Source: Candidatus Pseudoscillospira falkowii (lineage in GTDB: Bacteria; Bacillota; Clostridia; Oscillospirales; Oscillospiraceae). From it: 51,757 nucleotides of DNA. The position numbers and the translations under genes were made by a program. The stretch is from NCBI GenBank assembly GCA_904374485.1, contig CAJFFX010000005.1, positions 1 through 51,757 of the forward strand, given 5' to 3'. Under the pieces are notes generated by a model, which ran no database searches, was not told the DNA's origin, and saw only the letters and a program-made list of their open reading frames with translations. This document shows positions 1-51,757 of this stretch, piece by piece (position 1 is the first letter of the stretch; each line of letters begins with the position of its first letter).

Positions 1-1
1 A

Positions 2-427
2 CAGAATTGGAGCGACAGCGAGATCGATCTTTTGGTGCGCGGCGGCGTCACGCCCCTGGAGAGCCGCGGCGGCGCGGTCAGTGCAGTGCGCGGCATCACC
101 ACCCGCACTACCACCGGCGGCGCGGCGGACAGCACCTGGCGGGAGCTGACCACGATCCTGATCGTGGACGACGTGATCCCCCAGCTGCGCGACGCGCTGC
201 GCAGCAAGTTTGCCCGGACAAAAAACACGGCCCAGACCCGCAGCGCCATCCGCTCCCAGGTGATCGTGGAGCTGGAGAATAAGCGCAGCGCCGAAATCAT
301 CGACGATTTTTCCGATGTGACGGTCCAGGCCTCGGCGGAGGACGCCTCGGTGTGCGAGGTGACGTTCTCCTTCGCGGTGGCCCACGGCCTGAATCAGATC
401 TATCTGACGGCCCACATTACGGTGTAA
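2..427 (+). CDS. Phage-type contractile tail sheath protein, C-terminal part (5' truncated by window)
   Basis: Open reading continues from base 2 without a start codon, so only the last 141 residues are present. The segment has the sheath C-terminal character: an arginine-rich stretch followed by VQASAEDASVCEVTFSFAVAHGLNQIYLTAHITV-like beta strands (residues about 108-141), the part of a sheath that packs on the tube. It is followed at 13 bases by a tube-like gene and then by chaperone, hub, spike and baseplate genes in the PBSX (xkdK-xkdU) order, which is the main support. In the cell the product would assemble around the tail tube and contract. The family is inferred from weak sequence signal plus strong synteny; a DUF2586 or Mu-type sheath is the likely subfamily. 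Confidence 0.7.
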   Translation, partial: QNWSDSEIDLLVRGGVTPLESRGGAVSAVRGITTRTTTGGAADSTWRELTTILIVDDVIPQLRDALRSKFARTKNTAQTRSAIRSQVIVELENKRSAEIIDDFSDVTVQASAEDASVCEVTFSFAVAHGLNQIYLTAHITV

Positions 428-439
428 GGAGGGAGCAGA

Positions 440-829
440 ATGGAAGTTTCAGGATTTCCCACCAGCAGCGACATTTATCTGGAAGTGGACGGGAAAAAGG
501 TGGCCGTGGTGCAGAGCTATACGGCCCGCGCCAGCAAGACCAGCCAGACGGTGGAGGCCTTCGGCGAGCGCGAGCCCGTGGCCATTATCCCCGGGCAGAA
601 TACCTACACGCTGCAGCTGCAGCGCCTGTACGCCACCGATGAGGCCATCAGCGACGGGCTGAATTTTTACGACCTGGAGGATTTTTCCCTGGTGATCTGC
701 AAGCCGGACCGCAAGGTCATCTACAGCGGCTGCCAGTGGAGCGATATCTCCGAAGAGGGGCAGATCGGCGCCATGGTGCTGGAAAGCGTCACGGTGCTGG
801 CGTCCAAGCGCATTGAGGTGACGGCCTGA
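440..829 (+). CDS. Tail tube protein (XkdM-like)
   Basis: The 129-residue product begins at ATG 440 after the ribosome site AGGAGGGAGC. It is a small, beta-rich, cysteine-poor protein with alternating polar and hydrophobic strands (for example residues 9-25 and 46-66) and ends in the strand VTVLASKRIEVTA. Size, secondary-structure pattern and place directly after the sheath match the inner tube protein of contractile tails, which polymerises as hexameric rings inside the sheath. Its stop codon overlaps the start of the next gene (TGATGG). No cleft for another function is visible; assignment rests on order and size rather than a diagnostic motif. Confidence 0.65.
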   Translation: MEVSGFPTSSDIYLEVDGKKVAVVQSYTARASKTSQTVEAFGEREPVAIIPGQNTYTLQLQRLYATDEAISDGLNFYDLEDFSLVICKPDRKVIYSGCQWSDISEEGQIGAMVLESVTVLASKRIEVTA

Positions 830-1182
830 TGGAGGAAGCGCTGCTGACCCTGTTGTACGGAAAGCGCGAAAGGCCCTTCTGTCTGCGGGGCGAAACGGTG
901 ACGATGACGTTGCTGCCGGCGGCGCAGCTCCTGGAGCTGCGCGCCGCATGCGCCGGTGAAGGGGACGCCTTTGTCCGGGCGCTGCGCATGGGCGCGGATC
1001 TTGTGGCCAGGTGCCTTCAAAAGGACGGCGCGCCGCTGTTTGAAAACGGCAGGGCGGTTCTGGAGGCGCTTTCGGCTGAGGAGATCAACGGCGCCGTGGC
1101 GGCCTATGAAGCCTGGAGCCGGGAAGCGGACCCGGGCTTTGACAGCGCCGGGGAGGAGATCCAGGCGCTAAAAAAAGACTGA
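829..1182 (+). CDS. Tail assembly chaperone, short form (gpG-like, XkdN position)
   Basis: The product has 117 residues, is mainly helical and acidic, and sits between the tube gene and the place where a tape-measure gene is expected. In long-tailed phages this slot holds a chaperone made in two lengths by ribosomal frameshifting. The start ATG 829 overlaps the tube stop codon. The reading frame ends QALKKD-stop, and the last lysine codons form the slippery run A AAA AAA at 1170-1176. A -1 slip there enters a frame that stays open to 1475 and adds 99 residues. Chaperone identity is inferred from the frameshift architecture and gene order. Confidence 0.7.
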   Translation: MEEALLTLLYGKRERPFCLRGETVTMTLLPAAQLLELRAACAGEGDAFVRALRMGADLVARCLQKDGAPLFENGRAVLEALSAEEINGAVAAYEAWSREADPGFDSAGEEIQALKKD

Positions 1183-1218
1183 AGCACGCGCCGGAAGAAC
1201 GGCTGCGGTGGCGCGTGC
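1170..1218 (+). promoter_or_regulatory. Programmed -1 ribosomal frameshift signal (slippery heptamer plus stem-loop)
   Basis: Zero-frame codons are cta aaa aaa gac tga. The heptamer A AAA AAA occupies 1170-1176, followed by G. After a 7-nt spacer (1177-1183) the 9-base arm GCACGCGCC (1184-1192) is perfectly complementary to GGCGCGTGC (1210-1218), leaving a 17-nt loop. Spacing and stem stability match known stimulators. The -1 frame has no stop between 1176 and 1473. Confidence 0.88.
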
Positions 1219-1475
1219 TGAAGGCGTTTCACGTGCTGCCCGGCGAGGAGCGGGCGGCGCGGATGAGCCGGCGCGACTACCTCTACTGCGCGGTGCAGCA
1301 GTGGCTGGACGAAGAGGAGACGCTGGAGGGACTGTGCCCGGCGTGCCGCGCGCGGGCGATGCAGCGGCGCTGCACCGTGTGCGGCGCGCCCCTTCCGGCG
1401 GAGGAGAGAACGGAAAATACGGCGTTTGATATGGAACGTTATCGCAGACTGAAAAAGGGGAGCGCACAGAAATGA
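1176..1475 (+). CDS. Tail assembly chaperone, frameshift extension (gpT-like part of a 215-aa fusion)
   Basis: This frame encodes 99 residues and is best read as the C-terminal part of an 829-1475 fusion of about 215 residues made by a -1 slip at 1176. An internal GTG at 1215 exists but has no ribosome site, which argues against independent translation. The extension carries a zinc-finger-like pattern, CPAC then CTVC with eight residues between the pairs. It also has a helical YLYCAVQQWL segment. In known phages the long form binds the tape measure during tail assembly. The last four bases overlap the next gene (ATGA at 1472). Confidence 0.75.
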   Translation, partial: RLKHAPEERLRWRVLKAFHVLPGEERAARMSRRDYLYCAVQQWLDEEETLEGLCPACRARAMQRRCTVCGAPLPAEERTENTAFDMERYRRLKKGSAQK

Positions 1476-2053
1476 AGTATTGGAAAGCGTTGGAAAACCG
1501 CAGCATCACTCTCTGGCAGGCCCTGTTTGCGCCGCGGCGCGGCGCGGAGGGCAGGCCGGTTGACATAGAGTCTGCGCCGTCCCCGGCGGGGGCGGCGCAG
1601 GAGACGCCGGAGGAACGGGGCGGGCAGGCGTCCGCCTCCGCCGGCGGCATAGCAGAAAACGCCGCCGGACGGAAACGTCCGGCGGCAGAAGCGGCGGCGC
1701 AGGCGGACAGCGAAGCGGCAGCCCGGCGGGCGGAAGCGGCGCGGCAGACGGAAAAGACGGCGCGGAAAGAGACGGCCGCTTTTGCGGCGCCCCTTCCGGC
1801 GGCGGAAGGACGGCAGGCAGCAGCGCCTGCCCCGGTTCATGCCGAAAGCGGCGCGGCGGACTTGTGGGCACAGCTGCGCCGGGCGGGGCACAGCGCCGCC
1901 TTTGCCGCCTCCGCCGCGGCCCAGCCGGCGCCGCCGCGGCAGGGGCCGGCCCTGCCGGAGGAACCGGCGGCCCGCATGGCGGGCGCCGCGGACTGGTCGA
2001 CCTATTTTGAGCAGGATGCCCGCCGCTACGACGGCGGCCATCCGCTGTATTGA
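1472..2053 (+). CDS. Ala/Pro/Arg-rich low-complexity protein in the tape-measure position
   Basis: The product has 193 residues. After an ordered start (MKYWKALENRSITLWQALF) it becomes alanine-, glutamate- and arginine-rich with no recognisable domain until a more ordered end containing YFEQDARRYDG. The gene overlaps the chaperone frame by four bases and is followed by the LysM-protein gene, exactly where PBSX-type modules carry a tape-measure gene of about 1000 codons or more. At 193 residues it would specify a very short tail if it were a tape measure. It may instead be a linker or adaptor with the true tape measure absent or elsewhere. I do not recognise the family; it is real coding sequence judging from tight coupling and the ribosome site GGGGAGCGCAC. 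Confidence 0.6.
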   Translation: MKYWKALENRSITLWQALFAPRRGAEGRPVDIESAPSPAGAAQETPEERGGQASASAGGIAENAAGRKRPAAEAAAQADSEAAARRAEAARQTEKTARKETAAFAAPLPAAEGRQAAAPAPVHAESGAADLWAQLRRAGHSAAFAASAAAQPAPPRQGPALPEEPAARMAGAADWSTYFEQDARRYDGGHPLY

Positions 2054-2064
2054 GGAGGGAGTAT

Positions 2065-2670
2065 ATGGCGATTTTACAGCCGATGCGCTATAAGGATTAC
2101 GTCTGGCCCCATAACCCCGAGACCTATACCATCACCTACCGCCGCCGGGTGGGGATGTACGACATCCCCTACGGCCTGTATGCCATGGAAAGCCTGGGGC
2201 GGACCTGCCGGGTGATGACGGGCAGCGGAGAATTCGTGGGGCCGGACGCTTACGAGGAATTCAAGCGCCTGGCCACGGTTTACTACACCGGCGGCGAGGG
2301 CATTCTGGTCCACCCCTGCTGGCAGTCGGCCCATGTGCTGTTCACGGCCCTGTCCCTGCGGCAGGAGCCCAGGCCGGACTATGTGGCCTATACCTTCGAG
2401 TTTCGGGAACTGTACGACGGCTACGACACGGAGCTGAAGGAGGTGGACGCCGCCGCTGCTGCCGCCGGCAGCGGCAGCAGCGGCGGCGCGGCTGCAGCGG
2501 CTGCAGCGGCGGACAGCGCCGTGCCCCGCTATGTCGTGGTGTGCCGGGGCGACAGCCTGTGGGCCATCGCCCGCAGCAGCGGCTCGACGGTGGAGCAGCT
2601 GCTGGCGCTGAACCCGTCCATCAAAAACCCCAACCTGATCTATGCCGGGCAGAAAGTGCGGGTGGCGTGA
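2065..2670 (+). CDS. LysM-domain tail protein (XkdP-like)
   Basis: The start ATG 2065 follows GAGGAGGGA with good spacing; an in-frame ATG at 2050 lies upstream but lacks this site. The 201-residue product has an N-terminal domain of about 125 residues (MAILQPMRYKDYVWPHNPET start), a flexible linker of Ala, Gly and Ser repeats (about residues 130-150), and a C-terminal LysM domain (YVVVCRGDSLWAIARSSG to AGQKVRVA, about residues 154-201). LysM binds peptidoglycan. In PBSX-type tails the equivalent protein lies between the tape measure and the hub and probably sits at the tail tip. The stop overlaps the next start (TGATG). Confidence 0.85.
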   Translation: MAILQPMRYKDYVWPHNPETYTITYRRRVGMYDIPYGLYAMESLGRTCRVMTGSGEFVGPDAYEEFKRLATVYYTGGEGILVHPCWQSAHVLFTALSLRQEPRPDYVAYTFEFRELYDGYDTELKEVDAAAAAAGSGSSGGAAAAAAAADSAVPRYVVVCRGDSLWAIARSSGSTVEQLLALNPSIKNPNLIYAGQKVRVA

Positions 2671-3614
2671 TGCAGGCGGCGGTGGAGATCTACGGCGGCG
2701 GGACCTATGTCCTGCCGCTGCTTCTGAGCTGGTCGGTGACGCTGACCGGCGGCGTGCCCTGCGACAGCTTCTACCTGACCTGCCCCTACGGCAGCGGCAT
2801 GGCCGAGGCTATGGAGCGGGCGTGGCGGATGACGCTGACGGAAGGCGAGGTGTCGCTGCGGGCGACGGTGGACGAATACGAGATCGCCCAGGACAGCCGG
2901 GGGCGCATCATGACCGTGTCCGGCCGGGGGCTGATGGCGCTGCTGCTGGACAACGAGGCCGAGGCGGTGGAGTACGACGCGCCGCTGCTGTCGGAACTTT
3001 TGCGCAACCACGCCGCGCCCTGCGGCCTTTCCTGGCAGGAGCCGGCGGCGCTGCGGGGCACGGCCCGCTACGCCGTGGCCAGCGGGTCCAGCCAGTGGAA
3101 GGCCATCAGCGGTTTTACCAATTATTTCGGCGGCTTTATACCCCGGATCACCCCCGGCGGCGTGCTGCAGCCCTTTCCCTGGAAGGACAGCGGCCGGCGG
3201 CGCGTGATCGGCGCAAATACGCCGCTGATGGAACTGCGCTGGCGGGAAAAACGCTACGGCGTGTATTCCGAGGTGCTGGTGGTGGACAAGGTGCGCCGCA
3301 CGGCGGAGCGGGTAAAAAACAGCCGCATGGACCGCTGCGGCGGCAGCTGCCGCAAGGTGGTCTATACCCCGGGGCGCTCCACGGCCACGGCCATGCGCTA
3401 TACGGGGACCTATCAGATCGCGGAATCGGAAAAAGGTGCGCGGCTCCTGACGGCGGTGCTGCCGGGGCGCTTTTTGACGCTGCCGGGCGGGGTGGTGCGC
3501 ATGGAGCGCGGCGACATCGGCATCTCAGGGGATTTTTATGTGGAGGAAACGACCCTGGAGGCAGACGATCAGGGAAGAAAAACAACTTTGACCATGAGGA
3601 GGCTGGAGGAATGA
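2670..3614 (+). CDS. Tail hub protein (XkdQ / gpD-like)
   Basis: The 314-residue product starts at ATG 2670, overlapping the LysM-protein stop. It begins with beta strands typical of hub proteins and has a middle stretch with RGLMALLLDNEAEAVEY, similar in type to hubs of the gp27/gpD family, which form the trimeric platform that joins tube and spike. No peptidase or lysozyme motif is visible, so it looks structural only. It is followed by a spike gene with a 4-base ATGA overlap. Function is inferred from order and overall fold type; sequence resemblance is moderate. Confidence 0.7.
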   Translation: MQAAVEIYGGGTYVLPLLLSWSVTLTGGVPCDSFYLTCPYGSGMAEAMERAWRMTLTEGEVSLRATVDEYEIAQDSRGRIMTVSGRGLMALLLDNEAEAVEYDAPLLSELLRNHAAPCGLSWQEPAALRGTARYAVASGSSQWKAISGFTNYFGGFIPRITPGGVLQPFPWKDSGRRRVIGANTPLMELRWREKRYGVYSEVLVVDKVRRTAERVKNSRMDRCGGSCRKVVYTPGRSTATAMRYTGTYQIAESEKGARLLTAVLPGRFLTLPGGVVRMERGDIGISGDFYVEETTLEADDQGRKTTLTMRRLEE

Positions 3615-4021
3615 TGTGGCTATCAAGACGGCTGCGGGAAAGCGCGGCGGGGGAAGAGACCGCCGCCGACCTGGGCGTGACGACCATCGGCGGCGAGCGG
3701 GCCGGGGTGTACACCCGCGGCGAAGTGCGGGACCTGGCATTGTGTACGCCGGGGGGCCTGCTCTGGCGGCCCAAAAGCGGCGACCGGGTGGTGGTGCTCA
3801 AGGGCGGCCCTGGCGGCGAGGAGGCCTTTGTTCTGGGCACGGAGGACGAAACGGCCGCCGACCTGGCCGACGGGGAGCTCCGCCTGTATGCCGACGGGGC
3901 GTCGGTCACGCTGAGAAACGACGGCACCGTGTCCATCAGCGGCAGCCTGATCATCAACGGCGAGGCGTACAAGCCCTGCACCTGCGACACCGCCGTCGGT
4001 GCGGAGACAGGGGGTGTGTGA
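3611..4021 (+). CDS. Baseplate spike protein (phage baseplate V / gp45-like)
   Basis: The product has 136 residues. The N-terminal half (GVTTIGGERAGVYTRGEVRD, LLWRPKSGDRVVVLKG) has the OB-fold pattern of gpV/gp45-type spikes. It is followed by short repeating beta strands (LRLYADGASVTLRNDGTVSI) expected for the triple-stranded needle. The C-terminal CTCD could hold an ion at the tip. It would be the membrane-piercing point under the hub. Start ATG 3611 overlaps the hub stop; ATG 3614 is a close alternative. An XkdR (DUF2577) name would also fit this gene order. Confidence 0.7.
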   Translation: MMWLSRRLRESAAGEETAADLGVTTIGGERAGVYTRGEVRDLALCTPGGLLWRPKSGDRVVVLKGGPGGEEAFVLGTEDETAADLADGELRLYADGASVTLRNDGTVSISGSLIINGEAYKPCTCDTAVGAETGGV

Positions 4022-4022
4022 G

Positions 4023-4373
4023 ATGGAGCTGAAGATCAAAAACGGCGATTATGTGCTTTGTGCCGACGGTACCCAGCAGCGGCTGGAGGGCAGCGCAGAA
4101 CTGCTGCAGCGGGTGCTGTATAAGCTGACGGCCCGGCGGGAGGGGTTCCCCTTCATCCCGGAGCTGGGCAGCGAACTGTACCGCCTGGGCCGCACCGCCG
4201 CCCGGGAGCGCGGCAGCGCCGCCGAGCAGGCCGTGCGCGAAGCACTGAGCGACGAGACGGATCTGGAGATCACGGCGGTGACGCTGACGGACGCCGGCGA
4301 GGGGCTCTATACCCTGCAGGTATGCCTGACGTATCAGGGGCAGTCCTTGGACGTGACGCTGACCATTCAATGA
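4023..4373 (+). CDS. gp25-like/DUF2634 baseplate wedge protein (XkdS-like)
   Basis: The 116-residue product contains the segment GFPFIPELGSELYRL (about residues 40-54), the typical part of the gp25/gpW family where the wedge protein contacts the sheath initiation ring. It starts one base after the spike stop codon and is followed after 13 bases by the baseplate J gene, the usual pairing in all contractile tails. The C-terminal half forms beta strands ending SLDVTLTIQ. Function is in baseplate assembly and sheath nucleation. Confidence 0.8.
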   Translation: MELKIKNGDYVLCADGTQQRLEGSAELLQRVLYKLTARREGFPFIPELGSELYRLGRTAARERGSAAEQAVREALSDETDLEITAVTLTDAGEGLYTLQVCLTYQGQSLDVTLTIQ

Positions 4374-4386
4374 GAGGAGAGAGAGC

Positions 4387-5433
4387 GTGAAAACAGTGGA
4401 TGCGATTTACCAGGAGATGCTGGCGGATTTCTGCGCCCGCATCGGCCGGGACGTGTCGGGCGGCTGCGATCTGGCGGCGCGGCTGTACGCCGCGGCGGCC
4501 CAGGTCCAGGCGCTGTATGCCCAGACGGAGTGGCTGGAGCGGCAGTGCTTTCCCCAGACGGCCCAGGGGGAGCATCTGGACGACCACGCCCAGATGCGGG
4601 GCCTTGCGCGCCGGAGCGCGGTCAAGGCCGCGGGCGTCATCCGCTTTTCCGTGCGCACGGCGCCGGAGGAGGCGCTGGCGATCCCTGCGGGGACGGTGTG
4701 CGTCAACACCCTGGGCGTGCGCTATGAAACGACGGAGGACGGCCAGATCGCTGCCGGCGCGCTGTATGCGGATGTGCCGGGGCAGGCCGTGGAGGCCGGT
4801 GCGGCAGGCAACAGCCTGGCGGACACCATCCTGTCCATGTCCGTGCCGCCGGCGGGCATCGTGAGCTGTACGAACCCCGCCGCCTTCACCGGCGGCGAGG
4901 ACGCCGAGAGCGACGAGGACCTGCGCGCGCGGATCCTGGACAGCTACCGCCGCCTGCCCAACGGGGCCAACGCGGCTTTTTACGAGAGCCAGGCCCTGCT
5001 GCATCCCGGCGTGGCGGCGGCCCAGGCCGTGGGGCGTGCCCGTGGTATCGGCACCGTGGACGTGTACGTGGCCACCACGGCGGGGGTGCCGGACACGACG
5101 CTGCTCCAGGAGATCGAGACGGACCTGGAGCAGAAGCGGGAGATCGCCGTGGACCTGCGGGTGAAAGCGCCGACCACGGTGAGCGTGGCGGTGACGGCGG
5201 AGCTGGAAGCGGCGGATTATGCCGCCGCCAGCGCGGCGGTTCAGACGGCCCTGCAGGGGTATTTTACCGGCGAGCGCCTGGGCAAGGCGGTGCTGCTCTC
5301 GGAGCTGCACGCCCTGCTGCACCAGGTGGAGGGGCTGGAGAATTACCACATCCTGGCCCCGGCAGCGGATGTGGCCGCTGCAGTGGGCACGCTGCCGGTG
5401 CTGGGCCAGGTGCAGCTTAGCGCCATGACGTGA
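4387..5433 (+). CDS. Baseplate J-like protein (XkdT-like)
   Basis: The 348-residue product starts with GTG 4387 after GAGAGGAGAGA. It shows the baseplate J family course: a helical N-terminus with HLDDHAQMRGLAR, the strand region AIPAGTVCVNTLGVRYET, and the conserved block FTGGEDAESDEDLRARIL followed by PNGANAAFYESQAL (about residues 166-200). The protein forms the inner wedge of the baseplate. Length agrees with PBSX XkdT and P2 gpJ relatives. It is translated between the gp25-like and the DUF2313-like genes as in PBSX. Confidence 0.88.
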   Translation: MKTVDAIYQEMLADFCARIGRDVSGGCDLAARLYAAAAQVQALYAQTEWLERQCFPQTAQGEHLDDHAQMRGLARRSAVKAAGVIRFSVRTAPEEALAIPAGTVCVNTLGVRYETTEDGQIAAGALYADVPGQAVEAGAAGNSLADTILSMSVPPAGIVSCTNPAAFTGGEDAESDEDLRARILDSYRRLPNGANAAFYESQALLHPGVAAAQAVGRARGIGTVDVYVATTAGVPDTTLLQEIETDLEQKREIAVDLRVKAPTTVSVAVTAELEAADYAAASAAVQTALQGYFTGERLGKAVLLSELHALLHQVEGLENYHILAPAADVAAAVGTLPVLGQVQLSAMT

Positions 5434-5446
5434 GGGGGTGCGGGTT

Positions 5447-6013
5447 ATGGGATATGCGCAATATCTGAGAGATCTGCTGGAGCCCCTGGGGATTTATACC
5501 TTTACCGATGGCAGCGTCAGCGGCGGCGCAGTGGAAGCGGCCGGCGCGGCGCTGGACGGCGTTTCGGCGGCGCTGGAAGAGGCGGAGCGGGAGGCACTGG
5601 TGCCCACGGCGGAGGACTGGGGCCTTGCGCAGCTGGAGGACCTGTTCGCAAAACACCCGGTCTCCCCCACCCTGGAACTGCGCCGGGCGGCGCTGTGCGC
5701 CCTGCTGCAGATCGGCGGGGACGACTTCACCGTGGAAGCCATCAACCGCGCCCTCAGCGGCTGCGGCATCAAGGCGGAAGTGGCGGAGCTGGAGGAGACG
5801 GGCTGCGTGCGCGTCACCTTTCCCGACACCGCCGGCGTGCCTGAGGGCTTTGACCAGATCGCGGGGATCATTCTCGATATCATCCCCTGCCATTTGGAAA
5901 CAGAGTTCTATTTCCGCTATCTGACCTGGGTGGAGCTGGAAGCGCGCTTCCCCACCTGGGCGGACATCGAAGCGGAGGCGTACACCTGGGAGGAGCTGGA
6001 GCTGGCGGTGTAG
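5447..6013 (+). CDS. DUF2313-like baseplate protein (XkdU / YmfQ-like)
   Basis: The start ATG 5447 is preceded by GAGGGGGTGCGGGTT. The 188-residue product begins YAQYLRDLLEPLGIY and ends YTWEELELAV. It has a helical N-terminal half with LVPTAEDWGLAQLEDLF and a C-terminal region with CHLETEFYFRYLTWVELE, matching the pattern of the tail protein that follows baseplate J in PBSX. It is the last gene of the module; a strong terminator follows 20 bases later, and no tail fibre, holin or lysin gene is found to the right. Confidence 0.78.
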   Translation: MGYAQYLRDLLEPLGIYTFTDGSVSGGAVEAAGAALDGVSAALEEAEREALVPTAEDWGLAQLEDLFAKHPVSPTLELRRAALCALLQIGGDDFTVEAINRALSGCGIKAEVAELEETGCVRVTFPDTAGVPEGFDQIAGIILDIIPCHLETEFYFRYLTWVELEARFPTWADIEAEAYTWEELELAV

Positions 6014-6032
6014 CCGGCGAAAGCAAAAAAAT

Positions 6033-6062
6033 GTCCCGACCAATTTGGTCGGGACTTTTTTT
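6033..6062. terminator. Bidirectional intrinsic terminator
   Basis: GTCCCGACCAA and TTGGTCGGGAC form an 11-bp stem (6033-6055), flanked by seven A (6025-6031) and seven T (6056-6062). It closes the tail module on the plus strand and serves the convergent small membrane-protein gene on the minus strand. Confidence 0.93.
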
Positions 6063-6082
6063 GCGCCGTTTTTCAGGATCGC

Positions 6083-6280
6083 TCAATATTCATCATCGTC
6101 GTCGTCATCTGCGTAGCGCTCCGGCTCCTTGTACATGTGGTAGGAAACGATCAGCAGGAAGATGCCCACCAGGATGGCGGTGAAGACCACCTCATTGTTG
6201 CCGGTGCCCCACAGGAGCAGGGCGGCGGCGATGAAGAGGACGCCAAAGATGGCGCAGATGAGGAATTTGGGATTTTTCAT
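6083..6280 (-). CDS. Small two-span membrane protein with acidic tail
   Basis: The 65-residue product has two hydrophobic segments (about residues 6-24 and 31-47) joined by WGTGNNEVV and ends in a run of six aspartates followed by EY. I do not recognise a family. It is monocistronic, with its own promoter (6321-6348) upstream and a bidirectional terminator downstream. The highly acidic cytosolic tail could bind a basic partner or a cation, but nothing else in the sequence indicates a function. Confidence 0.65.
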   Translation of the reverse strand: MKNPKFLICAIFGVLFIAAALLLWGTGNNEVVFTAILVGIFLLIVSYHMYKEPERYADDDDDDEY

Positions 6281-6320
6281 ACGCGGCCTCGATTCTGAAA
6301 CGATTGAATTTGATGCTACA

Positions 6321-6348
6321 ATTATAGCAATTTTGCCGGGAATGTCAA
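6321..6348 (-). promoter_or_regulatory. Sigma-A type promoter for the small membrane protein
   Basis: Read on the minus strand: TTGACA (6348-6343), 16-base spacer, TATAAT (6326-6321). Both boxes are perfect consensus. The start codon lies 40 bases downstream of the -10 box. Confidence 0.85.
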
Positions 6349-6439
6349 GAAAATGAACAAAAAACCACGCCCCGGCGGCTGCCGGGCGGGCAGAAGCGGA
6401 AAAACAAAGAGGCTGCCGGCCGTCCGCCGGGAGCGGACA

Positions 6440-7051
6440 TCAGAAGCCCAGCGCTTCGCCGATCAGCACCACTTCGGTCTCCATGGAGTTCAGCGGCTCC
6501 CAGAGCACCACGAGGCCCCGGCAGATGCGCTCGGGGCTGCTGCAGTCGTAGCATTTGTCGCCGCGGGCGGCGCAGGGGGTGTTCTTGTGCAGGCGCTGGG
6601 CGTTTTTGGGGCTGGCGATATTGCGGGCGCGCCACAGGGCGGCGTCGTAGTCCGGCGCGATCTTGTTGACGCCGGCGACGAGGTAGAGCTTTTTGTGACC
6701 GTAGAGCGTGGAGGCCACGCGGTTGCCGGTGCCGTCGATATTGAGGAGCTCGCCGGTCTCGGCGATGGCGTTGACGGAGGAAAGGTATACGTCGGCCCCG
6801 GCGGCCTTGGCATAGAGTTCCTCCCGGGGCACGGAGCCGTCGTTGTACCACTGCCAATATACGGTGTTGTGGCGGCTCAGCCGCTCGTATACGCCCATAT
6901 CGTGGAGCGTGACCGAGCCGCCGAAGCCCACGGTCTGGCCGTCGATGGCATGGTCGAGGTAATCGGCGGCCTCGGCGGCCGTTTCAAAATAGGTGACCGC
7001 AAAGCCGCGGCTCTTCATGTTTTGGATGGTTTTTTCCACAGATGGGTTCAT
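6440..7051 (-). CDS. LUD-domain protein (lactate utilisation LutC/B-like)
   Basis: The 203-residue product is a stand-alone LUD domain: an N-terminal helix, the glycine motif TVGFGGSVTLHDMGVY (about residues 40-55), the central VYLSSVNAIAETGELLNIDGTGNR segment, and LVAGVNKIAPDYDAAL. A cysteine group, CAARGDKCYDC (about residues 160-170), lies near the C-terminus. LUD proteins occur in the LutABC lactate oxidation complex, but single-domain forms are common in Clostridia without LutA or LutB, and no partner is nearby, so the substrate is unknown. The start ATG 7051 has a GAAAGG site and a promoter upstream. Confidence 0.88.
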   Translation of the reverse strand: MNPSVEKTIQNMKSRGFAVTYFETAAEAADYLDHAIDGQTVGFGGSVTLHDMGVYERLSRHNTVYWQWYNDGSVPREELYAKAAGADVYLSSVNAIAETGELLNIDGTGNRVASTLYGHKKLYLVAGVNKIAPDYDAALWRARNIASPKNAQRLHKNTPCAARGDKCYDCSSPERICRGLVVLWEPLNSMETEVVLIGEALGF

Positions 7052-7086
7052 AAAAAGCGCCCCTTTCCATCAGATCAGATATATTC

Positions 7087-7115
7087 AGTATAGCAGTCCC
7101 TGCCTGTTCGCGCAA
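7087..7115 (-). promoter_or_regulatory. Candidate promoter for the LUD gene
   Basis: On the minus strand TTGCGC (7115-7110), 17-base spacer, TATACT (7092-7087). The -10 box is good and the -35 box partial; it lies about 36 bases upstream of the ATG. Confidence 0.6.
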
Positions 7116-7126
7116 GGAAAAATGCG

Positions 7127-7162
7127 GTGCTCCCGTCCTCTGGCACCGGGGGACGGGAGCAC
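7127..7162. terminator. Terminator of the ABC efflux operon
   Basis: GTGCTCCCGTCC (7127-7138) pairs with GGACGGGAGCAC (7151-7162). In the leftward direction it is followed by CGCATTTTT, in the rightward direction by GATTTTT. It lies just downstream of the adaptor gene. Confidence 0.8.
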
Positions 7163-7170
7163 GATTTTTC

Positions 7171-8613
7171 TTACGATGCGGGCAGAAGCACCACGTCGCC
7201 CTCTTCGAGACCTTCGAGGATCTCGGTGTAGCCGCCGCCGGAGATGCCGGTCTTGACGCTTACCTCCTCTGTCTTTCCGCCGCGCTGCACCTGGACGACG
7301 CCGCCGCTGACGGCCTCGCTGGGAACGCGCAGGCAGCGCTCCCGCGCTCCGGTGACGATGGAGACCCACACGTTCATACCCGAGCGCAGGCCGTCGGTGT
7401 CGTCCAGCGTCAGCTCCACGGTGTAATTGGTCACGCCGCCGCTGGTGACGCCGGCCTGGCTGATGCGGCGCACGGAGGCGCTGTATTCGCGGCTCTGGCC
7501 GCTGTCGTCGGTAAAGGAGACGGTGGCGTCCTGGCCGGTAAAGAGCTTGTCGATATAGATCTCGTCCACGGAGACCTCCACGCCCAGGGAATTTTCCTCG
7601 GCCAGAGTGGCCAGGGGCGTGGCGGCGGAGGCAAAGTCGCCTTCCCGGGCGGTGCGGGTGAGGATGATGCCGTCGGCCGGGGCGCGGAGCACATAGTCCT
7701 CCCGGCGGGCGATGAGCTGGTCCAGTGCCACTTCGGCGTTTTCCACGGCGATGGCGGCGCTGTCCCGGCTTCCCGTCAGGGAGTCGTTTTCGATGGTCAT
7801 GATCGCCTCGCCCACGGAGACAGCGCTGCCGGTGTCGATGGCCAGGGAGGTCACCTGGCCGGACTGGGTGGCATAGAGCGTCTGGGACGTGGCGGCCTGA
7901 GCCTGGCCGTTTTCCATGCAGGCGGCGCTGCCGATGCGGGCCGAGGCGGTCTCACCGCCGGCCAGGGCGCCGGGATTTTTGAAGGAGATCTCCACATAGA
8001 CGCCTTCCCGGCCGCCGCTCAGGGCGGAGGGCGTGTCGTATACCCGCGCCACGGTGCCGCTGACGCTGCCGGAGTAGGACAGGAAGATGATTTCCGCCGC
8101 CGCGCCGGGGGTGATGCGCGCCGCCTCATCCGGGGAGAAAGGCACGGTCAGCGTCATGGCGGTACGGTCCGTGATCTCGGCGATGGGGGTGCCGGCGCTG
8201 ACGAAGTCGCCCTTGTGGAGGTACAGCGTCGTCACGGTGCCGGAGGCCTCGGCGCGGACGGTCAGGTCGGCGCAGGCCGAAGCGGCCTGGTCATAGCTCT
8301 GCCGGGCGCTTTTCAGGGACACCTCCGCCTGATCGATCTGGTCCTCCAGGTCCGAGGCGTCCAGCTCGTAGAGGATATCGCCCTCCTGCACGGCGTCGCC
8401 CTCTTCAAAATGGCAGGCGGTGATCTTTGCGCTGACGAGGGCGTAAATGGAGTAGGGGTCCCGATGGACGACGGTGCCGCTGTCCTCCACCAGGGATTCA
8501 ATGCTGCCGTATTCCGCGGCGGCGGTCGGCGCGCCGCTTTGTTTCTGGCAGCCCGCCGCGCCCAGCAGTACCGCCAGGGCCAGGGGGAGCACGAGATAAT
8601 GCTTTCTTTTCAT
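7171..8613 (-). CDS. Lipoprotein efflux adaptor (HlyD/MacA-like membrane fusion protein)
   Basis: The start ATG 8613 gives MKRKHYLVLPLAL and a lipobox LLGAAGC, so the protein is exported and lipid-anchored; ATG 8631 is an in-frame alternative. The 480-residue product has two biotinyl-lipoyl-like halves (ALVSAKITACHFEEGDAVQEGDILYELD near residues 55-85, and RAPADGIILTRTAREGDF) around a helical hairpin, followed by beta-barrel and membrane-proximal domains (VSVKTGISGGGYTEILEGLEEGDVVLL at the end). A second, inserted lipoyl-like stretch makes it longer than MacA (about 370). It would connect the FtsX permease to the wall side for export of an unknown compound. It is the third gene of the leftward operon. 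Confidence 0.87.
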   Translation of the reverse strand: MKRKHYLVLPLALAVLLGAAGCQKQSGAPTAAAEYGSIESLVEDSGTVVHRDPYSIYALVSAKITACHFEEGDAVQEGDILYELDASDLEDQIDQAEVSLKSARQSYDQAASACADLTVRAEASGTVTTLYLHKGDFVSAGTPIAEITDRTAMTLTVPFSPDEAARITPGAAAEIIFLSYSGSVSGTVARVYDTPSALSGGREGVYVEISFKNPGALAGGETASARIGSAACMENGQAQAATSQTLYATQSGQVTSLAIDTGSAVSVGEAIMTIENDSLTGSRDSAAIAVENAEVALDQLIARREDYVLRAPADGIILTRTAREGDFASAATPLATLAEENSLGVEVSVDEIYIDKLFTGQDATVSFTDDSGQSREYSASVRRISQAGVTSGGVTNYTVELTLDDTDGLRSGMNVWVSIVTGARERCLRVPSEAVSGGVVQVQRGGKTEEVSVKTGISGGGYTEILEGLEEGDVVLLPAS

Positions 8614-8634
8614 CTTTTCACCTTCTGTCATGGG

Positions 8635-10947
8635 TCACTCCACGCTCTTCAGCGCGCCGAGCATATCGATGTCCTTCATTTTCCGGCCGATGACGAAATT
8701 CACCGCCAGGGTGAACAGCAGCGTCGTCAGGCAGGAGAGCAGGTAGGACAGGGGCTTTGTGGATACGGTCAGGGGCAGGTCCTTCAGGACCGCCACGAAA
8801 AAGTGGGTCAGAGCAAGGCCCGCCGGCAGACCCAGGATCATGCCGCCCACGGAGAAGATAATGTTCTCGCTCAGCTGCAGTACCCGGATCTCCCGGTCGT
8901 GGAAGCCCAGGACCATCAGCGTGGCCAGGGCGCGGATCTGTTCAAAGAAGCTCATGATGCCCAGGTTGTAGATGACGACGCAGGCCAGGCCGCCGCCGAA
9001 GAGGATCAGGATATACACCACCAGCGACGCGCTGGACAGGTTTTCCGCGGCGGCGTCAGTGGCGGCCTGGCGGGTCTGCCAGCTGCTGACGAAGTCGTAG
9101 CGGTCCAGCTCCGTTTCCAGGGCTGCCGGATCGTCGGCGCAGAGATAGGCGGCGGAGGGGGCGTATGCCTGCCCCATGGAGCGCCAGAGACTCCTGGAGA
9201 GATAGGCGCCGGACACGGTGCGCTCGATCGCGGAGACCTGCACGGGGTACAGTCGGGGATCGCCGCTGAAGCGCAGCGTCACGGTGTCGCCCTCGGAAAC
9301 GCCCAGGTCCTTGGCTGCGGCTTCCTCCAGCACGATGCCGTCCTCCGGCAGGGAGCGGACGGCGTCGGCGTAGGGATCGAAAAGCCGGAGGGCGGGCGTG
9401 TCCTCCGCCACGGTCAGTGCGGCGGTGGTCAGCTGATCCGCGGAATAGATCCAGCAGGCCGTGGACATCTCAAATTCCGCCGCCGTCACGCCGGGGACGT
9501 GGGCCAGGCGCTCCCACTGGTCCTGCTGCACGCCGGTGTTCAGGGAGACCATCAGGTCGTAGCGGTTCTGGTTGCGGGTCAGGGCGTCGGCATAGCGCAG
9601 GATGGAATCCCGCAGGCCGAAGGCCGTTACCACCAGGGCCATGCAGAAGGCGATGCCGATGATGCACGTGAGCATGCGGGCCTTATTGCGCAGGGTGTTG
9701 CGGATGATGTATTTCTGATTGAAGCTGAGACGCCGCCACAGGGGGCCGACGGCTTCGAGGAACACAGGCTTTGTATTTTTGGGCGGTTTGGGCCGCATAC
9801 AGGCGGCGGGGGACTCCTGGAGCAGCGAGCGGCTGACGAGATAGGCGCTGCCGACGCAGCACACCGCCGTCAGCACCAGGGCCTGGAGCCAGGAAGCGTA
9901 GTCGTTGGCGATGGTGAAGGGCGGCAGGTCGCAGCCGGTGGCCAGGGTGTCCACGATCAGGCGGATCAGCGGCACCGTGGGGGCAAGGCCCAGGGGGAAG
10001 CCCACCAGCACCACCAGCACGGCGTTCATCAGATAATAGAGCAGGATGGTGCCATCCTGATAGCCCAGGGCTTTGAAGGTGCCGATCTCCTGGCGGGCGC
10101 CCTCGATCAGGCGGCTCATATTGCTGACCATCAGCAAAATGGCGCACAGGAAGAACAGCATCGGGAACAGCCGCAGGATGGGCTGCAGGTCGTTTGTGGT
10201 GCCCTGGAAGGAATAGGCGGGCAGGTTGTCCTCCAGGGCGAGGATGTTGACCACCTTGTCGCCCAGGGCGCCGTCGATGCTGCGGCGCAGTTCCTCGTCG
10301 CTGCAGCTGCCGTCCACGGTCAGGCAGATCTGGTTGTAGCGGTTTTCTCCCATGAGCACCGCGGCGGCGGTGTCGCTGCAGTAGGCGAAGCCGTGGCGGG
10401 CCAGATCGGCGGAGGGAGTAGCGGCGTTGATATTGCGGATCAGTTCCGGACTTTTGACGAGGCCGCTGATCTGCAGATGGAGTTCGGCGCCGGAGGCGGG
10501 AAAGGTCATGTCGTACCAGTCGCCGACGGCCAGGCCGTTGGCCCGGGCGAACTCGTCGCTGACCACCATTTCCCGGTCGCTTTGGGGCAGGCTGCCGGCG
10601 ATGAGGTAGGGGGTGTTCATCTCATAGGTGTCCGGCACGGCGTAGAGAGCCAGGGTGATGGCGCTGTCACCCTTTTCCTGGACCTCCAGAGACACCCGGG
10701 GCTGCACGCCGGTGACGCCGGGCAGGGCCAGGAGGGTGCGGCAGTCGGCCCGGTCCAGATTCGTGCCGGTGATCCAGTAATCGGCCACGTTCTGCTCGGT
10801 ATAGTACTGGTCGCAGATCCGGCGGACATTGTAGGTGATGCCGCCCAGGGCGGCGTAAACGGTGACGGCGATGGCGGTGATGAGGATCACCGAGACCAGC
10901 CGGGGCAGGGTGCCCTTCAGCGCCCGCAGAAAATTCAGCCACAGCAT
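8635..10947 (-). CDS. ABC transporter permease, FtsX/MacB type
   Basis: The 770-residue product has an N-terminal membrane span (about residues 17-38), a long extracytoplasmic domain, three spans around residues 255-385, a short linker with the basic stretch PAACMRPKPPKNTKP, then a second half repeating the plan, with final spans in the last 150 residues. This duplicated FtsX arrangement is that of DUF214/BceB-like permeases with two FtsX cores. It lies between ATPase and adaptor genes with 4- and 21-base gaps, so all three are translated together. The substrate could be a peptide or other amphiphile; regulation by the divergent TetR gene supports drug-type efflux. Confidence 0.87.
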   Translation of the reverse strand: MLWLNFLRALKGTLPRLVSVILITAIAVTVYAALGGITYNVRRICDQYYTEQNVADYWITGTNLDRADCRTLLALPGVTGVQPRVSLEVQEKGDSAITLALYAVPDTYEMNTPYLIAGSLPQSDREMVVSDEFARANGLAVGDWYDMTFPASGAELHLQISGLVKSPELIRNINAATPSADLARHGFAYCSDTAAAVLMGENRYNQICLTVDGSCSDEELRRSIDGALGDKVVNILALEDNLPAYSFQGTTNDLQPILRLFPMLFFLCAILLMVSNMSRLIEGARQEIGTFKALGYQDGTILLYYLMNAVLVVLVGFPLGLAPTVPLIRLIVDTLATGCDLPPFTIANDYASWLQALVLTAVCCVGSAYLVSRSLLQESPAACMRPKPPKNTKPVFLEAVGPLWRRLSFNQKYIIRNTLRNKARMLTCIIGIAFCMALVVTAFGLRDSILRYADALTRNQNRYDLMVSLNTGVQQDQWERLAHVPGVTAAEFEMSTACWIYSADQLTTAALTVAEDTPALRLFDPYADAVRSLPEDGIVLEEAAAKDLGVSEGDTVTLRFSGDPRLYPVQVSAIERTVSGAYLSRSLWRSMGQAYAPSAAYLCADDPAALETELDRYDFVSSWQTRQAATDAAAENLSSASLVVYILILFGGGLACVVIYNLGIMSFFEQIRALATLMVLGFHDREIRVLQLSENIIFSVGGMILGLPAGLALTHFFVAVLKDLPLTVSTKPLSYLLSCLTTLLFTLAVNFVIGRKMKDIDMLGALKSVE

Positions 10948-10951
10948 CGCC

Positions 10952-11653
10952 TCACCACTCCAGTTCCTGCACGGGCACGGGAGCGGGATTTTCGGTGAAG
11001 GATTCGATCTTCCCGCTCTTCATGCGCATCAGCACGTCGGCGGTGGGGGCCAGGGCGCCGTTGTGGGTCACGACCACCACGGTCTTGCCGCTCTTGCGGC
11101 ACAGCTCGTACAGCAGCGCCAGGATGGCTTTGCCGGTTTTGTAGTCCAGCGCGCCGGTGGGCTCGTCGCACAGCAGAATATCCGGATTTTTGGCCAGGGC
11201 GCGGGCGATGGCGCCGCGCTGCTGTTCGCCGCCGGAGCACTGGGCGGGGAAATTGTACATCCGGTCCCCCAGGCCCACCATTTCCAGCACCTCTTTGGCG
11301 TCCAGGGGGTCTTTGCAGATCTGGCTGGCCAGTTCCACGTTTTCCAGCATATTGAGGTTGGCCATCAGGTTGTAGAACTGAAACACAAAGCCGATGCTGT
11401 TGCGGCGGTACTCCGTCAGCCTTCGCTTGTCGTAGCCGGAGATCTCCTGGCCCGCCACCCACAGCTTGCCGCCGGTGGGGGAGTCCATGCCGCCGATCAG
11501 ATTCAGCACCGTGGATTTGCCCGCGCCGCTGGCGCCGAGGATGATGGTGTATTTCCCCGGGGGGATGGCGAAGCTGATGTCGTCCACGGCGCGGATCACC
11601 GTTTCGCCCATTTGATAGCTGCGCGTCAGATGCTCTGCCCGGATCCCGTCCAT
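10952..11653 (-). CDS. ABC transporter ATP-binding protein (MacB/LolD type)
   Basis: The chosen start ATG 11653 gives [17 protein letters not shown] and is preceded by GAAGGGGGCGGCAGC. The reading frame stays open further upstream but runs through the promoter and the opposite TetR gene. The 233-residue product has Walker [10 protein letters not shown], the LSGGQ-equivalent CSGGEQQR, Walker [13 protein letters not shown] and the switch histidine in VVVVTHNG. These are the typical signatures of ATPases that pair with FtsX permeases. It is the first gene of the efflux operon. Confidence 0.95.
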
Positions 11654-11687
11654 GCTGCCGCCCCCTTCCGCAGATTTTTGTAGCTTA

Positions 11688-11716
11688 AGCATACCAATCC
11701 CGCCGGGAAAGTACAA
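11688..11716 (-). promoter_or_regulatory. Promoter of the ABC efflux operon
   Basis: Minus strand TTGTAC (11716-11711), 17-base spacer, TATGCT (11693-11688). It lies about 35 bases upstream of the ATPase start, inside the shared intergenic region with the TetR gene, where repression would occur. Confidence 0.6.
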
Positions 11717-11766
11717 CCGACACATTCCGGCCAGGTGTTTCAAAAGAGAAAAAATAAGACAAAGTG

Positions 11767-11795
11767 TTGTATTCACAGCCAAAAAGCGGTAAAAT
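11767..11795 (+). promoter_or_regulatory. Promoter of the TetR-family gene
   Basis: Plus strand TTGTAT (11767-11772), 17-base spacer, TAAAAT (11790-11795), about 60 bases before ATG 11855. The leader between is AT-rich. Confidence 0.6.
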
Positions 11796-11854
11796 ATTGC
11801 GTAGAATTTTTGGAAATTTATGAAAAATCGACAGAAATGGGAGGGAAAGCGGTC

Positions 11855-12406
11855 ATGGCGCGGCAGGAAAACCAGCGGGTGATGCTGACCCGGCGGCTGA
11901 TCCGGGAAGGCCTGATGGAGCTTTTGAAAACCGAGAGCATTCACAAGATCTCCGTGCGGGCCCTGTGTGAGGGGGCGGGCATCAACCGCTCCACGTTCTA
12001 TCGCTATTACGGCAGCCAGTACGACGTGCTCGCCGAAATGGAGGAGCAGGTGCTGGGAGATGTGGGGGCTTTGCTGCAGCAGGCGCCCAGCGCCACGGAC
12101 CGGGAGACCCTGGAGGCCATCTGCGCCTATTTCGAGCAGCACATGGACTCCGTCCGGGTGATGGTGAGCAACAATGTGGACCCGGAATTTCCCCGCAAAC
12201 TCTTCGGCATGCCCCAGGTGCGGGACATGATCCTGGCGCGCCTGGACCCGGCGGCGGACGCCGAGCAGCAGAACTATCTGTACATTTTCCTGGTCAACGG
12301 CGCCTATCATCTGGTGCGGGAGTGGATCGACAACGATCGCGGCCGCCCCTTCAAGGAGATCGCCTATCTTCTGGAGGACATCATCGACCGGCTGTGCCGC
12401 CCGTGA
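11855..12406 (+). CDS. TetR/AcrR-family transcriptional regulator
   Basis: The start ATG 11855 follows GGGAGGG; longer in-frame starts lie in AT-rich non-coding-like sequence. The 183-residue product has the TetR N-terminal helix-turn-helix (LIREGLMELLKTESIHKISV, then RALCEGAGINRSTFYRYYGS, about residues 10-50) and a C-terminal all-helical TetR_C-like domain (EWIDNDRGRPFKEIAYLLEDI near the end). It is divergent from the ABC efflux operon and separated from it by 201 bases, the typical layout for a repressor of that operon that responds to the exported compound. Confidence 0.92.
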   Translation: MARQENQRVMLTRRLIREGLMELLKTESIHKISVRALCEGAGINRSTFYRYYGSQYDVLAEMEEQVLGDVGALLQQAPSATDRETLEAICAYFEQHMDSVRVMVSNNVDPEFPRKLFGMPQVRDMILARLDPAADAEQQNYLYIFLVNGAYHLVREWIDNDRGRPFKEIAYLLEDIIDRLCRP

Positions 12407-12469
12407 AACGCCGCGCCGCGGGCGGAAAGACCCGTTTGCAGAAAAGGAGAAAAAAGAGAAAATTTTCTA

Positions 12470-12498
12470 TTGACAAATGGGACCTGCCTGCGTATAAT
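12470..12498 (+). promoter_or_regulatory. Consensus promoter of the tRNA cluster
   Basis: TTGACA (12470-12475), 17-base spacer, TATAAT (12493-12498). This is a perfect vegetative promoter, 32 bases upstream of tRNA-Met, as expected for stable RNA. Confidence 0.93.
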
Positions 12499-12530
12499 AA
12501 TAACTGCTCTGTCGGATGGTAGGGCGATTT

Positions 12531-12607
12531 GGCGGCATAGCTCAGTTGGCTAGAGCATGCGGTTCATACCCGCAGTGTCCCCGGTTCAAATCCAGGTGCC
12601 GCTACCA
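12531..12607 (+). tRNA. tRNA-Met (CAT)
   Basis: 77 bases including encoded CCA. Acceptor GGCGGCA pairs with TGCCGCT, the anticodon loop is TTCATAC between TGCGG and CCGCA, and the T arm contains GGTTCAAATCC. The D arm AGCTCAGTTGGCTAGAGC is standard. Likely elongator Met; a CAT anticodon could also be modified to read Ile AUA. Confidence 0.95.
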
Positions 12608-12610
12608 TTT

Positions 12611-12634
12611 CCCGCGGAGCAGCCGCTCCGCGGG
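12611..12634 (+). other. Hairpin between tRNA genes
   Basis: CCCGCGGAGC and GCTCCGCGGG form a perfect 10-bp stem with loop AGCC. There is no T-run, so it is more likely a processing spacer than a terminator. Confidence 0.6.
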
Positions 12635-12642
12635 AACCAGAT

Positions 12643-12717
12643 GGCCCGTTGGTCAAGTGGTTAAGACACGGCCCTTTCACGGCTGTAACATGGGTTCGAG
12701 TCCCGTACGGGTCACCA
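12643..12717 (+). tRNA. tRNA-Glu (TTC)
   Basis: 75 bases with CCA. Acceptor GGCCCGT pairs with ACGGGTC, anticodon loop CTTTCAC gives TTC, T arm GGGTTCGAGTCCC. Second gene of the cluster. Confidence 0.95.
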
Positions 12718-12757
12718 ACAAAATCACCCTGTGAGGATCTCCTCCCAGGGTTTATCC

Positions 12758-12834
12758 GGAGGCTTAGCTCAGCTGGTTAGAGCGCTTGCTTCACACGCAA
12801 GAGGTCACAGGTTCGAGTCCCGTAGTCTCCACCA
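12758..12834 (+). tRNA. tRNA-Val (CAC)
   Basis: 77 bases with CCA. Acceptor GGAGGCT pairs with AGTCTCC, anticodon stem CTTGC/GCAAG with loop TTCACAC gives CAC, T arm CAGGTTCGAGTCCCG. Its last 11 bases plus one are repeated at 15248-15259. Confidence 0.95.
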
Positions 12835-12966
12835 GAAAAAGAAAGACACGGCTTATAGCCGTGTCTTTCTTTTTCTGCTTACCGACTTCCATTTTTATTT
12901 GGGGCCAGTGAATTGCCCCAAACGCAAGGTTTTCGCCAGAGACGAAAATGCGCGGGGCCCGGATAT
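12824..12966 (+). repeat. Left copy of tRNA-tail/terminator repeat
   Basis: Starts with AGTCTCCACCAG of the tRNA-Val end, then a long A/T-flanked hairpin around GACACGGC/GCCGTGTC, the motif TTGGGGC..GCCCCAAACGC, and GGATA.GCAGGCCCG. The same order of elements occurs at 15248-15413 with many substitutions. Confidence 0.7.
12835..12875 (+). terminator. Terminator of the tRNA operon
   Basis: An 18-bp perfect stem (12835-12852 with 12858-12875) around the loop TTATA. The descending arm ends in the T-rich CTTTCTTTTTC. Confidence 0.93.
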
Positions 12967-13056
12967 GCAGGCCCGCTGACTGAACCGCCCCGTTTTGTAC
13001 TGTCCGCCAAAATGGGGCGGTTCAAATGTGGAGAGAGAAATTTATAATGATAGCTG

Positions 13057-14763
13057 TTATGCAAGCTGTTTCCACAGGCAATAGACCACATCGGCGCGGG
13101 GGCAGTTGTCCTTGGCCGTGAAGGCCAGCCCGTCGGTGAGGCCGTTGTCCGCAGCCCAATCAATGGCCGCCTGGGACCAACTGCCGCCGCTGGTGTCAGC
13201 ACCGGAGGAACGGGCCAAAAAAGCCAGCATTTGGTCATAGGCCACGGGGCTGCCGGTGCCGAAGGTGGTAGCGGTGACGCCGTTGGTAATGCCCTGCTCC
13301 GCCGCCCACAGCACCGCATTGTAATAGTAGGCGCTGGGGTCGGACACATCGCTGAACGGGGACACTGTTGAGGACGGCTGCGGAGATCCTGCGGCCCGCC
13401 ACAGGAAGGTCACAGCCTGGGCGCGGGTGACGGTTGTGCTGGGGGAGAAGGTGGTAGCAGAGGTGCCGCTGGTAACGCCGCTCTCCTTGGCCCATTCAAC
13501 TGCTTCGGCGTAATAATCAGAATCAAATACATCTGAGAATCCGGCCACAGTGGGGGAGGAAGGGGCGGGAGCCGCCTGAGCGCCAGCTATATTGTCCAGC
13601 ACCTGAACCGGCTCTTTCTGCTCGAGCCACCAAGGCATCCCCTGTATGTTTAGCTGTCCCTCGTCGTTGTTGCCCCAGGCCCACAGAGTGTGGTCGTCCC
13701 GCACCACCATATAGTGGGCGTTTCCACCCAGGCCGCCACTGTAACCAACCACATGGTCCAGCACCTTGACGGGGGTCATCTGGCTGACTGGACGCCCCCA
13801 CATCCACAACTCGCCGTTTTCGGTCAGGTAGGCCTGGCCGCCAAAGGCAACGATATTCCGCAGGGAGGTCTGAACCGGAACATCGGTCCCCTCCCGCAGG
13901 ACCTCATTGAAGGGACTGTCGTAGACCCTGCCACAGCACCAGATGGAACCATCTGTTTTCTCGATGACCGTATAATCAGCAGGGCACCACACATCTTCCA
14001 CGCCGTCCATGATTTTTACAGGGACGGTCTGCACCTTGGCGTCCGCCAGCGGATAGACCTGGGGAATTGTCCGGTCGTATTCCCCGTTGTTGCCCAGTGC
14101 GCCGGTATCATTGTCCCCCCACATCCAAAGGGAACCATCGGTCTTGATGGCTGCCATGTGGTCAGGGCCGCAGCGCATCAGCTTCACATCGTCCATGATT
14201 TTCACTGGGACGGTCTGGCAGGCCGCGGTGCCCCGTGTGGCGTTCCAGGTATAACCGTTGCCCAGATTTCCGTGGGTAATGTTGCCCCAGGTCCAGAGGG
14301 TGCCGTCGGTTTTCAGCGCGGCGGTGTAGGTGATGTTGCAGTCCACGGCAGCCACGTCCTCCATAACCTTGATGGGGACGGTCTGGTAGTCGGACGGATA
14401 ATCGCCAGCGTTTCCCGTTCCGCCGTTTCCAAGCTGGCCGCATTGATTACTGCCCCATATCCAGAGGGAGCCGTCGCCCCGGAGAGCGGCGATGTGGTTG
14501 CTGCCGCAGACCACAGACACCACGTCGTCCATGACCCTCACAGGGGTGTCCGAGGAGACAGCCTCCGTGCCGGTGCCCAGGAGCCCGTATTGATTGCTTC
14601 CCCAGGTCCACAGGACACCGTCCGTGTCGATGGCGGCGGTCATGCGGTCTCCGCAAGAGACGGACAGGTACTCCCCTGCGGTGAGATTATCTGCTGCCGC
14701 CGCGGGAACTGCCAGCCCCATACATAGTGCCAGGACCAACGTCAAAGATAATAGTTTTTTCAT
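13057..14763 (-). CDS. Secreted RCC1-repeat beta-propeller protein with SLH domains
   Basis: The 568-residue product has a signal peptide (MKKLLSLTLVLALCMGL, cleavage near AAAAD). Residues about 30-400 contain RCC1-type repeats, each built on the pattern aalktDGtLWtWGsN..GqLGnG; at least six copies are recognisable, enough for a propeller. Residues about 415-568 hold three SLH-like segments (FSDVFDSDYYAEAVEWAKESGV, FSDVSDPSAYYYNAVLWAAEQGI, WSQAAIDWAADNGL), which attach proteins to wall polysaccharide. It would be a surface propeller of unknown ligand. GGAGGG precedes ATG 14763. It is the main cargo of the tRNA-flanked segment. Confidence 0.88.
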   Translation of the reverse strand: MKKLLSLTLVLALCMGLAVPAAAADNLTAGEYLSVSCGDRMTAAIDTDGVLWTWGSNQYGLLGTGTEAVSSDTPVRVMDDVVSVVCGSNHIAALRGDGSLWIWGSNQCGQLGNGGTGNAGDYPSDYQTVPIKVMEDVAAVDCNITYTAALKTDGTLWTWGNITHGNLGNGYTWNATRGTAACQTVPVKIMDDVKLMRCGPDHMAAIKTDGSLWMWGDNDTGALGNNGEYDRTIPQVYPLADAKVQTVPVKIMDGVEDVWCPADYTVIEKTDGSIWCCGRVYDSPFNEVLREGTDVPVQTSLRNIVAFGGQAYLTENGELWMWGRPVSQMTPVKVLDHVVGYSGGLGGNAHYMVVRDDHTLWAWGNNDEGQLNIQGMPWWLEQKEPVQVLDNIAGAQAAPAPSSPTVAGFSDVFDSDYYAEAVEWAKESGVTSGTSATTFSPSTTVTRAQAVTFLWRAAGSPQPSSTVSPFSDVSDPSAYYYNAVLWAAEQGITNGVTATTFGTGSPVAYDQMLAFLARSSGADTSGGSWSQAAIDWAADNGLTDGLAFTAKDNCPRADVVYCLWKQLA

Positions 14764-14797
14764 TGTATTCCCTCCTCAAAATGTAGACGGTACTTAG

Positions 14798-14826
14798 ATT
14801 TTAACACCATCATGTTTTGTTGACAA
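14798..14826 (-). promoter_or_regulatory. Promoter of the RCC1/SLH protein gene
   Basis: Minus strand TTGTCA (14826-14821), 17-base spacer, TAAAAT (14803-14798), 35 bases upstream of the ATG with a GAGGAGGG ribosome site between. Confidence 0.7.
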
Positions 14827-14897
14827 GCAATTTTGTATGCCATTGGCGCACATGTATTTTAGATGTTCCTGCCTATACTTCCTAATGTGGTGATAGG

Positions 14898-15146
14898 ATG
14901 AAACATTTGCATTTTGACAATGAGAGTTTCTGCGAAAGAATCAGAAAGAATATCAAGCGCTGCCGAACAGAGCAGGGATTGACCGCCGACCAGCTTGCGG
15001 AAAAAGCAGGGCTGGGGCATGATTATCTTCGGCAAATCGAGAGTGAAAAGGACCGGAACCATGGTTCTTTGATCTCCCCCTATAAAATTTCTATGGCGTT
15101 GAATATAAGCATGGACGCCTTAGTATCTGAAAACGACGATAAATAA
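14898..15146 (+). CDS. Small XRE-family helix-turn-helix regulator
   Basis: The 82-residue product is a single Cro/C1-type domain: FCERIRKNIKRCRTEQGLTA, then DQLAEKAGLGHDYLRQIESE as the helix-turn-helix, and a closing ISMALNISMDALV segment. It is divergent from the RCC1/SLH gene with 134 bases between the starts and may control it. The ribosome site upstream (GTGATAGG) is weak. Such short regulators are common in accessory DNA. Confidence 0.85.
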   Translation: MKHLHFDNESFCERIRKNIKRCRTEQGLTADQLAEKAGLGHDYLRQIESEKDRNHGSLISPYKISMALNISMDALVSENDDK

Positions 15147-15247
15147 CCGACTGACAGTTTTGTGACTTGTCAGCCGGTTTTGCTGTTCAGAGGGCGGCAC
15201 CGCAACCGTCACTTTAGATGATATCCAGGGTTTGGATTTGGACGCAA

Positions 15248-15413
15248 AGTCTCCACCAGGGAAAGAAGGACACGGCCATAAGGCCGTGTCCTTCTTTCCC
15301 TGGTTACCGCTTTTATTTTAGTTTGGGGCAAATGAATTGCCCCAAACGCTTGCCACGGCGCACTTACGGGGCCCCACGTTGTGGTGCCCCGGATAGGTAG
15401 GCCCGTCGGCGGG
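15248..15413 (+). repeat. Right copy of tRNA-tail/terminator repeat
   Basis: Begins AGTCTCCACCAG (15248-15259), identical to the tRNA-Val end, but no tRNA body precedes it. A hairpin follows (GGGAAAGAAGGACACGGC with its complement), then TTTGGGGCAA/TTGCCCCAAA (15322-15346) and GGATAGGTAGGCCCG. This copy fills most of the gene-free stretch 15147-15428. Confidence 0.7.
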
Positions 15414-15428
15414 AACGCCGCCGGCGAT

Positions 15429-15767
15429 TTATTTTACGAACTGGTCGATGGCACGGTTCAGGCGCTCCACGGTTTCCTGGTCGCCGGTCTCCACGGCGTC
15501 CACCAGGCAGTGCTCGATATGGTCCTTCAGAATGATCTTGCCGGTGCTGTTCAGCGCCGCGCGCACGGCGGCCAGCTGAATGAGCACGTCGGCGCAGTCT
15601 TCGCCCCGCTCCACCATTTTTTTCACCGATTCCAGATGACCGATGGCTCGGGACAGCCGGTTCAGCACGGCTTTTTGATGCGCGTGCTCGTGGGGATGGG
15701 TGTGGGTATGAGAATGAGCGCAGCCGCCGGCCTGGGCCGGGTCATGTCTGTGTTCCTGTGCGTTCAT
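15429..15767 (-). CDS. CsoR/RcnR-family metal-sensing repressor with His-rich N-terminus
   Basis: The start ATG 15767 follows AGGAGGCGATCCC. The 112-residue product opens with a histidine-rich tail (HSHTHTHPHEHAHQ) and continues as a four-helix DUF156 protein: LNRLSRAIGHLESVKKMVE, then the metal-ligand set Cys in EDCADVL and His/Cys in DHIEHC, the C-H-C set of CsoR and InrS. The family binds Cu(I) or Ni(II)/Co(II) and releases G/C-tract operators. It is divergent from a methyltransferase and Nik-type transporter operon, and no copper pump is nearby, so nickel or cobalt sensing is the more likely role. This is an inference. Confidence 0.88.
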   Translation of the reverse strand: MNAQEHRHDPAQAGGCAHSHTHTHPHEHAHQKAVLNRLSRAIGHLESVKKMVERGEDCADVLIQLAAVRAALNSTGKIILKDHIEHCLVDAVETGDQETVERLNRAIDQFVK

Positions 15768-15848
15768 GGGATCGCCTCCTGCCGCCATTGTACGGCCCGG
15801 GGCGGCCCTTGTCAAGGCTGCGCCGGCGGCGCGGCGCGGGAAAAATAT

Positions 15849-15860
15849 CCCCCCGGGGGG
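15849..15860. promoter_or_regulatory. Candidate CsoR/RcnR operator
   Basis: The perfect palindrome CCCCCCGGGGGG is flanked on the left by the AT-rich AAAAATAT. CsoR-family operators are built from G and C tracts with A/T flanks. It lies 81 bases upstream of the regulator start and just upstream of a possible rightward promoter (TTCCGG 15862-15867, 17 bases, TATAGT 15885-15890). Confidence 0.45.
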
Positions 15861-15890
15861 CTTCCGGAGCGGGGCGCCCTTTGGTATAGT

Positions 15891-16159
15891 GTACAATAAT
15901 CAAACAAAAAATGAAACGGACAAAAACCGTCCGCATCCTCTGCAGAGCGCGAACCCAAAAACCGCGGCGCCGAAGCGCCGCCGGAGCGGCAGAAGCCCCT
16001 CCCCCTGATCCGAAGCGCGCCGCGGAAACGACGGGGTGCGGCAGCCTGTCCGCAAACGGCATACCGGTGGACCGAAGTCCGCTGCAAGCGCCAGAAGGCG
16101 CGGGCAGCGGGCTTTTTTTGCCTTTTTGGCGCCGCCGGCACAACAGGGGAGGATTCGCT
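15891..16159 (+). promoter_or_regulatory. Structured 5' leader with intrinsic terminator upstream of the transporter operon
   Basis: The 390-base gap between the metal sensor and the first methyltransferase contains several hairpins (for example CGGCGC-CGAA-GCGCCG near 15963). It ends in a terminator: CCGCTGC..GCGCC (16079-16092) pairs with GGCGC..GCAGCGG (16097-16110), followed by seven T (16113-16119). GGAC-CGAA-GTCC (about 16069-16080) overlaps the terminator's left arm and could compete with it. A terminator 40 bases before a start codon suggests attenuation. I could not match it to a known riboswitch class. Confidence 0.55.
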
Positions 16160-16870
16160 ATGGAAGTCAAACAGCGCATTTCGAATTACTGGACGCAGCG
16201 GGCCGAGGGCTTTGCGGCCCAGCGCCTGCGGGAATTTGCCGGGGAAAAGCACGATCTCTGGCTGGCGGAATTCCGGAAATATCTGCCGGAGAAAAAGGGC
16301 CTGCGCATCCTGGACCTGGGCACCGGCACGGGCTTTTTCGCTTTCCTGCTCTCCGCCGAGGGGCACTGCGTCACCGGCATCGACCTGACGCCGGACATGA
16401 TCGGCGAGGCCCGGCGCACTTCGGCCCTTCTCGGCATCCCGGCGGATTTTTATGTGATGGACGCTGAGCGCCCCGCCTTTCCCAAGGGCAGTTTCGACGC
16501 CCTGGTCACCCGCAACCTGACCTGGACCCTGCCTCATCTGTGCAAGGCCTATGAAGCCTGGCACGATCTGCTCAAGCCCGGCGGCGTGCTGATCAATTTC
16601 GACGCCGACTACTGCCAGGAGCACGAGCCGGCCGTGCTCCCGGAGAACCACGCCCACAAGAAGATCGGCGCGGATCTCTGGCAGGAGTACGAGGGCATCA
16701 AGGACGCCCTGCGCCCCCTGCAGCATCCGCGCCCGGCCTGGGACACGCTGCTGCGCCAGGCGGGCTTCCGGGATATCCATGTGGACACCGCCGTGTGGCG
16801 GCGGATCTACGCCCGCATGGACGAATTTTACAATCCCACGCCCATTTTCGCCATTTCCGCCCGGGCCTGA
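16160..16870 (+). CDS. Class I SAM-dependent methyltransferase (first of two paralogues)
   Basis: The start ATG 16160 follows GGGGAGGATTCGCT. The 236-residue product has the Rossmann motif I ILDLGTGTGFFAFLL (about residues 50-64), the acidic end of strand 2 in GIDLTPDMI, motif post-II DAERPAFPKGSFDALVTRNLTW, and DLLKPGGVLINFDADY. It is a methyltransf_11/25 type enzyme without a substrate-specific motif that I recognise. The next gene encodes a clear paralogue, and an importer operon follows, so the substrate may be tied to the metal or metallophore imported. Confidence 0.88.
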   Translation: MEVKQRISNYWTQRAEGFAAQRLREFAGEKHDLWLAEFRKYLPEKKGLRILDLGTGTGFFAFLLSAEGHCVTGIDLTPDMIGEARRTSALLGIPADFYVMDAERPAFPKGSFDALVTRNLTWTLPHLCKAYEAWHDLLKPGGVLINFDADYCQEHEPAVLPENHAHKKIGADLWQEYEGIKDALRPLQHPRPAWDTLLRQAGFRDIHVDTAVWRRIYARMDEFYNPTPIFAISARA

Positions 16871-16885
16871 AAGGAGAAGGGTGTC

Positions 16886-17686
16886 ATGCAGCGCTATGCA
16901 AGCTATGAAGAAGAGAATATTGCCTACTGGAACGGCCGCGCCGGCGGCTATTCCGACGTGAACCGGGAGGAATTGGCCACGGCGCAGCGCCGCGTCTGGC
17001 GCGGCGTGCTGGCCGAACAGATCGCCGTCTGCCATCCCGGGCGGCGGATGGAAGAGGTGCGCGTTCTGGATGTGGGCACCGGCCCCGGCTTTTTCGCCAT
17101 TGTGCTGGCGGAGCTGGGCTGCCGCGTGACGGCGGTGGACTACACCGACAACATGCTCCGTGAAGCCCGGCGCAACGCCGGGGCGCTGGCGGAGCGCATC
17201 CGCTTTCTCAAGATGAACGCCGAGCAGCTGACCTTTCCGGACGAAAGCTTCGACGTGGTGCTCTCCCGGAACGTGACATGGAACCTGCCCGATCCCACGG
17301 CGGCTTACCGCCAGTGGCACCGGGTGCTCCGGCCCGGCGGCCTGTTGCTGAATTTCGACGCCGGGTGGTACGCCTATCTCTATGATGAGCAGGCCCGCGC
17401 CGCCCATCTGACGGACCGGGCCAATGTGGAAAAGCTCGGCGTGGCCGACGACACGGCGGGCACCGACGTGGACGCCATGGAGGCCATCGCCCGCCAGGCG
17501 CCCCTGTCCCGCCGCAGCCGCCCCGCCTGGGACGTCGCGGCCCTGCGGCAGCTGGGCATGGACGTTCGGGCCGACGAGGAGATCTGGCGGCGGGTCTGGA
17601 CCCGGGAGGAACGCGTCAACAACGCCTCCACCCCAATGTTCTTGGTCCGGGCCGTCAAGCCCGAATGCCGCGCCGCGGCGCAGTAA
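16886..17686 (+). CDS. Class I SAM-dependent methyltransferase (second paralogue)
   Basis: The 266-residue product has the same order of motifs as its upstream neighbour: VLDVGTGPGFFAIVLAELG (about residues 61-79), AVDYTDNML, NAEQLTFPDESFDVVLSRNVTWNL, RVLRPGGLLLNFDAGWYAYL and a closing RPAWDVAALRQLGMDV resembling RPAWDTLLRQAGF of the first protein. A 15-base gap with AAGGAGAAGG joins the genes. The shared NVTWNLP-like segment, rare outside such pairs, suggests duplication with divided substrates. The permease gene follows 42 bases later. Confidence 0.88.
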   Translation: MQRYASYEEENIAYWNGRAGGYSDVNREELATAQRRVWRGVLAEQIAVCHPGRRMEEVRVLDVGTGPGFFAIVLAELGCRVTAVDYTDNMLREARRNAGALAERIRFLKMNAEQLTFPDESFDVVLSRNVTWNLPDPTAAYRQWHRVLRPGGLLLNFDAGWYAYLYDEQARAAHLTDRANVEKLGVADDTAGTDVDAMEAIARQAPLSRRSRPAWDVAALRQLGMDVRADEEIWRRVWTREERVNNASTPMFLVRAVKPECRAAAQ

Positions 17687-17728
17687 GCGGATGCGGAATA
17701 CCCCGCGCGGCCGGGGGGAGGGGTTCTT

Positions 17729-18673
17729 TTGAAAAGATATATTGCAAAACGGCTGCTGCAGCTGATCCCGATCCTGCTGGCCATCACCTTTTTGTCCTTT
17801 GCCATGATGCGTCTGGCAGGCAGCGACGCGGTGCTGCAGAAAATGGAAAATACCGGCATGGTCCTCTCCCAGGACGTCATCGACGCGGCCCGGGCGGAGC
17901 TGGGGCTGGACAAGCCCTTTCTGACCCAGTATTTCGTGTGGCTGGGGAACCTTTTGCAGGGGGATATGGGCGTGAGCTATATCTCCGGCCGGGCGGTGCT
18001 GCCCACATTTCTCTCCAAGCTGCCGGCCACGCTGCTTTTGACGGCGGTCTCCCTGGCCATGACCGTCGCCGTGTCCATCCCGCTGGGGGTGCTGGCGGCG
18101 GTGCGGCAGAACCGGCTGACCGATGCGCTGATCCGCGCCGCCAGCTTTGTGGGCAACAGCCTGCCGAATTTTTTTGTGGCGCTGCTGCTGATGTATGTGT
18201 TCGCCATCCGCCTGGGGTGGCTTCCGGTGATCTCCCGGGAGGTCACGCTGCCGAATGTGCTCCTGCCGGCCCTGACCCTCGCCATCGCCATGTCTGCCAA
18301 ATATCTGCGCCAGGTGCGCGCCGCGGTGCTGGATGAGCTGAGCAGGGATTATGTCATGGGCGCGCGGGCCCGGGGCGTGCCCTTCCGCGTCACGCTGACA
18401 AAGAGCGTCCTGCGCGCCTGCATGACCACCATCCTCACCCTCCTGGCCCTGTCCATCGGCAGCCTGCTGGGGGGCACGGCCATCGTGGAATCCATTTTCA
18501 TGTGGGACGGCGTGGGCAAGCTGGCAGTGGACGCCATCAATATGCGCGACTATCCCATGATCCAGGCCTATGTGATGTGGATGGCCATCATTTATGTATT
18601 TGTGAATCTGGCGGCGGACCTGTCCTACCGGGCGCTGGACCCCCGCATCCGGCTGGGAGGTGAGCGGCCGTGA
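17729..18673 (+). CDS. ABC importer permease, NikB/DppB type
   Basis: The 314-residue product starts at TTG 17729 (MKRYIAKRLLQLIPILLAI), placed well behind GGGGGGAGGGG. It has the conserved N-terminal part of this family, six membrane spans, and the ATPase-contact loop RDYVMGARARGVPFRVTL (about residues 205-222), which matches the EAA motif of peptide and nickel permeases. The end GTAIVESIFMWDGVGKLAVDAINMRDYPMIQ is typical. It forms a heterodimer with the next gene product. The stop overlaps the next start (GTGA). Confidence 0.93.
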   Translation: MKRYIAKRLLQLIPILLAITFLSFAMMRLAGSDAVLQKMENTGMVLSQDVIDAARAELGLDKPFLTQYFVWLGNLLQGDMGVSYISGRAVLPTFLSKLPATLLLTAVSLAMTVAVSIPLGVLAAVRQNRLTDALIRAASFVGNSLPNFFVALLLMYVFAIRLGWLPVISREVTLPNVLLPALTLAIAMSAKYLRQVRAAVLDELSRDYVMGARARGVPFRVTLTKSVLRACMTTILTLLALSIGSLLGGTAIVESIFMWDGVGKLAVDAINMRDYPMIQAYVMWMAIIYVFVNLAADLSYRALDPRIRLGGERP

Positions 18674-19548
18674 GAATGCGCGCCCCATTGTGCAGCCGCC
18701 GCGCCGGCCGCCTGGTGTTCTTTCTCGCCCTGGCGGTCCTGTTGCTGCTGACGGTGCTCTTCGCCCGCCAGCTTTGCCCCTATGACCCCAACGCCCAGGT
18801 CTTTGAAACGCTCCTGCCGCCCAGCGCAGAGCATCTCGCCGGTACGGACCGGCTGGGGCGGGACCTCCTGTCCCGCATCCTGATGGGCCTGCGCACCAGC
18901 GTGCTGGCGACGCTTTTCCTGGTGGCCGCCGTGACCGCGGCGGGCACCGCCGTGGGCGTGCTCTGCGGTGTTCTGGGCGGCGCGGCGGACGGGCTGCTGA
19001 TGCGCGTTTCCGACGTTTGCCTGGCCTTTCCCAGCCTGGTGTTCGCCCTGGGCGTGGCGGCGCTGCTGGGCGGCGGACTGCACAACGCCGTTCTGGCTTT
19101 GGCCGTCATCGGCTGGCCGAAATACGCCCGCATCGCCCGAAGCCAGGTCCTGGCTCTGGAGAACGCCGACTTCATCGCGGCGGCCCGCCTGGCGGGGGAT
19201 ACGAACGGGCAGATCATCCTGCGCCACCTCCTGCCCAATATCCTGGGTCCCATCCTGGTCACCGCCGTGCTGGACATCGGCACCATGATGATGGAGTTGG
19301 CGGGCCTGAGCTTTTTGGGCCTGGGCGCCATGCCGCCCACGGCGGAGCTGGGCAGCATGATGAGCGACGGGCGGAGCATGCTCCAGACCTATCCCTGGGT
19401 CGTGCTGGCGCCGGGCGTCGCCATTTTTGTCGCCGTGGCGGTGTTCAACCTGCTGGGCGACGCGCTGCGGGATTGGCTGGACCCCAAAAACAGCGCCCGG
19501 GGCGAAAGCCCGGGCAGAACAAACGAAACAGCGAGGGAAACACCATGA
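18670..19548 (+). CDS. ABC importer permease, NikC/DppC type
   Basis: The 292-residue product starts at GTG 18670, overlapping the previous stop. After one span it has the periplasmic motif HLAGTDRLGRDLLSRILMGLRTS (about residues 55-77), the family hallmark, then five spans with an EAA loop ENADFIAAARLAGDTNGQII. The end FVAVAVFNLLGDALRDWLDP is the standard C-terminus. It overlaps the binding-protein start by four bases. It pairs with the NikB-like permease in the membrane. Confidence 0.94.
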   Translation: MRMRAPLCSRRAGRLVFFLALAVLLLLTVLFARQLCPYDPNAQVFETLLPPSAEHLAGTDRLGRDLLSRILMGLRTSVLATLFLVAAVTAAGTAVGVLCGVLGGAADGLLMRVSDVCLAFPSLVFALGVAALLGGGLHNAVLALAVIGWPKYARIARSQVLALENADFIAAARLAGDTNGQIILRHLLPNILGPILVTAVLDIGTMMMELAGLSFLGLGAMPPTAELGSMMSDGRSMLQTYPWVVLAPGVAIFVAVAVFNLLGDALRDWLDPKNSARGESPGRTNETARETP

Positions 19549-21101
19549 AACGAAGAAAAAGAGTTCTGGCGCTTCTGGCGGCGGCCTGCCTGAGCGCCGC
19601 ACTGCTGGCGGGCTGCGGCGGCGACGGCGGCAGCGAAGAGACGGACGGCGCCTTCGTGCTGGGCGACACCACTTTTAACGCCGAAAACGAAGAGCCGGAT
19701 GTGAACCCCCACAACGCCTATTCCGGCTGGGCCTGCATCCGCTACGGCGTGGGCGAAACGCTGTTCCGCTGGTCCGATTCCATGGAGATCGAGCCCTGGC
19801 TGGCCACGGGCTATGAGCGGACGGACGAGTACACCTGGGTCATCACACTGCGCGACGGCGTGACCTTTTCCAGCGGCCGCCCCTTGGACGGCCAGGCGGT
19901 GCAGGCGTGCCTCACCCATCTGGTGGAGACCCACGACCGGGCCCGGGGCGATCTGATGATCGAAAGCATCGCCGCCGAGGGCCAGACCGTGACCATCACC
20001 ACGGCGGAGCCCCGGCCCACGCTGCTCAATTACCTCAGCGATCCCTATGGCTGCATCATCGACATGGAGGCCGGCGTCACGGAGGAGGGTGTCGTGGTGG
20101 GAACCGGACCCTACGTCGTCACATCCCTGAAAAGCGGCGAGGAGCTGGATCTGGTGAAAAACGAGACCTACTGGGGCGGCACGCCGGGCTACGACAGGAT
20201 CAAGGTGCTGACCATCACCGACGGCGACACCCTGACCATGGCCCTCCAGTCCGGCCAGATCGACGCGGCCTACGGCCTGCCCTACGCCAGCTATCCCCTT
20301 TTTGAAAACGAAGACTACACCATTTCCAGCTGCGCCACCAGCCGGACTTTTTTCCTGCACATGAATTTTGAAAGCGCCGTCATTCAGGACGACGCCGTGC
20401 GCCGGGCCATCGCCATGGGCGTCGACAAGGAGCGCTTTGTGGAGGACCTGCTGGACGGCAACGGCTACGTTGCCGCCGGCCCCTTCCCCGACAGCTTTTC
20501 CTTCGGCGGCGGCGCCGTGACGGACCGGGACTATGACCCGGAGGGGGCGAAGGCCCTGCTAGAGCAGGCTGGCTGGGTGGATACGGACGGCGACGGCATC
20601 CGGGAAAAGGACGGGCAGAAGCTGACGATTCGCTATCTCACCTATCCCAGCCGCCAGGAGCTGCCGCTGCTGGCCGAGGCGATCCAGGCCAGCCTGGGGG
20701 ACATCGGCATCGAGGTGGTCGTCAACGTCACGGCGGACCACAACAGCATCCGGGTGGACCCCGGGGCCTGGGACGTGTACGCCAGCGCCATGGTCACCGC
20801 CCCCACCGGCGACCCGGCCTACTTCTTCACCACCCACTGCCTGGACGATTCTGCCGTCAACAACGGCCATTACCACAGCGACGCGCTGGAGGCCCAGGCC
20901 GCCGCGCTGGACGGCGCCTTCGATCCGGCGCAGCGGGCGGAGCTGGCCGTGGCGATGCAGCAGACCATTCTGGACGACGACGCCTTCGTGTTTTGCTCCC
21001 ATCTGCAGATGACCATGATCTCCCGCGCGGACGTGGCCGGCCTCACGGCCCACCCCTGCGATTTTTATGAGATCACGGCGGACCTGCGGCCTGCCGCGTA
21101 A
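19545..21101 (+). CDS. Nickel/peptide-type extracellular solute-binding lipoprotein (SBP_bac_5)
   Basis: The 518-residue product starts at ATG 19545 with signal MKRRKRVLALLAAACLSAAL and lipobox LLAGC, so it is anchored outside the membrane. Family features include VGETLFRW, WVITLRDGVTFSSGRPLDGQ, the GTGPYVV segment, and DDAVRRAIAMGVDKERFVEDLLDGNGYVA. The TFNAENEEPDVNPHNAYSGW start and general length agree with NikA-like rather than OppA-like members. Ligand could be free or chelated Ni/Co, an opine-type metallophore or a peptide; context with a CsoR-family sensor favours metal. ATPase genes follow. Confidence 0.88.
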   Translation: MKRRKRVLALLAAACLSAALLAGCGGDGGSEETDGAFVLGDTTFNAENEEPDVNPHNAYSGWACIRYGVGETLFRWSDSMEIEPWLATGYERTDEYTWVITLRDGVTFSSGRPLDGQAVQACLTHLVETHDRARGDLMIESIAAEGQTVTITTAEPRPTLLNYLSDPYGCIIDMEAGVTEEGVVVGTGPYVVTSLKSGEELDLVKNETYWGGTPGYDRIKVLTITDGDTLTMALQSGQIDAAYGLPYASYPLFENEDYTISSCATSRTFFLHMNFESAVIQDDAVRRAIAMGVDKERFVEDLLDGNGYVAAGPFPDSFSFGGGAVTDRDYDPEGAKALLEQAGWVDTDGDGIREKDGQKLTIRYLTYPSRQELPLLAEAIQASLGDIGIEVVVNVTADHNSIRVDPGAWDVYASAMVTAPTGDPAYFFTTHCLDDSAVNNGHYHSDALEAQAAALDGAFDPAQRAELAVAMQQTILDDDAFVFCSHLQMTMISRADVAGLTAHPCDFYEITADLRPAA

Positions 21102-21133
21102 TACCCGCCGGAGGACGGAAAGGAGGAAGGACT

Positions 21134-21916
21134 GTGGCACCGCTGCTGGAATATGAATCGGTGGAGATCTCCTTTGGCCGCCGGGCGGTGGTCCGCGATG
21201 TGCGCTTCGCCCTTGGCGCCGGGGAGATCCTGGGGATCGTGGGCGAATCGGGCAGCGGCAAAAGCTCTCTGCTGCGCGCCGCCCTGGGCCTGCTGGGGCC
21301 CGGCGGCGCGGTGAGCGGCGGGCGCATCCGCTTCCGGGGACAGGACCTGACGGCGCTTTCCGAGCGGGAGCTGCAGAAGATCCGGGGCGCGCAGATCGGC
21401 ATGATCTTTCAGGACGCCGGCGCGTCGCTGTGCCCCATCCGCACCATCGGTGCACAGATCTGCGAGAGCCTGGCGGCCCACGGGAAGATCTCCCGCCCGG
21501 CGGCGCGGGAAAAGGCCCTGGCCCTGTTTGAAAAGCTGCGCTTTCCCGACGGAGCGCGCATCTGGGACAGCTATCCCTTTGCGCTGTCCGGCGGCCAGTG
21601 CCAGCGCGCGGCCATCGCCGCCGCCATGCTGCCCTCCCCGGCGGTGCTTTTGTGCGACGAGCCCACCAGCGCGCTGGACGTGCTGGTGCAGAAGCAGGTG
21701 GTGGAGGAGCTGCTGCGACTGCGGGAGCTTTTTGGCACGGCCATGATCCTGGTGACCCACGACATCGGCGTGGCGCGGGCCATGGCAGACACGGTGCTGG
21801 TGCTGAAAGACGGCCGGATCGTGGAGATGGGGCCGGCGGTGCAGGTGCTGAACGCGCCCCGGACGGATTACACCCGGCGGCTGCTGGACGCGGCGCCGAA
21901 ACTGCGGAGGGCGTGA
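21134..21916 (+). CDS. ABC importer ATPase, NikD/DppD type
   Basis: The 260-residue product starts at GTG 21134 after AAAGGAGGAAGG. It has Walker A GESGSGKSS, the Q-loop MIFQDAGASLCPIRTIGAQI, signature LSGGQCQRAAIAAAM, Walker B VLLCDEPTSALDVLVQ and switch VTHDIGVARAMADTV. Its length (260) is that of NikD (about 254), shorter than Opp/Dpp ATPases (about 330), because the C-terminal extension is missing. It drives import with its partner from the next gene three bases away. Confidence 0.94.
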   Translation: MAPLLEYESVEISFGRRAVVRDVRFALGAGEILGIVGESGSGKSSLLRAALGLLGPGGAVSGGRIRFRGQDLTALSERELQKIRGAQIGMIFQDAGASLCPIRTIGAQICESLAAHGKISRPAAREKALALFEKLRFPDGARIWDSYPFALSGGQCQRAAIAAAMLPSPAVLLCDEPTSALDVLVQKQVVEELLRLRELFGTAMILVTHDIGVARAMADTVLVLKDGRIVEMGPAVQVLNAPRTDYTRRLLDAAPKLRRA

Positions 21917-21919
21917 ACC

Positions 21920-22675
21920 ATGGAGAACCTGCTGGAAGTACAGGATTTGACAAAGATCTTCGGCGCGGGGGGCGGCCGCCCCGTCACCGCGGCGGATCAT
22001 GTGACCTTTTCCCTCCGGGCGGGGGAAGCCCTGGGCCTGGTGGGCGAATCCGGCTGCGGCAAAAGCACTCTGGCCCGGATGATCGCCCGCCTGCTGGAGC
22101 CCACCGCCGGGGCGGTGTTTCTGGAGGGGGAGGAGATCACAAAGCTGCGCCGCCGGGCGCTGCGCCCCGTTTACCGGAAAATGCAGATGGTGTTCCAGTC
22201 CCCGGCGGGTTCCTTCGATCCCCGCCGGACCCTGGGCCACGGCATCGCCGAAAGCCTCGAAAACCGGGGCCTTTCCCGCGGAGAGCGGCAGGCGCGCACA
22301 GCGCAGCTCCTGGAGCGCTGCGGCCTGCCGGCGGACTTTGCCGGGCGCTATCCCCATGAGGTCAGCGGCGGCCAGTGCCAGCGGGCGGCCATTGCCCGGG
22401 CCCTGGCGGCGGAGCCCCGGCTTTTGATCTGCGACGAAGCCACCTCCGCCCTGGACGTGACGGTGCAGCAGCAGATCCTGGAACTGCTGGGCGAACTGCG
22501 CCGGGACGGCCTTTCCATCCTGTTTATCTGCCACAACCTGGCCCTGGTGCAGTCCTTCTGCGACCGGGTGCTGGTGATGCGCGCGGGAAAGATCGTGGAG
22601 GCGGGAAACGCCGCCGACGTGATCGCCGCCCCCCGCACCGACTACACCAGATCCCTCCTGGACGCGGTGCTGTGA
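21920..22675 (+). CDS. ABC importer ATPase, NikE/DppF type
   Basis: The 251-residue product has Walker A GESGCGKST, Q-loop MVFQSPAGSFDPRRTLGHGI, signature VSGGQCQRAAIARAL, Walker B LLICDEATSALDVTVQ (Glu-Ala in place of Glu-Pro), and switch ICHNLALVQSFCDRV. It is the last gene of the seven-gene operon that begins with the methyltransferases and is closed by a strong terminator 12 bases downstream. Length again suits NikE rather than OppF. Confidence 0.94.
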   Translation: MENLLEVQDLTKIFGAGGGRPVTAADHVTFSLRAGEALGLVGESGCGKSTLARMIARLLEPTAGAVFLEGEEITKLRRRALRPVYRKMQMVFQSPAGSFDPRRTLGHGIAESLENRGLSRGERQARTAQLLERCGLPADFAGRYPHEVSGGQCQRAAIARALAAEPRLLICDEATSALDVTVQQQILELLGELRRDGLSILFICHNLALVQSFCDRVLVMRAGKIVEAGNAADVIAAPRTDYTRSLLDAVL

Positions 22676-22687
22676 AAACGAAAAACA

Positions 22688-22730
22688 GGGGCGCAGACGG
22701 CAAAACGCCGTCTGCGCCCCCTTGTTTTTG
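22688..22730 (+). terminator. Terminator of the Nik-type operon
   Basis: GGGGCGCAGACGGC (22688-22701) pairs with GCCGTCTGCGCCCC (22707-22720), loop AAAAC, followed by CTTGTTTTT. Confidence 0.93.
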
Positions 22731-22762
22731 CGGGAAAATCACGCCGGCGCGGAAAAAAGGAA

Positions 22763-22801
22763 GGCCGCCCGGCAGCGCTTGGCGCTGCCGGGCGGCCTTT
22801 T
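22763..22801. terminator. Second, bidirectional terminator
   Basis: A 16-bp stem GGCCGCCCGGCAGCGC / GCGCTGCCGGGCGGCC (22763-22778, 22782-22797) with TTTT to the right and AAAAAAGG to the left. On the minus strand the left flank is a T-run, so it terminates the convergent gene ending at 22825. Confidence 0.9.
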
Positions 22802-22824
22802 CGGCGGTTTTATTTTTGTGCGGC

Positions 22825-23886
22825 TCACATCTGGTCCAGGCGGTCCGGCCCTTCGGCCCGGCTCAAGCGGCGGACGGTCCGGCGGGTCAGCAGCACTGCC
22901 GCCACCAGGATCACGGCGATGCAGACGAGGACCGCGACGGTGGTCGTGCCGGGGTTTTCCAGAATGGCGCCCACGCTGTTGTCGTGGACCACGGTTTTGC
23001 GGCCGTCGCCCTGGGCATACGCTGCCGGTACGACGCCAACGTGCTCCGCGTCCGGCGCGAAGGAGGCGAGATACAGCGCCAGGCCCTGCCAGGCCATGAC
23101 CGGCGCGCCGGTCTCATCACGGAGGATCGCGCTGTCCCAGTCGGTGATCTCGTTTCCGCCGGCGTCCTTGGGGACGAATTTCAAAAAGCCGTGGGCGCTG
23201 CCCCGGGCGGCGATGAGGGCCTGGAGGGAAGCGCGGTCGGTGACCACGCAGTAAAGGGCGTCGCCGTCGGTCCAGGCGGTCTGGCCGTCTGCGCGGGCCA
23301 GCTTCAGATCGGTCACGCAGTCCATGGGGATGCGGCTGGGGTTGCAGGTGTAAACGATGCCGGAAAAGTGGAGCGCGGCGGCGCCGTCGGAAGAGCCGAA
23401 GGAAGCGTCGATCTCCGCCACATTTTCCAGTTCCCGGCCCGTGAGATACATCATGATCAGGGGGTCGCCCTGCCCGGCCTCCTCTCCGCTGCCGGGCAAA
23501 ACGCGGAAAGCGTCTTCCACGGTGAGCGTGCCCGCCGGCAGGGCGGCGCGGATCACGCTTTGGGACACCACGGCGATGGTGGCCGGGGCCTGGCTTCCCG
23601 CGCTGGTCCGGAGGGCGGCATAGCGATAGGCGTCGGCTATCAGATCGCCGAAGCCGGCGTCGCCTTCGGCGGTGCTCATGGTATCCGGGGCGGGGAAGGA
23701 TACGCTGTTTTCCGCCAGCACCCGATCGGGCTGGTCAAGGGAGAGGAGGACGGTGATCCCGTCCTCCTCCGCAGCAGGTTCCGCGCCGTAAGCCGCCATG
23801 GGAAGCAGCAGCAGCGAGAGCGCCAGCACCGCCGCAATGGCGATGGCGACGATGCGCACAGCAGTTTTCCGTTTCAAAGAAAACAC
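22825..23886 (-). CDS. Membrane-anchored 5'-nucleotidase C-terminal-domain protein without a phosphatase domain
   Basis: The 353-residue product has a signal segment (KTAVRIVAIAIAAVLALSLLLL), a UshA/5'-nucleotidase C-terminal-like domain (GFGDLIADAYRYAAL near residues 78-92; VVSQSVIRAALPAGTLTVEDAFRVLP; YLTGRELENVAEI), and a C-terminal span (TTTVAVLVCIAVILVAAVLL) with a basic cytosolic tail. Full 5'-nucleotidases carry an N-terminal metallophosphoesterase of about 300 residues, which is absent here. In place of it there are only about 45 residues. The C domain normally binds the nucleotide, so this may be a nucleotide-binding surface protein. GGAGGTG precedes the start. Confidence 0.8.
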   Translation of the reverse strand: MFSLKRKTAVRIVAIAIAAVLALSLLLLPMAAYGAEPAAEEDGITVLLSLDQPDRVLAENSVSFPAPDTMSTAEGDAGFGDLIADAYRYAALRTSAGSQAPATIAVVSQSVIRAALPAGTLTVEDAFRVLPGSGEEAGQGDPLIMMYLTGRELENVAEIDASFGSSDGAAALHFSGIVYTCNPSRIPMDCVTDLKLARADGQTAWTDGDALYCVVTDRASLQALIAARGSAHGFLKFVPKDAGGNEITDWDSAILRDETGAPVMAWQGLALYLASFAPDAEHVGVVPAAYAQGDGRKTVVHDNSVGAILENPGTTTVAVLVCIAVILVAAVLLTRRTVRRLSRAEGPDRLDQM

Positions 23887-23933
23887 CTCCGATCAAAAGT
23901 GAACCAGCAGGGAAATGAGTTTACATAAACAAT

Positions 23934-24818
23934 GTGCAAAATCTTGTGGAAACTGTGAATAAACGTGTTGATACCGCCCTTTTCGACAAGTTGCGACATG
24001 ATTATGCCCCCCGGTGCGCCGCGTTTTATCTGCGGCCGCCGCAGAGAAATCGGCCCTATTGTATCATAAAGCGCCGCCCTCTGCAACTGCCGCGCCGCCC
24101 CTTCAGCGGCGCTTCCGCCCGCCCCCGGCGGCGGCTGAGCCGCACGGTGGAAAACCAGCAGGAGCGCCTTTTGGAGCAGGCCAACCGCATGGTCACCCTC
24201 AGCCAGGGGATGATCGAATCCCTGGCCGCCGCCATCGAGTTCCGCAGCGAGGAATCCGGGGACCATGTCCGCCGGATCCACGATATCACAGTCTGCCTCC
24301 TCGCCCATACGGCGCTGGGACAGGGGATGAGCGCGGAAACGGTGCATCACATCGCCCTGGCCTCCATTCTCCACGACGTGGGGAAGATCGCCGTGCCGGA
24401 CGCTATTTTGAACAAGCCCGGCCGCCTGACGCCGGAAGAATTCGAGATCATGAAGACCCACACGGTACAGGGCGCGGCCCTGCTGGACCGCATCCCCCAG
24501 CTCCACGAGCACCCCGCCTACCGCTACGCCCGGGACATCGCCCGCCACCACCACGAGCGGTGGGACGACCGGTTCTATCCCGACGGTCTCAAGGGCGGCG
24601 AGATCTCCATCCCGGCCCAGGTGGTGTCCATCGCGGACGTTTACGACGCCCTCAGCTGCAAGCGGGTCTATAAAGACGCCTTTCCCCGCGAACAGGTGCT
24701 GAACATGATCCGCACCGGGGCGTGCGGCGTCTTCAATCCCCACCTGCTGGAGTGCTTCTTCTCCGTGGAAGAGGAGCTTTCCCGCCTGTATCAGAAAGGA
24801 AAGAACGCCAATGGATGA
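23934..24818 (+). CDS. HD-GYP-domain phosphodiesterase-like protein (start uncertain, no receiver domain)
   Basis: The open frame gives up to 294 residues, but the first 70 read like non-coding sequence and GTG 23934 has no ribosome site. GTG 24147 or ATG 24189 (behind GGAGCAGG) are more credible. The HD-GYP domain is clear: AIEFRSEESGDHVRRI, LHDVGKIAVPDAILNKPG, MKTHTVQGAALL, then HHERWDDRFYPDGL and VSIADVYDAL. The usual HHERWDGxGYP is altered to DDRFYP, so the GYP loop is degenerate while the HD and histidine metal ligands remain. The coil before it (RTVENQQERLLEQANRMVTL) normally follows a receiver domain, missing here. It overlaps the HPt gene by eight bases. Confidence 0.85.
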   Translation: MQNLVETVNKRVDTALFDKLRHDYAPRCAAFYLRPPQRNRPYCIIKRRPLQLPRRPFSGASARPRRRLSRTVENQQERLLEQANRMVTLSQGMIESLAAAIEFRSEESGDHVRRIHDITVCLLAHTALGQGMSAETVHHIALASILHDVGKIAVPDAILNKPGRLTPEEFEIMKTHTVQGAALLDRIPQLHEHPAYRYARDIARHHHERWDDRFYPDGLKGGEISIPAQVVSIADVYDALSCKRVYKDAFPREQVLNMIRTGACGVFNPHLLECFFSVEEELSRLYQKGKNANG

Positions 24819-25173
24819 ACGCCGCAGAAACCGGCTGCAGGAGGCCGGCGTCGACGTGGACGACGCCCTGGAGCGCATGATGGGCAGCGAGGCCCTGCTG
24901 GAGCGCCTGCTGGGGAAATTCCTGGAGGACGAAAATTATCAAAAGCTCTGCACCGCCCTGGATGAAAAGCGGCAGGAGGACGCCGTGGCGGCGTCCCACA
25001 CCCTCAAGGGCGTGTGCGGAAATCTCTCCATGCCGGCGCTGTTTTCCCTCTTTACCCGCCAGGTGGAGGCCCTGCGCGCCGGCGACTGGACGGCCGCCGC
25101 GGCGCTGATGGAAGAGATCCGGCCCGCCTATGCGCGGGCGCGGGAAGCCATTTCGGACTATGAGCAGGGCTGA
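24811..25173 (+). CDS. HPt histidine phosphotransfer protein
   Basis: The 120-residue helical product contains the HPt core DAVAASHTLKGVCGNLSMPAL with the phospho-accepting histidine in SHTLKG (about residue 61). A free-standing HPt relays phosphate between a hybrid kinase receiver and another receiver. It overlaps both neighbours, the HD-GYP gene and the hybrid kinase gene (start 25160), which indicates co-translation and a shared relay. Confidence 0.9.
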   Translation: MDERRRNRLQEAGVDVDDALERMMGSEALLERLLGKFLEDENYQKLCTALDEKRQEDAVAASHTLKGVCGNLSMPALFSLFTRQVEALRAGDWTAAAALMEEIRPAYARAREAISDYEQG

Positions 25174-27688
25174 GGGCGCAAAACGCGGCCGCGCCCGGGC
25201 GGTGCTGCGGCGGCTGCGCCTGGCGCTGGCGATCCTGGCGATCCTGGCGGCCCTGGCGGTCACCGGCATCGTTCTGGTCCGCGCCGCCCTGCTGCGGAGC
25301 GCCTACGACGCGGGCACGGCCATGGCCCACAGCTATGCCGCCGAACAGAGCGGCAACCTGGCCGTGTACCGGACGCTGCTGGCCTTCGGCACGTCCACGG
25401 CGGACTGGCTGACCGACAGCGGGGAGGAGGCCAATCTGTCAGCCTGGATGACGCCCTATTTCGAGCGGCTGGACCTGGTGCTGGGCAGCGGCGTGGTGGA
25501 CCCCTATGTGGTGACGGAAACGGGGGAGATCGTGGCGGCCCATCCCTGGGAAGGGGATGCGGATTACGACGTGGAGAGCACGCCCTGGTACCGCAAGGCC
25601 ATGGCCGCGGGCGGGCCGGTGATCTTCACGGATCTGTATGAGGACGCGATCACCGGGCAGCCGGTGATCACCGCGGCCCAGAAGTGCCGCCGCAGCAACA
25701 TGGTAGTGGCTTTTGACATCTTGCCGGAGCATTTCAAGTTCGACACCGCCGAGCTGGAAGAAGGGAGTTCCTTCTATCTGTGTGACAGCCGGGGCACCAT
25801 CATTTATCAGAAAACGGAACTGCCCCTTTCCCACGCAGAGATCCAGGGCTATATCAGCGGCATCATGGCGCGCATTGCCGACGGGACCCTGGGCGGCCCC
25901 AGCGATTCCGTCGTGGACTTGGACGGCCACCGCCGGGGCGTGTACTACGCGCGCATGGACAACGGCTGGTATTCCATCGTCACGATGCCCTATTCCAGCA
26001 TCCTGGACGAGCTGCGGGGCTTTGTTGCGGCGCTGGTGCTGTTCATCCTGGCCGCGCTGCTGCCTATGGCCGTTTTGACCTGGCAGGAACTGCGCCTGAA
26101 CGCGCGGGTGGAGCGGGCCCAGGAAACGGTGCGGGTGCTGGGCAACACTTATTACGCCCTCTACCGCGTAAATTACGCAAAGGAAACTTACGAAATGATC
26201 AAGGGTTCGGAATACGTGGCCAGCAGGATCCCGCCCGCCGGGGCCTATACCGACCTGCTGCACACGGCCGGGGAAGTGATCGAGGCCAACGCCTTCCGGG
26301 AATTCACCGAGAGCTTTTCCTGCGACAACATCCGCTCCCTGGTGTGCCGGCGGGTGCGGGATTTCGGCGGCGAATTCCTGCGCCGCTTCGGCGAGGAGTA
26401 CCGTTGGGTCAGCGTGCGGGTGCTTTTTGACGAGTCCCTGGCGCCGGAGGAAGTGGTGCTCTGCTTTAAGGAAGTGGAGCAGGAAAAGCAGCGCCAGCTC
26501 AGAGAGCGCCGGCTGCTGGAGGATTCCCTGGAACTGGCCCAGAAAAACGAGGCGTCCAAGCAGGCATTTTTCCGCAATATGTCCCACGATATGCGCACGC
26601 CCCTCAACGCCATTCTGGGCCTGAGCGAGTTGGCGGCCCAGCATCCGGAGGACGCGCCGCGCCTGGCGGGGTATCTGAAAAAGATCCGCTCCTCCAGCCG
26701 CTACCTGCTGGACCTGATCAACGACATTCTGGACATGGCCCGCATGGAGCAGGGCGCGATCTCCCTGGACCTGCACAGCTTTGACCTGCGCCAGTGCGCG
26801 GAGGACTGCCTGGAGACCTTCCGCCTGCCGGCGGAGCAGGGCGGAAAGACCCTGAAGGGGGACTTCCGCATCGGGCACGCCCGTCTGCTGGGCGATTCCC
26901 TGCGCATTCAGCAGATCCTGAACAACCTGCTCTCCAACGCCCTCAAATTCACGCCGGCGGGAGGGACCATCTCCCTCAGCGTGGAGGAACTGGCGCGGGG
27001 GGAGCACGGAAAATACAAATTTGTGGTGGCGGACACGGGCATCGGCATGTCGGCGGAGTTTCTCCAGCGGATTTTCGAGCCCTATGCCCGGGAGATGCGC
27101 TTCAGCGACCGCCAGGCCGCCGGCACGGGCCTGGGCATGTCCATCACCAAGAGCCTGGTCTCCCAGATGGACGGCGAGATCCAGGTGGAGAGCACGCCGG
27201 GGCAGGGCAGCGTTTTCACGGTGGTCCTGCCGCTGGCGGCGGCGGAGGACGAGCCCGCCCCGGGAGAAACGCGCGGCCGCAGCGGCGGCGACTTCTCCCT
27301 GCAGGGGCTGCACATCCTGCTGGCCGAGGACAACGAGATCAATATGGAGATCACCACCGAACTGCTGAGCAGCCAGGGCGTGCTCGTCACCCAGGCCTGG
27401 AACGGGGAAGAAGCGGTGGCGCGCTTTCAGGAAGCGGCGCCTTTCACCTTCGACGCCGTGCTGATGGATATGCAGATGCCGGTGATGGACGGCTGCGAAG
27501 CGGCCCGGCGCATCCGGGCGCTGGACCGGCCGGACGCGCAGACGGTGCCGATCGTGGCGGTGACCGCCAACGCCTTTGCCGAGGACATCGCCGCCACCGC
27601 GGCGGCGGGCATGAACGGCCATATCTCCAAGCCCATCGATTTCGGGGCGCTGCGGCAGACGCTGGAGCGGTTGCTGCAGAAACCGTAA
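25160..27688 (+). CDS. Hybrid sensor histidine kinase with extracytoplasmic sensor and receiver domain
   Basis: The chosen start ATG 25160 overlaps the HPt gene by 14 bases. The 842-residue product has spans at about 20-42 and 287-308 with a Cache-like sensor between (YFERLDLVLGSGVVDPYVVTETGE, WYRKAMAAGGPVIFTDLYED). A PAS-like linker follows, then the H-box FFRNMSHDMRTPLNAILG (His about 476), N-box LNNLLSNALKFTPAGG, G-boxes ADTGIGM and GTGLGMSI. A C-terminal receiver (LLAEDNEINMEI, VLMDMQMPVMDG with Asp about 770, VTANAF, KPID) completes it. With the upstream HPt protein it forms a phosphorelay. Confidence 0.94.
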   Translation: MSRAEGAKRGRARAVLRRLRLALAILAILAALAVTGIVLVRAALLRSAYDAGTAMAHSYAAEQSGNLAVYRTLLAFGTSTADWLTDSGEEANLSAWMTPYFERLDLVLGSGVVDPYVVTETGEIVAAHPWEGDADYDVESTPWYRKAMAAGGPVIFTDLYEDAITGQPVITAAQKCRRSNMVVAFDILPEHFKFDTAELEEGSSFYLCDSRGTIIYQKTELPLSHAEIQGYISGIMARIADGTLGGPSDSVVDLDGHRRGVYYARMDNGWYSIVTMPYSSILDELRGFVAALVLFILAALLPMAVLTWQELRLNARVERAQETVRVLGNTYYALYRVNYAKETYEMIKGSEYVASRIPPAGAYTDLLHTAGEVIEANAFREFTESFSCDNIRSLVCRRVRDFGGEFLRRFGEEYRWVSVRVLFDESLAPEEVVLCFKEVEQEKQRQLRERRLLEDSLELAQKNEASKQAFFRNMSHDMRTPLNAILGLSELAAQHPEDAPRLAGYLKKIRSSSRYLLDLINDILDMARMEQGAISLDLHSFDLRQCAEDCLETFRLPAEQGGKTLKGDFRIGHARLLGDSLRIQQILNNLLSNALKFTPAGGTISLSVEELARGEHGKYKFVVADTGIGMSAEFLQRIFEPYAREMRFSDRQAAGTGLGMSITKSLVSQMDGEIQVESTPGQGSVFTVVLPLAAAEDEPAPGETRGRSGGDFSLQGLHILLAEDNEINMEITTELLSSQGVLVTQAWNGEEAVARFQEAAPFTFDAVLMDMQMPVMDGCEAARRIRALDRPDAQTVPIVAVTANAFAEDIAATAAAGMNGHISKPIDFGALRQTLERLLQKP

Positions 27689-27757
27689 AGAAACGGGCTG
27701 CCTCGTTTGCGGCCCGAAAGGGGACAGGATCTGTCCCGGGAAGCTGAGGGATCAACC

Positions 27758-30085
27758 ATGAAAGAGAAACTGCCGGCCGTGCCGGAGGATAAGGAGCTGC
27801 AGAAGCAGACGCTGGAAGAACTGCGCCGACGCGCGGCGAAGGACGCCCTGTCGGGCCTTCTGAACCGGGCGACCGTGGAGCGGTGCATCCGGGAGCGGCT
27901 GCAGGCCATGGCACCGCAGGAGACCTGCGCGCTGTTCATCATCGATCTGGATGACTTCAAACAGGTCAATGACACCCTGGGCCACCAGGCGGGCGACCAG
28001 GCTATCCGCCGGACGGGACAGATCCTCTCCTCCATTTTCCGCGCCAGCGACATCGTCGGCCGCCTGGGGGGAGACGAATTTGTCGCGTTCCTCTGCGGCG
28101 CGCCCAGCGAGGAACTGGTGCGCCGCCGGGCCGCCGAGATCTGCGAGAAACTGCACCTGGTCCTGGGGGACCGGGAAGTGGTGAATCTCACCGCCAGCGT
28201 GGGCGCGTACCTGTCCGCCAAGGGGCAGAGCTTCGAGGGGCTGTACCAGGCGGCGGACCTGGCCCTTTACAAGGCGAAAAAAGCCGGCAAAAACCGTTTC
28301 TGCATGAAGAACCGCGGCGGCTATCAAAACGAGCCGGAGGAGGTCTTCCGCCCGGTGAACGCGATCTCCCTGAGCAATCTGCTGGAAAAAATGGACAGCG
28401 GCGTAGCGCTGCTGGAAATGGGGAGCACGCCCCGGGTGATCTATGTCAGCGCCAGCTACTGCCGGATCCTCGGGGTCGACATGGGCGCCTTTGCCCTGCC
28501 GAAGGCCCTTTCTGAACTGATCCACCCGGACGATCTGGCCGCGCTGGAACAGACACTGCGAAATGCGCTGGAGAAAAAGACGCCGGCGGAGCATGTCCAC
28601 CGCATCTCCGCCGATGGCGGGCGCAGCTGGCACTGGTGGCATATCCGGGGCATCCGGATGGAGTACGACAACCCCAATCCGGTGATGCTGATCACGGCGG
28701 TGGACGTTTCCGGCTTCAAGGATACGGAGCGGCAGCAGGAGGAGCAGATCCGGCAGCTCCGGACGGCCCTGGACCAGACGTCCAAGCGCATGTGGGAGGT
28801 GGACCTGCGCACCGGAAGATTCTGCGCCTACACCCGGGACGGGAAATACCGGGAATTGGGGGAGGGCAAAACGCCGTTTCCCGACAACCTGATCGAGGGC
28901 GGCTGGGTCCATCCCAATTCCGTCGCCCGCTTCCGCACCTTTGCCCGGGAGCTTCTGGGCGGGCGCGCCCAGGATTTCGGCAATTTTGCCGTCCGCAGCA
29001 AGGACACCGGCTACTACAGCTGGGTGTCGGTCTCGTACCGGACGCTGTTTGACGATGTGGGCCGGGCGGTGCGGGCTGTGGGCGTGCTGGAAGAGCTGCC
29101 CCGGGGCCTCGGCGGCCAGGGTGGCTGGCCGCCCGACCAGCATCCGATGCCGGAGGAGCTCGTCGCCGACCTGATCGTGCGGATGCGGGCCAATCTGGAC
29201 CTGGACACGGTGGAGCTGCTTTGGGTCGAGGGCACCGACCTGAGCGGCCAGGTGCAGGAAACGCGGTGCTCCCAGATCCTGCAGCTGGAGCGGCAGAAGA
29301 TCTTTTGCCGGGGCGAGCAGACGGAATTCCCCGACCATTTCGACCGGGAGCGCCTGCTGGCGCTGTACCGCGCCGGGCAGCACTGGCTGTGCGCCGAGTA
29401 CCGGCGGGTGGACGGCAGCGGGAATATCCGCTGGGTCCGCCATGTGCTGTACCTGGCGGAGGACCCCGTGTCCCGCCAGATCTATCTCTTTGTTTATCTC
29501 CTCCGCCTGGACCCCGACCGCCGGCTGGAATACGCGATCCAGCGGGGTGCGCGGCGGGACGCCGTCACCCGCCTGTTCGACCGGGAAACGGTCCGGCAGA
29601 TGGCGGAGACCCTGTTTTCCGACCGGCGCGGCGGCAACCGGGCCGTGGCGGTGCTGCAGGTCAACGGCCTGATGGGGCAGGGCGAATACGCCGGGCAGGA
29701 TACGGAGCGCCTGCGCTACGCCGTCGCCGCGGCGCTGGCCCTTGCCCTGGGCGGCGGATGTGTTCTGGGCCAGTACAGCGCCCATCAATTCCTCATCGTC
29801 ATCCCCTCCGTCACGGAGAAGGAGGAGCTGCGCCGCCGTATGGAGGAGACGATCGCTTTCCTGCGCCGCGTGCTGGCGGCGGAGCCCGGTGCCGACGCCC
29901 TGCGTTTTGTCGCTGGGATCAGCCTGTGCTGCCCGCGGCCGCCGCGGTGTACAGCGCGATGCTTTCCCGGGCGGTCCGCGCGGGGGCCTTCTGGTGGAAT
30001 GCGGCGGCGGACACCGTGGCCTTTGCCGAGGGCGCGGAGGACTGGGCGTGGTTCCATCTGCCCCCGGAACAGGGAGATCGGGTGA
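27758..30085 (+). CDS. GGDEF-PAS diguanylate cyclase, N-terminal part of a frame-broken GGDEF-PAS-GGDEF-EAL protein
   Basis: The frame begins at ATG 27758 and gives 775 residues. Residues about 30-185 form an intact GGDEF domain (DALSGLLNR, FIIDLDDFKQVNDTLGHQAGD, RLGGDEFVAF) with an inhibitory I-site RASD five residues before GGDEF. PAS-like segments follow (about 205-330 and 345-450), and a degenerate GGDEF (SAHQF in place of GGDEF, about 600-720). The sequence is protein-like up to FVAGISL near 29926, after which it becomes Arg/Pro-rich nonsense. The domain continues in the -1 frame from 29929, so the last about 52 residues are not native. Confidence 0.8.
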   Translation: MKEKLPAVPEDKELQKQTLEELRRRAAKDALSGLLNRATVERCIRERLQAMAPQETCALFIIDLDDFKQVNDTLGHQAGDQAIRRTGQILSSIFRASDIVGRLGGDEFVAFLCGAPSEELVRRRAAEICEKLHLVLGDREVVNLTASVGAYLSAKGQSFEGLYQAADLALYKAKKAGKNRFCMKNRGGYQNEPEEVFRPVNAISLSNLLEKMDSGVALLEMGSTPRVIYVSASYCRILGVDMGAFALPKALSELIHPDDLAALEQTLRNALEKKTPAEHVHRISADGGRSWHWWHIRGIRMEYDNPNPVMLITAVDVSGFKDTERQQEEQIRQLRTALDQTSKRMWEVDLRTGRFCAYTRDGKYRELGEGKTPFPDNLIEGGWVHPNSVARFRTFARELLGGRAQDFGNFAVRSKDTGYYSWVSVSYRTLFDDVGRAVRAVGVLEELPRGLGGQGGWPPDQHPMPEELVADLIVRMRANLDLDTVELLWVEGTDLSGQVQETRCSQILQLERQKIFCRGEQTEFPDHFDRERLLALYRAGQHWLCAEYRRVDGSGNIRWVRHVLYLAEDPVSRQIYLFVYLLRLDPDRRLEYAIQRGARRDAVTRLFDRETVRQMAETLFSDRRGGNRAVAVLQVNGLMGQGEYAGQDTERLRYAVAAALALALGGGCVLGQYSAHQFLIVIPSVTEKEELRRRMEETIAFLRRVLAAEPGADALRFVAGISLCCPRPPRCTARCFPGRSARGPSGGMRRRTPWPLPRARRTGRGSICPRNREIG

Positions 30086-31869
30086 ACGTTCGGACCGTGA
30101 ATGCGGCCCAGCCCCTGTCAGAATCGGAAAAGAACGTGGCGCTGGACTGCGTTTCTGCCATGCTCACTGCCCGGACGCTGGACGCGTCCCTCCAGGGCGT
30201 TCTGCGGACCGTCGGCGAGTATTATCGCGCCGACCGGGTCTACACGATGATGCTGGTGGAAAACCGGCACGCGCTGGTGATGACCTTTGAGTGGACCGGC
30301 GCGGGCAAGTGCAGCATCCAGCAGGTGGTTTCCGGCACACAGATGGAACGCTTCCCGCTGCTTAAAAAATGTATGGAGGAGCGCGCACCGGTGTTTCTCA
30401 GCCGGCAGGAGCCCATCGACCTGGACGGCGGGGAAAAGGAAAAGCGGCCCTGGTATTTCTCGGCCTTCCCCCTGATCCGGGAGCGGGAGGTGGAGGGCTT
30501 CCTCTGCATCGAAAACGCCCGGGAGCACCCTGAGGACGCAGCCCTGTTCGGCACGCTGATCCCCTTTATGGTGATGCAGCGGGAGCGCTTCAACACCGAG
30601 GAGCGCCCCACGGGAACGATGGAACAGCTGATGGGTCTGCCCGACCTGCGGGCCTATACCCAAACGGTCTACACCCTCACTTCGGAATACTATACATCCA
30701 TGGGCGCCGTGTGCATCGATATCCCGCATTTCGGCGCCGTCAACAGCAGCCACGGCTTTGAGTACGGGAGCAAAATGCTCTGGTACACAGCAAAAACGCT
30801 GACGGACCTCTTCGGCGGCGCCCTGCTGTTCCGCACCGGGGAGGCGGAATTCATCGTCTTTTATCCCAACACCACCCGGGAGGTCTTTCTGGGCCGGTGC
30901 GGCCGCCTGCGCTCCATCCTGCAGCGGCGCTATCCCAAGCAGGTGCGCATCGGCCGGGCCTGGGCCGAGGGCGTGTTCAGCGGAAAGCGCCTGACGGTGG
31001 AGGCGAAGGCCGCCATGCGGGCGGAGGCTGCCGCCCTCGCCGGCGAGGAGCCCTTCCCCCTGCAGCCGGAGGATTATTCCTCCGTGGCGGAGGCCACCCG
31101 GGCCGGGCGCTTCGTCCTCTATTATCAGCCGCAGATCGACATGCGCACCGGCGCTCTGGCAGGCGCGGAGGCGCTGGTGCGGGCTGTGGCGGACGACGGC
31201 TCCGTGGCGATGCCCGCCCGCTTCATCGAATTTCTGGAGGAGGACGGCTCCATCCGCGACCTGGACCTCTACGTGCTGGAACAGGCCCTGGCCCAGGCGG
31301 AGCGGTGGCGGGCGGCCGGATACGGAACGCCGTCCCTGGCGGTGAACATTTCCCGGATCACTCTGGCGCATCCTTCCACCCTGGCCTCCCTGCTGGCCAT
31401 CCAGAGCCGTTTTCCCGGAATCCCGGCGGAGGCGCTGGAGCTGGAGGTCACCGAACGGGGCGACCGCATCAAAACCGACGAGTTCCGGGAGATCGTGGAC
31501 CGGTTCCGCGCCTGCGGCCTGCACATCAGCCTGGACGATTTCGGCTCCCAGTACGCAAACCTGTCCCTGTTCACCAATGTGAAATTTGAAACGGTGAAGC
31601 TGGACCGCAGCCTGATCGCGGAGTTGGGCGCCAACCCCATCAACCGCGCCCTGGTGCGGGACCTGGTGCAGATCTGCCGCGCCTACGGCATAACCTGTGT
31701 GGCCGAGGGCGTGGAGACCGAAGAGCAGGTCGCTGCGCTGCGGGATATGGGCTGCATCTATGCCCAGGGATTTTATTACGGTCGGCCCGTGCCGGCGGAG
31801 GAATTTGAGAAAACCTACCTGCGAAACGCCGCAGAACAAAAAACGATCAGCAAGGAGGAGCGTATATGA
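29959..31869 (+). CDS. GAF-like/GGDEF-EAL phosphodiesterase, C-terminal part of the frame-broken protein
   Basis: Native-looking sequence in this frame begins at 29929 (LPAAAAVYSAM) and completes the second GGDEF domain of the gene upstream. ATG 29959 lacks a ribosome site, so it is unlikely to be a separate gene. Domains: GAF-like about 60-200, degenerate GGDEF (RTGEAEF) about 225-360, then EAL about 375-620 with GAEALVR, FIEFLEEDGSI, AVNISRITL, ELEVTE, LDDFGSQYANL, KLDRSLI and AEGVETEEQ, so catalytic residues are present. The stop overlaps the next start (ATGA). Function: c-di-GMP hydrolysis if made. Confidence 0.8.
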   Translation: MLSRAVRAGAFWWNAAADTVAFAEGAEDWAWFHLPPEQGDRVNVRTVNAAQPLSESEKNVALDCVSAMLTARTLDASLQGVLRTVGEYYRADRVYTMMLVENRHALVMTFEWTGAGKCSIQQVVSGTQMERFPLLKKCMEERAPVFLSRQEPIDLDGGEKEKRPWYFSAFPLIREREVEGFLCIENAREHPEDAALFGTLIPFMVMQRERFNTEERPTGTMEQLMGLPDLRAYTQTVYTLTSEYYTSMGAVCIDIPHFGAVNSSHGFEYGSKMLWYTAKTLTDLFGGALLFRTGEAEFIVFYPNTTREVFLGRCGRLRSILQRRYPKQVRIGRAWAEGVFSGKRLTVEAKAAMRAEAAALAGEEPFPLQPEDYSSVAEATRAGRFVLYYQPQIDMRTGALAGAEALVRAVADDGSVAMPARFIEFLEEDGSIRDLDLYVLEQALAQAERWRAAGYGTPSLAVNISRITLAHPSTLASLLAIQSRFPGIPAEALELEVTERGDRIKTDEFREIVDRFRACGLHISLDDFGSQYANLSLFTNVKFETVKLDRSLIAELGANPINRALVRDLVQICRAYGITCVAEGVETEEQVAALRDMGCIYAQGFYYGRPVPAEEFEKTYLRNAAEQKTISKEERI

Positions 31870-34460
31870 GCGCAACGGAAAAAGCAGCATCCGGTCGGGA
31901 GGAGCTCCTGACCCAGCAGCCGCCCCTGATCATCGGCATCGGCGCGTCTGCGGGCGGGCTGGAGGCGCTGCAGCAGTTCTTCAGCTATATGCCGGCCAAC
32001 AGCGGGCTGAGTTTTGCGGTGGTGCAGCACCTGTCCCCGGATTATAAGAGCCTGATGGCCGACATTCTGGGCAAACATACGGAGATGACAGTCTGCCAGG
32101 CGGAAAACAAAATGCCCGTCGAACCGGACACCGTCTATCTGATCCCGCCGAAAAAGTACATGACCGTCAAGGATGGGAAACTGCTCCTGTCCGAGTCCCC
32201 TGGCACATTGAATCACCCCATCGACGCCTTCTTCGCCTCCCTGGCGGAGGAGAAGAGGGAACACGCCATCGCCGTGGTCCTCTCCGGCACCGGCTCCGAC
32301 GGCACCAACGGCGTGAAGGCGGTCAAGGAGGTGGGCGGCCTGGTCATCGCCCAGGCGCCGGAAAGCGCCAAGTTCGACGGCATGCCCCGCAGTGTCATCA
32401 ACACGGGCCTGGCGGACTTCGTCCTCTCCCCGGAGGAGATCGCCGAGGAGATCCTGAATTTCTCCAACACGCCGGTGCTCCTCCGCGCACCCAAGAGCGA
32501 CAGCGTGCTCCCGGATGAGGACATGCTCTTTTCCGAGGAGGAGACTCTCAGCCATATCTACACCATTCTGAAAAACGCCAGCGGCATCGACTTTACCTAT
32601 TACAAGCGCTCCACCATCCTGCGGCGCATCGAGCGGCGCATGCTGGTCACCCACACCAGCAGCCTCTCGGAGTTTGCCCGCCTGCTGGGCGACAGCCCCG
32701 ACGAGGTCAACATCCTGGTCAAGGAGATCCTCATCGGCGTGACCAACTTCTTCCGGGACCCGGCGTTCTTTGAAAAGCTCAAGTACAACGCCATCTACAA
32801 GATCGTGGAGCGGGCCAAGGAAAACGAGCCCATTCGCGTCTGGAGCGCCGGCTGCTCCACCGGCGAGGAGGCCTACTCCATCGCCATCCTCTTCCAGGAG
32901 GTCATGGAGGAGATGCAGGTGAAGCGGGACGTGAAGATCTTTGCCACCGACGTGGACAGCCGGGCCATCGAACAGGCGGGCAAGGGCATTTTCTCCGAAA
33001 ACATCATCGACGACGTGTCCCCCGACCGGCTGGCCAAGTATTTCATCAAGCAGAACGACCAGTATCACATCTCCAAGTCCATCCGGCGGATGATTGTCTT
33101 CGCCACCCACAACATGTTCTCCGACCCGCCCTTCGGCAAGCTGGATCTGATCAGCTGCCGCAACGTGATGATCTATTTCCAGCCGGTGATGCGCCGGGGC
33201 CTCTTCGCCATTTTCCACTCGGCGCTGAAAAACGGGGCCTTCCTCTTCCTGGGCAAGAGCGAGACCGCCGGGGAGTACATCAGCCTTTTCAAGCCCGTCT
33301 GCTCGGCGGAGAAGATCTATGTCCACAAGGCCGAGGGCAAGGTGGAAGATCTGGCGCCCCCGACGTTCAATATCCCCAACATCCAGAACATCTCCCTGAA
33401 GAATATCCACGCCGGCCTGAGCCAGAGCAGCGACGCCGCCATGGAAAACCGCTATACCCATTTTCTGGAAAGCCACCTGCCGGCCTCCGTGGTCGTCGGC
33501 CAGGATGACACGGTGCTCCATTTCTTCGGCAACTACAGCGATTATCTGACATTGGGGCCTGGGAAGGCGTCGCTGAATTTCTTTCACATGATCTGCAAGG
33601 ACCTGGCCCTGGTGGCCTCCACGGCCCTGAGCCGCTGCCGCACCGAGCGCACCGCCATCACCTATACCGACATCGCCGTGGACACCCCCTCCGGCCGCAA
33701 GGTCATCGACCTGACCGTGGAGCCCATCCCCGACGAACAGGACGGGGAAAGCGGGCTGGCGGCCGTCCTCTTCCAGGAGAACGCCGCGCCCAAGGTCGGC
33801 GGCGTGGTGGAAAAATACGACCTGGACGCCACCGCTGCCCGCCGCATCGCCGATCTGGAGCGGGAGTTCCAGGTGTCCCAGAGCGACCTGCGCGCCACGA
33901 TCCAGCGCCTGGAAACGGTGAACGGCGAACTGCAGGCCGCCAACGAGGAACTGCTCACTGCCAATGAAGAACTGCAGAGCTCCACCGAGGAGCTGCAGTC
34001 GGTGAACGAGGAACTCTACACCGTCAACACCGAGCACCAGCTGAAGCTGGACGAGCTGACCATGATGACAAACGACCTGTCCAACTTCCTGTCCTCCACC
34101 ATGATCGGCATTTTGTTTGTGGACAGCAACCTGAACATCCGCAAATTCACCGAATATGTGGGCCGGGAGTTCCAGCTGATGGAGCACGACGTGGGCCGCA
34201 ATATCCAGATCTTCGCCCACAGCTTCCCCGACGAAGCCATCGGGGAGGACTGCCGCACGGTGCTCAAGGACCTGATCTCCATCGACCGGGAGGTCACGGC
34301 CATGAACGGCCGGTGTTATACCCTGCGCATCGCCCCCTACCGCACCACGGAAAACAATATCCGCGGCCTGGTCATCACCATCATCGATTCCCTCGGCGCC
34401 TTCCAGGATGACCGGACGTCTGCGGAGGACGGACAAAAATCCTCGGAAGGGACATTGTGA
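31866..34460 (+). CDS. CheB-CheR-PAS fusion (chemotaxis-type methylesterase/methyltransferase)
   Basis: The 864-residue product has a CheB methylesterase domain (GIGASAGGLEAL with Ser, VQHLSPDYKS with His, LSGTGSDGTNG with Asp; about residues 20-205). Next is a CheR domain (TNFFRDPAFFEKL, WSAGCSTGEEAYSIAI, ISCRNVMIYF; about 225-475). A long coiled coil rich in Glu-Glu-Leu repeats (about 665-735) and a PAS domain (about 740-850) follow. Such fusions usually sit in front of or within signalling proteins and link receptor-like methylation to other outputs. No chemoreceptor is in the window. Here the relay and c-di-GMP genes around it suggest a non-chemotactic use. GGAGGAGC precedes the ATG. Confidence 0.93.
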   Translation: MSATEKAASGREELLTQQPPLIIGIGASAGGLEALQQFFSYMPANSGLSFAVVQHLSPDYKSLMADILGKHTEMTVCQAENKMPVEPDTVYLIPPKKYMTVKDGKLLLSESPGTLNHPIDAFFASLAEEKREHAIAVVLSGTGSDGTNGVKAVKEVGGLVIAQAPESAKFDGMPRSVINTGLADFVLSPEEIAEEILNFSNTPVLLRAPKSDSVLPDEDMLFSEEETLSHIYTILKNASGIDFTYYKRSTILRRIERRMLVTHTSSLSEFARLLGDSPDEVNILVKEILIGVTNFFRDPAFFEKLKYNAIYKIVERAKENEPIRVWSAGCSTGEEAYSIAILFQEVMEEMQVKRDVKIFATDVDSRAIEQAGKGIFSENIIDDVSPDRLAKYFIKQNDQYHISKSIRRMIVFATHNMFSDPPFGKLDLISCRNVMIYFQPVMRRGLFAIFHSALKNGAFLFLGKSETAGEYISLFKPVCSAEKIYVHKAEGKVEDLAPPTFNIPNIQNISLKNIHAGLSQSSDAAMENRYTHFLESHLPASVVVGQDDTVLHFFGNYSDYLTLGPGKASLNFFHMICKDLALVASTALSRCRTERTAITYTDIAVDTPSGRKVIDLTVEPIPDEQDGESGLAAVLFQENAAPKVGGVVEKYDLDATAARRIADLEREFQVSQSDLRATIQRLETVNGELQAANEELLTANEELQSSTEELQSVNEELYTVNTEHQLKLDELTMMTNDLSNFLSSTMIGILFVDSNLNIRKFTEYVGREFQLMEHDVGRNIQIFAHSFPDEAIGEDCRTVLKDLISIDREVTAMNGRCYTLRIAPYRTTENNIRGLVITIIDSLGAFQDDRTSAEDGQKSSEGTL

Positions 34461-34506
34461 TCCAACAGGTAAACCCCCCTTGGATCCCCTGAAAGGAGGC
34501 TGACCT

Positions 34507-35892
34507 ATGGCAGAGAAATGGACGCCGGTCCCGGGCTGCACCCGGGAGGAAGAGGCCGTCGGGCTGACCCGGTTCCTGCTTCGGAAGCACTACCGGGAGA
34601 GCAATGCCGCGGCGGATGAAAGTATCTTTGACGAACCGTTTTTCTGGTTCGGCGCCGCTGAACAGGAGTTTTCGGTCGATCGTGAAGAGGTCGTCGGTCT
34701 GTTCCGCCGATTTGTGGGGCAAGTGCCGCGGTGTAATTTGACGGAGGAGGACTTCCATGCTGTCATGATCGCCCCGGATGTATGTATGGTGGCTGGCCGG
34801 CTCTGGGTGGCAACGGACCCGTCTACAGGCGTGTTTCTCCGGGTCCATCAGCGGATCACCACCTGCGTGCGATGGAAAGAGGAAAAGCCCAGGCTCTGTA
34901 TGCTCCATCTCTCCAACCCCTATGTGGAGATGACCGAGGACGACGTGGGCTTCCCCACGGAGATGGCGGAGCAGTCCCGGGAATATATGCGCCGCCAGCT
35001 GGAGGAGCAGAAGCAGAAGATCGCCCGGCAGGGCGCGGAACTGACGGATATCTACAACACCGTTTCCTGCGGCATCCTGCGCCTGCTGCGCACGCCGGCG
35101 GGCGAATACCGTCTCTTGACCTTCAACCGCGCCCTGGCCGCCCTCATGGACCGGACCGAGGAGGATGTGGCCGCCATGGATTGGTCCCAGGGCTTCGGCG
35201 CGGACGCCGCCGTCGTGGAGGATATCCAGCGCCTGCGCGCCTCTCTGGACGGGCTGAAAGCGCCGGGGGACCGTTCCGGCGCGGATTATCAGATCCGCAC
35301 CGGCAAAGGCCGCGTGGTCTACCTCCACAGCGACAACGACTTTATCAGCCGGGAGCCGGAGGGGGACGTCATCCAGCGCCTGACCTACGACGTCACCGAG
35401 CGCGTCCGGCTGGAACAGGCCCTCAAGCGCCTGAGCCTGGAGGATCCCCTGACGGGGCTTTATAACCGCAATTCCTTCAACGAGACCATGGCGCGGTTCC
35501 GGTGCGAGCCGCCCTGCCGCCTGGGCGCGGCCTGCTTCGACCTCAACGGTCTCAAGGGATGGAACGACCGCTACGGCCACAGCGCCGGCGACGCGCTGAT
35601 CCGCAGGGCGGGGGAGGTCATCGCCGCGGTATTCCCCGGCAAGGCTTACCGCCTGGGCGGGGACGAGTTTCTGGTGCTGGACGACGAGCGGGAGGAAGCG
35701 GACTTCCGCGCGGCGGTGCGCCGGGTGGAAAAGGCCCTGGAGCGGGAGCACATCAGCGTGTCCGCTGGCATTTCCTGGCGGGAGGGCGGCTGCGACGCCC
35801 GCCGGCAGGCGGACGAGGCGGACCGGCTGATGTACGAGGCGAAGGCCGCCTTTTACGGCGGCCGGAAGCAGTCCCCCGACCGCGGCCGGTGA
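34507..35892 (+). CDS. SnoaL-like/PAS/GGDEF diguanylate cyclase
   Basis: The 461-residue product begins with a domain of about 140 residues of SnoaL/NTF2-like character (FRRFVGQVPRCNLTEEDFHA, GVFLRVHQRITTCVRWKEEK). A coiled stretch (REYMRRQLEEQKQKIARQGAEL), a PAS domain (about 180-300) and a GGDEF domain (DPLTGLYNRNSF, FDLNGLKGWNDRYGHSAGD, RLGGDEFLVL; about 310-455) follow. There is no I-site arginine-aspartate pair. It is cytosolic and should make c-di-GMP. It closes the rightward signalling operon; a terminator follows. Confidence 0.9.
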   Translation: MAEKWTPVPGCTREEEAVGLTRFLLRKHYRESNAAADESIFDEPFFWFGAAEQEFSVDREEVVGLFRRFVGQVPRCNLTEEDFHAVMIAPDVCMVAGRLWVATDPSTGVFLRVHQRITTCVRWKEEKPRLCMLHLSNPYVEMTEDDVGFPTEMAEQSREYMRRQLEEQKQKIARQGAELTDIYNTVSCGILRLLRTPAGEYRLLTFNRALAALMDRTEEDVAAMDWSQGFGADAAVVEDIQRLRASLDGLKAPGDRSGADYQIRTGKGRVVYLHSDNDFISREPEGDVIQRLTYDVTERVRLEQALKRLSLEDPLTGLYNRNSFNETMARFRCEPPCRLGAACFDLNGLKGWNDRYGHSAGDALIRRAGEVIAAVFPGKAYRLGGDEFLVLDDEREEADFRAAVRRVEKALEREHISVSAGISWREGGCDARRQADEADRLMYEAKAAFYGGRKQSPDRGR

Positions 35893-35905
35893 ACGATGCC
35901 ATGAG

Positions 35906-35943
35906 AAAAACGGCAGGCGCTGCATTGCAGCGCCTGCCGTTTT
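35906..35943. terminator. Bidirectional terminator between convergent GGDEF genes
   Basis: CGGCAGGCGCTGC (35911-35923) pairs with GCAGCGCCTGCCG (35927-35939), flanked by five A and four T. Confidence 0.92.
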
Positions 35944-35973
35944 CTATATTTATATGTTGTGCGGCTGGGAAAC

Positions 35974-37380
35974 TCACAGATCTGCGCCGCCGCAGATCTC
36001 CGCCCCGGGCGCTTCGCCCTGGCGGCCGATCACATACCGGTTGCGCCCCCGGGACTTGGCGGCGTAGAGCAGCTTGTCGGTCTCCAAATACAGCTCTTCC
36101 GGCGTCTGGGAGGCCTGCACCTGCAGCGCGCCGATGCTGCACGTCAGCTGCCGGCCTTCCCAGGCCGTTCTGCGCACGGCGCCGAGGAAATGGCGCAGGG
36201 CTACTTCCAGTTCCGCCGGCAGCATTTCCGCGCACACCAGCAGGGCGAATTCGTCGCCGCCCATGCGGCCGATGAGGGCGTCGCGGCTGAAAGCCTCCCG
36301 CAGGCACCGGGCCGCATCCTTCAGGGCCCGGTCCCCTTCGGGGTGGCCGTAGGTATCGTTGATGGCCTTGAAATGGTCCAGATCCACCATGATGAAATAA
36401 CAGGGCGCGCCGCCCTGGGCCTTGAGCGCCTGGGCGCAGGCCGTGAAGAAGGCTTTGCGCGTCATCGTGCCTGTCAGGGAGTCCAGCCGGCCCTCCAGGG
36501 CCATATAGGAGCTGTAGCGCCGGTTCAGGATCAGGAACAAAATCACCAGCACCATCAAAGAGATGATGCCGAACAGGAACTGGATCTGCAGGTGGAGCAC
36601 GTCGGAATAGCCGGCGTCGGTCAGCTCGATGCCGTTCACCTGCAGCACATAGGCGATGCGGTGCATGAAGTAAAACGTCACCGCCAGCGCAGACAGCAGC
36701 GTCAATACAATGACGACCGCCAGGGAGAGGTGATGGTACTGTTCGCGGAACTGCAGTGTCCTGGAAAGCTCCAGCCGGCGCTCAAAGCGGTTCCAGGCGG
36801 CGGAATTGACCAGGCGCCAGAAAAGCAGCACCACGGCGGCGGTGATTGCGCTGGAAAGGAGACTCCGGAAGGAGAAAAAGCCGGAAAAAGCGCTGGCGGG
36901 GCCATAGCCCGCCTCCGGGAAGAAGAGGCCCATGACGCTGTAGACCATGAGGGAATGGATCGTCCGCCCGAAAAACGACACGAGGGCGACCCAGAGCCAA
37001 TGGGGCCGCAGCCGCCGCAGGGCCAGATACAAAAGCCCCACAGCCAGGCCGAACAGGATGCGGCTGCCGACGCTGAGCAGGATGCTGCCCAGGGGGCTGC
37101 CGCTGAACAGCGGGGAGAACAGCTGGTCGGCGGCCATGACATAGCCGGCGGAAGCCTTCCACATGCTGGCCAGGCCGAACACCGCGCCAACAGCGGCCGC
37201 CTCGGCGGGCCCCAGCAGCGCACCGGCCAGAAGGACCGGCACATAGGCGGTGGTGATGGAGATGGGCTCAATATGGATGTAGCCGAGGAAGGAGAAGGAC
37301 ATCAGCAGCTCCACGGCGATCAGTACCGCCAGGAGATACGGCCCCAAAGGGCGGCTTTGCCGCCGCAGTTCGTGTGTCAT
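35974..37380 (-). CDS. Membrane diguanylate cyclase with ECF-S-component-like sensor region
   Basis: The start ATG 37380 follows AAGGAGGCGGGCAGG. The first about 185 of 468 residues form five to six spans with the pattern of ECF transporter substrate-binding S proteins (EPISITTAYVPVLLAGALLGPAEAAAVGAVFGLASM). Two further spans (about 205-230 and 260-285) lead to a GGDEF domain (DSLTGTMTRKAFF, MVDLDHFKAINDTYGHPEGD, MGGDEFALL). No I-site is present. The S-like part could sense a vitamin-like ligand and set c-di-GMP output; that is inference. It is monocistronic and convergent with the upstream signalling operon. Confidence 0.87.
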   Translation of the reverse strand: MTHELRRQSRPLGPYLLAVLIAVELLMSFSFLGYIHIEPISITTAYVPVLLAGALLGPAEAAAVGAVFGLASMWKASAGYVMAADQLFSPLFSGSPLGSILLSVGSRILFGLAVGLLYLALRRLRPHWLWVALVSFFGRTIHSLMVYSVMGLFFPEAGYGPASAFSGFFSFRSLLSSAITAAVVLLFWRLVNSAAWNRFERRLELSRTLQFREQYHHLSLAVVIVLTLLSALAVTFYFMHRIAYVLQVNGIELTDAGYSDVLHLQIQFLFGIISLMVLVILFLILNRRYSSYMALEGRLDSLTGTMTRKAFFTACAQALKAQGGAPCYFIMVDLDHFKAINDTYGHPEGDRALKDAARCLREAFSRDALIGRMGGDEFALLVCAEMLPAELEVALRHFLGAVRRTAWEGRQLTCSIGALQVQASQTPEELYLETDKLLYAAKSRGRNRYVIGRQGEAPGAEICGGADL

Positions 37381-37794
37381 CCTGCCCGCCTCCTTGTGTT
37401 TTTTGTTGAAAATCAAAGAACTTTATGGATTCTTTATATCATACACCAGCGGCGGCGTTTGTGCAAGCGGCGCCTGCACTTGACAGCGCCCGTTTCGCCG
37501 GATACAGCGCTTTACCGGCGCGGCGGGCGGACAGCGGTAAAATGGCGGCAGGAACGCGGCGGCTGGGGCTTTTGAAGGAAAACCCCTATCCCCACGAACC
37601 AATCAGGGAGAGACATAAATGACAGGGGGGACGCCCCGGACATGGTCCGGAGCGTCCCCCTGGTTTGTTCGGCTTATCAATTTTCTGAATACCGATAGAA
37701 AAAATCCATATTTTCCAGAGCGGGGGCGGGGAAATTATACTATAACCAGTACTTGAACATAAAAAATACTGAATGCAGAAGGAGTGCGGATTCC
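37381..37794 (+). other. Gene-free interval with promoter-like boxes and a hairpin (possible small RNA)
   Basis: No convincing gene in 414 bases. TTGACA (37480-37485), 17 bases, TACAGC (37503-37508) resembles a promoter. A long hairpin with arms GGGGGACGC and GCGTCCCCC lies at 37625-37660, followed by TGGTTTGTT. Together they could bound a transcript of about 150 bases. The 3' end of the interval holds the promoter region and AAGGAG site of the SDR gene. Confidence 0.3.
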
Positions 37795-38556
37795 ATGAAA
37801 CGTTTGGAAGGAAAGATCGCGATCATCACCGGCGCCAACTCCGGCATCGGCAAGGCCACGGCGGAGCTGTTTGCCCGGGAGGGCGCAGACCTGGTGCTGG
37901 CCGCCCGTCGGCTGGACAAGCTGCAGGAAGTGGAAAAATATGCCAAGGAACAGGGCGTGCGGGCCGTGTCCGTCCCCACCGACGTGAGCCGCAGCGAAGA
38001 CTGCCGCAAACTGGTGGAGGCCGCCATTCAGGCCTTTGGCCGCATCGATATCCTCGTCAACAACGCCGGTATCGACGACAAGGGCATGTCCATCACCAAC
38101 TGCGACCACGACTTGTGGAACAAGGTGATCGCCACCGACCAGGATTCCGTTTATTATATGATGAAAGAGACCCTGCCCTATATGGAAAAGAACGGCAGCG
38201 GATCCATCGTCAACATCTCCTCCATCGGCGCCACCCGCTCCAATGCCGGTATTTCCTACACCGCGGCCAAGATGGCCGTCATCGGCATGACGAAGAACGT
38301 GGCCATCCAGGTGGCCGGCACCGGTATCCGCTGCAACGCGGTTTGCCCCGGCCCCACCGAAACGCCGATCTTCGACCCAGCGAATGCGGCCACTTTCGAT
38401 CAGGAATTTTCCGAACTGTGCGCCCGCCACTTCGACCGGTCCCTGCCCCGCACCCAGCCCGAGGATCAGGCCAACGCCATCCTCTTCTTTGCCAGCGACG
38501 AGTCCAAGGCCGTCAACGGCGAGACCCTGGTGGTGGATCACGGCGCCACTATTTGA
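37795..38556 (+). CDS. Short-chain dehydrogenase/reductase, candidate phloroglucinol reductase
   Basis: The start ATG 37795 follows AAGGAG with 10-base spacing. The 253-residue product is a classical SDR: TGANSGIG cofactor motif (about 12-19), the AARR end of strand 2 whose arginines favour NADPH, NNAGI, and the catalytic set with Ser in ISSIGATRSNAG and YTAAK. Many SDRs share these features. The specific call comes from context: the ring-opening hydrolase, hydroxy-acid dehydrogenase and BKACE lyase of phloroglucinol breakdown lie a few kilobases downstream, and the known phloroglucinol reductases are NADPH-dependent SDRs forming dihydrophloroglucinol. It is separated from the main operon by two leftward genes. 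Confidence 0.8.
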   Translation: MKRLEGKIAIITGANSGIGKATAELFAREGADLVLAARRLDKLQEVEKYAKEQGVRAVSVPTDVSRSEDCRKLVEAAIQAFGRIDILVNNAGIDDKGMSITNCDHDLWNKVIATDQDSVYYMMKETLPYMEKNGSGSIVNISSIGATRSNAGISYTAAKMAVIGMTKNVAIQVAGTGIRCNAVCPGPTETPIFDPANAATFDQEFSELCARHFDRSLPRTQPEDQANAILFFASDESKAVNGETLVVDHGATI

Positions 38557-38598
38557 TTTTACCCGCTTTTACCTGATACTTACCTCAATCTCAGACAC

Positions 38599-38648
38599 AA
38601 AAAGCGCTCCGGGCGGACACCGAAAGGTGCCCGCCCGGAGCGCTTTTT
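38599..38648. terminator. Bidirectional terminator after the SDR gene
   Basis: Arms AGCGCTCCGGGCGG and CCGCCCGGAGCGCT around a GAAA-capped inner helix, flanked by A and T runs. It separates the SDR gene from the convergent membrane-protein gene. Confidence 0.9.
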
Positions 38649-38675
38649 CCGGCGAAAGGTGCCGTGCGGCGGCGC

Positions 38676-39197
38676 TCAGTTTTCGCCCGGCGCGCCGTCT
38701 TCGCCGGCGGGCAGGGGAAAGCGCTTCATGGCGTACTGCATTCCCAGGGAGCACAGGGCGGCCAGAACGATGCCGATGACCAGCGTGGCGGCCAGGCCCA
38801 GGGTGTTGCCGTTGTTCTGGGAGAAGGTCAGGCACACGCCGGCGAAAATAAAGGGCATGTGGCGCAGGGGCGTCTTTTTCAGCACATGGATGTGGAGCAC
38901 CATGGTGACGGCGGTGCCCAGGGTGATGGACACAAAGCTGGCGGCCGCCAGATTGAGGCCCAGCTGCTGGAAGGCGTCCATCAGCAGAAAGTCCACCTTG
39001 CCCCAGACGCAGCCGGCCAGGGCGCTCAGGACCATGGCAGGCACGTCCTTCATGCTTCCGCCCATGCCGAAGAAAATAGCCAGGCAGACGAACATCACCC
39101 AGGGCACGCCGAAAGGGGTGAAACCGTAAAAGAAATAAAAAATGGCGGAGAGCAGGGAGGTCCAGACGGAGAACAGCACGACTGCGTTTCGACTCAT
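38676..39197 (-). CDS. DUF1097-type membrane protein
   Basis: The start ATG 39197 (MSRNAVVLFSVWTSLLSAIF) has AAGGA 11 bases upstream; longer starts are not credible. The 173-residue product has five hydrophobic segments and features of the DUF1097 family: the YGFTPFGVPWVMFVCLAIFFGMGGS region and GCVWGKVDFLLMDAF. The family's function is unknown; its members often sit beside catabolic or transport genes. It is downstream of, and co-oriented with, the LysR gene and may be an accessory uptake or efflux protein for the aromatic substrate, which is speculative. Confidence 0.78.
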   Translation of the reverse strand: MSRNAVVLFSVWTSLLSAIFYFFYGFTPFGVPWVMFVCLAIFFGMGGSMKDVPAMVLSALAGCVWGKVDFLLMDAFQQLGLNLAAASFVSITLGTAVTMVLHIHVLKKTPLRHMPFIFAGVCLTFSQNNGNTLGLAATLVIGIVLAALCSLGMQYAMKRFPLPAGEDGAPGEN

Positions 39198-39297
39198 GGG
39201 GGCGTTATTCCTTTTCAGCGGTAAAAATGTGTGAATAGGCCCGATTATAGCAAAGTCTTCGGCAAATGGCAAGGGCTTTTTTGCCGGGAAAGGACGC

Positions 39298-39324
39298 ACC
39301 CCCCATAGCATAGCTATGGGGGGT
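39298..39324. repeat. Perfect inverted repeat between LysR and DUF1097 genes
   Basis: ACCCCCCATAGC and GCTATGGGGGGT with loop ATA. A and T runs lie on its right side only, so on the minus strand it is not a classical terminator. It may attenuate read-through from the LysR gene or stabilise its mRNA end. Confidence 0.55.
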
Positions 39325-39346
39325 GAAAAATTTTTCGGGGGGCGGT

Positions 39347-40258
39347 TCAGGGGTGCCGGGCGGCGTAGGTGTTGTCGATGTGCTCGTAATAATGCCGGAG
39401 GAAGAACCGGAAGCGCCGGCCCTGATCGTTCAGGGGATAGCGCTTGTTATAGGCGATGCCCCAATAGGCGTCCGGCGAGCCCTCGGCGTATTCCCGATAG
39501 ACCAGGCCCTGGGTGCGGCCCTGGAGGCAGAGCTCTTTATACTTGACCAGGGGCAGGATGGAGATGCAGCGTTTGGACGCCACCAGGGAGAGCAGCAGCC
39601 CCATGTGGCGCACATCGTAGTCGATGTTGGGGCTGAAGCTGAACTTGGTGGTTTCAGCGGCGTAGAACGTGTCCCGGTTGACGCGGGAGCCGTCGATGGC
39701 CAGGCGCTGGTTTGCCAGCTGGCGGCGGGTGACGGTCTTTTCCTGGGCCAGGGGATGGTCCTCGCTCATCACCAGGACGAAGGGGCAGTGGTAGACGCGC
39801 TCGTAGGCCACCTCCTCCGACGGGGGCGGCAGCACCGTCAGGGCCAGGTCCACGTCGCCGTGTTCCAGCATGGTCGTGATGGCGGGCAGGTCCGCCCGCA
39901 GCTGGCGCAGGCTGATATCGGGGTTTTCCAGAACGAAACGCTCGAGAAGCTCGGTATCGTCGATCATGCAGGCGAGGGACAGGGCGTCTTCCTGGCCGGC
40001 GCTCTGCTCCCGGACGGCCTGGACGCCGGCGTCCAGGATCGCCACGGCCTTTTTCACGTTCTTGAGCAGCAAAGCGCCGTTCTGGTTGAGGGAGATCTTG
40101 CCGCGCCGGCGTTCGAACAGGGGAGCGCCGACCTCTTCCTCCAGGCGGGAGATGCTGGTGCTCAGGTTTGGCTGGGACACAAAAAGAGTTTCGGCGGCCT
40201 TGGACATATTTCCCAATTCGGCCACGGCAATGAAATAGCGCAGTTGTGAAAGTTCCAT
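39347..40258 (-). CDS. LysR-family transcriptional regulator of the catabolic cluster
   Basis: The 303-residue product has the LysR N-terminal helix-turn-helix (LRYFIAVAELGNMSKAAETL, then FVSQPNLSTSISRLEEEVGA, LFERRRGKISL) and a two-lobed effector domain (about 90-295). It is divergent from the OFA transporter gene that opens the main catabolic operon, with 224 bases between starts, the usual arrangement for an activator responding to a pathway compound. GGGAGGGATTTTGGC precedes the ATG. Confidence 0.93.
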   Translation of the reverse strand: MELSQLRYFIAVAELGNMSKAAETLFVSQPNLSTSISRLEEEVGAPLFERRRGKISLNQNGALLLKNVKKAVAILDAGVQAVREQSAGQEDALSLACMIDDTELLERFVLENPDISLRQLRADLPAITTMLEHGDVDLALTVLPPPSEEVAYERVYHCPFVLVMSEDHPLAQEKTVTRRQLANQRLAIDGSRVNRDTFYAAETTKFSFSPNIDYDVRHMGLLLSLVASKRCISILPLVKYKELCLQGRTQGLVYREYAEGSPDAYWGIAYNKRYPLNDQGRRFRFFLRHYYEHIDNTYAARHP

Positions 40259-40482
40259 GCCAAAATCCCTCCCGGTGGATATTAAAATTGTTTATACCGC
40301 TAGTCATATTATATATTTTTCAACAAAGTTTGTAAAGGTTATACTAAATTCGCGAAAAGACATTCCGGAGTGTCAAGCATGTCGCGGGAGAGAGAAACTG
40401 TAAAAATTTTCCGCGGTGCAATGGTTCAAGCCATTTTTTGGGAGGGACGAAGAACGTCCCACTTAGGAGGAATGTGATTATT
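40259..40482 (+). promoter_or_regulatory. Divergent control region between LysR gene and catabolic operon
   Basis: AT-rich sequence at 40280-40350 stands out from the GC-rich flanks and is the likely LysR-binding area. A weak promoter TTTTCA (40317-40322), 17 bases, TATACT (40340-40345) faces right; a weak -35 box suits activation. The leader carries the hairpin GGGACG-AAGAA-CGTCCC (40444-40460) directly before AGGAGG (40465-40470). Confidence 0.55.
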
Positions 40483-41754
40483 ATGCAACAGAGCAAAAAA
40501 GGCTTCGGCGCCTGGGGTTGGTTCCTGCTGATCTTCGGTCTGCTGATTTTCTTCAGCAACGGCGGCTTCTTCGCCGACGGTACCAACGTCATTGCCCCTG
40601 CTGTGGCGGAGCGGCTGGGCGTTGACCGGACGGTCATCCTGAACATGAACTCCGTGGCCGGCATCATCGGCGTGGTCATCGCCATCATCGCCGGTCAGGT
40701 CAACCGCCGCATCGGCCCCGCCAAGGTGGCCGCCGGCTGCCTGATCCTGGCAGGTCTCGGCCATATCGCCACCGGCAACGCCACGAGCGTTGCCATGTAC
40801 CTGATCGCCATGTGCTGCGTGGGCGGCGGCCTGAGCGCCGGCTCCTTCGTCGGTATCGGCACCCTGGTGGCCATGTGGTTCCCCCGCAAGCAGGGCCAGG
40901 CCATGAGCGTTGTGGCCATGGGTTCCAACTTCGGCACCATGCTGTTTGTCCCGCTGCTGACCGTCCTGGTGGGCAGCATCGGCATCGCCACCAGCTCCAT
41001 CATCTGCGGCGCTGTGGCAGTGGTGGTCGGCCTGATCGGCGCGGTCATGCTGCGCAATACGCCTCAGGAGCGCGGCCTGTATCCCGATAACGTCACGAAG
41101 GAAGAGTTCGAGGCCAGCTATGCCTCCGCCGCGCCGGAAGAGGATCCCCACGGCTGGACCACCGGCAAGCTGCTGGCCACCAAGGAGACCTGGCTGTGCG
41201 TGCTGTCCACCGGTCTTCTGATGCTGATCCAGATGGGCATCATGACCCAGCTGGTCGCCCGCAACATGGAAGTGGGCATGAACCAGGCCATGGCCACCGG
41301 CGTGATGAGCGCCATCGCCGTTATCGGCATCATCGGTTCCGTCATCATCGGCGGCATCGTGTTCAAGATGGGCATCAAGAAAGCCGGCGTGATGGTCTGC
41401 ATCCTGTACATCGTCGCTCTGCTGTGCAATATCAGCGGCATCATGCCCCTGGTGTGGGTGTCCCTGGTGATCATCGGTTTCCTGGGCGCCGCGGCTCCCA
41501 ACCTGATGAACTCCATCCCCGGCTCTGTGTTCGGCCGCCTGGGCTATGCCAAGGTCAACAGCGTGGTCTTCCCCATCACCAGCATGATCTATATGTGCAA
41601 CTTCGCCGTCAACGGCGTTGTCCAGAAAGCGTTCGGCAGCATCAGCGCGGTGTATATCGTGTTCGCTGTGATGGCGCTCGTCTCCCTGCTGCTGATCCTC
41701 GCCATCCAGGATCACAAGTATGACCAGGACTATATGGCTGCGCACAAGAACTGA
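40483..41754 (+). CDS. MFS transporter, OFA (oxalate:formate antiporter-like) type
   Basis: The 423-residue product has 12 predicted spans. The N-terminal half contains GGGLSAGSFVGIGTLVAMWF and PRKQGQAMSVVAMGSNFG, the conserved loop of this branch where OFA members read like WFPRKRGLA. The central loop (EEFEASYASAAPEEDPHGW) separates the halves. OFA-family carriers move small carboxylates or similar anions. As first gene of the operon it likely imports the phenolic substrate or exports an acid product. ATG 40483 is preferred to an in-frame GTG at 40474, which is too near the ribosome site. Confidence 0.88.
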   Translation: MQQSKKGFGAWGWFLLIFGLLIFFSNGGFFADGTNVIAPAVAERLGVDRTVILNMNSVAGIIGVVIAIIAGQVNRRIGPAKVAAGCLILAGLGHIATGNATSVAMYLIAMCCVGGGLSAGSFVGIGTLVAMWFPRKQGQAMSVVAMGSNFGTMLFVPLLTVLVGSIGIATSSIICGAVAVVVGLIGAVMLRNTPQERGLYPDNVTKEEFEASYASAAPEEDPHGWTTGKLLATKETWLCVLSTGLLMLIQMGIMTQLVARNMEVGMNQAMATGVMSAIAVIGIIGSVIIGGIVFKMGIKKAGVMVCILYIVALLCNISGIMPLVWVSLVIIGFLGAAAPNLMNSIPGSVFGRLGYAKVNSVVFPITSMIYMCNFAVNGVVQKAFGSISAVYIVFAVMALVSLLLILAIQDHKYDQDYMAAHKN

Positions 41755-41810
41755 GCAGCTGTTGGTAAATCCAGTTTAAGAAGATTGGAAAACAAGAAGG
41801 AGGAAACATC

Positions 41811-43091
41811 ATGAGCAAAAAGTCTCTCGTCGCGTTGGCTCATGGCAAAGACGTTCAGGAAAACGTTACCCGCGTCTTTGACATGATGGGCGGTGTCACC
41901 AACCTGATCAAGCCCAACACCACCGTGGTGCTCAAGCCCAACGCCGGCCACGCCGCTCCTGCGGACTTCGCCGTCTGCACCCATCCCGAAACCGTCCGTG
42001 CCGTCATCCATGAGGTGCGCAAGGCCAACCCCAAGCGCATCGTGATCGCCGAGTCCGCCGCCGTGGGCTGCGACACCATGGAGTGCTACGAGGCCTGCGG
42101 CATCGCCGAAATGGCTCGTGAAGAAGGCGTGGAGCTGTACGATATCAAGCGCGAGAAGGACCTCATCAATGTGGCCGTGCGCGACTATCGCTCCAACATC
42201 ACCCATGTGAAGCTGCCCAAGCTCCTGCTGGAAGCTGAGCACATCATCAATATGCCCATCCTGAAGGCCCACGCCAGCATGGTGTTCTCCGGCGCGCTGA
42301 AGAACATCAAGGGCGTTGTGCAGGATCAGGTCCACACCACCATGCACCGTCAGAACCTGACCATGGCCATGATGGACGTGTGGAGCGTCTGCCGTCCCGA
42401 CATCAACATCATGGACGTCATGCACGCCGCCAGCGGCTATTCTCCCCACACCCCCACGCCCATCGAGCTGGACTGCGTCATGGGTTCCAAGGACCCCGTG
42501 GCTCTGGACCGTATCGCCTGCGAGCTGACCGGCATCGATCCCGACGGCGTGAGCTACTTCAAGGTGGCTGACGAGGCCGGTCTGGGCACCACCAACCAGG
42601 CTGACATCGAAGTGGTCGGCGACAAGGTCGAAGACTGCTACAAGAAGATGTGGGTCCCCTATCTGGAGGACATCCACAACCGCTGGCCCGAGTACGACGT
42701 CCACTGCGACGGCGCCTGCTCCAGTTGCCAGGCTCTGCTGACCCTGAACATGGAGACCCTGAAGGCCATCGGCATCTATGACGAGAACAAGGGCATGACC
42801 ATCGTGGCCGGCTGCGACAATAAGCTGGATCCCGAGACCCCCGACGAGAAGATCATCCTCCACGGCAACTGTACCCGCAAGCACCTGAAGGAGCATCCCA
42901 ACGCCTACTTCCTGCCCGGCTGCCCTCCCGGGGAAGGTTCCCTGTACATGACCGTCGTCCGCAAGGAAGCCGTCACCGGCCAGCAGGAGCTGATGCCCTG
43001 GATCCGCCAGCGCATGGAAGACGACGCTCCCGCATGGCGCGGCTATGTTGAGAAAGAGGCCGAGAAGTTCTATGGAACGGACAATCCCTGA
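41811..43091 (+). CDS. DUF362-family protein of unknown role in the catabolic cluster
   Basis: The 426-residue product starts at ATG 41811 behind AAGAAGGAGG. It matches the DUF362 pattern: VVLKPNAGHAAPADFAVCTHPETV, KRIVIAESAAVGCDT, HIINMPILKAHASMVFSGALKNIKGV, and DPVALDRIACELTGID. A cysteine group (Cys299-x3-Cys303-x2-Cys306, in HCDGACSSCQ) plus later Cys in AGCDN, GNCTRK and PGCPPG could hold an iron-sulphur cluster or zinc; the typical ferredoxin-type CxxCxxC of other DUF362 proteins is absent. It lies between the transporter and the dehydrogenase, so a role in the same pathway is likely, but none of the known steps lacks an enzyme. Confidence 0.85.
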   Translation: MSKKSLVALAHGKDVQENVTRVFDMMGGVTNLIKPNTTVVLKPNAGHAAPADFAVCTHPETVRAVIHEVRKANPKRIVIAESAAVGCDTMECYEACGIAEMAREEGVELYDIKREKDLINVAVRDYRSNITHVKLPKLLLEAEHIINMPILKAHASMVFSGALKNIKGVVQDQVHTTMHRQNLTMAMMDVWSVCRPDINIMDVMHAASGYSPHTPTPIELDCVMGSKDPVALDRIACELTGIDPDGVSYFKVADEAGLGTTNQADIEVVGDKVEDCYKKMWVPYLEDIHNRWPEYDVHCDGACSSCQALLTLNMETLKAIGIYDENKGMTIVAGCDNKLDPETPDEKIILHGNCTRKHLKEHPNAYFLPGCPPGEGSLYMTVVRKEAVTGQQELMPWIRQRMEDDAPAWRGYVEKEAEKFYGTDNP

Positions 43092-43383
43092 GAAAACCGA
43101 AGTCCCGGTCAAAGACCCGACGGAAGGTTATGTGTTCCTGCCCAATGCCCAGGAACTGATGAAACTGCTGGAAGACGTGTTCACCGATGCATTCATGCAG
43201 GAGAACAGCCGCTTCGATGATTTCGACGGCTTCAAGTTTTCCAGCGCGGTGATGGTCAACTGGCAGGCGGAGACCATCGTATACGCCCCGCTGCTGCTGG
43301 ACGCTTTCGTGAAGGAAAGCACCCGCTTCGGCAGCTGGGACGAGATGGTCCGCACCGCCACCGCCCAGCGCTATCACGGCTGA
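43072..43383 (+). CDS. Uncharacterised 103-aa protein coupled to the DUF362 gene
   Basis: ATG 43072 lies inside the DUF362 gene's last codons (20-base overlap); ATG 43045 is an in-frame alternative. The product is acidic and mixed alpha/beta, with segments YVFLPNAQELMKLLEDVFTD, FKFSSAVMVNWQAETIVYAP and STRFGSWDEMVRTAT. I do not recognise a family. Tight overlap suggests that it forms a complex with the DUF362 protein or is needed in fixed ratio to it. The dehydrogenase gene follows after 78 bases. Confidence 0.65.
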   Translation: MERTIPEKTEVPVKDPTEGYVFLPNAQELMKLLEDVFTDAFMQENSRFDDFDGFKFSSAVMVNWQAETIVYAPLLLDAFVKESTRFGSWDEMVRTATAQRYHG

Positions 43384-43461
43384 CCGCTCTCCCTGCCCCG
43401 GCGGAAACGCCGCCGGGGCAGGGAACGACCCAAACGGAGACCAAAAGGAGAGAAAAACGAA

Positions 43462-44424
43462 ATGGAAATTAAAGACATCAAGCGCACCGCCTGCGTGGGC
43501 GGCGGCGTCATCGGCTCCAGCTGGGCGATCCAGTTCGCCATGCGCGGCCTGGATGTGACGCTGTACGACATCAATGACGAGCAGCTGAAAAAGAGCGAAA
43601 CGCAGATGCACAAGAGCCTGGACGCTCTGGAGAACTTCAAGGCCATCACGCCGGAGCGCCGCGCGGAGATCGTTTCCAAGATCCGCCTGACCACGTCGAT
43701 GGAAGAGGCTGTCAAGGACGCCCAGTTCATCCAGGAAAGCGGCCCTGAGCGCCTGGAGATCAAGCAGTCCATCCTGGCCCAGGTCGAGGCCGCCGCCGCG
43801 GACGATGCGATCTACGCCAGCTCTACCTCCGGCCTGCTCATTTCCGACATCGCCGCCAAGGCGGCCCATCCCGAGCGCTGCGTGGGCGCCCATCCCTACA
43901 ATCCGCCGCACCTGATCCCCCTGGTGGAGATCACCTCCGGCGACAAGACCGACCCCGCCGTTCTGCAGCTGGCCTATGACTTTTATCAGTCCATCGGCAA
44001 GGAGGCCGTCCTCCTGCGCAGAGAGTGCCCCGGCTTCATCGCCAACCGCCTGCAGCTGGCCCTGTACCGCGAGATCCAGGATCTGGTCATGCGCGGTGTC
44101 TGCTCCGTGGAGGATGCGGATAAGGCCCTGGTTTACGGCCCCGGCCTGCGCTGGGCCATCTTCGGCCACAACATGATCATGCAGCTGGGCAACCCCGGCG
44201 GCCTGACCGGCATGGTGAAGATGCTGGGCAACTCCGGCGATGTGTGGCTGAAGGACATGGCCTCCTGGACCCATCAGCCCGACGACTGGGCGGAAGTGGC
44301 TCAGCCCGGCGTGGACGAGGAAATGAAGAACTTCCCCGACTACATCGGCCACACCAACGAGGAGTGCGCCGCTTACCGCGACCAGATGCTCATCGAGCTG
44401 CTGAAGCTCCACCGCAAACTGTAA
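43462..44424 (+). CDS. 3-hydroxyacyl-CoA-dehydrogenase-like enzyme, candidate 3-hydroxy-5-oxohexanoate dehydrogenase
   Basis: The 320-residue product has an N-terminal NAD domain (CVGGGVIGSSWAIQFA, DVTLYDIND) and the 3HCDH C-terminal domain. The catalytic region reads ESGPERLEIK, SSTSGLLISDIA, GAHPYNPPHLIPLVEI (His), and GFIANRLQLAL (Asn). These resemble L-carnitine dehydrogenase and related enzymes acting on free 3-hydroxy acids rather than FadB-type CoA substrates. With a BKACE enzyme and a ring-opening hydrolase in the same operon, the fitting substrate is (S)-3-hydroxy-5-oxohexanoate, oxidised to 3,5-dioxohexanoate (triacetate) with NAD+. AAAAGGAGAG precedes the ATG. Confidence 0.85.
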   Translation: MEIKDIKRTACVGGGVIGSSWAIQFAMRGLDVTLYDINDEQLKKSETQMHKSLDALENFKAITPERRAEIVSKIRLTTSMEEAVKDAQFIQESGPERLEIKQSILAQVEAAAADDAIYASSTSGLLISDIAAKAAHPERCVGAHPYNPPHLIPLVEITSGDKTDPAVLQLAYDFYQSIGKEAVLLRRECPGFIANRLQLALYREIQDLVMRGVCSVEDADKALVYGPGLRWAIFGHNMIMQLGNPGGLTGMVKMLGNSGDVWLKDMASWTHQPDDWAEVAQPGVDEEMKNFPDYIGHTNEECAAYRDQMLIELLKLHRKL

Positions 44425-44475
44425 AGCGCCCGGCGCTTTTTCAAATCATCTTCTGAAACCAAGGGAGGTACCCGT

Positions 44476-45735
44476 TTGAAAACAGAACAAACTTTGGCCA
44501 TCGCCGGAGGGGACGCTTTCCAGCGGACCCGATGGCTGTGCCTGCTGGCCGCCATGATCATCTGCGTCTGCGCCGGCTTCGGTTACGCGTGGAGCGTGAT
44601 CCAATCCCCGATCGTCGCTGCCCACGGCTGGCCGGACGGCCAGGTAGCCCTGGCCTACACCATGACAGTGCTTTGCTCCACCATGGCGCCCCTCTTTTTT
44701 GCCCCCCTCATCCGCCGGTTGGGAACCCGCCGGTGCATCCTTCTGGGCGCGGTGCTTTTTGGCGGCGGTCTGTTCTGTACGGGTATGATGACTAGCCTGT
44801 GGCAGCTGTACTTCTGCTACGGCGTGCTTTCAGGGCTGGGCGTGGGCTTTATCTATCCCACGATGATGGCTTATGTGGTGCGCCTGTTCCCGGACCGGTC
44901 CGGCATGGCTTCCGGCCTGGGCACGGCGGCTTACGGCTCCGGCGCCATCCTGTGGGCGCCCGTGGCCGTGGGGCTGATGGAAGGCTTTTCCCTGAGCACA
45001 GCCTTTCGCATTCTGGGCATTTTGTTCCTGGCGGTCATTCTGATCGGCTCCCTGCTGGTGCGGGAACCGCCGGAGGGCTTCCGGGAAGCCCTGTGCCCCG
45101 CGCCGGCGGAAGGCCCCAGCGGCGACGGCCGCGACCTGAACCGGGGCCAGATGGTCCGCACCCCCGCCTTTTATCTGATGCTGGCGGTGTTCACCTGCGG
45201 CCTGGTGGCCGGCGTCATCGTCATCAGCCAGGCATCCCCCATCCTTCAGCAGGCTTACAGTTTCCCTGCGGCCCAGGCGGCGCTGTTTGTCAGCGTGTTC
45301 GCTGCCTGCAACATGGCCGGCCGCTTCCTGTGGGGCAGCCTGTCGGATAAGATCGGCATTCTCACCGCCGTGGCGGTGATCTTCCTCCTGTGCATCCTCT
45401 CCATGCTGACGCTGGCGCTGGTGGGGAGCACGGTGATCGCGGTATGCGCCATGGGCCTGGCCGCCTCCTGCTACGGCGGCTTCGCCTCGGTCCTGACGCC
45501 GCTGACCGCAAAAATGTTCGGACCCCGATACATCACCGAAAACTACGGCGTCATGTATCTGGTGTTTGGCCTGGCCAGCCTCATCGGGCCGGCCCTGGCC
45601 GTGCAGTTCAAGAATGCGGCGGGCGGGAGCTATTCCGGCGCCTTTCTCACTGCGGCGGCCCTGGCGGCGGTGGGCCTTGTGCTCTCCCGCCTTCTGAAAC
45701 CCAACCGGAAAGGAAAACGATATGGAACTGAGTAA
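44476..45735 (+). CDS. Second MFS transporter, OFA type
   Basis: The 419-residue product starts at TTG 44476, seven bases after GGGAGG. It has 12 spans and family motifs including CAGFGYAWSVIQSP, GLGVGFIYPTMMAYVVRLFPDRSGMASGLGTAAYGSGA and FPAAQAALFVSVFAACNMAGRFLWGSLSDKIG, closely following OFA-type carriers. It differs clearly from the first transporter of the operon, so the two may import substrate and export product. Its last 14 bases overlap the CoA-transferase gene, which indicates translational coupling. Confidence 0.88.
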   Translation: MKTEQTLAIAGGDAFQRTRWLCLLAAMIICVCAGFGYAWSVIQSPIVAAHGWPDGQVALAYTMTVLCSTMAPLFFAPLIRRLGTRRCILLGAVLFGGGLFCTGMMTSLWQLYFCYGVLSGLGVGFIYPTMMAYVVRLFPDRSGMASGLGTAAYGSGAILWAPVAVGLMEGFSLSTAFRILGILFLAVILIGSLLVREPPEGFREALCPAPAEGPSGDGRDLNRGQMVRTPAFYLMLAVFTCGLVAGVIVISQASPILQQAYSFPAAQAALFVSVFAACNMAGRFLWGSLSDKIGILTAVAVIFLLCILSMLTLALVGSTVIAVCAMGLAASCYGGFASVLTPLTAKMFGPRYITENYGVMYLVFGLASLIGPALAVQFKNAAGGSYSGAFLTAAALAAVGLVLSRLLKPNRKGKRYGTE

Positions 45736-46375
45736 AGTGCGGGCGAGAGAAGAGATCATCGCCCAGTTCAAGGACGGACAGATCCTTGCCATCGGCGGCC
45801 AGACGAACCAGTACATGCCCGATCGCCTGATCGACTGTGTGCTGGAAAGCGGCGCCAAGCACCTGACCGTCTACTCCATCGACTCCAGCGATCCCGACCA
45901 CGGCGTCAGCCTGCTGCTGCAGAACGGCCGTGTGGACCGGATGATCACCACGCACGTCGGCACCAATCCCCTGACCAACGAACGTATCCAGTCCGGCAAG
46001 CTGGAAGTGGAATTCAACCCCATGGGCACCTTCATTGAGCGCATCCGCTGCGGCGGCATGGGCCTGGGCGGCGTGCTCACCAAGACCGGCATCGGCACCG
46101 TGGTGGAAAAGGGCAAGCAGGTCATCGAAGTCAAGGGCGAGAAGTACCTGCTGGAGACCGCCCTCCACGCCGACGTGGCCCTGACCCGCTGCCGCCGGGC
46201 AGACCCCATCGGCAACCTGACCTACTCCGGCAGCAGCGGCCATGCGTCCCATCCGGTGATCGCCACCTGCGCGGACCTGTCCATCGTGGAGTGCGACCAC
46301 TTCTGCGACCTGGGCGAGATCGGGCCCGACGAGGTCAAGGTGCCCGGTATGTTCGTCGACATGATTCTGGCATAA
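45722..46375 (+). CDS. CoA transferase subunit A (3-oxoacid type)
   Basis: The 217-residue product follows the AtoD/ScoA/GctA plan: an opening helix (SKVRAREEIIAQFKDGQILAIGG), GLGGVLTKTGIGTVVEKGKQVIEVKGEKYLLE, then a stretch near ADVALTRCRRADPIGNLTYSGS. Together with subunit B it would move CoA from an acyl-CoA to acetoacetate, the product released by the BKACE lyase, to form acetoacetyl-CoA. Some CoA transferases of this group act on glutaconate or butyrate; the neighbour enzymes make acetoacetate the better guess. Confidence 0.9.
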   Translation: MELSKVRAREEIIAQFKDGQILAIGGQTNQYMPDRLIDCVLESGAKHLTVYSIDSSDPDHGVSLLLQNGRVDRMITTHVGTNPLTNERIQSGKLEVEFNPMGTFIERIRCGGMGLGGVLTKTGIGTVVEKGKQVIEVKGEKYLLETALHADVALTRCRRADPIGNLTYSGSSGHASHPVIATCADLSIVECDHFCDLGEIGPDEVKVPGMFVDMILA

Positions 46376-46388
46376 GGAGGGGAGAGCC

Positions 46389-47039
46389 ATGATGGATAAC
46401 AGAAACTTTATCGCCAAGCGCGCCGCCGCCTATTTCAAGCCCGGCGACGTGGTGAATCTAGGCATCGGCATCCCCAGTCTCTGCGGCAGCTACGCCGTGG
46501 ACGGCGTGCTGTTCCAGAGTGAAAACGGCTTTATCGGCATCGGCCCCAAGGCCGACGGCCTGATGGTCACCGAGCGTTATGCCAACGCCGGCGGCATCAA
46601 CTTCATTCCCGTGCCCGGCAGCAGCGCCTTTGACGTGGCCATGTCCTTCGGCGTGATCCGCTGCGGCCGTCTGGCCGCCACGGTGCTGGGCGGCCTGCAG
46701 GTCGCCGCCAACGGCGACCTGGCCAACTGGTCCACCCCCGGCCGCGCTTTCGGCATGGGCGGCGCCATGGACCTGTGCAACGGCGCCCGCAAGGTCATCG
46801 TGGCCATGGAACTGACCACGAAGGACGGCAAGCCGAAAATCGTGAACGAGTGCAGCTTCCCGCTGACCGCTGTCCACTGCGTGGACCATGTGGTCACCGA
46901 ACGCTGCGTTATCGACGTGACGAAGGAGGGCCTGGTGCTCTCCGAGATCCGCAAGGGCCACACCGTGGAGGAGATCCAGGCGGCTGTGGAGCCGGAGCTG
47001 ATCGTCGCGCCGGATCTGATTGAAATGGAGGAAGATTGA
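46389..47039 (+). CDS. CoA transferase subunit B (3-oxoacid type)
   Basis: The 216-residue product contains VVNLGIGIPSLCGSY (about 22-36) and the catalytic glutamate motif FQSENGFIGIG (about 45-55), which forms the glutamyl-CoA intermediate. It continues with GGAMDLCNGARKVIVAMELT and ends with the VTKEGLVLSEI region, as in AtoA/ScoB. AAGGAGGGGAGAGCC precedes the ATG, 13 bases after subunit A. A and B form the working heteromer. The thiolase gene starts directly after its stop. Confidence 0.92.
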   Translation: MMDNRNFIAKRAAAYFKPGDVVNLGIGIPSLCGSYAVDGVLFQSENGFIGIGPKADGLMVTERYANAGGINFIPVPGSSAFDVAMSFGVIRCGRLAATVLGGLQVAANGDLANWSTPGRAFGMGGAMDLCNGARKVIVAMELTTKDGKPKIVNECSFPLTAVHCVDHVVTERCVIDVTKEGLVLSEIRKGHTVEEIQAAVEPELIVAPDLIEMEED

Positions 47040-47040
47040 T

Positions 47041-48213
47041 ATGGCAAAACCGCTGAGCAAGACGGTGGTGGTGGCCTATGGCCGCTCCGCCGTGGCAAAA
47101 TCCGGCAAGAAGGGCGCTCTGCGCAACCTGCATCCCATCGATATGGGCGGCCTGGTGCTCAAGGGCGTTATGGAAAAGATCCCCCAGCTGGACCCCAACC
47201 TGGTGGAGGACGTGATCCTGGGCTGCGCCATCCCCGAGGCTAAGCAGGGCCTGAACCCCGCCCGCCTGGTGGCTGCCCGCGCCGGCCTGCCCTACACCGC
47301 CTGCGGCCTCACCGTGGACCGCTTCTGCTCCTCTTCTCTGCAGGCTGTGGCCCTGGCCGCCTGGCAGATCGAAGCCGGCCAGGCCGACTGCATCGTGGCC
47401 GGCGGCATTGAATCCATGACCGCCCTGCCCATGACCCTGGACCGCAGCGGCGATCGGGACCCCTGGCTGGTGGAGCATGATCCCGACCAGTACATCTCCA
47501 ACGGCGACACCGCCGAAAACGTGGCCGAGAAATACGGCGTCACCCGCGAGGAAATGGACCGCCTGGCCCTGGAGAGCCACAAGAAGGCTGCCCATGCCCA
47601 GGACGCCGGTTATTTCGACGAGCAGATCATCCCCCTGCCCGGCGTGGATGCCGAGGGCAACGAGATCGTCTTTGATAAGGATCAGGGCATCCGCCGCGAC
47701 ACTACCCTGGAGAAGATGGCTTCCATGAAGCCCTGCTTCCGCGAGAACGGCCGCGTCACCGCCGCCACCTCCTCCCAGACCAGCGACGGCGCCGCTTTCC
47801 TGGTGCTCATGAGCCGCGACAAGGCCGCGGAACTCGGCATCAAGCCTCTGGCCTCCTTCCTGGGCTTCTGCGTGGGCGGCCTGGATCCCGCCTACATGGG
47901 CCTCGGCCCCATCTACGCCGTGCCGAAGGTCATGGAGTACACCGGTCTCACCGTGGACGATATGGACGTCATCGAACTGAACGAGGCCTTTGCGGCCCAG
48001 GTCAGCCCCTGCATCAAGGAGCTGGGCCTGAACCCCGAGAAGGTCAACCCCAACGGCGGCGCCATGGCTCTGGGCCACCCCCTGGGCGCCACCGGCGCAG
48101 TGCTGAGCTGCAAGGCCATCAGCGAGCTGCGCCGCACCGGCGGCAAGTATGCCCTGGTGACCATGTGCATTGCCGGCGGTATGGGCGCAGCCGGCATCTT
48201 CAAGGCGGAATAA
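47041..48213 (+). CDS. Acetyl-CoA C-acetyltransferase (thiolase)
   Basis: The start ATG 47041 lies one base after the CoA-transferase stop, behind GGAGGAAGATTG. The 390-residue product has all thiolase marks: nucleophilic Cys in DRFCSSSLQA (about residue 98), GGIESMT, NEAFAAQ, NPNGGAMALGHPLGATG with the catalytic His, and Cys in TMCIAGGMGAA. In this operon it would cleave acetoacetyl-CoA with CoA to two acetyl-CoA, the last step of the proposed pathway. A degradative direction is inferred from context only. Confidence 0.95.
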   Translation: MAKPLSKTVVVAYGRSAVAKSGKKGALRNLHPIDMGGLVLKGVMEKIPQLDPNLVEDVILGCAIPEAKQGLNPARLVAARAGLPYTACGLTVDRFCSSSLQAVALAAWQIEAGQADCIVAGGIESMTALPMTLDRSGDRDPWLVEHDPDQYISNGDTAENVAEKYGVTREEMDRLALESHKKAAHAQDAGYFDEQIIPLPGVDAEGNEIVFDKDQGIRRDTTLEKMASMKPCFRENGRVTAATSSQTSDGAAFLVLMSRDKAAELGIKPLASFLGFCVGGLDPAYMGLGPIYAVPKVMEYTGLTVDDMDVIELNEAFAAQVSPCIKELGLNPEKVNPNGGAMALGHPLGATGAVLSCKAISELRRTGGKYALVTMCIAGGMGAAGIFKAE

Positions 48214-48289
48214 GCCTGCAAAACCTGTTTGTTTATCCCGGAAACGGGAACAAAATGATAAAAGATTATATTTTTGGAGGAAAATGATC

Positions 48290-49312
48290 ATGGGTAAACC
48301 TTTAGCTGATTACGTAAAACTGCCCCAGCTGGACGAGTACAAAGAGTGGTTCAAGGACTTTGCAGACCTGTACCGTGAAGACGGTATCCTGCAGGTCACC
48401 TGGAAGACCCTGGATGGTCCCATGCAGCACAGCGGCATGTCCCACCGGGCCATCAGCCAGCTGGTCCGCGTCCTGTCTCTGGACTATCAGAATGAGATCA
48501 TCATCTTCACCCACATCGGCGACAGCTGGATGACCGAGTCCGACCCCAACGGCTGGGAGACCTATTCCAAGCTGCCCACCGAGCGCTTCCAGCATCAGTA
48601 TTTCGATGACACCAACCTGATCAAGAACATGATCTTCGATCTGGATGTGCCCACCATCGGCTGCCTGCCCGGCCCCGGCTTCCACTGGGATTCCGCCATG
48701 CTGAGCGACATCACCATCGCTTCCGAAGACACCTGGATCGAAGTGCCCCACGCCCACGGCGGTCTGGTCCCCGGCGACGGCATGGGCCTGATGGCACAGC
48801 ACTTCTTCGGCACCAAGCGCGGCAACTACTACATGATGACCTCCCGTCAGTGGACTGCCCAGCAGATGCTGGATTGGGGTATGGTCAGCGAGGTCGTGGC
48901 CAAGGATCAGGTCCTGCCCCGCGCCTGGGAGATCGCCCGCATGCTGAAGACCATGCCTTATGAGAACCGCACCATCATGTCCAACCTGGCCAAGCGTCCT
49001 CTGAAGAAGCTGCTGGTGGAGGACCTGAAGCTGCACACCGTTTCCGAGCAGTACGCTTCTCTGCTGCGCATCGCCGCCGGCGACATGGGCGACCGCAATG
49101 CCGCTCAGCAGGATGAGAAGTACATCAGCATGACCAACGACTGGCGTTACTGCCACGACTGGATGCAGCAGCCCCCCACGCGCGAAAGCTGGGCCGGCTT
49201 CCGCACCAAGCCCATCGAGTGGTTCGAGAAGGTCAAGGCCGGCGAAGAGGTCAACCCCTTCGATCCCAACCGTCCTGTGAAGCCCTATCGTCCCGAGCCC
49301 GCAGACAAATAA
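48290..49312 (+). CDS. Crotonase-superfamily C-C hydrolase, 6-oxocamphor-hydrolase-like; candidate dihydrophloroglucinol cyclohydrolase
   Basis: ATG 48290 sits nine bases behind GGAGG. The 340-residue product is a crotonase fold but lacks enoyl-CoA hydratase features. Its active region reads LPGPGFHWDSAMLSDITIAS, VPHAHGGLVPGDGMG and FFGTKRGNYYMMTSRQWTAQ, which lines up with 6-oxocamphor hydrolase. His132, His154 and Asp163 correspond to that enzyme's catalytic His122, His145 and Asp154, with almost equal spacing. That enzyme opens a cyclic beta-diketone by retro-Claisen hydrolysis, the same chemistry needed to open dihydrophloroglucinol to 3-hydroxy-5-oxohexanoate. The C-terminal about 90 residues (DWRYCHDWMQQPPTRESWAG) are extra. 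Substrate is inferred from neighbours. Confidence 0.85.
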   Translation: MGKPLADYVKLPQLDEYKEWFKDFADLYREDGILQVTWKTLDGPMQHSGMSHRAISQLVRVLSLDYQNEIIIFTHIGDSWMTESDPNGWETYSKLPTERFQHQYFDDTNLIKNMIFDLDVPTIGCLPGPGFHWDSAMLSDITIASEDTWIEVPHAHGGLVPGDGMGLMAQHFFGTKRGNYYMMTSRQWTAQQMLDWGMVSEVVAKDQVLPRAWEIARMLKTMPYENRTIMSNLAKRPLKKLLVEDLKLHTVSEQYASLLRIAAGDMGDRNAAQQDEKYISMTNDWRYCHDWMQQPPTRESWAGFRTKPIEWFEKVKAGEEVNPFDPNRPVKPYRPEPADK

Positions 49313-49407
49313 TTTCGCCGCTGCAAGCGGTGCGTTCAACAAACCGCTGCCAGGCCGCCGGAATTCCCGGCGGCTTGGCGGCCATCTGAGAAAAGGAGCG
49401 AATCATT

Positions 49408-50292
49408 ATGGCAAAAACCATCATTACCGCCGCTCTGACCGGCGCAGTGACCCCCGCAGGCTACAAGATCCCCGAGACCCCCCAGCAGATCGCCGACGAG
49501 GCCTATGACGCCTGGAAGACCGGCGCCGCCATCGTCCATCTGCACATGCGCGCCGACGACGGCCTGGGCGCCATGGACAAGGAGAAGTTCCGCGAGACCA
49601 TCAAGCTGATCCGCAGCCACAAGGACTGCGACGTGGTCATCAACTGCACCTCCTCCGGCGCATCTCCCGAGCATCCCGCCACCGATGACGAACGCATGGC
49701 CCATCACAAGGAACTCCACGGCATCGAAATGGGTTCTTACGACGCCGGTTCCTTCAACTGGATGCCCGGCGGCGTGTTCATGAACAGCCCCCAGTTCCTG
49801 CAGAAGCTGGGCGACCTGTACATGGAGAAGGGCATCAAGCCCGAGCTGGAGATCTTTGACGCCGGCATGCTGGGCGTGGCCAACTACTTCGTGAAGAAGG
49901 GCCACCTGTCCTCTCCCTGTCACTATCAGTTCTGCCTGGGCGTGCTGGGCGGTATGCCTGCCACCGTGGAGAACCTGATGTATCTGGTCAACCACATCCC
50001 CGCCGGCTCCACCTGGTCCGCCTTCGGCATCGGCAAGGGCCATGTGCCGATCATGCTGGCAGCCCTGGCTCTGGGCGGCCATATCCGCGTGGGTATGGAG
50101 GACAACGTGGTCTTCGAAGTGAAGGACAACGGCGAAAAGGTCATGGCCACCAACCACATGCTGGTGGAGCGCGCCGTGAACGTGGTCAAGGCCGTGGGCA
50201 ACACCCCCGCCACTCCCGCCGAGGCCCGCGAGATGCTGGGCATCCCCGCTTTCGACGGCGCCAAGGTCCGTGCGCAGCTGGGCATCGACTGA
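49408..50292 (+). CDS. BKACE (DUF849) beta-keto acid cleavage enzyme, candidate triacetate acetoacetate-lyase
   Basis: The 294-residue product is a full-length BKACE: TAALTGAVTP start, zinc ligands in AAIVHLHMR (His44, His46), VVINCTSSG, the EMGSYDAGSFNW region, LEIFDAGML, and GHIRVGMEDNVV with the conserved Arg and Glu. BKACE enzymes join a beta-keto acid with acetyl-CoA, giving acetoacetate and a new CoA ester or the reverse pairing. For 3,5-dioxohexanoate the products would be acetoacetate and acetoacetyl-CoA, both used by the CoA transferase and thiolase of this operon. AAAAGGAGCG precedes the ATG. It is the last gene; a terminator follows. Confidence 0.9.
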   Translation: MAKTIITAALTGAVTPAGYKIPETPQQIADEAYDAWKTGAAIVHLHMRADDGLGAMDKEKFRETIKLIRSHKDCDVVINCTSSGASPEHPATDDERMAHHKELHGIEMGSYDAGSFNWMPGGVFMNSPQFLQKLGDLYMEKGIKPELEIFDAGMLGVANYFVKKGHLSSPCHYQFCLGVLGGMPATVENLMYLVNHIPAGSTWSAFGIGKGHVPIMLAALALGGHIRVGMEDNVVFEVKDNGEKVMATNHMLVERAVNVVKAVGNTPATPAEAREMLGIPAFDGAKVRAQLGID

Positions 50293-50323
50293 GTTACAAA
50301 AGACGCAGGAGAGTCTCCTATCC

Positions 50324-50644
50324 CTACTCGATAAGAAACAGCGACTGCCAAAAGGCGCGCCCCCATAAGGAAGTACTTTGATTGCCGCAGGACGGCATGG
50401 CTGAAAGGTCATGCCGTCCTGCCTTTTCTTTGCCGTTCCACAGTCTGATCGTCGCCCGGGAGGTCATCGCCGCGGAGCAGACGCTCCTTTCAGACGAACG
50501 GCCCAGCTGTGGCGGTTCCGCTATACCGCATTCCGGCTGATTTGTCAGCCTGTCGCTGCGGATCAGCCGTAGAATTTTATCTTCCATCGGTTTCTCGGCG
50601 GTTTCGCTGAGGCAGGCACGAACTTTATAGGTGGTGTTGCCCAA
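50324..50644 (-). pseudogene. Possible remnant of a small transposon-accessory (TnpW-like) gene
   Basis: The reading frame starts MGNTTYKVRACLSETAEKPM and continues EDKILRLIRSDRL, which resembles the start of short TnpW-type proteins encoded beside transposon recombinases in Clostridia. The remaining about 70 residues look random and cross a terminator hairpin. It is the only coding-like signal in the 670-base gap 50293-50965. Recognition is from memory of the family's start and is weak. Confidence 0.3.
50387..50431 (+). terminator. Terminator of the catabolic operon
   Basis: GCAGGACGGCATG (50387-50399) pairs with CATGCCGTCCTGC (50410-50422), followed by CTTTTCTTT. It lies 95 bases after the BKACE stop. 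Confidence 0.85.
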
Positions 50645-50965
50645 TGTGCCAGGTCAGAAACACGGCATTTTTATCTGCCATAGGATCTCTCTTTCTTGCG
50701 CTTTCGGCGCATCCTGTATATACTGCTGTTATAGTTCCGTTGTTTGTAACCTGTGATTGTGGTACTTCTTCTTTGTGTCAGGCCTGAACATGGCAAGTGC
50801 CCCCGTCCTCCTGCATAAACGAGTGAATGTAACCTGAGTGACTTGTTTTCAGATGATTCTTTCGCTTATGGGAGAAATCCGCGGTGCAAGAACCAGTATA
50901 ATGTCTGTAAGAGCCGTTCTAAAAAGACGGGAATGATGAAATCAAATGAGGAGGAATGATACGCT

Positions 50966-51430
50966 ATGGAAATTCTGAAACTCAGGGAACACAGTGAACT
51001 GGCATCGGAAGCCGCAGCATGGTTTCATTCCAAGTGGGATATTCCAGTCGAAGAATATGCGGGAAGCATACAGGAATGTTTGACCGGAAAGAGCGTCCCT
51101 CAGTGGTATGTTGCAGTCGAGAATAAAAAGATCATCGGCGGTATTGGAGTCATCGAAAACGATTTCCATAACCGCAAGGATTTGACGCCGAATGTCTGCG
51201 CAGTGTATGTAGAGGAAAATTATCGCTGCCAGGGCATTGCCGGGAAATTGCTTGATTTTGCCTGCGGGGATATGCGCTCGTTTGGCATGAAAACCTTGTA
51301 TCTCATTACAGACCACACAGGCTTCTATGAGCGCTACGGATGGAAGTTCCTGTGCATGGCGCAGGGCGATGGCGAGGTGGATTTGACGAGGATGTATGTT
51401 TACGATTTGGAACAGAAACAGTTAATATAA
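50966..51430 (+). CDS. GNAT-family N-acetyltransferase
   Basis: The 154-residue product starts at ATG 50966 behind GAGGAGG. It has the GNAT core: WYVAVENKKIIGGIGVIEN (strands 2-4), VCAVYVEENYRCQGIAGKLL with the acetyl-CoA loop RCQGIAG (Q/RxxGxG/A), then MKTLYLITDHTGFYERYGW. Substrate is unknown. The base composition is lower in GC than the catabolic cluster, as in the rest of the window end, consistent with accessory or transferred DNA. Confidence 0.9.
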   Translation: MEILKLREHSELASEAAAWFHSKWDIPVEEYAGSIQECLTGKSVPQWYVAVENKKIIGGIGVIENDFHNRKDLTPNVCAVYVEENYRCQGIAGKLLDFACGDMRSFGMKTLYLITDHTGFYERYGWKFLCMAQGDGEVDLTRMYVYDLEQKQLI

Positions 51431-51542
51431 AAATCAGATATTTGGAGAGACCTGATAAATCATTTTGCGTTCGATCAGATCGGCATTTATTGGGGTCCAG
51501 AATTTGAACATAAAGTAAACGCCAAACGGAGCTGCGTGAATC

Positions 51543-51757
51543 ATGGAAATGAAGATTATATATAAAAATTTGCAAGAGAATGAGATAAGTCGAGAGCTAT
51601 TTGGACATTTTGTGCGGCGTCAAACCGTTGTTCAATGTTGGCGAAAAGAAAATGGATCATCAAAGATGATCCGTTTATTGACGATTGGAGCGAAGCGGAT
51701 TATAAATTCCTGGTTTCCTGCCTGAGAAACACAGCAGCAACAGGTGGATTGGTATAT
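51543..51757 (+). pseudogene. Frameshifted GNAT-type acetyltransferase gene, cut by window end
   Basis: The first frame (ATG 51543) reads NEISRELFGHFVRRQTVVQCWRKENG, the typical beginning of a GNAT-family subgroup. At about 51650 the native continuation jumps to another frame, where WIIKDDPFIDDWSEADYKFL and then CLRNTAATGG are encoded from 51653 to the window end. The two pieces fit together if one codon's bases were lost or a base was added in the A-rich GAAAAGAAAATGG. The gene is therefore broken here, or the assembly has an indel. The ribosome site upstream (CGGAGCTGCGTGAATC) is weak. Confidence 0.7.

Follow-up and report, generated by a model that had tools for sequence, protein, structure and literature searches.

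The window, by which is meant the whole 51,757-nucleotide stretch of the contig from Candidatus Pseudoscillospira falkowii that was analyzed, begins within a cluster of phage-like tail genes (Table 1). A tail assembly chaperone gene lies between the tube gene (440–829) and an ORF in the tape-measure position, the latter assigned by position only, and it is made up of two overlapping frames that meet at a run of seven adenines. The gpG/gpGT gene of phage lambda also sits between tube and tape measure.

Table 1. Tail genes and recoding features at the start of the window, in window coordinates.
Feature	Position	Strand	Basis or remark
Tail sheath, C-terminal part, cut by contig start	2..427	+	Resembles the sheath ORF of loci L010 and L023 (by eye)
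Tail tube gene (phrog_27038)	440..829	+	PHROG E 1.6e-63
Zero-frame chaperone, G-like, 117 aa	829..1182	+	AF2 fold predicted near 2OB9; weak Gp41_Mu, TAC_14 and phrog_344 matches
-1 frame ORF	1143..1475	+	From 1176, would form the C-terminal 99 residues of a 215-aa fusion; same domain in frame in 21 fusions
Internal Shine-Dalgarno-like GGAGGAG	1150..1157	+	~12–13 nt upstream of the site; could act as a stimulator
Slippery heptamer A AAA AAA	1170..1176	+	X XXY YYZ phase relative to the ATG 829 frame
Zero-frame stop TGA	1180..1182	+	Read in the sequence
Putative stimulatory stem, 5′ arm	1183..1192	+	Co-variation, synonymous constraint
Putative stimulatory stem, 3′ arm	1210..1219	+	Co-variation, synonymous constraint
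Zinc-ribbon part of -1 domain, CxxC...CxxC	1335..1382	+	Four Cys invariant in 41/41; DZR_2
ORF in tape-measure position, 193 aa	1472..2053	+	Position only; no family match
LysM tail/hub protein	2050..2670	+	LysM 6.6e-13
Baseplate hub	2646..3614	+	phrog_177 4e-21
Baseplate wedge	3999..4373	+	phrog_43 2.4e-5
Baseplate J	4387..5433	+	PF04865 1.1e-51
Mu gp48-like tail protein, last gene of the cluster	5438..6013	+	PF10076 1.2e-9

A search of genome contigs with the tube protein returned 22 loci, the titles of which name Oscillospiraceae, Clostridiales, or genera such as Pseudoflavonifractor, Flavonifractor, Oscillibacter, Intestinimonas and Evtepia. About a third of the family carries the tube (132 of 400 genomes, 95 of 245 of high quality and 48 of 106 genera), and 131 of the 132 carriers have a single copy. 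The locus set used below consists of the tube places other than those of genomes G102, G260 and G393 (3 of 133), together with the named loci, and comprises 153 loci, 140 of them distinct. In these relatives, the sheath, head-tail genes, capsid, protease, portal and terminase lie upstream of the tube, and LysM, hub, baseplate and gp48-like genes lie downstream, followed by chromosomal genes (assignments partly by eye). The sheath is present in 147 of the 153 loci, and all nine further genes sought were found in 72 of the 80 loci with >7.5 kb upstream. Terminase, portal, protease and capsid occur in every one of the 80 loci with enough upstream sequence, which rules out a head-less tailocin.

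The cluster is compact, with a length of 11.2–13.2 kb (median 12.4, n = 72), and the median length of the ORF in the tape-measure position is 190 aa (90–277, n = 68). Tail length scales at ~0.15 nm per tape-measure residue, and a tape measure of 190 aa, if its assignment by position is right, implies a tail near 29 nm. PBSX of Bacillus subtilis likewise has contractile tail genes of the XkdM–XkdT kind in the host chromosome, with a tape-measure ORF far longer than that of the present cluster.

Within the chaperone gene, a sequence-only reading of the window had placed a slippery heptamer at 1170–1176 and a 7-base spacer after it, and both sets of coordinates are right (spacer 1177–1183). The 9-bp stem that it described (1184–1192 with 1210–1218) is perfectly paired but was drawn one pair short; A1183 and U1219 extend it to 10 bp. 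The 99 open codons claimed for the -1 frame past the site are borne out, up to a stop at 1473–1475. The window alone is weak to modest evidence for recoding, since A7 runs occur in it six times against an expected 1.84, and the first 60 nt past the site give a folding z of only -1.55 (13 of 200 shuffles were equally good). A Shine-Dalgarno-like stretch 7–17 nt ahead of the site was found in 39 of 56 A7 loci, versus 22% at other places in these genes. The stretch doubles as Glu-Glu codons, however, and is present in 9 of 21 in-frame fusions; an upstream stimulator of this kind is possible, with an enrichment that is confounded by the Glu-Glu coding.

The first half of the gene appears to encode a chaperone of the HK97 type. 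Among solved structures, the predicted fold of its AlphaFold2 model (pLDDT 83) comes closest to 2OB9, the tail assembly chaperone of HK97 (Foldseek E 0.013, probability 1.00; VIA Z 9.7 over 95 residues at 3.1 Å), and to YqbN 3KLU (VIA Z 7.5), at sequence identities of 16% and 13%, respectively. Profile matches are weak (Gp41_Mu in 4 of 41 members, TAC_14 in 1, phrog_344 in 2); together with the predicted fold and the position after the tube gene, they agree with the chaperone identity first proposed from the letters alone. The second half is a helical and zinc-ribbon domain. DZR_2 matches it weakly in 40 of 41 members, the window's own copy falling below the Pfam cut-off, and a comparison of its fold with the PDB yielded no solved structure with a Z of at least 5. 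Among viral structures, the best matches to the first half are Gp181 (2.5e-5) and Gp182 (5.1e-5) of Bacillus phage G, and the second half, too, has Gp182 as its best viral match (E 0.037). A common ancestry of the two halves, raised by a MAFFT overlay, was not supported by a profile comparison, which gave a probability of 5.3% and aligned only the terminal motif. A short C-terminal motif, N..FD..RF, recurs in fusions and in first-half-only proteins, and is also seen near the N-terminus of some tape-measure-like ORFs; perhaps it is a docking peptide.

In phage lambda, as described in PMC5009743, ribosomes can shift into the -1 frame late in the first frame, giving a short form, gpG, and a fusion, gpGT; the arrangement is conserved in long-tailed phages, and tail assembly depends critically on the ratio of the two forms. 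The gene in the window would work in a similar manner. Most ribosomes would stop at TGA 1180 and release the 117-aa chaperone, while a minority would pause at the stem just past the site and slip back by one base, re-pairing from AAA AAA in the zero frame to AAA AAA in the -1 frame. Slipped ribosomes would then complete a 215-aa fusion that includes the helical and zinc-ribbon domain. If lambda (PMC5009743) is a guide, the short form may bind the tape measure, and the fusion may recruit tube subunits and so link the two.

The likeness to gpG/gpGT thus lies in where the -1 shift would take place, late in the first frame, and in a short form plus a fusion. Unlike lambda, the second domain here is a zinc ribbon, the stem co-varies across genera, the cluster appears to be inherited with the host, in-frame fusion or loss recurs among the relatives, and the ORF in the tape-measure position has only ~190 aa. 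Frameshifts of the G/GT kind are known from phages; less expected here is the setting. The cassette is also reminiscent of E. coli dnaX, with its A-rich heptamer, a stem just downstream and a possible upstream Shine-Dalgarno-like stretch, although the heptamer here is A AAA AAA followed by G, not A AAA AAG. In contrast to dnaX, the shift here would yield the longer product. A AAA AAA is less shift-prone than A AAA AAG in E. coli, according to PMC5009743, and this counts against a frameshift.

The comparison of relatives is decisive. In the 140 distinct loci, the gene after the tube has its second half in the -1 frame in 52 cases, is an in-frame fusion in 21, and encodes only the first half in 24; 28 others have only the second half or the end motif, and neither half was found in 15. 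Among the loci classed, the second half was never found in the +1 frame. A phased A AAA AAA lies inside the overlap in all 52 loci of the -1 class and in none of the 21 in-frame fusions. For instance, locus L009 keeps seven A's, but out of slippery phase, and has both halves in one frame and no stem left. The best 80 of 162 IMG/VR relatives were also examined (5 of the 80 are identical to loci of the genome set), and they comprise 30 of the -1 class, 27 with the first half only, 10 with the second half only, 4 with neither, 9 truncated and none fused. All 30 of the -1 class have the phased site, 4 of them being identical to genome loci. In total, 82 of 82 -1 relatives possess a phased slippery site, represented by A7 in 62, A9 in 14 and AAAAAAC in 6. 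Since the site is present in all -1 relatives and absent from the fusions, the gene very probably contains a true programmed -1 ribosomal frameshift of the G/GT type.

The stem co-varies among the relatives. In an alignment of 47 gap-free A7 sequences (45 distinct), pairing holds in 97.4% of the 495 cells for its 11 pairs, a level not reached in any of 500 shuffles (0/500). Both sides have changed in 23 cells, mostly from G-C to A-U at columns 22/48, and none of 500 shuffles reached the co-variation score. The pair at 22/48 is GC in 21 sequences, AU in 20 and GU in 4, and that at 23/47 is CG in 42 and UA in 2. Two pairs are invariant, and further pair types are no more numerous than in the shuffles, 97 of 500 of which reached as many. 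When the 55 nt past the site were folded, the median z was -3.85 in the 62 A7 loci (below -1.5 in 58 of them), versus +0.14 in the 21 fusions, which serve as a natural control for the role of the RNA stem.

Codon usage points in the same direction. Pairs of rows sharing an amino acid were compared (44 of the 47 -1 rows and 20 of the 21 fusion rows were used), and synonymous differences in the two stem arms were 0.178 and 0.251 in the -1 class versus 0.556 and 0.514 in the fusions. Past the stem, they were equal (0.458 versus 0.464). The constraint on the arms therefore acts on RNA and is confined to loci that have the frameshift. The most variable codon position after the site is the third of the -1 frame. 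Four lines of evidence thus support the -1 frameshift proposed in the sequence-only reading: the phase of the heptamer, the co-variation, the synonymous constraint and the homologues fused in frame. The refuting condition that it named for relatives, absence of the heptamer or stem, did not hold for the A7 loci; the A9 loci keep the run but have no comparable stem.

A different source of the second frame would be slippage of RNA polymerase, rather than the ribosome, on the run of A's. Most loci do have a homopolymer, and in genus g40 and related IMG/VR loci the run is exactly A9 in 14 of 14 (L066, L068, L069, L089, L102 and nine IMG/VR loci, such as L203), with the main-type stem lost and a median folding z of -0.19. 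However, the window and 61 other loci have A7, a co-varying stem 7 nt downstream and constrained codons, and the AAAAAAC of six loci shortens the run while keeping the heptamer. As a general explanation, polymerase slippage is therefore quite improbable. The A9 loci without a stem fit either a longer slippery run that lacks a stimulator or a move to transcriptional slippage, and a switch of recoding mechanism within one gene is possible there. The six AAAAAAC loci have a median z of -1.13 and, with the 14 A9 loci, make up the 20 of 82 -1 loci in which folding energy gives no clear main-type stem; because of this absence, another route may serve in those 20.

Marginally less probable again is that the -1 ORF is a separate gene translated from an internal start at GTG 1215 or ATG 1263. 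The claim that GTG 1215 is the sole internal start was mistaken, as the -1 frame holds seven (GTG 1215, 1233, 1293 and 1377; ATG 1263, 1359 and 1431), and GAGGAG lies 12–13 nt upstream of ATG 1263. Nevertheless, the motif KK.L..P..RL.WR ahead of GTG 1215 is conserved in the -1 frame and runs continuously from the first half in the 21 fusions, and from the last stop at 1140 to 1215 the window's -1 frame has no ATG, GTG or TTG. That the two frames stem from faulty assembly or from decay of a prophage gene is hardly credible: the source assembly consists of 99 contigs at 86% completeness, and homopolymer errors occur, but the reading is refuted by conservation of the arrangement in 82 loci of many genera, including isolates such as Flavonifractor plautii ATCC 29863 (L023), and by purifying selection throughout the cluster.

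The frameshift seems to have been lost repeatedly among the relatives compared here. On the unrooted element tree, 25 changes are needed for the five classes and 9 for -1 versus fusion, and genera g40, g45 and g65 each hold both of the latter. In some loci (for instance, L099, L104 and L106), the first-half chaperone domain continues in frame into the tape-measure-like ORF, and in others no chaperone was found. By eye, four loci (L150–L153) have a hub-like gene right after the tube and no detected chaperone or tape measure. Since the frameshift is missing from many relatives (21 fusions and 24, 28 and 15 other loci of 140), a fixed product ratio is not required everywhere. It is suggested that the demand for the ratio that phages need is weaker here, perhaps because the tail is so short. 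One gene can be traced through one host family as its frameshift is kept, fused away or lost, and gene callers ignorant of the frameshift would report it as two genes.

The history of the cluster largely follows that of its hosts. A host tree was built from RpoB alone, picked by phmmer, and it placed 18 of 19 multi-member genera together. For 65 genomes, the element and RpoB trees have 39 of 62 splits in common (name shuffling gave a mean of 0.27 and a maximum of 2), and of the 42 well-supported element splits, 35 are found in the RpoB tree and 4 conflict with it. The Mantel correlation for the same genomes is 0.70, with 0 of 999 permutations as high. In a larger element tree, 24 of 26 multi-member genera form single clades, the exceptions being g13 and g65. 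The g65 exception involves a second copy in G375 (L094) that is identical to the copy of G157 (L095), although these genomes belong to two genera; this identity is probably due to contamination of one assembly. Flanking genes are common within genera (39 of 85 pairs on the right, 48 of 61 on the left) and rarely shared across them (87 of 2996 and 113 of 1955, respectively). Median dN/dS values of seven cluster genes are 0.08–0.25, which signifies purifying selection. The tube is rare beyond the family: of 295 genomes from the order, 17 have it, and 10 of these 17 are family members. It occurs in only 2 of 50,697 phage records, both faecal contigs. Taken together, these comparisons argue for a domesticated, largely vertically inherited, phage-like head and contractile-tail cluster, with the caveat that host-specific phages could mimic part of the tree congruence.

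Alternatively, the cluster could be an ordinary prophage of the family, and its frameshift just another phage case. In favor of this reading, IMG/VR classes 162 relatives as virus, the flanks vary from genus to genus, the gene order is like that of Mu/PBSX-like myoviruses, and L010 has an extra ORF after the last cluster gene that, by eye, could be a fibre. Against it stand the single copy in nearly all carriers, a tree largely congruent with RpoB, the genus-level clades and the near-absence from phage records, and no integrase or serine recombinase (PF00589, PF00239) was among the matches listed within 20 kb in 10 genomes. The prophage reading is thus unlikely, though less so than either polymerase slippage or an internal start.

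The cluster is read here as a domesticated prophage and a candidate gene transfer agent (GTA) of the Oscillospiraceae. Tailed-phage head and tail genes and a terminase are present (the full set in the 72 of 80 loci noted above), and host inheritance and selection are indicated by tree congruence, genus clades and dN/dS, with RpoB as the only host marker and four well-supported conflicts. Because it seems to be inherited with the host genome, the cluster may be host equipment for DNA movement rather than a passing virus. In 2026, GTA-like packaging of host DNA was reported in the Oscillospiraceae, where Onthomonas sp. accounted for 3 of 25 events and no operon was known; the account in PMC12946183 describes a GTA operon for Faecalibacterium only and calls it most likely podovirus-like. 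A literature search on the present cluster or its frameshift found nothing. Inducible prophages of 37 and 42 kb have been reported for F. plautii YL31 (PMC8008629).

The Faecalibacterium element, FpGTA, resembles the present cluster in being a compact terminase-portal-capsid cluster of a gut clostridium (PMC12946183). As described there, it is probably podovirus-like and arranged in two operons, and is set apart by that description; unlike FpGTA, the present cluster has sheath, tube and baseplate genes in one cluster.

A broader reading, tentative and given slightly less than an even chance, is that the cluster is an ancient Oscillospiraceae GTA with a very short contractile tail and the missing source of the reported GTA-like packaging. 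Its chaperone ratio would be under evolutionary release, with A7 and a stem supporting ribosomal frameshifting in many genera, a stemless A9 (perhaps with polymerase slippage) in one genus, and in-frame fusion, chaperone–tape measure fusion or loss elsewhere. If a GTA, the cluster would produce contractile-tailed DNA-transfer particles in a large and common group of gut bacteria, from a locus open to deletion.

Some features of the window beyond the cluster were noted by eye. After its last gene, a two-way terminator-like sequence lies at 6025–6062, with A7 at 6025 on the + strand and at 6056 on the - strand. Further on (6440–12406), a LUD-like protein, an adaptor protein, an FtsX-like permease, an ATPase and a TetR-like regulator are encoded, of which the adaptor, permease and ATPase resemble an efflux ABC system.

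Follow-up and report, generated by a model that had tools for sequence, protein, structure and literature searches.

The closest described systems are the phloroglucinol cluster of Clostridium scatologenes and two crotonase-fold enzymes, 6-oxocamphor hydrolase (OCH) and Anabaena beta-diketone hydrolase (ABDH). The C. scatologenes cluster has been verified and comprises PGR, the Mn-dependent cyclase DPGC, TfD, TAL, a thiolase and a CoA-transferase (PMC10470551). Note that the verified TfD lacks the CoA-phosphate Lys56 and that, at a pocket position occupied by Glu14 in the lysine-pathway cleavage enzyme, the verified triacetate lyase has Trp16 (PMC10470551). ABDH is cited as coenzyme A-independent, with the known catalytic residues D153, H144, E243 and H43. 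A mycobacterial 'ECH' structure, 3q1t, has also been argued to be better read as a beta-diketone hydrolase (PMC3584854). This case is a precedent for OCH-family members misannotated as ECH.

Assignment of the gene to the OCH family

We analysed a stretch of 51,757 nucleotides from Candidatus Pseudoscillospira falkowii, referred to as the window. The gene of interest is a complete open reading frame of 340 codons, from an ATG at 48290 to a stop codon ending at 49312, with a GGAGG ribosome-binding site on its 5' side. The gene and its relevant parts are as follows.

48290..49312, plus strand: OCH/ABDH-type crotonase-fold beta-diketone hydrolase (the OCH-like protein), 340 amino acids; assigned from sequence, residues, model and tree
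48443..48445, plus strand: codon for His52 (OCH His45, ABDH His43)
48683..48685, plus strand: codon for His132 (OCH His122)
48689..48691, plus strand: codon for Asp134 (ECH Glu144 position; Glu124 in OCH)
48749..48751, plus strand: codon for His154 (OCH His145, ABDH His144; ECH Glu164 position)
48776..48778, plus strand: codon for Asp163 (OCH Asp154, ABDH Asp153)
49046..49048, plus strand: codon for Glu253 (OCH Glu244; ABDH Glu243 by position)
49088..49309, plus strand: C-terminal extension of about 74 amino acids beyond the point where OCH ends; the model shows part of it (279-316) as helix

In a search of all PDB chains, the OCH-like protein matched OCH best (1o8u, E 9.2e-32) and ABDH second (2j5g, E 2.9e-31). 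The next match, an enoyl-CoA hydratase (E 1.2e-9), is more than 20 orders of magnitude behind. With OCH (1o8u/1szo) the protein shares the fold, five active-site residues and the VPGDG motif, at 29% identity over 236 aligned residues. With ABDH (2j5g/2j5s) it shares the fold, H43, H144, D153 and, by position, E243, at 32% identity over 224 residues. The first-pass annotation had suggested overlaying a predicted structure on OCH. We did so with an AlphaFold2 model built from an alignment of 42 relatives (pLDDT 80.9, pTM 0.85). All 12 top Foldseek matches were OCH or ABDH chains, and an OCH His122Ala mutant is named among the matches. VIA-align Z scores were 26.8 for OCH (rmsd 2.5, 249 aligned), 25.7 for ABDH and 23.7 for the best annotated hydratase. 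In a phylogenetic tree, the OCH-like protein, its relatives, four divergent members, OCH and ABDH share one side of a branch with 100/100 support, and Crt, PaaF, PaaG, CaiD and MenB lie across it. Note that the divergent members have 32-36% identity and that some outgroup branches are long.

Active-site residues were compared by alignment rather than by model coordinates. We take the OCH set to be His45, His122, His145, Asp154 and Glu244. The first-pass annotation had read the site as that of an OCH-type retro-Claisen enzyme rather than an enoyl-CoA hydratase, and the sequence, model, tree and residues bear this out. The three residues that it named, His132, His154 and Asp163, were placed exactly; they stand opposite OCH His122, His145 and Asp154, and the surrounding VPGDG is identical, letter for letter, in OCH. 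Two further OCH residues are also present, as His52 and Glu253. None of the five varies across 70 full-length relatives; in two divergent members (L135 and L139), Gln replaces His at position 52.

The protein differs from OCH in three respects: it has Asp, not Glu, two residues past His132; it occurs in gut anaerobes, within an operon that encodes a beta-keto acid cleavage enzyme (BKACE); and it is longer at the C-terminus. ABDH also lacks this extension. The extension had been put at about 90 residues. It exists, but amounts to about 74 residues past the end of OCH (approximately 267-340). Its tail is variable, and family members of 282-300 amino acids are without it.

Since the top matches, invariant residues, model and tree all point to OCH and ABDH, there is good support for a hydrolytic retro-Claisen reaction that cleaves a free beta-diketone. 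The OCH-like protein is assigned to a small, CoA-independent family cleaving C–C bonds of 1,3-diketones, and we estimate a probability of roughly 0.78 for the predicted reaction type. The gene is under purifying selection, with dN/dS between about 0.09 and 0.14 for three relatives compared (dN 0.033 and dS 0.379 against Flavonifractor sp. An112; dN 0.099 and dS 1.07 against Olsenella). We conclude that these proteins make up a real, conserved and previously uncharacterised branch within an enzyme family that is already known. Few OCH family members have been studied, and this large, strictly conserved gut and rumen branch broadens the family.

The operon compared with the phloroglucinol cluster

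The genes and sites around the OCH-like gene are listed here.

37795..38556, plus strand: SDR dehydrogenase, a candidate pathway enzyme; 87% identity to a Flavonifractor sp. An10 SDR upstream of the same LysR
39347..40258, minus strand: LysR-type regulator, divergent
40308..40345, no strand assigned: divergent promoter-like sites between the LysR gene and MFS transporter 1
40483..41754, plus strand: MFS transporter 1
41811..43091, plus strand: DUF362 protein with many conserved cysteines and a weak LarA-like fold match
43072..43383, plus strand: small conserved protein after DUF362, without a Pfam family
43462..44424, plus strand: TfD-like 3-hydroxyacid dehydrogenase; nearest solved relative lambda-crystallin
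44476..45735, plus strand: MFS transporter 2; L-lactate MFS transporter model above cut-off
45722..46375, plus strand: CoA-transferase subunit A (CtfA-like)
46389..47039, plus strand: CoA-transferase subunit B (CtfB-like)
47041..48213, plus strand: acetyl-CoA C-acyltransferase (thiolase)
49408..50292, plus strand: BKACE; Val14 where KCE has Glu14 and TAL Trp16
50387..50422, plus strand: strong terminator-like hairpin of 16 pairs, directly 3' of BKACE

The order MFS, DUF362, small protein, TfD-like, MFS, CtfA, CtfB, thiolase, OCH-like and BKACE runs in one direction with gaps below 100 bases, and the hairpin is the probable operon end. Both this locus and the C. scatologenes cluster have a TfD-like dehydrogenase, a BKACE, a thiolase, a CoA-transferase, an MFS transporter and a transcriptional regulator. 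However, the window operon has the crotonase-fold enzyme where C. scatologenes has the Mn cyclase, adds DUF362 and the small protein, and encodes a BKACE with Val14 rather than the Trp16 of TAL. It also differs in PGR; no PGR-type gene was found among the operon genes. The neighbouring SDR was considered as a phloroglucinol reductase. The solved structures closest to it are gluconate 5-dehydrogenases, and it was not adopted in that role, which it may nevertheless have.

In the TfD-like protein the catalytic Ser, His and Asn are all present; as in verified TfD, Lys56 is missing. Hence, the intermediate is likely to be a free, non-CoA 3-hydroxy acid. DUF362 is in the same Pfam clan as LarA (PMC11770544). 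The DUF362 model is poor (pLDDT 64.5) and its LarA-like matches are weak (E 9e-4 and worse), so the resemblance is a lead only. The LarC family (PF01969) is represented in the same genome, and was not found in three relatives with the OCH-like gene. In two genomes (L105, L109) DUF362 adjoins a PF04199 cyclase, and the small protein trails DUF362 in cyclase clusters as it does in crotonase clusters. The pairing of DUF362 with either enzyme suggests that one and the same slot can be taken by a cyclase or by a crotonase.

Proposed pathway

Beyond family membership, residues, operon and recurrence of the module, which the computations show, we infer the reaction, a cyclic and hydroxylated substrate, and the order of steps as follows. 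A free 1,3-diketone would be bound and water activated by the His/Asp/Glu set H52, H132, H154, D163 and E253. Water would then attack one carbonyl and the bond to the central carbon would break, yielding a keto acid in a retro-Claisen reaction. With a cyclic 1,3-dione bearing an extra hydroxyl, such cleavage would open the ring to give a free 3-hydroxy keto acid, whose 3-hydroxyl the TfD-like enzyme may oxidise. BKACE is predicted to convert the 3-keto acid and acetyl-CoA to acetoacetate and an acyl-CoA, with CtfAB and thiolase taking acetoacetate to acetyl-CoA.

The first-pass annotation had assigned the protein to the ring-opening step of cyclic-diketone catabolism. It is operon context, and that alone, that speaks for this part of its reading; even so, we consider that the OCH-like protein probably opens the ring of a cyclic dione. 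The broader proposal is of an undescribed fermentation route that many Oscillospiraceae would have in common with some Lachnospiraceae, Olsenella and Propionibacterium. In it, a cyclic 1,3-dione derived from plants or the diet would be opened by OCH-type enzymes, which are frequently present as tandem paralogs, with a DUF362 (LarA-clan) partner. The route would operate alongside the phloroglucinol pathway, but independently of it, within the same cells. We regard the chances of this proposal as evenly balanced. If such a separate route is real, gut bacteria are expected to ferment a cyclic diketone of dietary or plant origin to acetyl-CoA.

Which substrate is cleaved

Dihydrophloroglucinol had been put forward as a likely substrate. 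The OCH-like protein would then be a non-homologous substitute for the Mn-dependent DPGC in what is otherwise the standard phloroglucinol pathway. The operon content, equal to the C. scatologenes cluster minus PGR and DPGC, is consistent with this, as is the pairing of DUF362 with cyclase or crotonase. Moreover, the window's own genome contains no detected PF04199 cyclase, an absence that is provisional at 86% completeness. Phloretin hydrolase was likewise not found in this 86% complete genome, again provisionally, and this counts against the proposal, as does the operon's missing PGR-type gene. The BKACE pocket argues further against it. Position 14 is Val, Ile or Met in 23 of 23 BKACEs compared from crotonase loci (Val in the window), compared with Trp in the verified triacetate lyase. 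A further seven BKACEs carry Trp at that position, and none of the seven adjoins a crotonase. For four of them a PF04199 cyclase is found within 11 kb (L118, G692:C19; L119, G411:C23; L124, G411:C1; L133, G466:C1). For a fifth (L120) the nearest cyclase is about 230 kb away, and the contigs of the remaining two (L121, L123) carry none. Some PF04199 cyclases have BKACEs of a third type, with Gly, nearby. Three genomes (G411, G466 and G692) each carry a Trp-BKACE and cyclase cluster plus, elsewhere, a crotonase cluster. Because the BKACE residues are split in this way, and both clusters occur in these three genomes, the compound processed by the crotonase cluster is, in our judgement, a different one. 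Dihydrophloroglucinol is therefore unlikely to be the substrate. The substrate is most likely a different, hydroxyl-bearing cyclic 1,3-dione, related to dihydrophloroglucinol and favoured over it.

Sequence and fold determine the type of chemistry but do not say whether the substrate has a ring. Hence, the OCH-like protein could cleave an acyclic 1,3-diketone or a beta-diketo acid with no ring opening, and the phosphotriesterase-family (lactonase-like) and SDR genes frequently found nearby are in keeping with this. However, the solved relatives OCH and ABDH both act on bicyclic diketones, with product complexes among the Foldseek matches, and the parallel with the cyclase-containing cluster favours ring opening. 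An acyclic substrate is thus improbable, and we retain a hydroxylated cyclic dione as the preferred candidate.

Comparison with enoyl-CoA hydratases

Automatic annotation of the OCH-like gene would read enoyl-CoA hydratase. Pfam detects ECH_1 alone (residues 115-236). None of the 25 NCBIfam models listed for the protein reaches its cut-off, and many of those below it are hydratase models. The same genome encodes a canonical crotonase (L002:1366-2142, minus strand) with both catalytic glutamates, adjoining a 3-hydroxybutyryl-CoA dehydrogenase; it has the crotonase fold in common with the OCH-like protein, at 21% identity. The glutamate pair that would mark a hydratase is absent from the OCH-like protein, where His154 takes the Glu164 position and Asp134 the Glu144 position. 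An acid is retained at the latter, and since OCH and ABDH have Glu there, we regard this as a family trait and no sign of hydratase activity. That the protein is an ordinary CoA-dependent enoyl-CoA hydratase or isomerase, as the ECH_1 and sub-threshold NCBIfam matches and the neighbouring thiolase and hydroxyacid dehydrogenase might suggest, is very improbable given the replaced glutamates, the missing NRPEALNAL stretch found near the N-terminus of the canonical crotonase (as judged by alignment only), and the placement with OCH and ABDH by sequence, Foldseek, VIA-align and tree. Genes labelled enoyl-CoA hydratase can, as this branch indicates, be C–C hydrolases.

Distribution and recurrence of the module

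The OCH-like gene was found at 72 loci in named genomes. Among Oscillospiraceae these include Flavonifractor (F. plautii ATCC 29863 among them), Pseudoflavonifractor, Intestinimonas and others. Further loci are in Lachnospiraceae, Coprococcus catus, Olsenella profusa, Propionibacterium australiense and a Treponema bin. The gene is patchy, since only the window's own copy was recovered (E 1e-20) when 391 genomes of the class were searched. Within the family of the window genome, 23 of 300 genomes have matches (E 1e-40). More than one copy is present at 14 loci. The proteins have two tail types, ending ...KPYRP and ...HSNEPDWYKF; several Flavonifractor loci have one copy of each in tandem and the window has the first type only.

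Genes at related loci were called by a simple ORF script, not a trained gene finder. In 30 long loci, BKACE was near the OCH-like gene in 13, TfD-like in 12 and thiolase in 12. The module therefore recurs, but BKACE or TfD accompanies the gene in only 13 of the 30, which counts against the operon-based reading. In many rumen genomes, the OCH-like gene adjoins only a CoA-transferase gene. A 32%-identical family member (L137) sits in the run SDR-OCH-thiolase-BKACE-TfD-kinase. At four loci in Actinomycetota, Treponema and Clostridia (L013, L014:5258-8481, L033 and L040), the OCH-like gene is found with an SDR of the gluconate-5-dehydrogenase type, an acetoacetate-decarboxylase-like protein and a CoA-acylating methylmalonate-semialdehyde dehydrogenase (above the NCBIfam cut-off). 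These different neighbours suggest that downstream fate varies. We found no description of a crotonase-BKACE cluster in open-licence papers on OCH, diketone hydrolases, resorcinol reductase or Flavonifractor BKACE.

Other gene associations were also apparent. At metagenome-assembled loci L018-L024, L029, L030 and L051, on stretches without BKACE, the OCH-like gene adjoins a butyryl-CoA:acetate CoA-transferase-like gene, mostly with a LysR gene. The phosphotriesterase-family genes near the cluster are of two types (L004, L005, L006, L008, L011, L020, L025 and L038). Elsewhere in the window, a Baseplate_J protein (4387-5433) lies among small genes at the start, probably a remnant of a contractile-tail phage region. 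A hybrid sensor histidine kinase, a CheB-CheR-PAS fusion and a GGDEF protein are clustered at 25130-35892.
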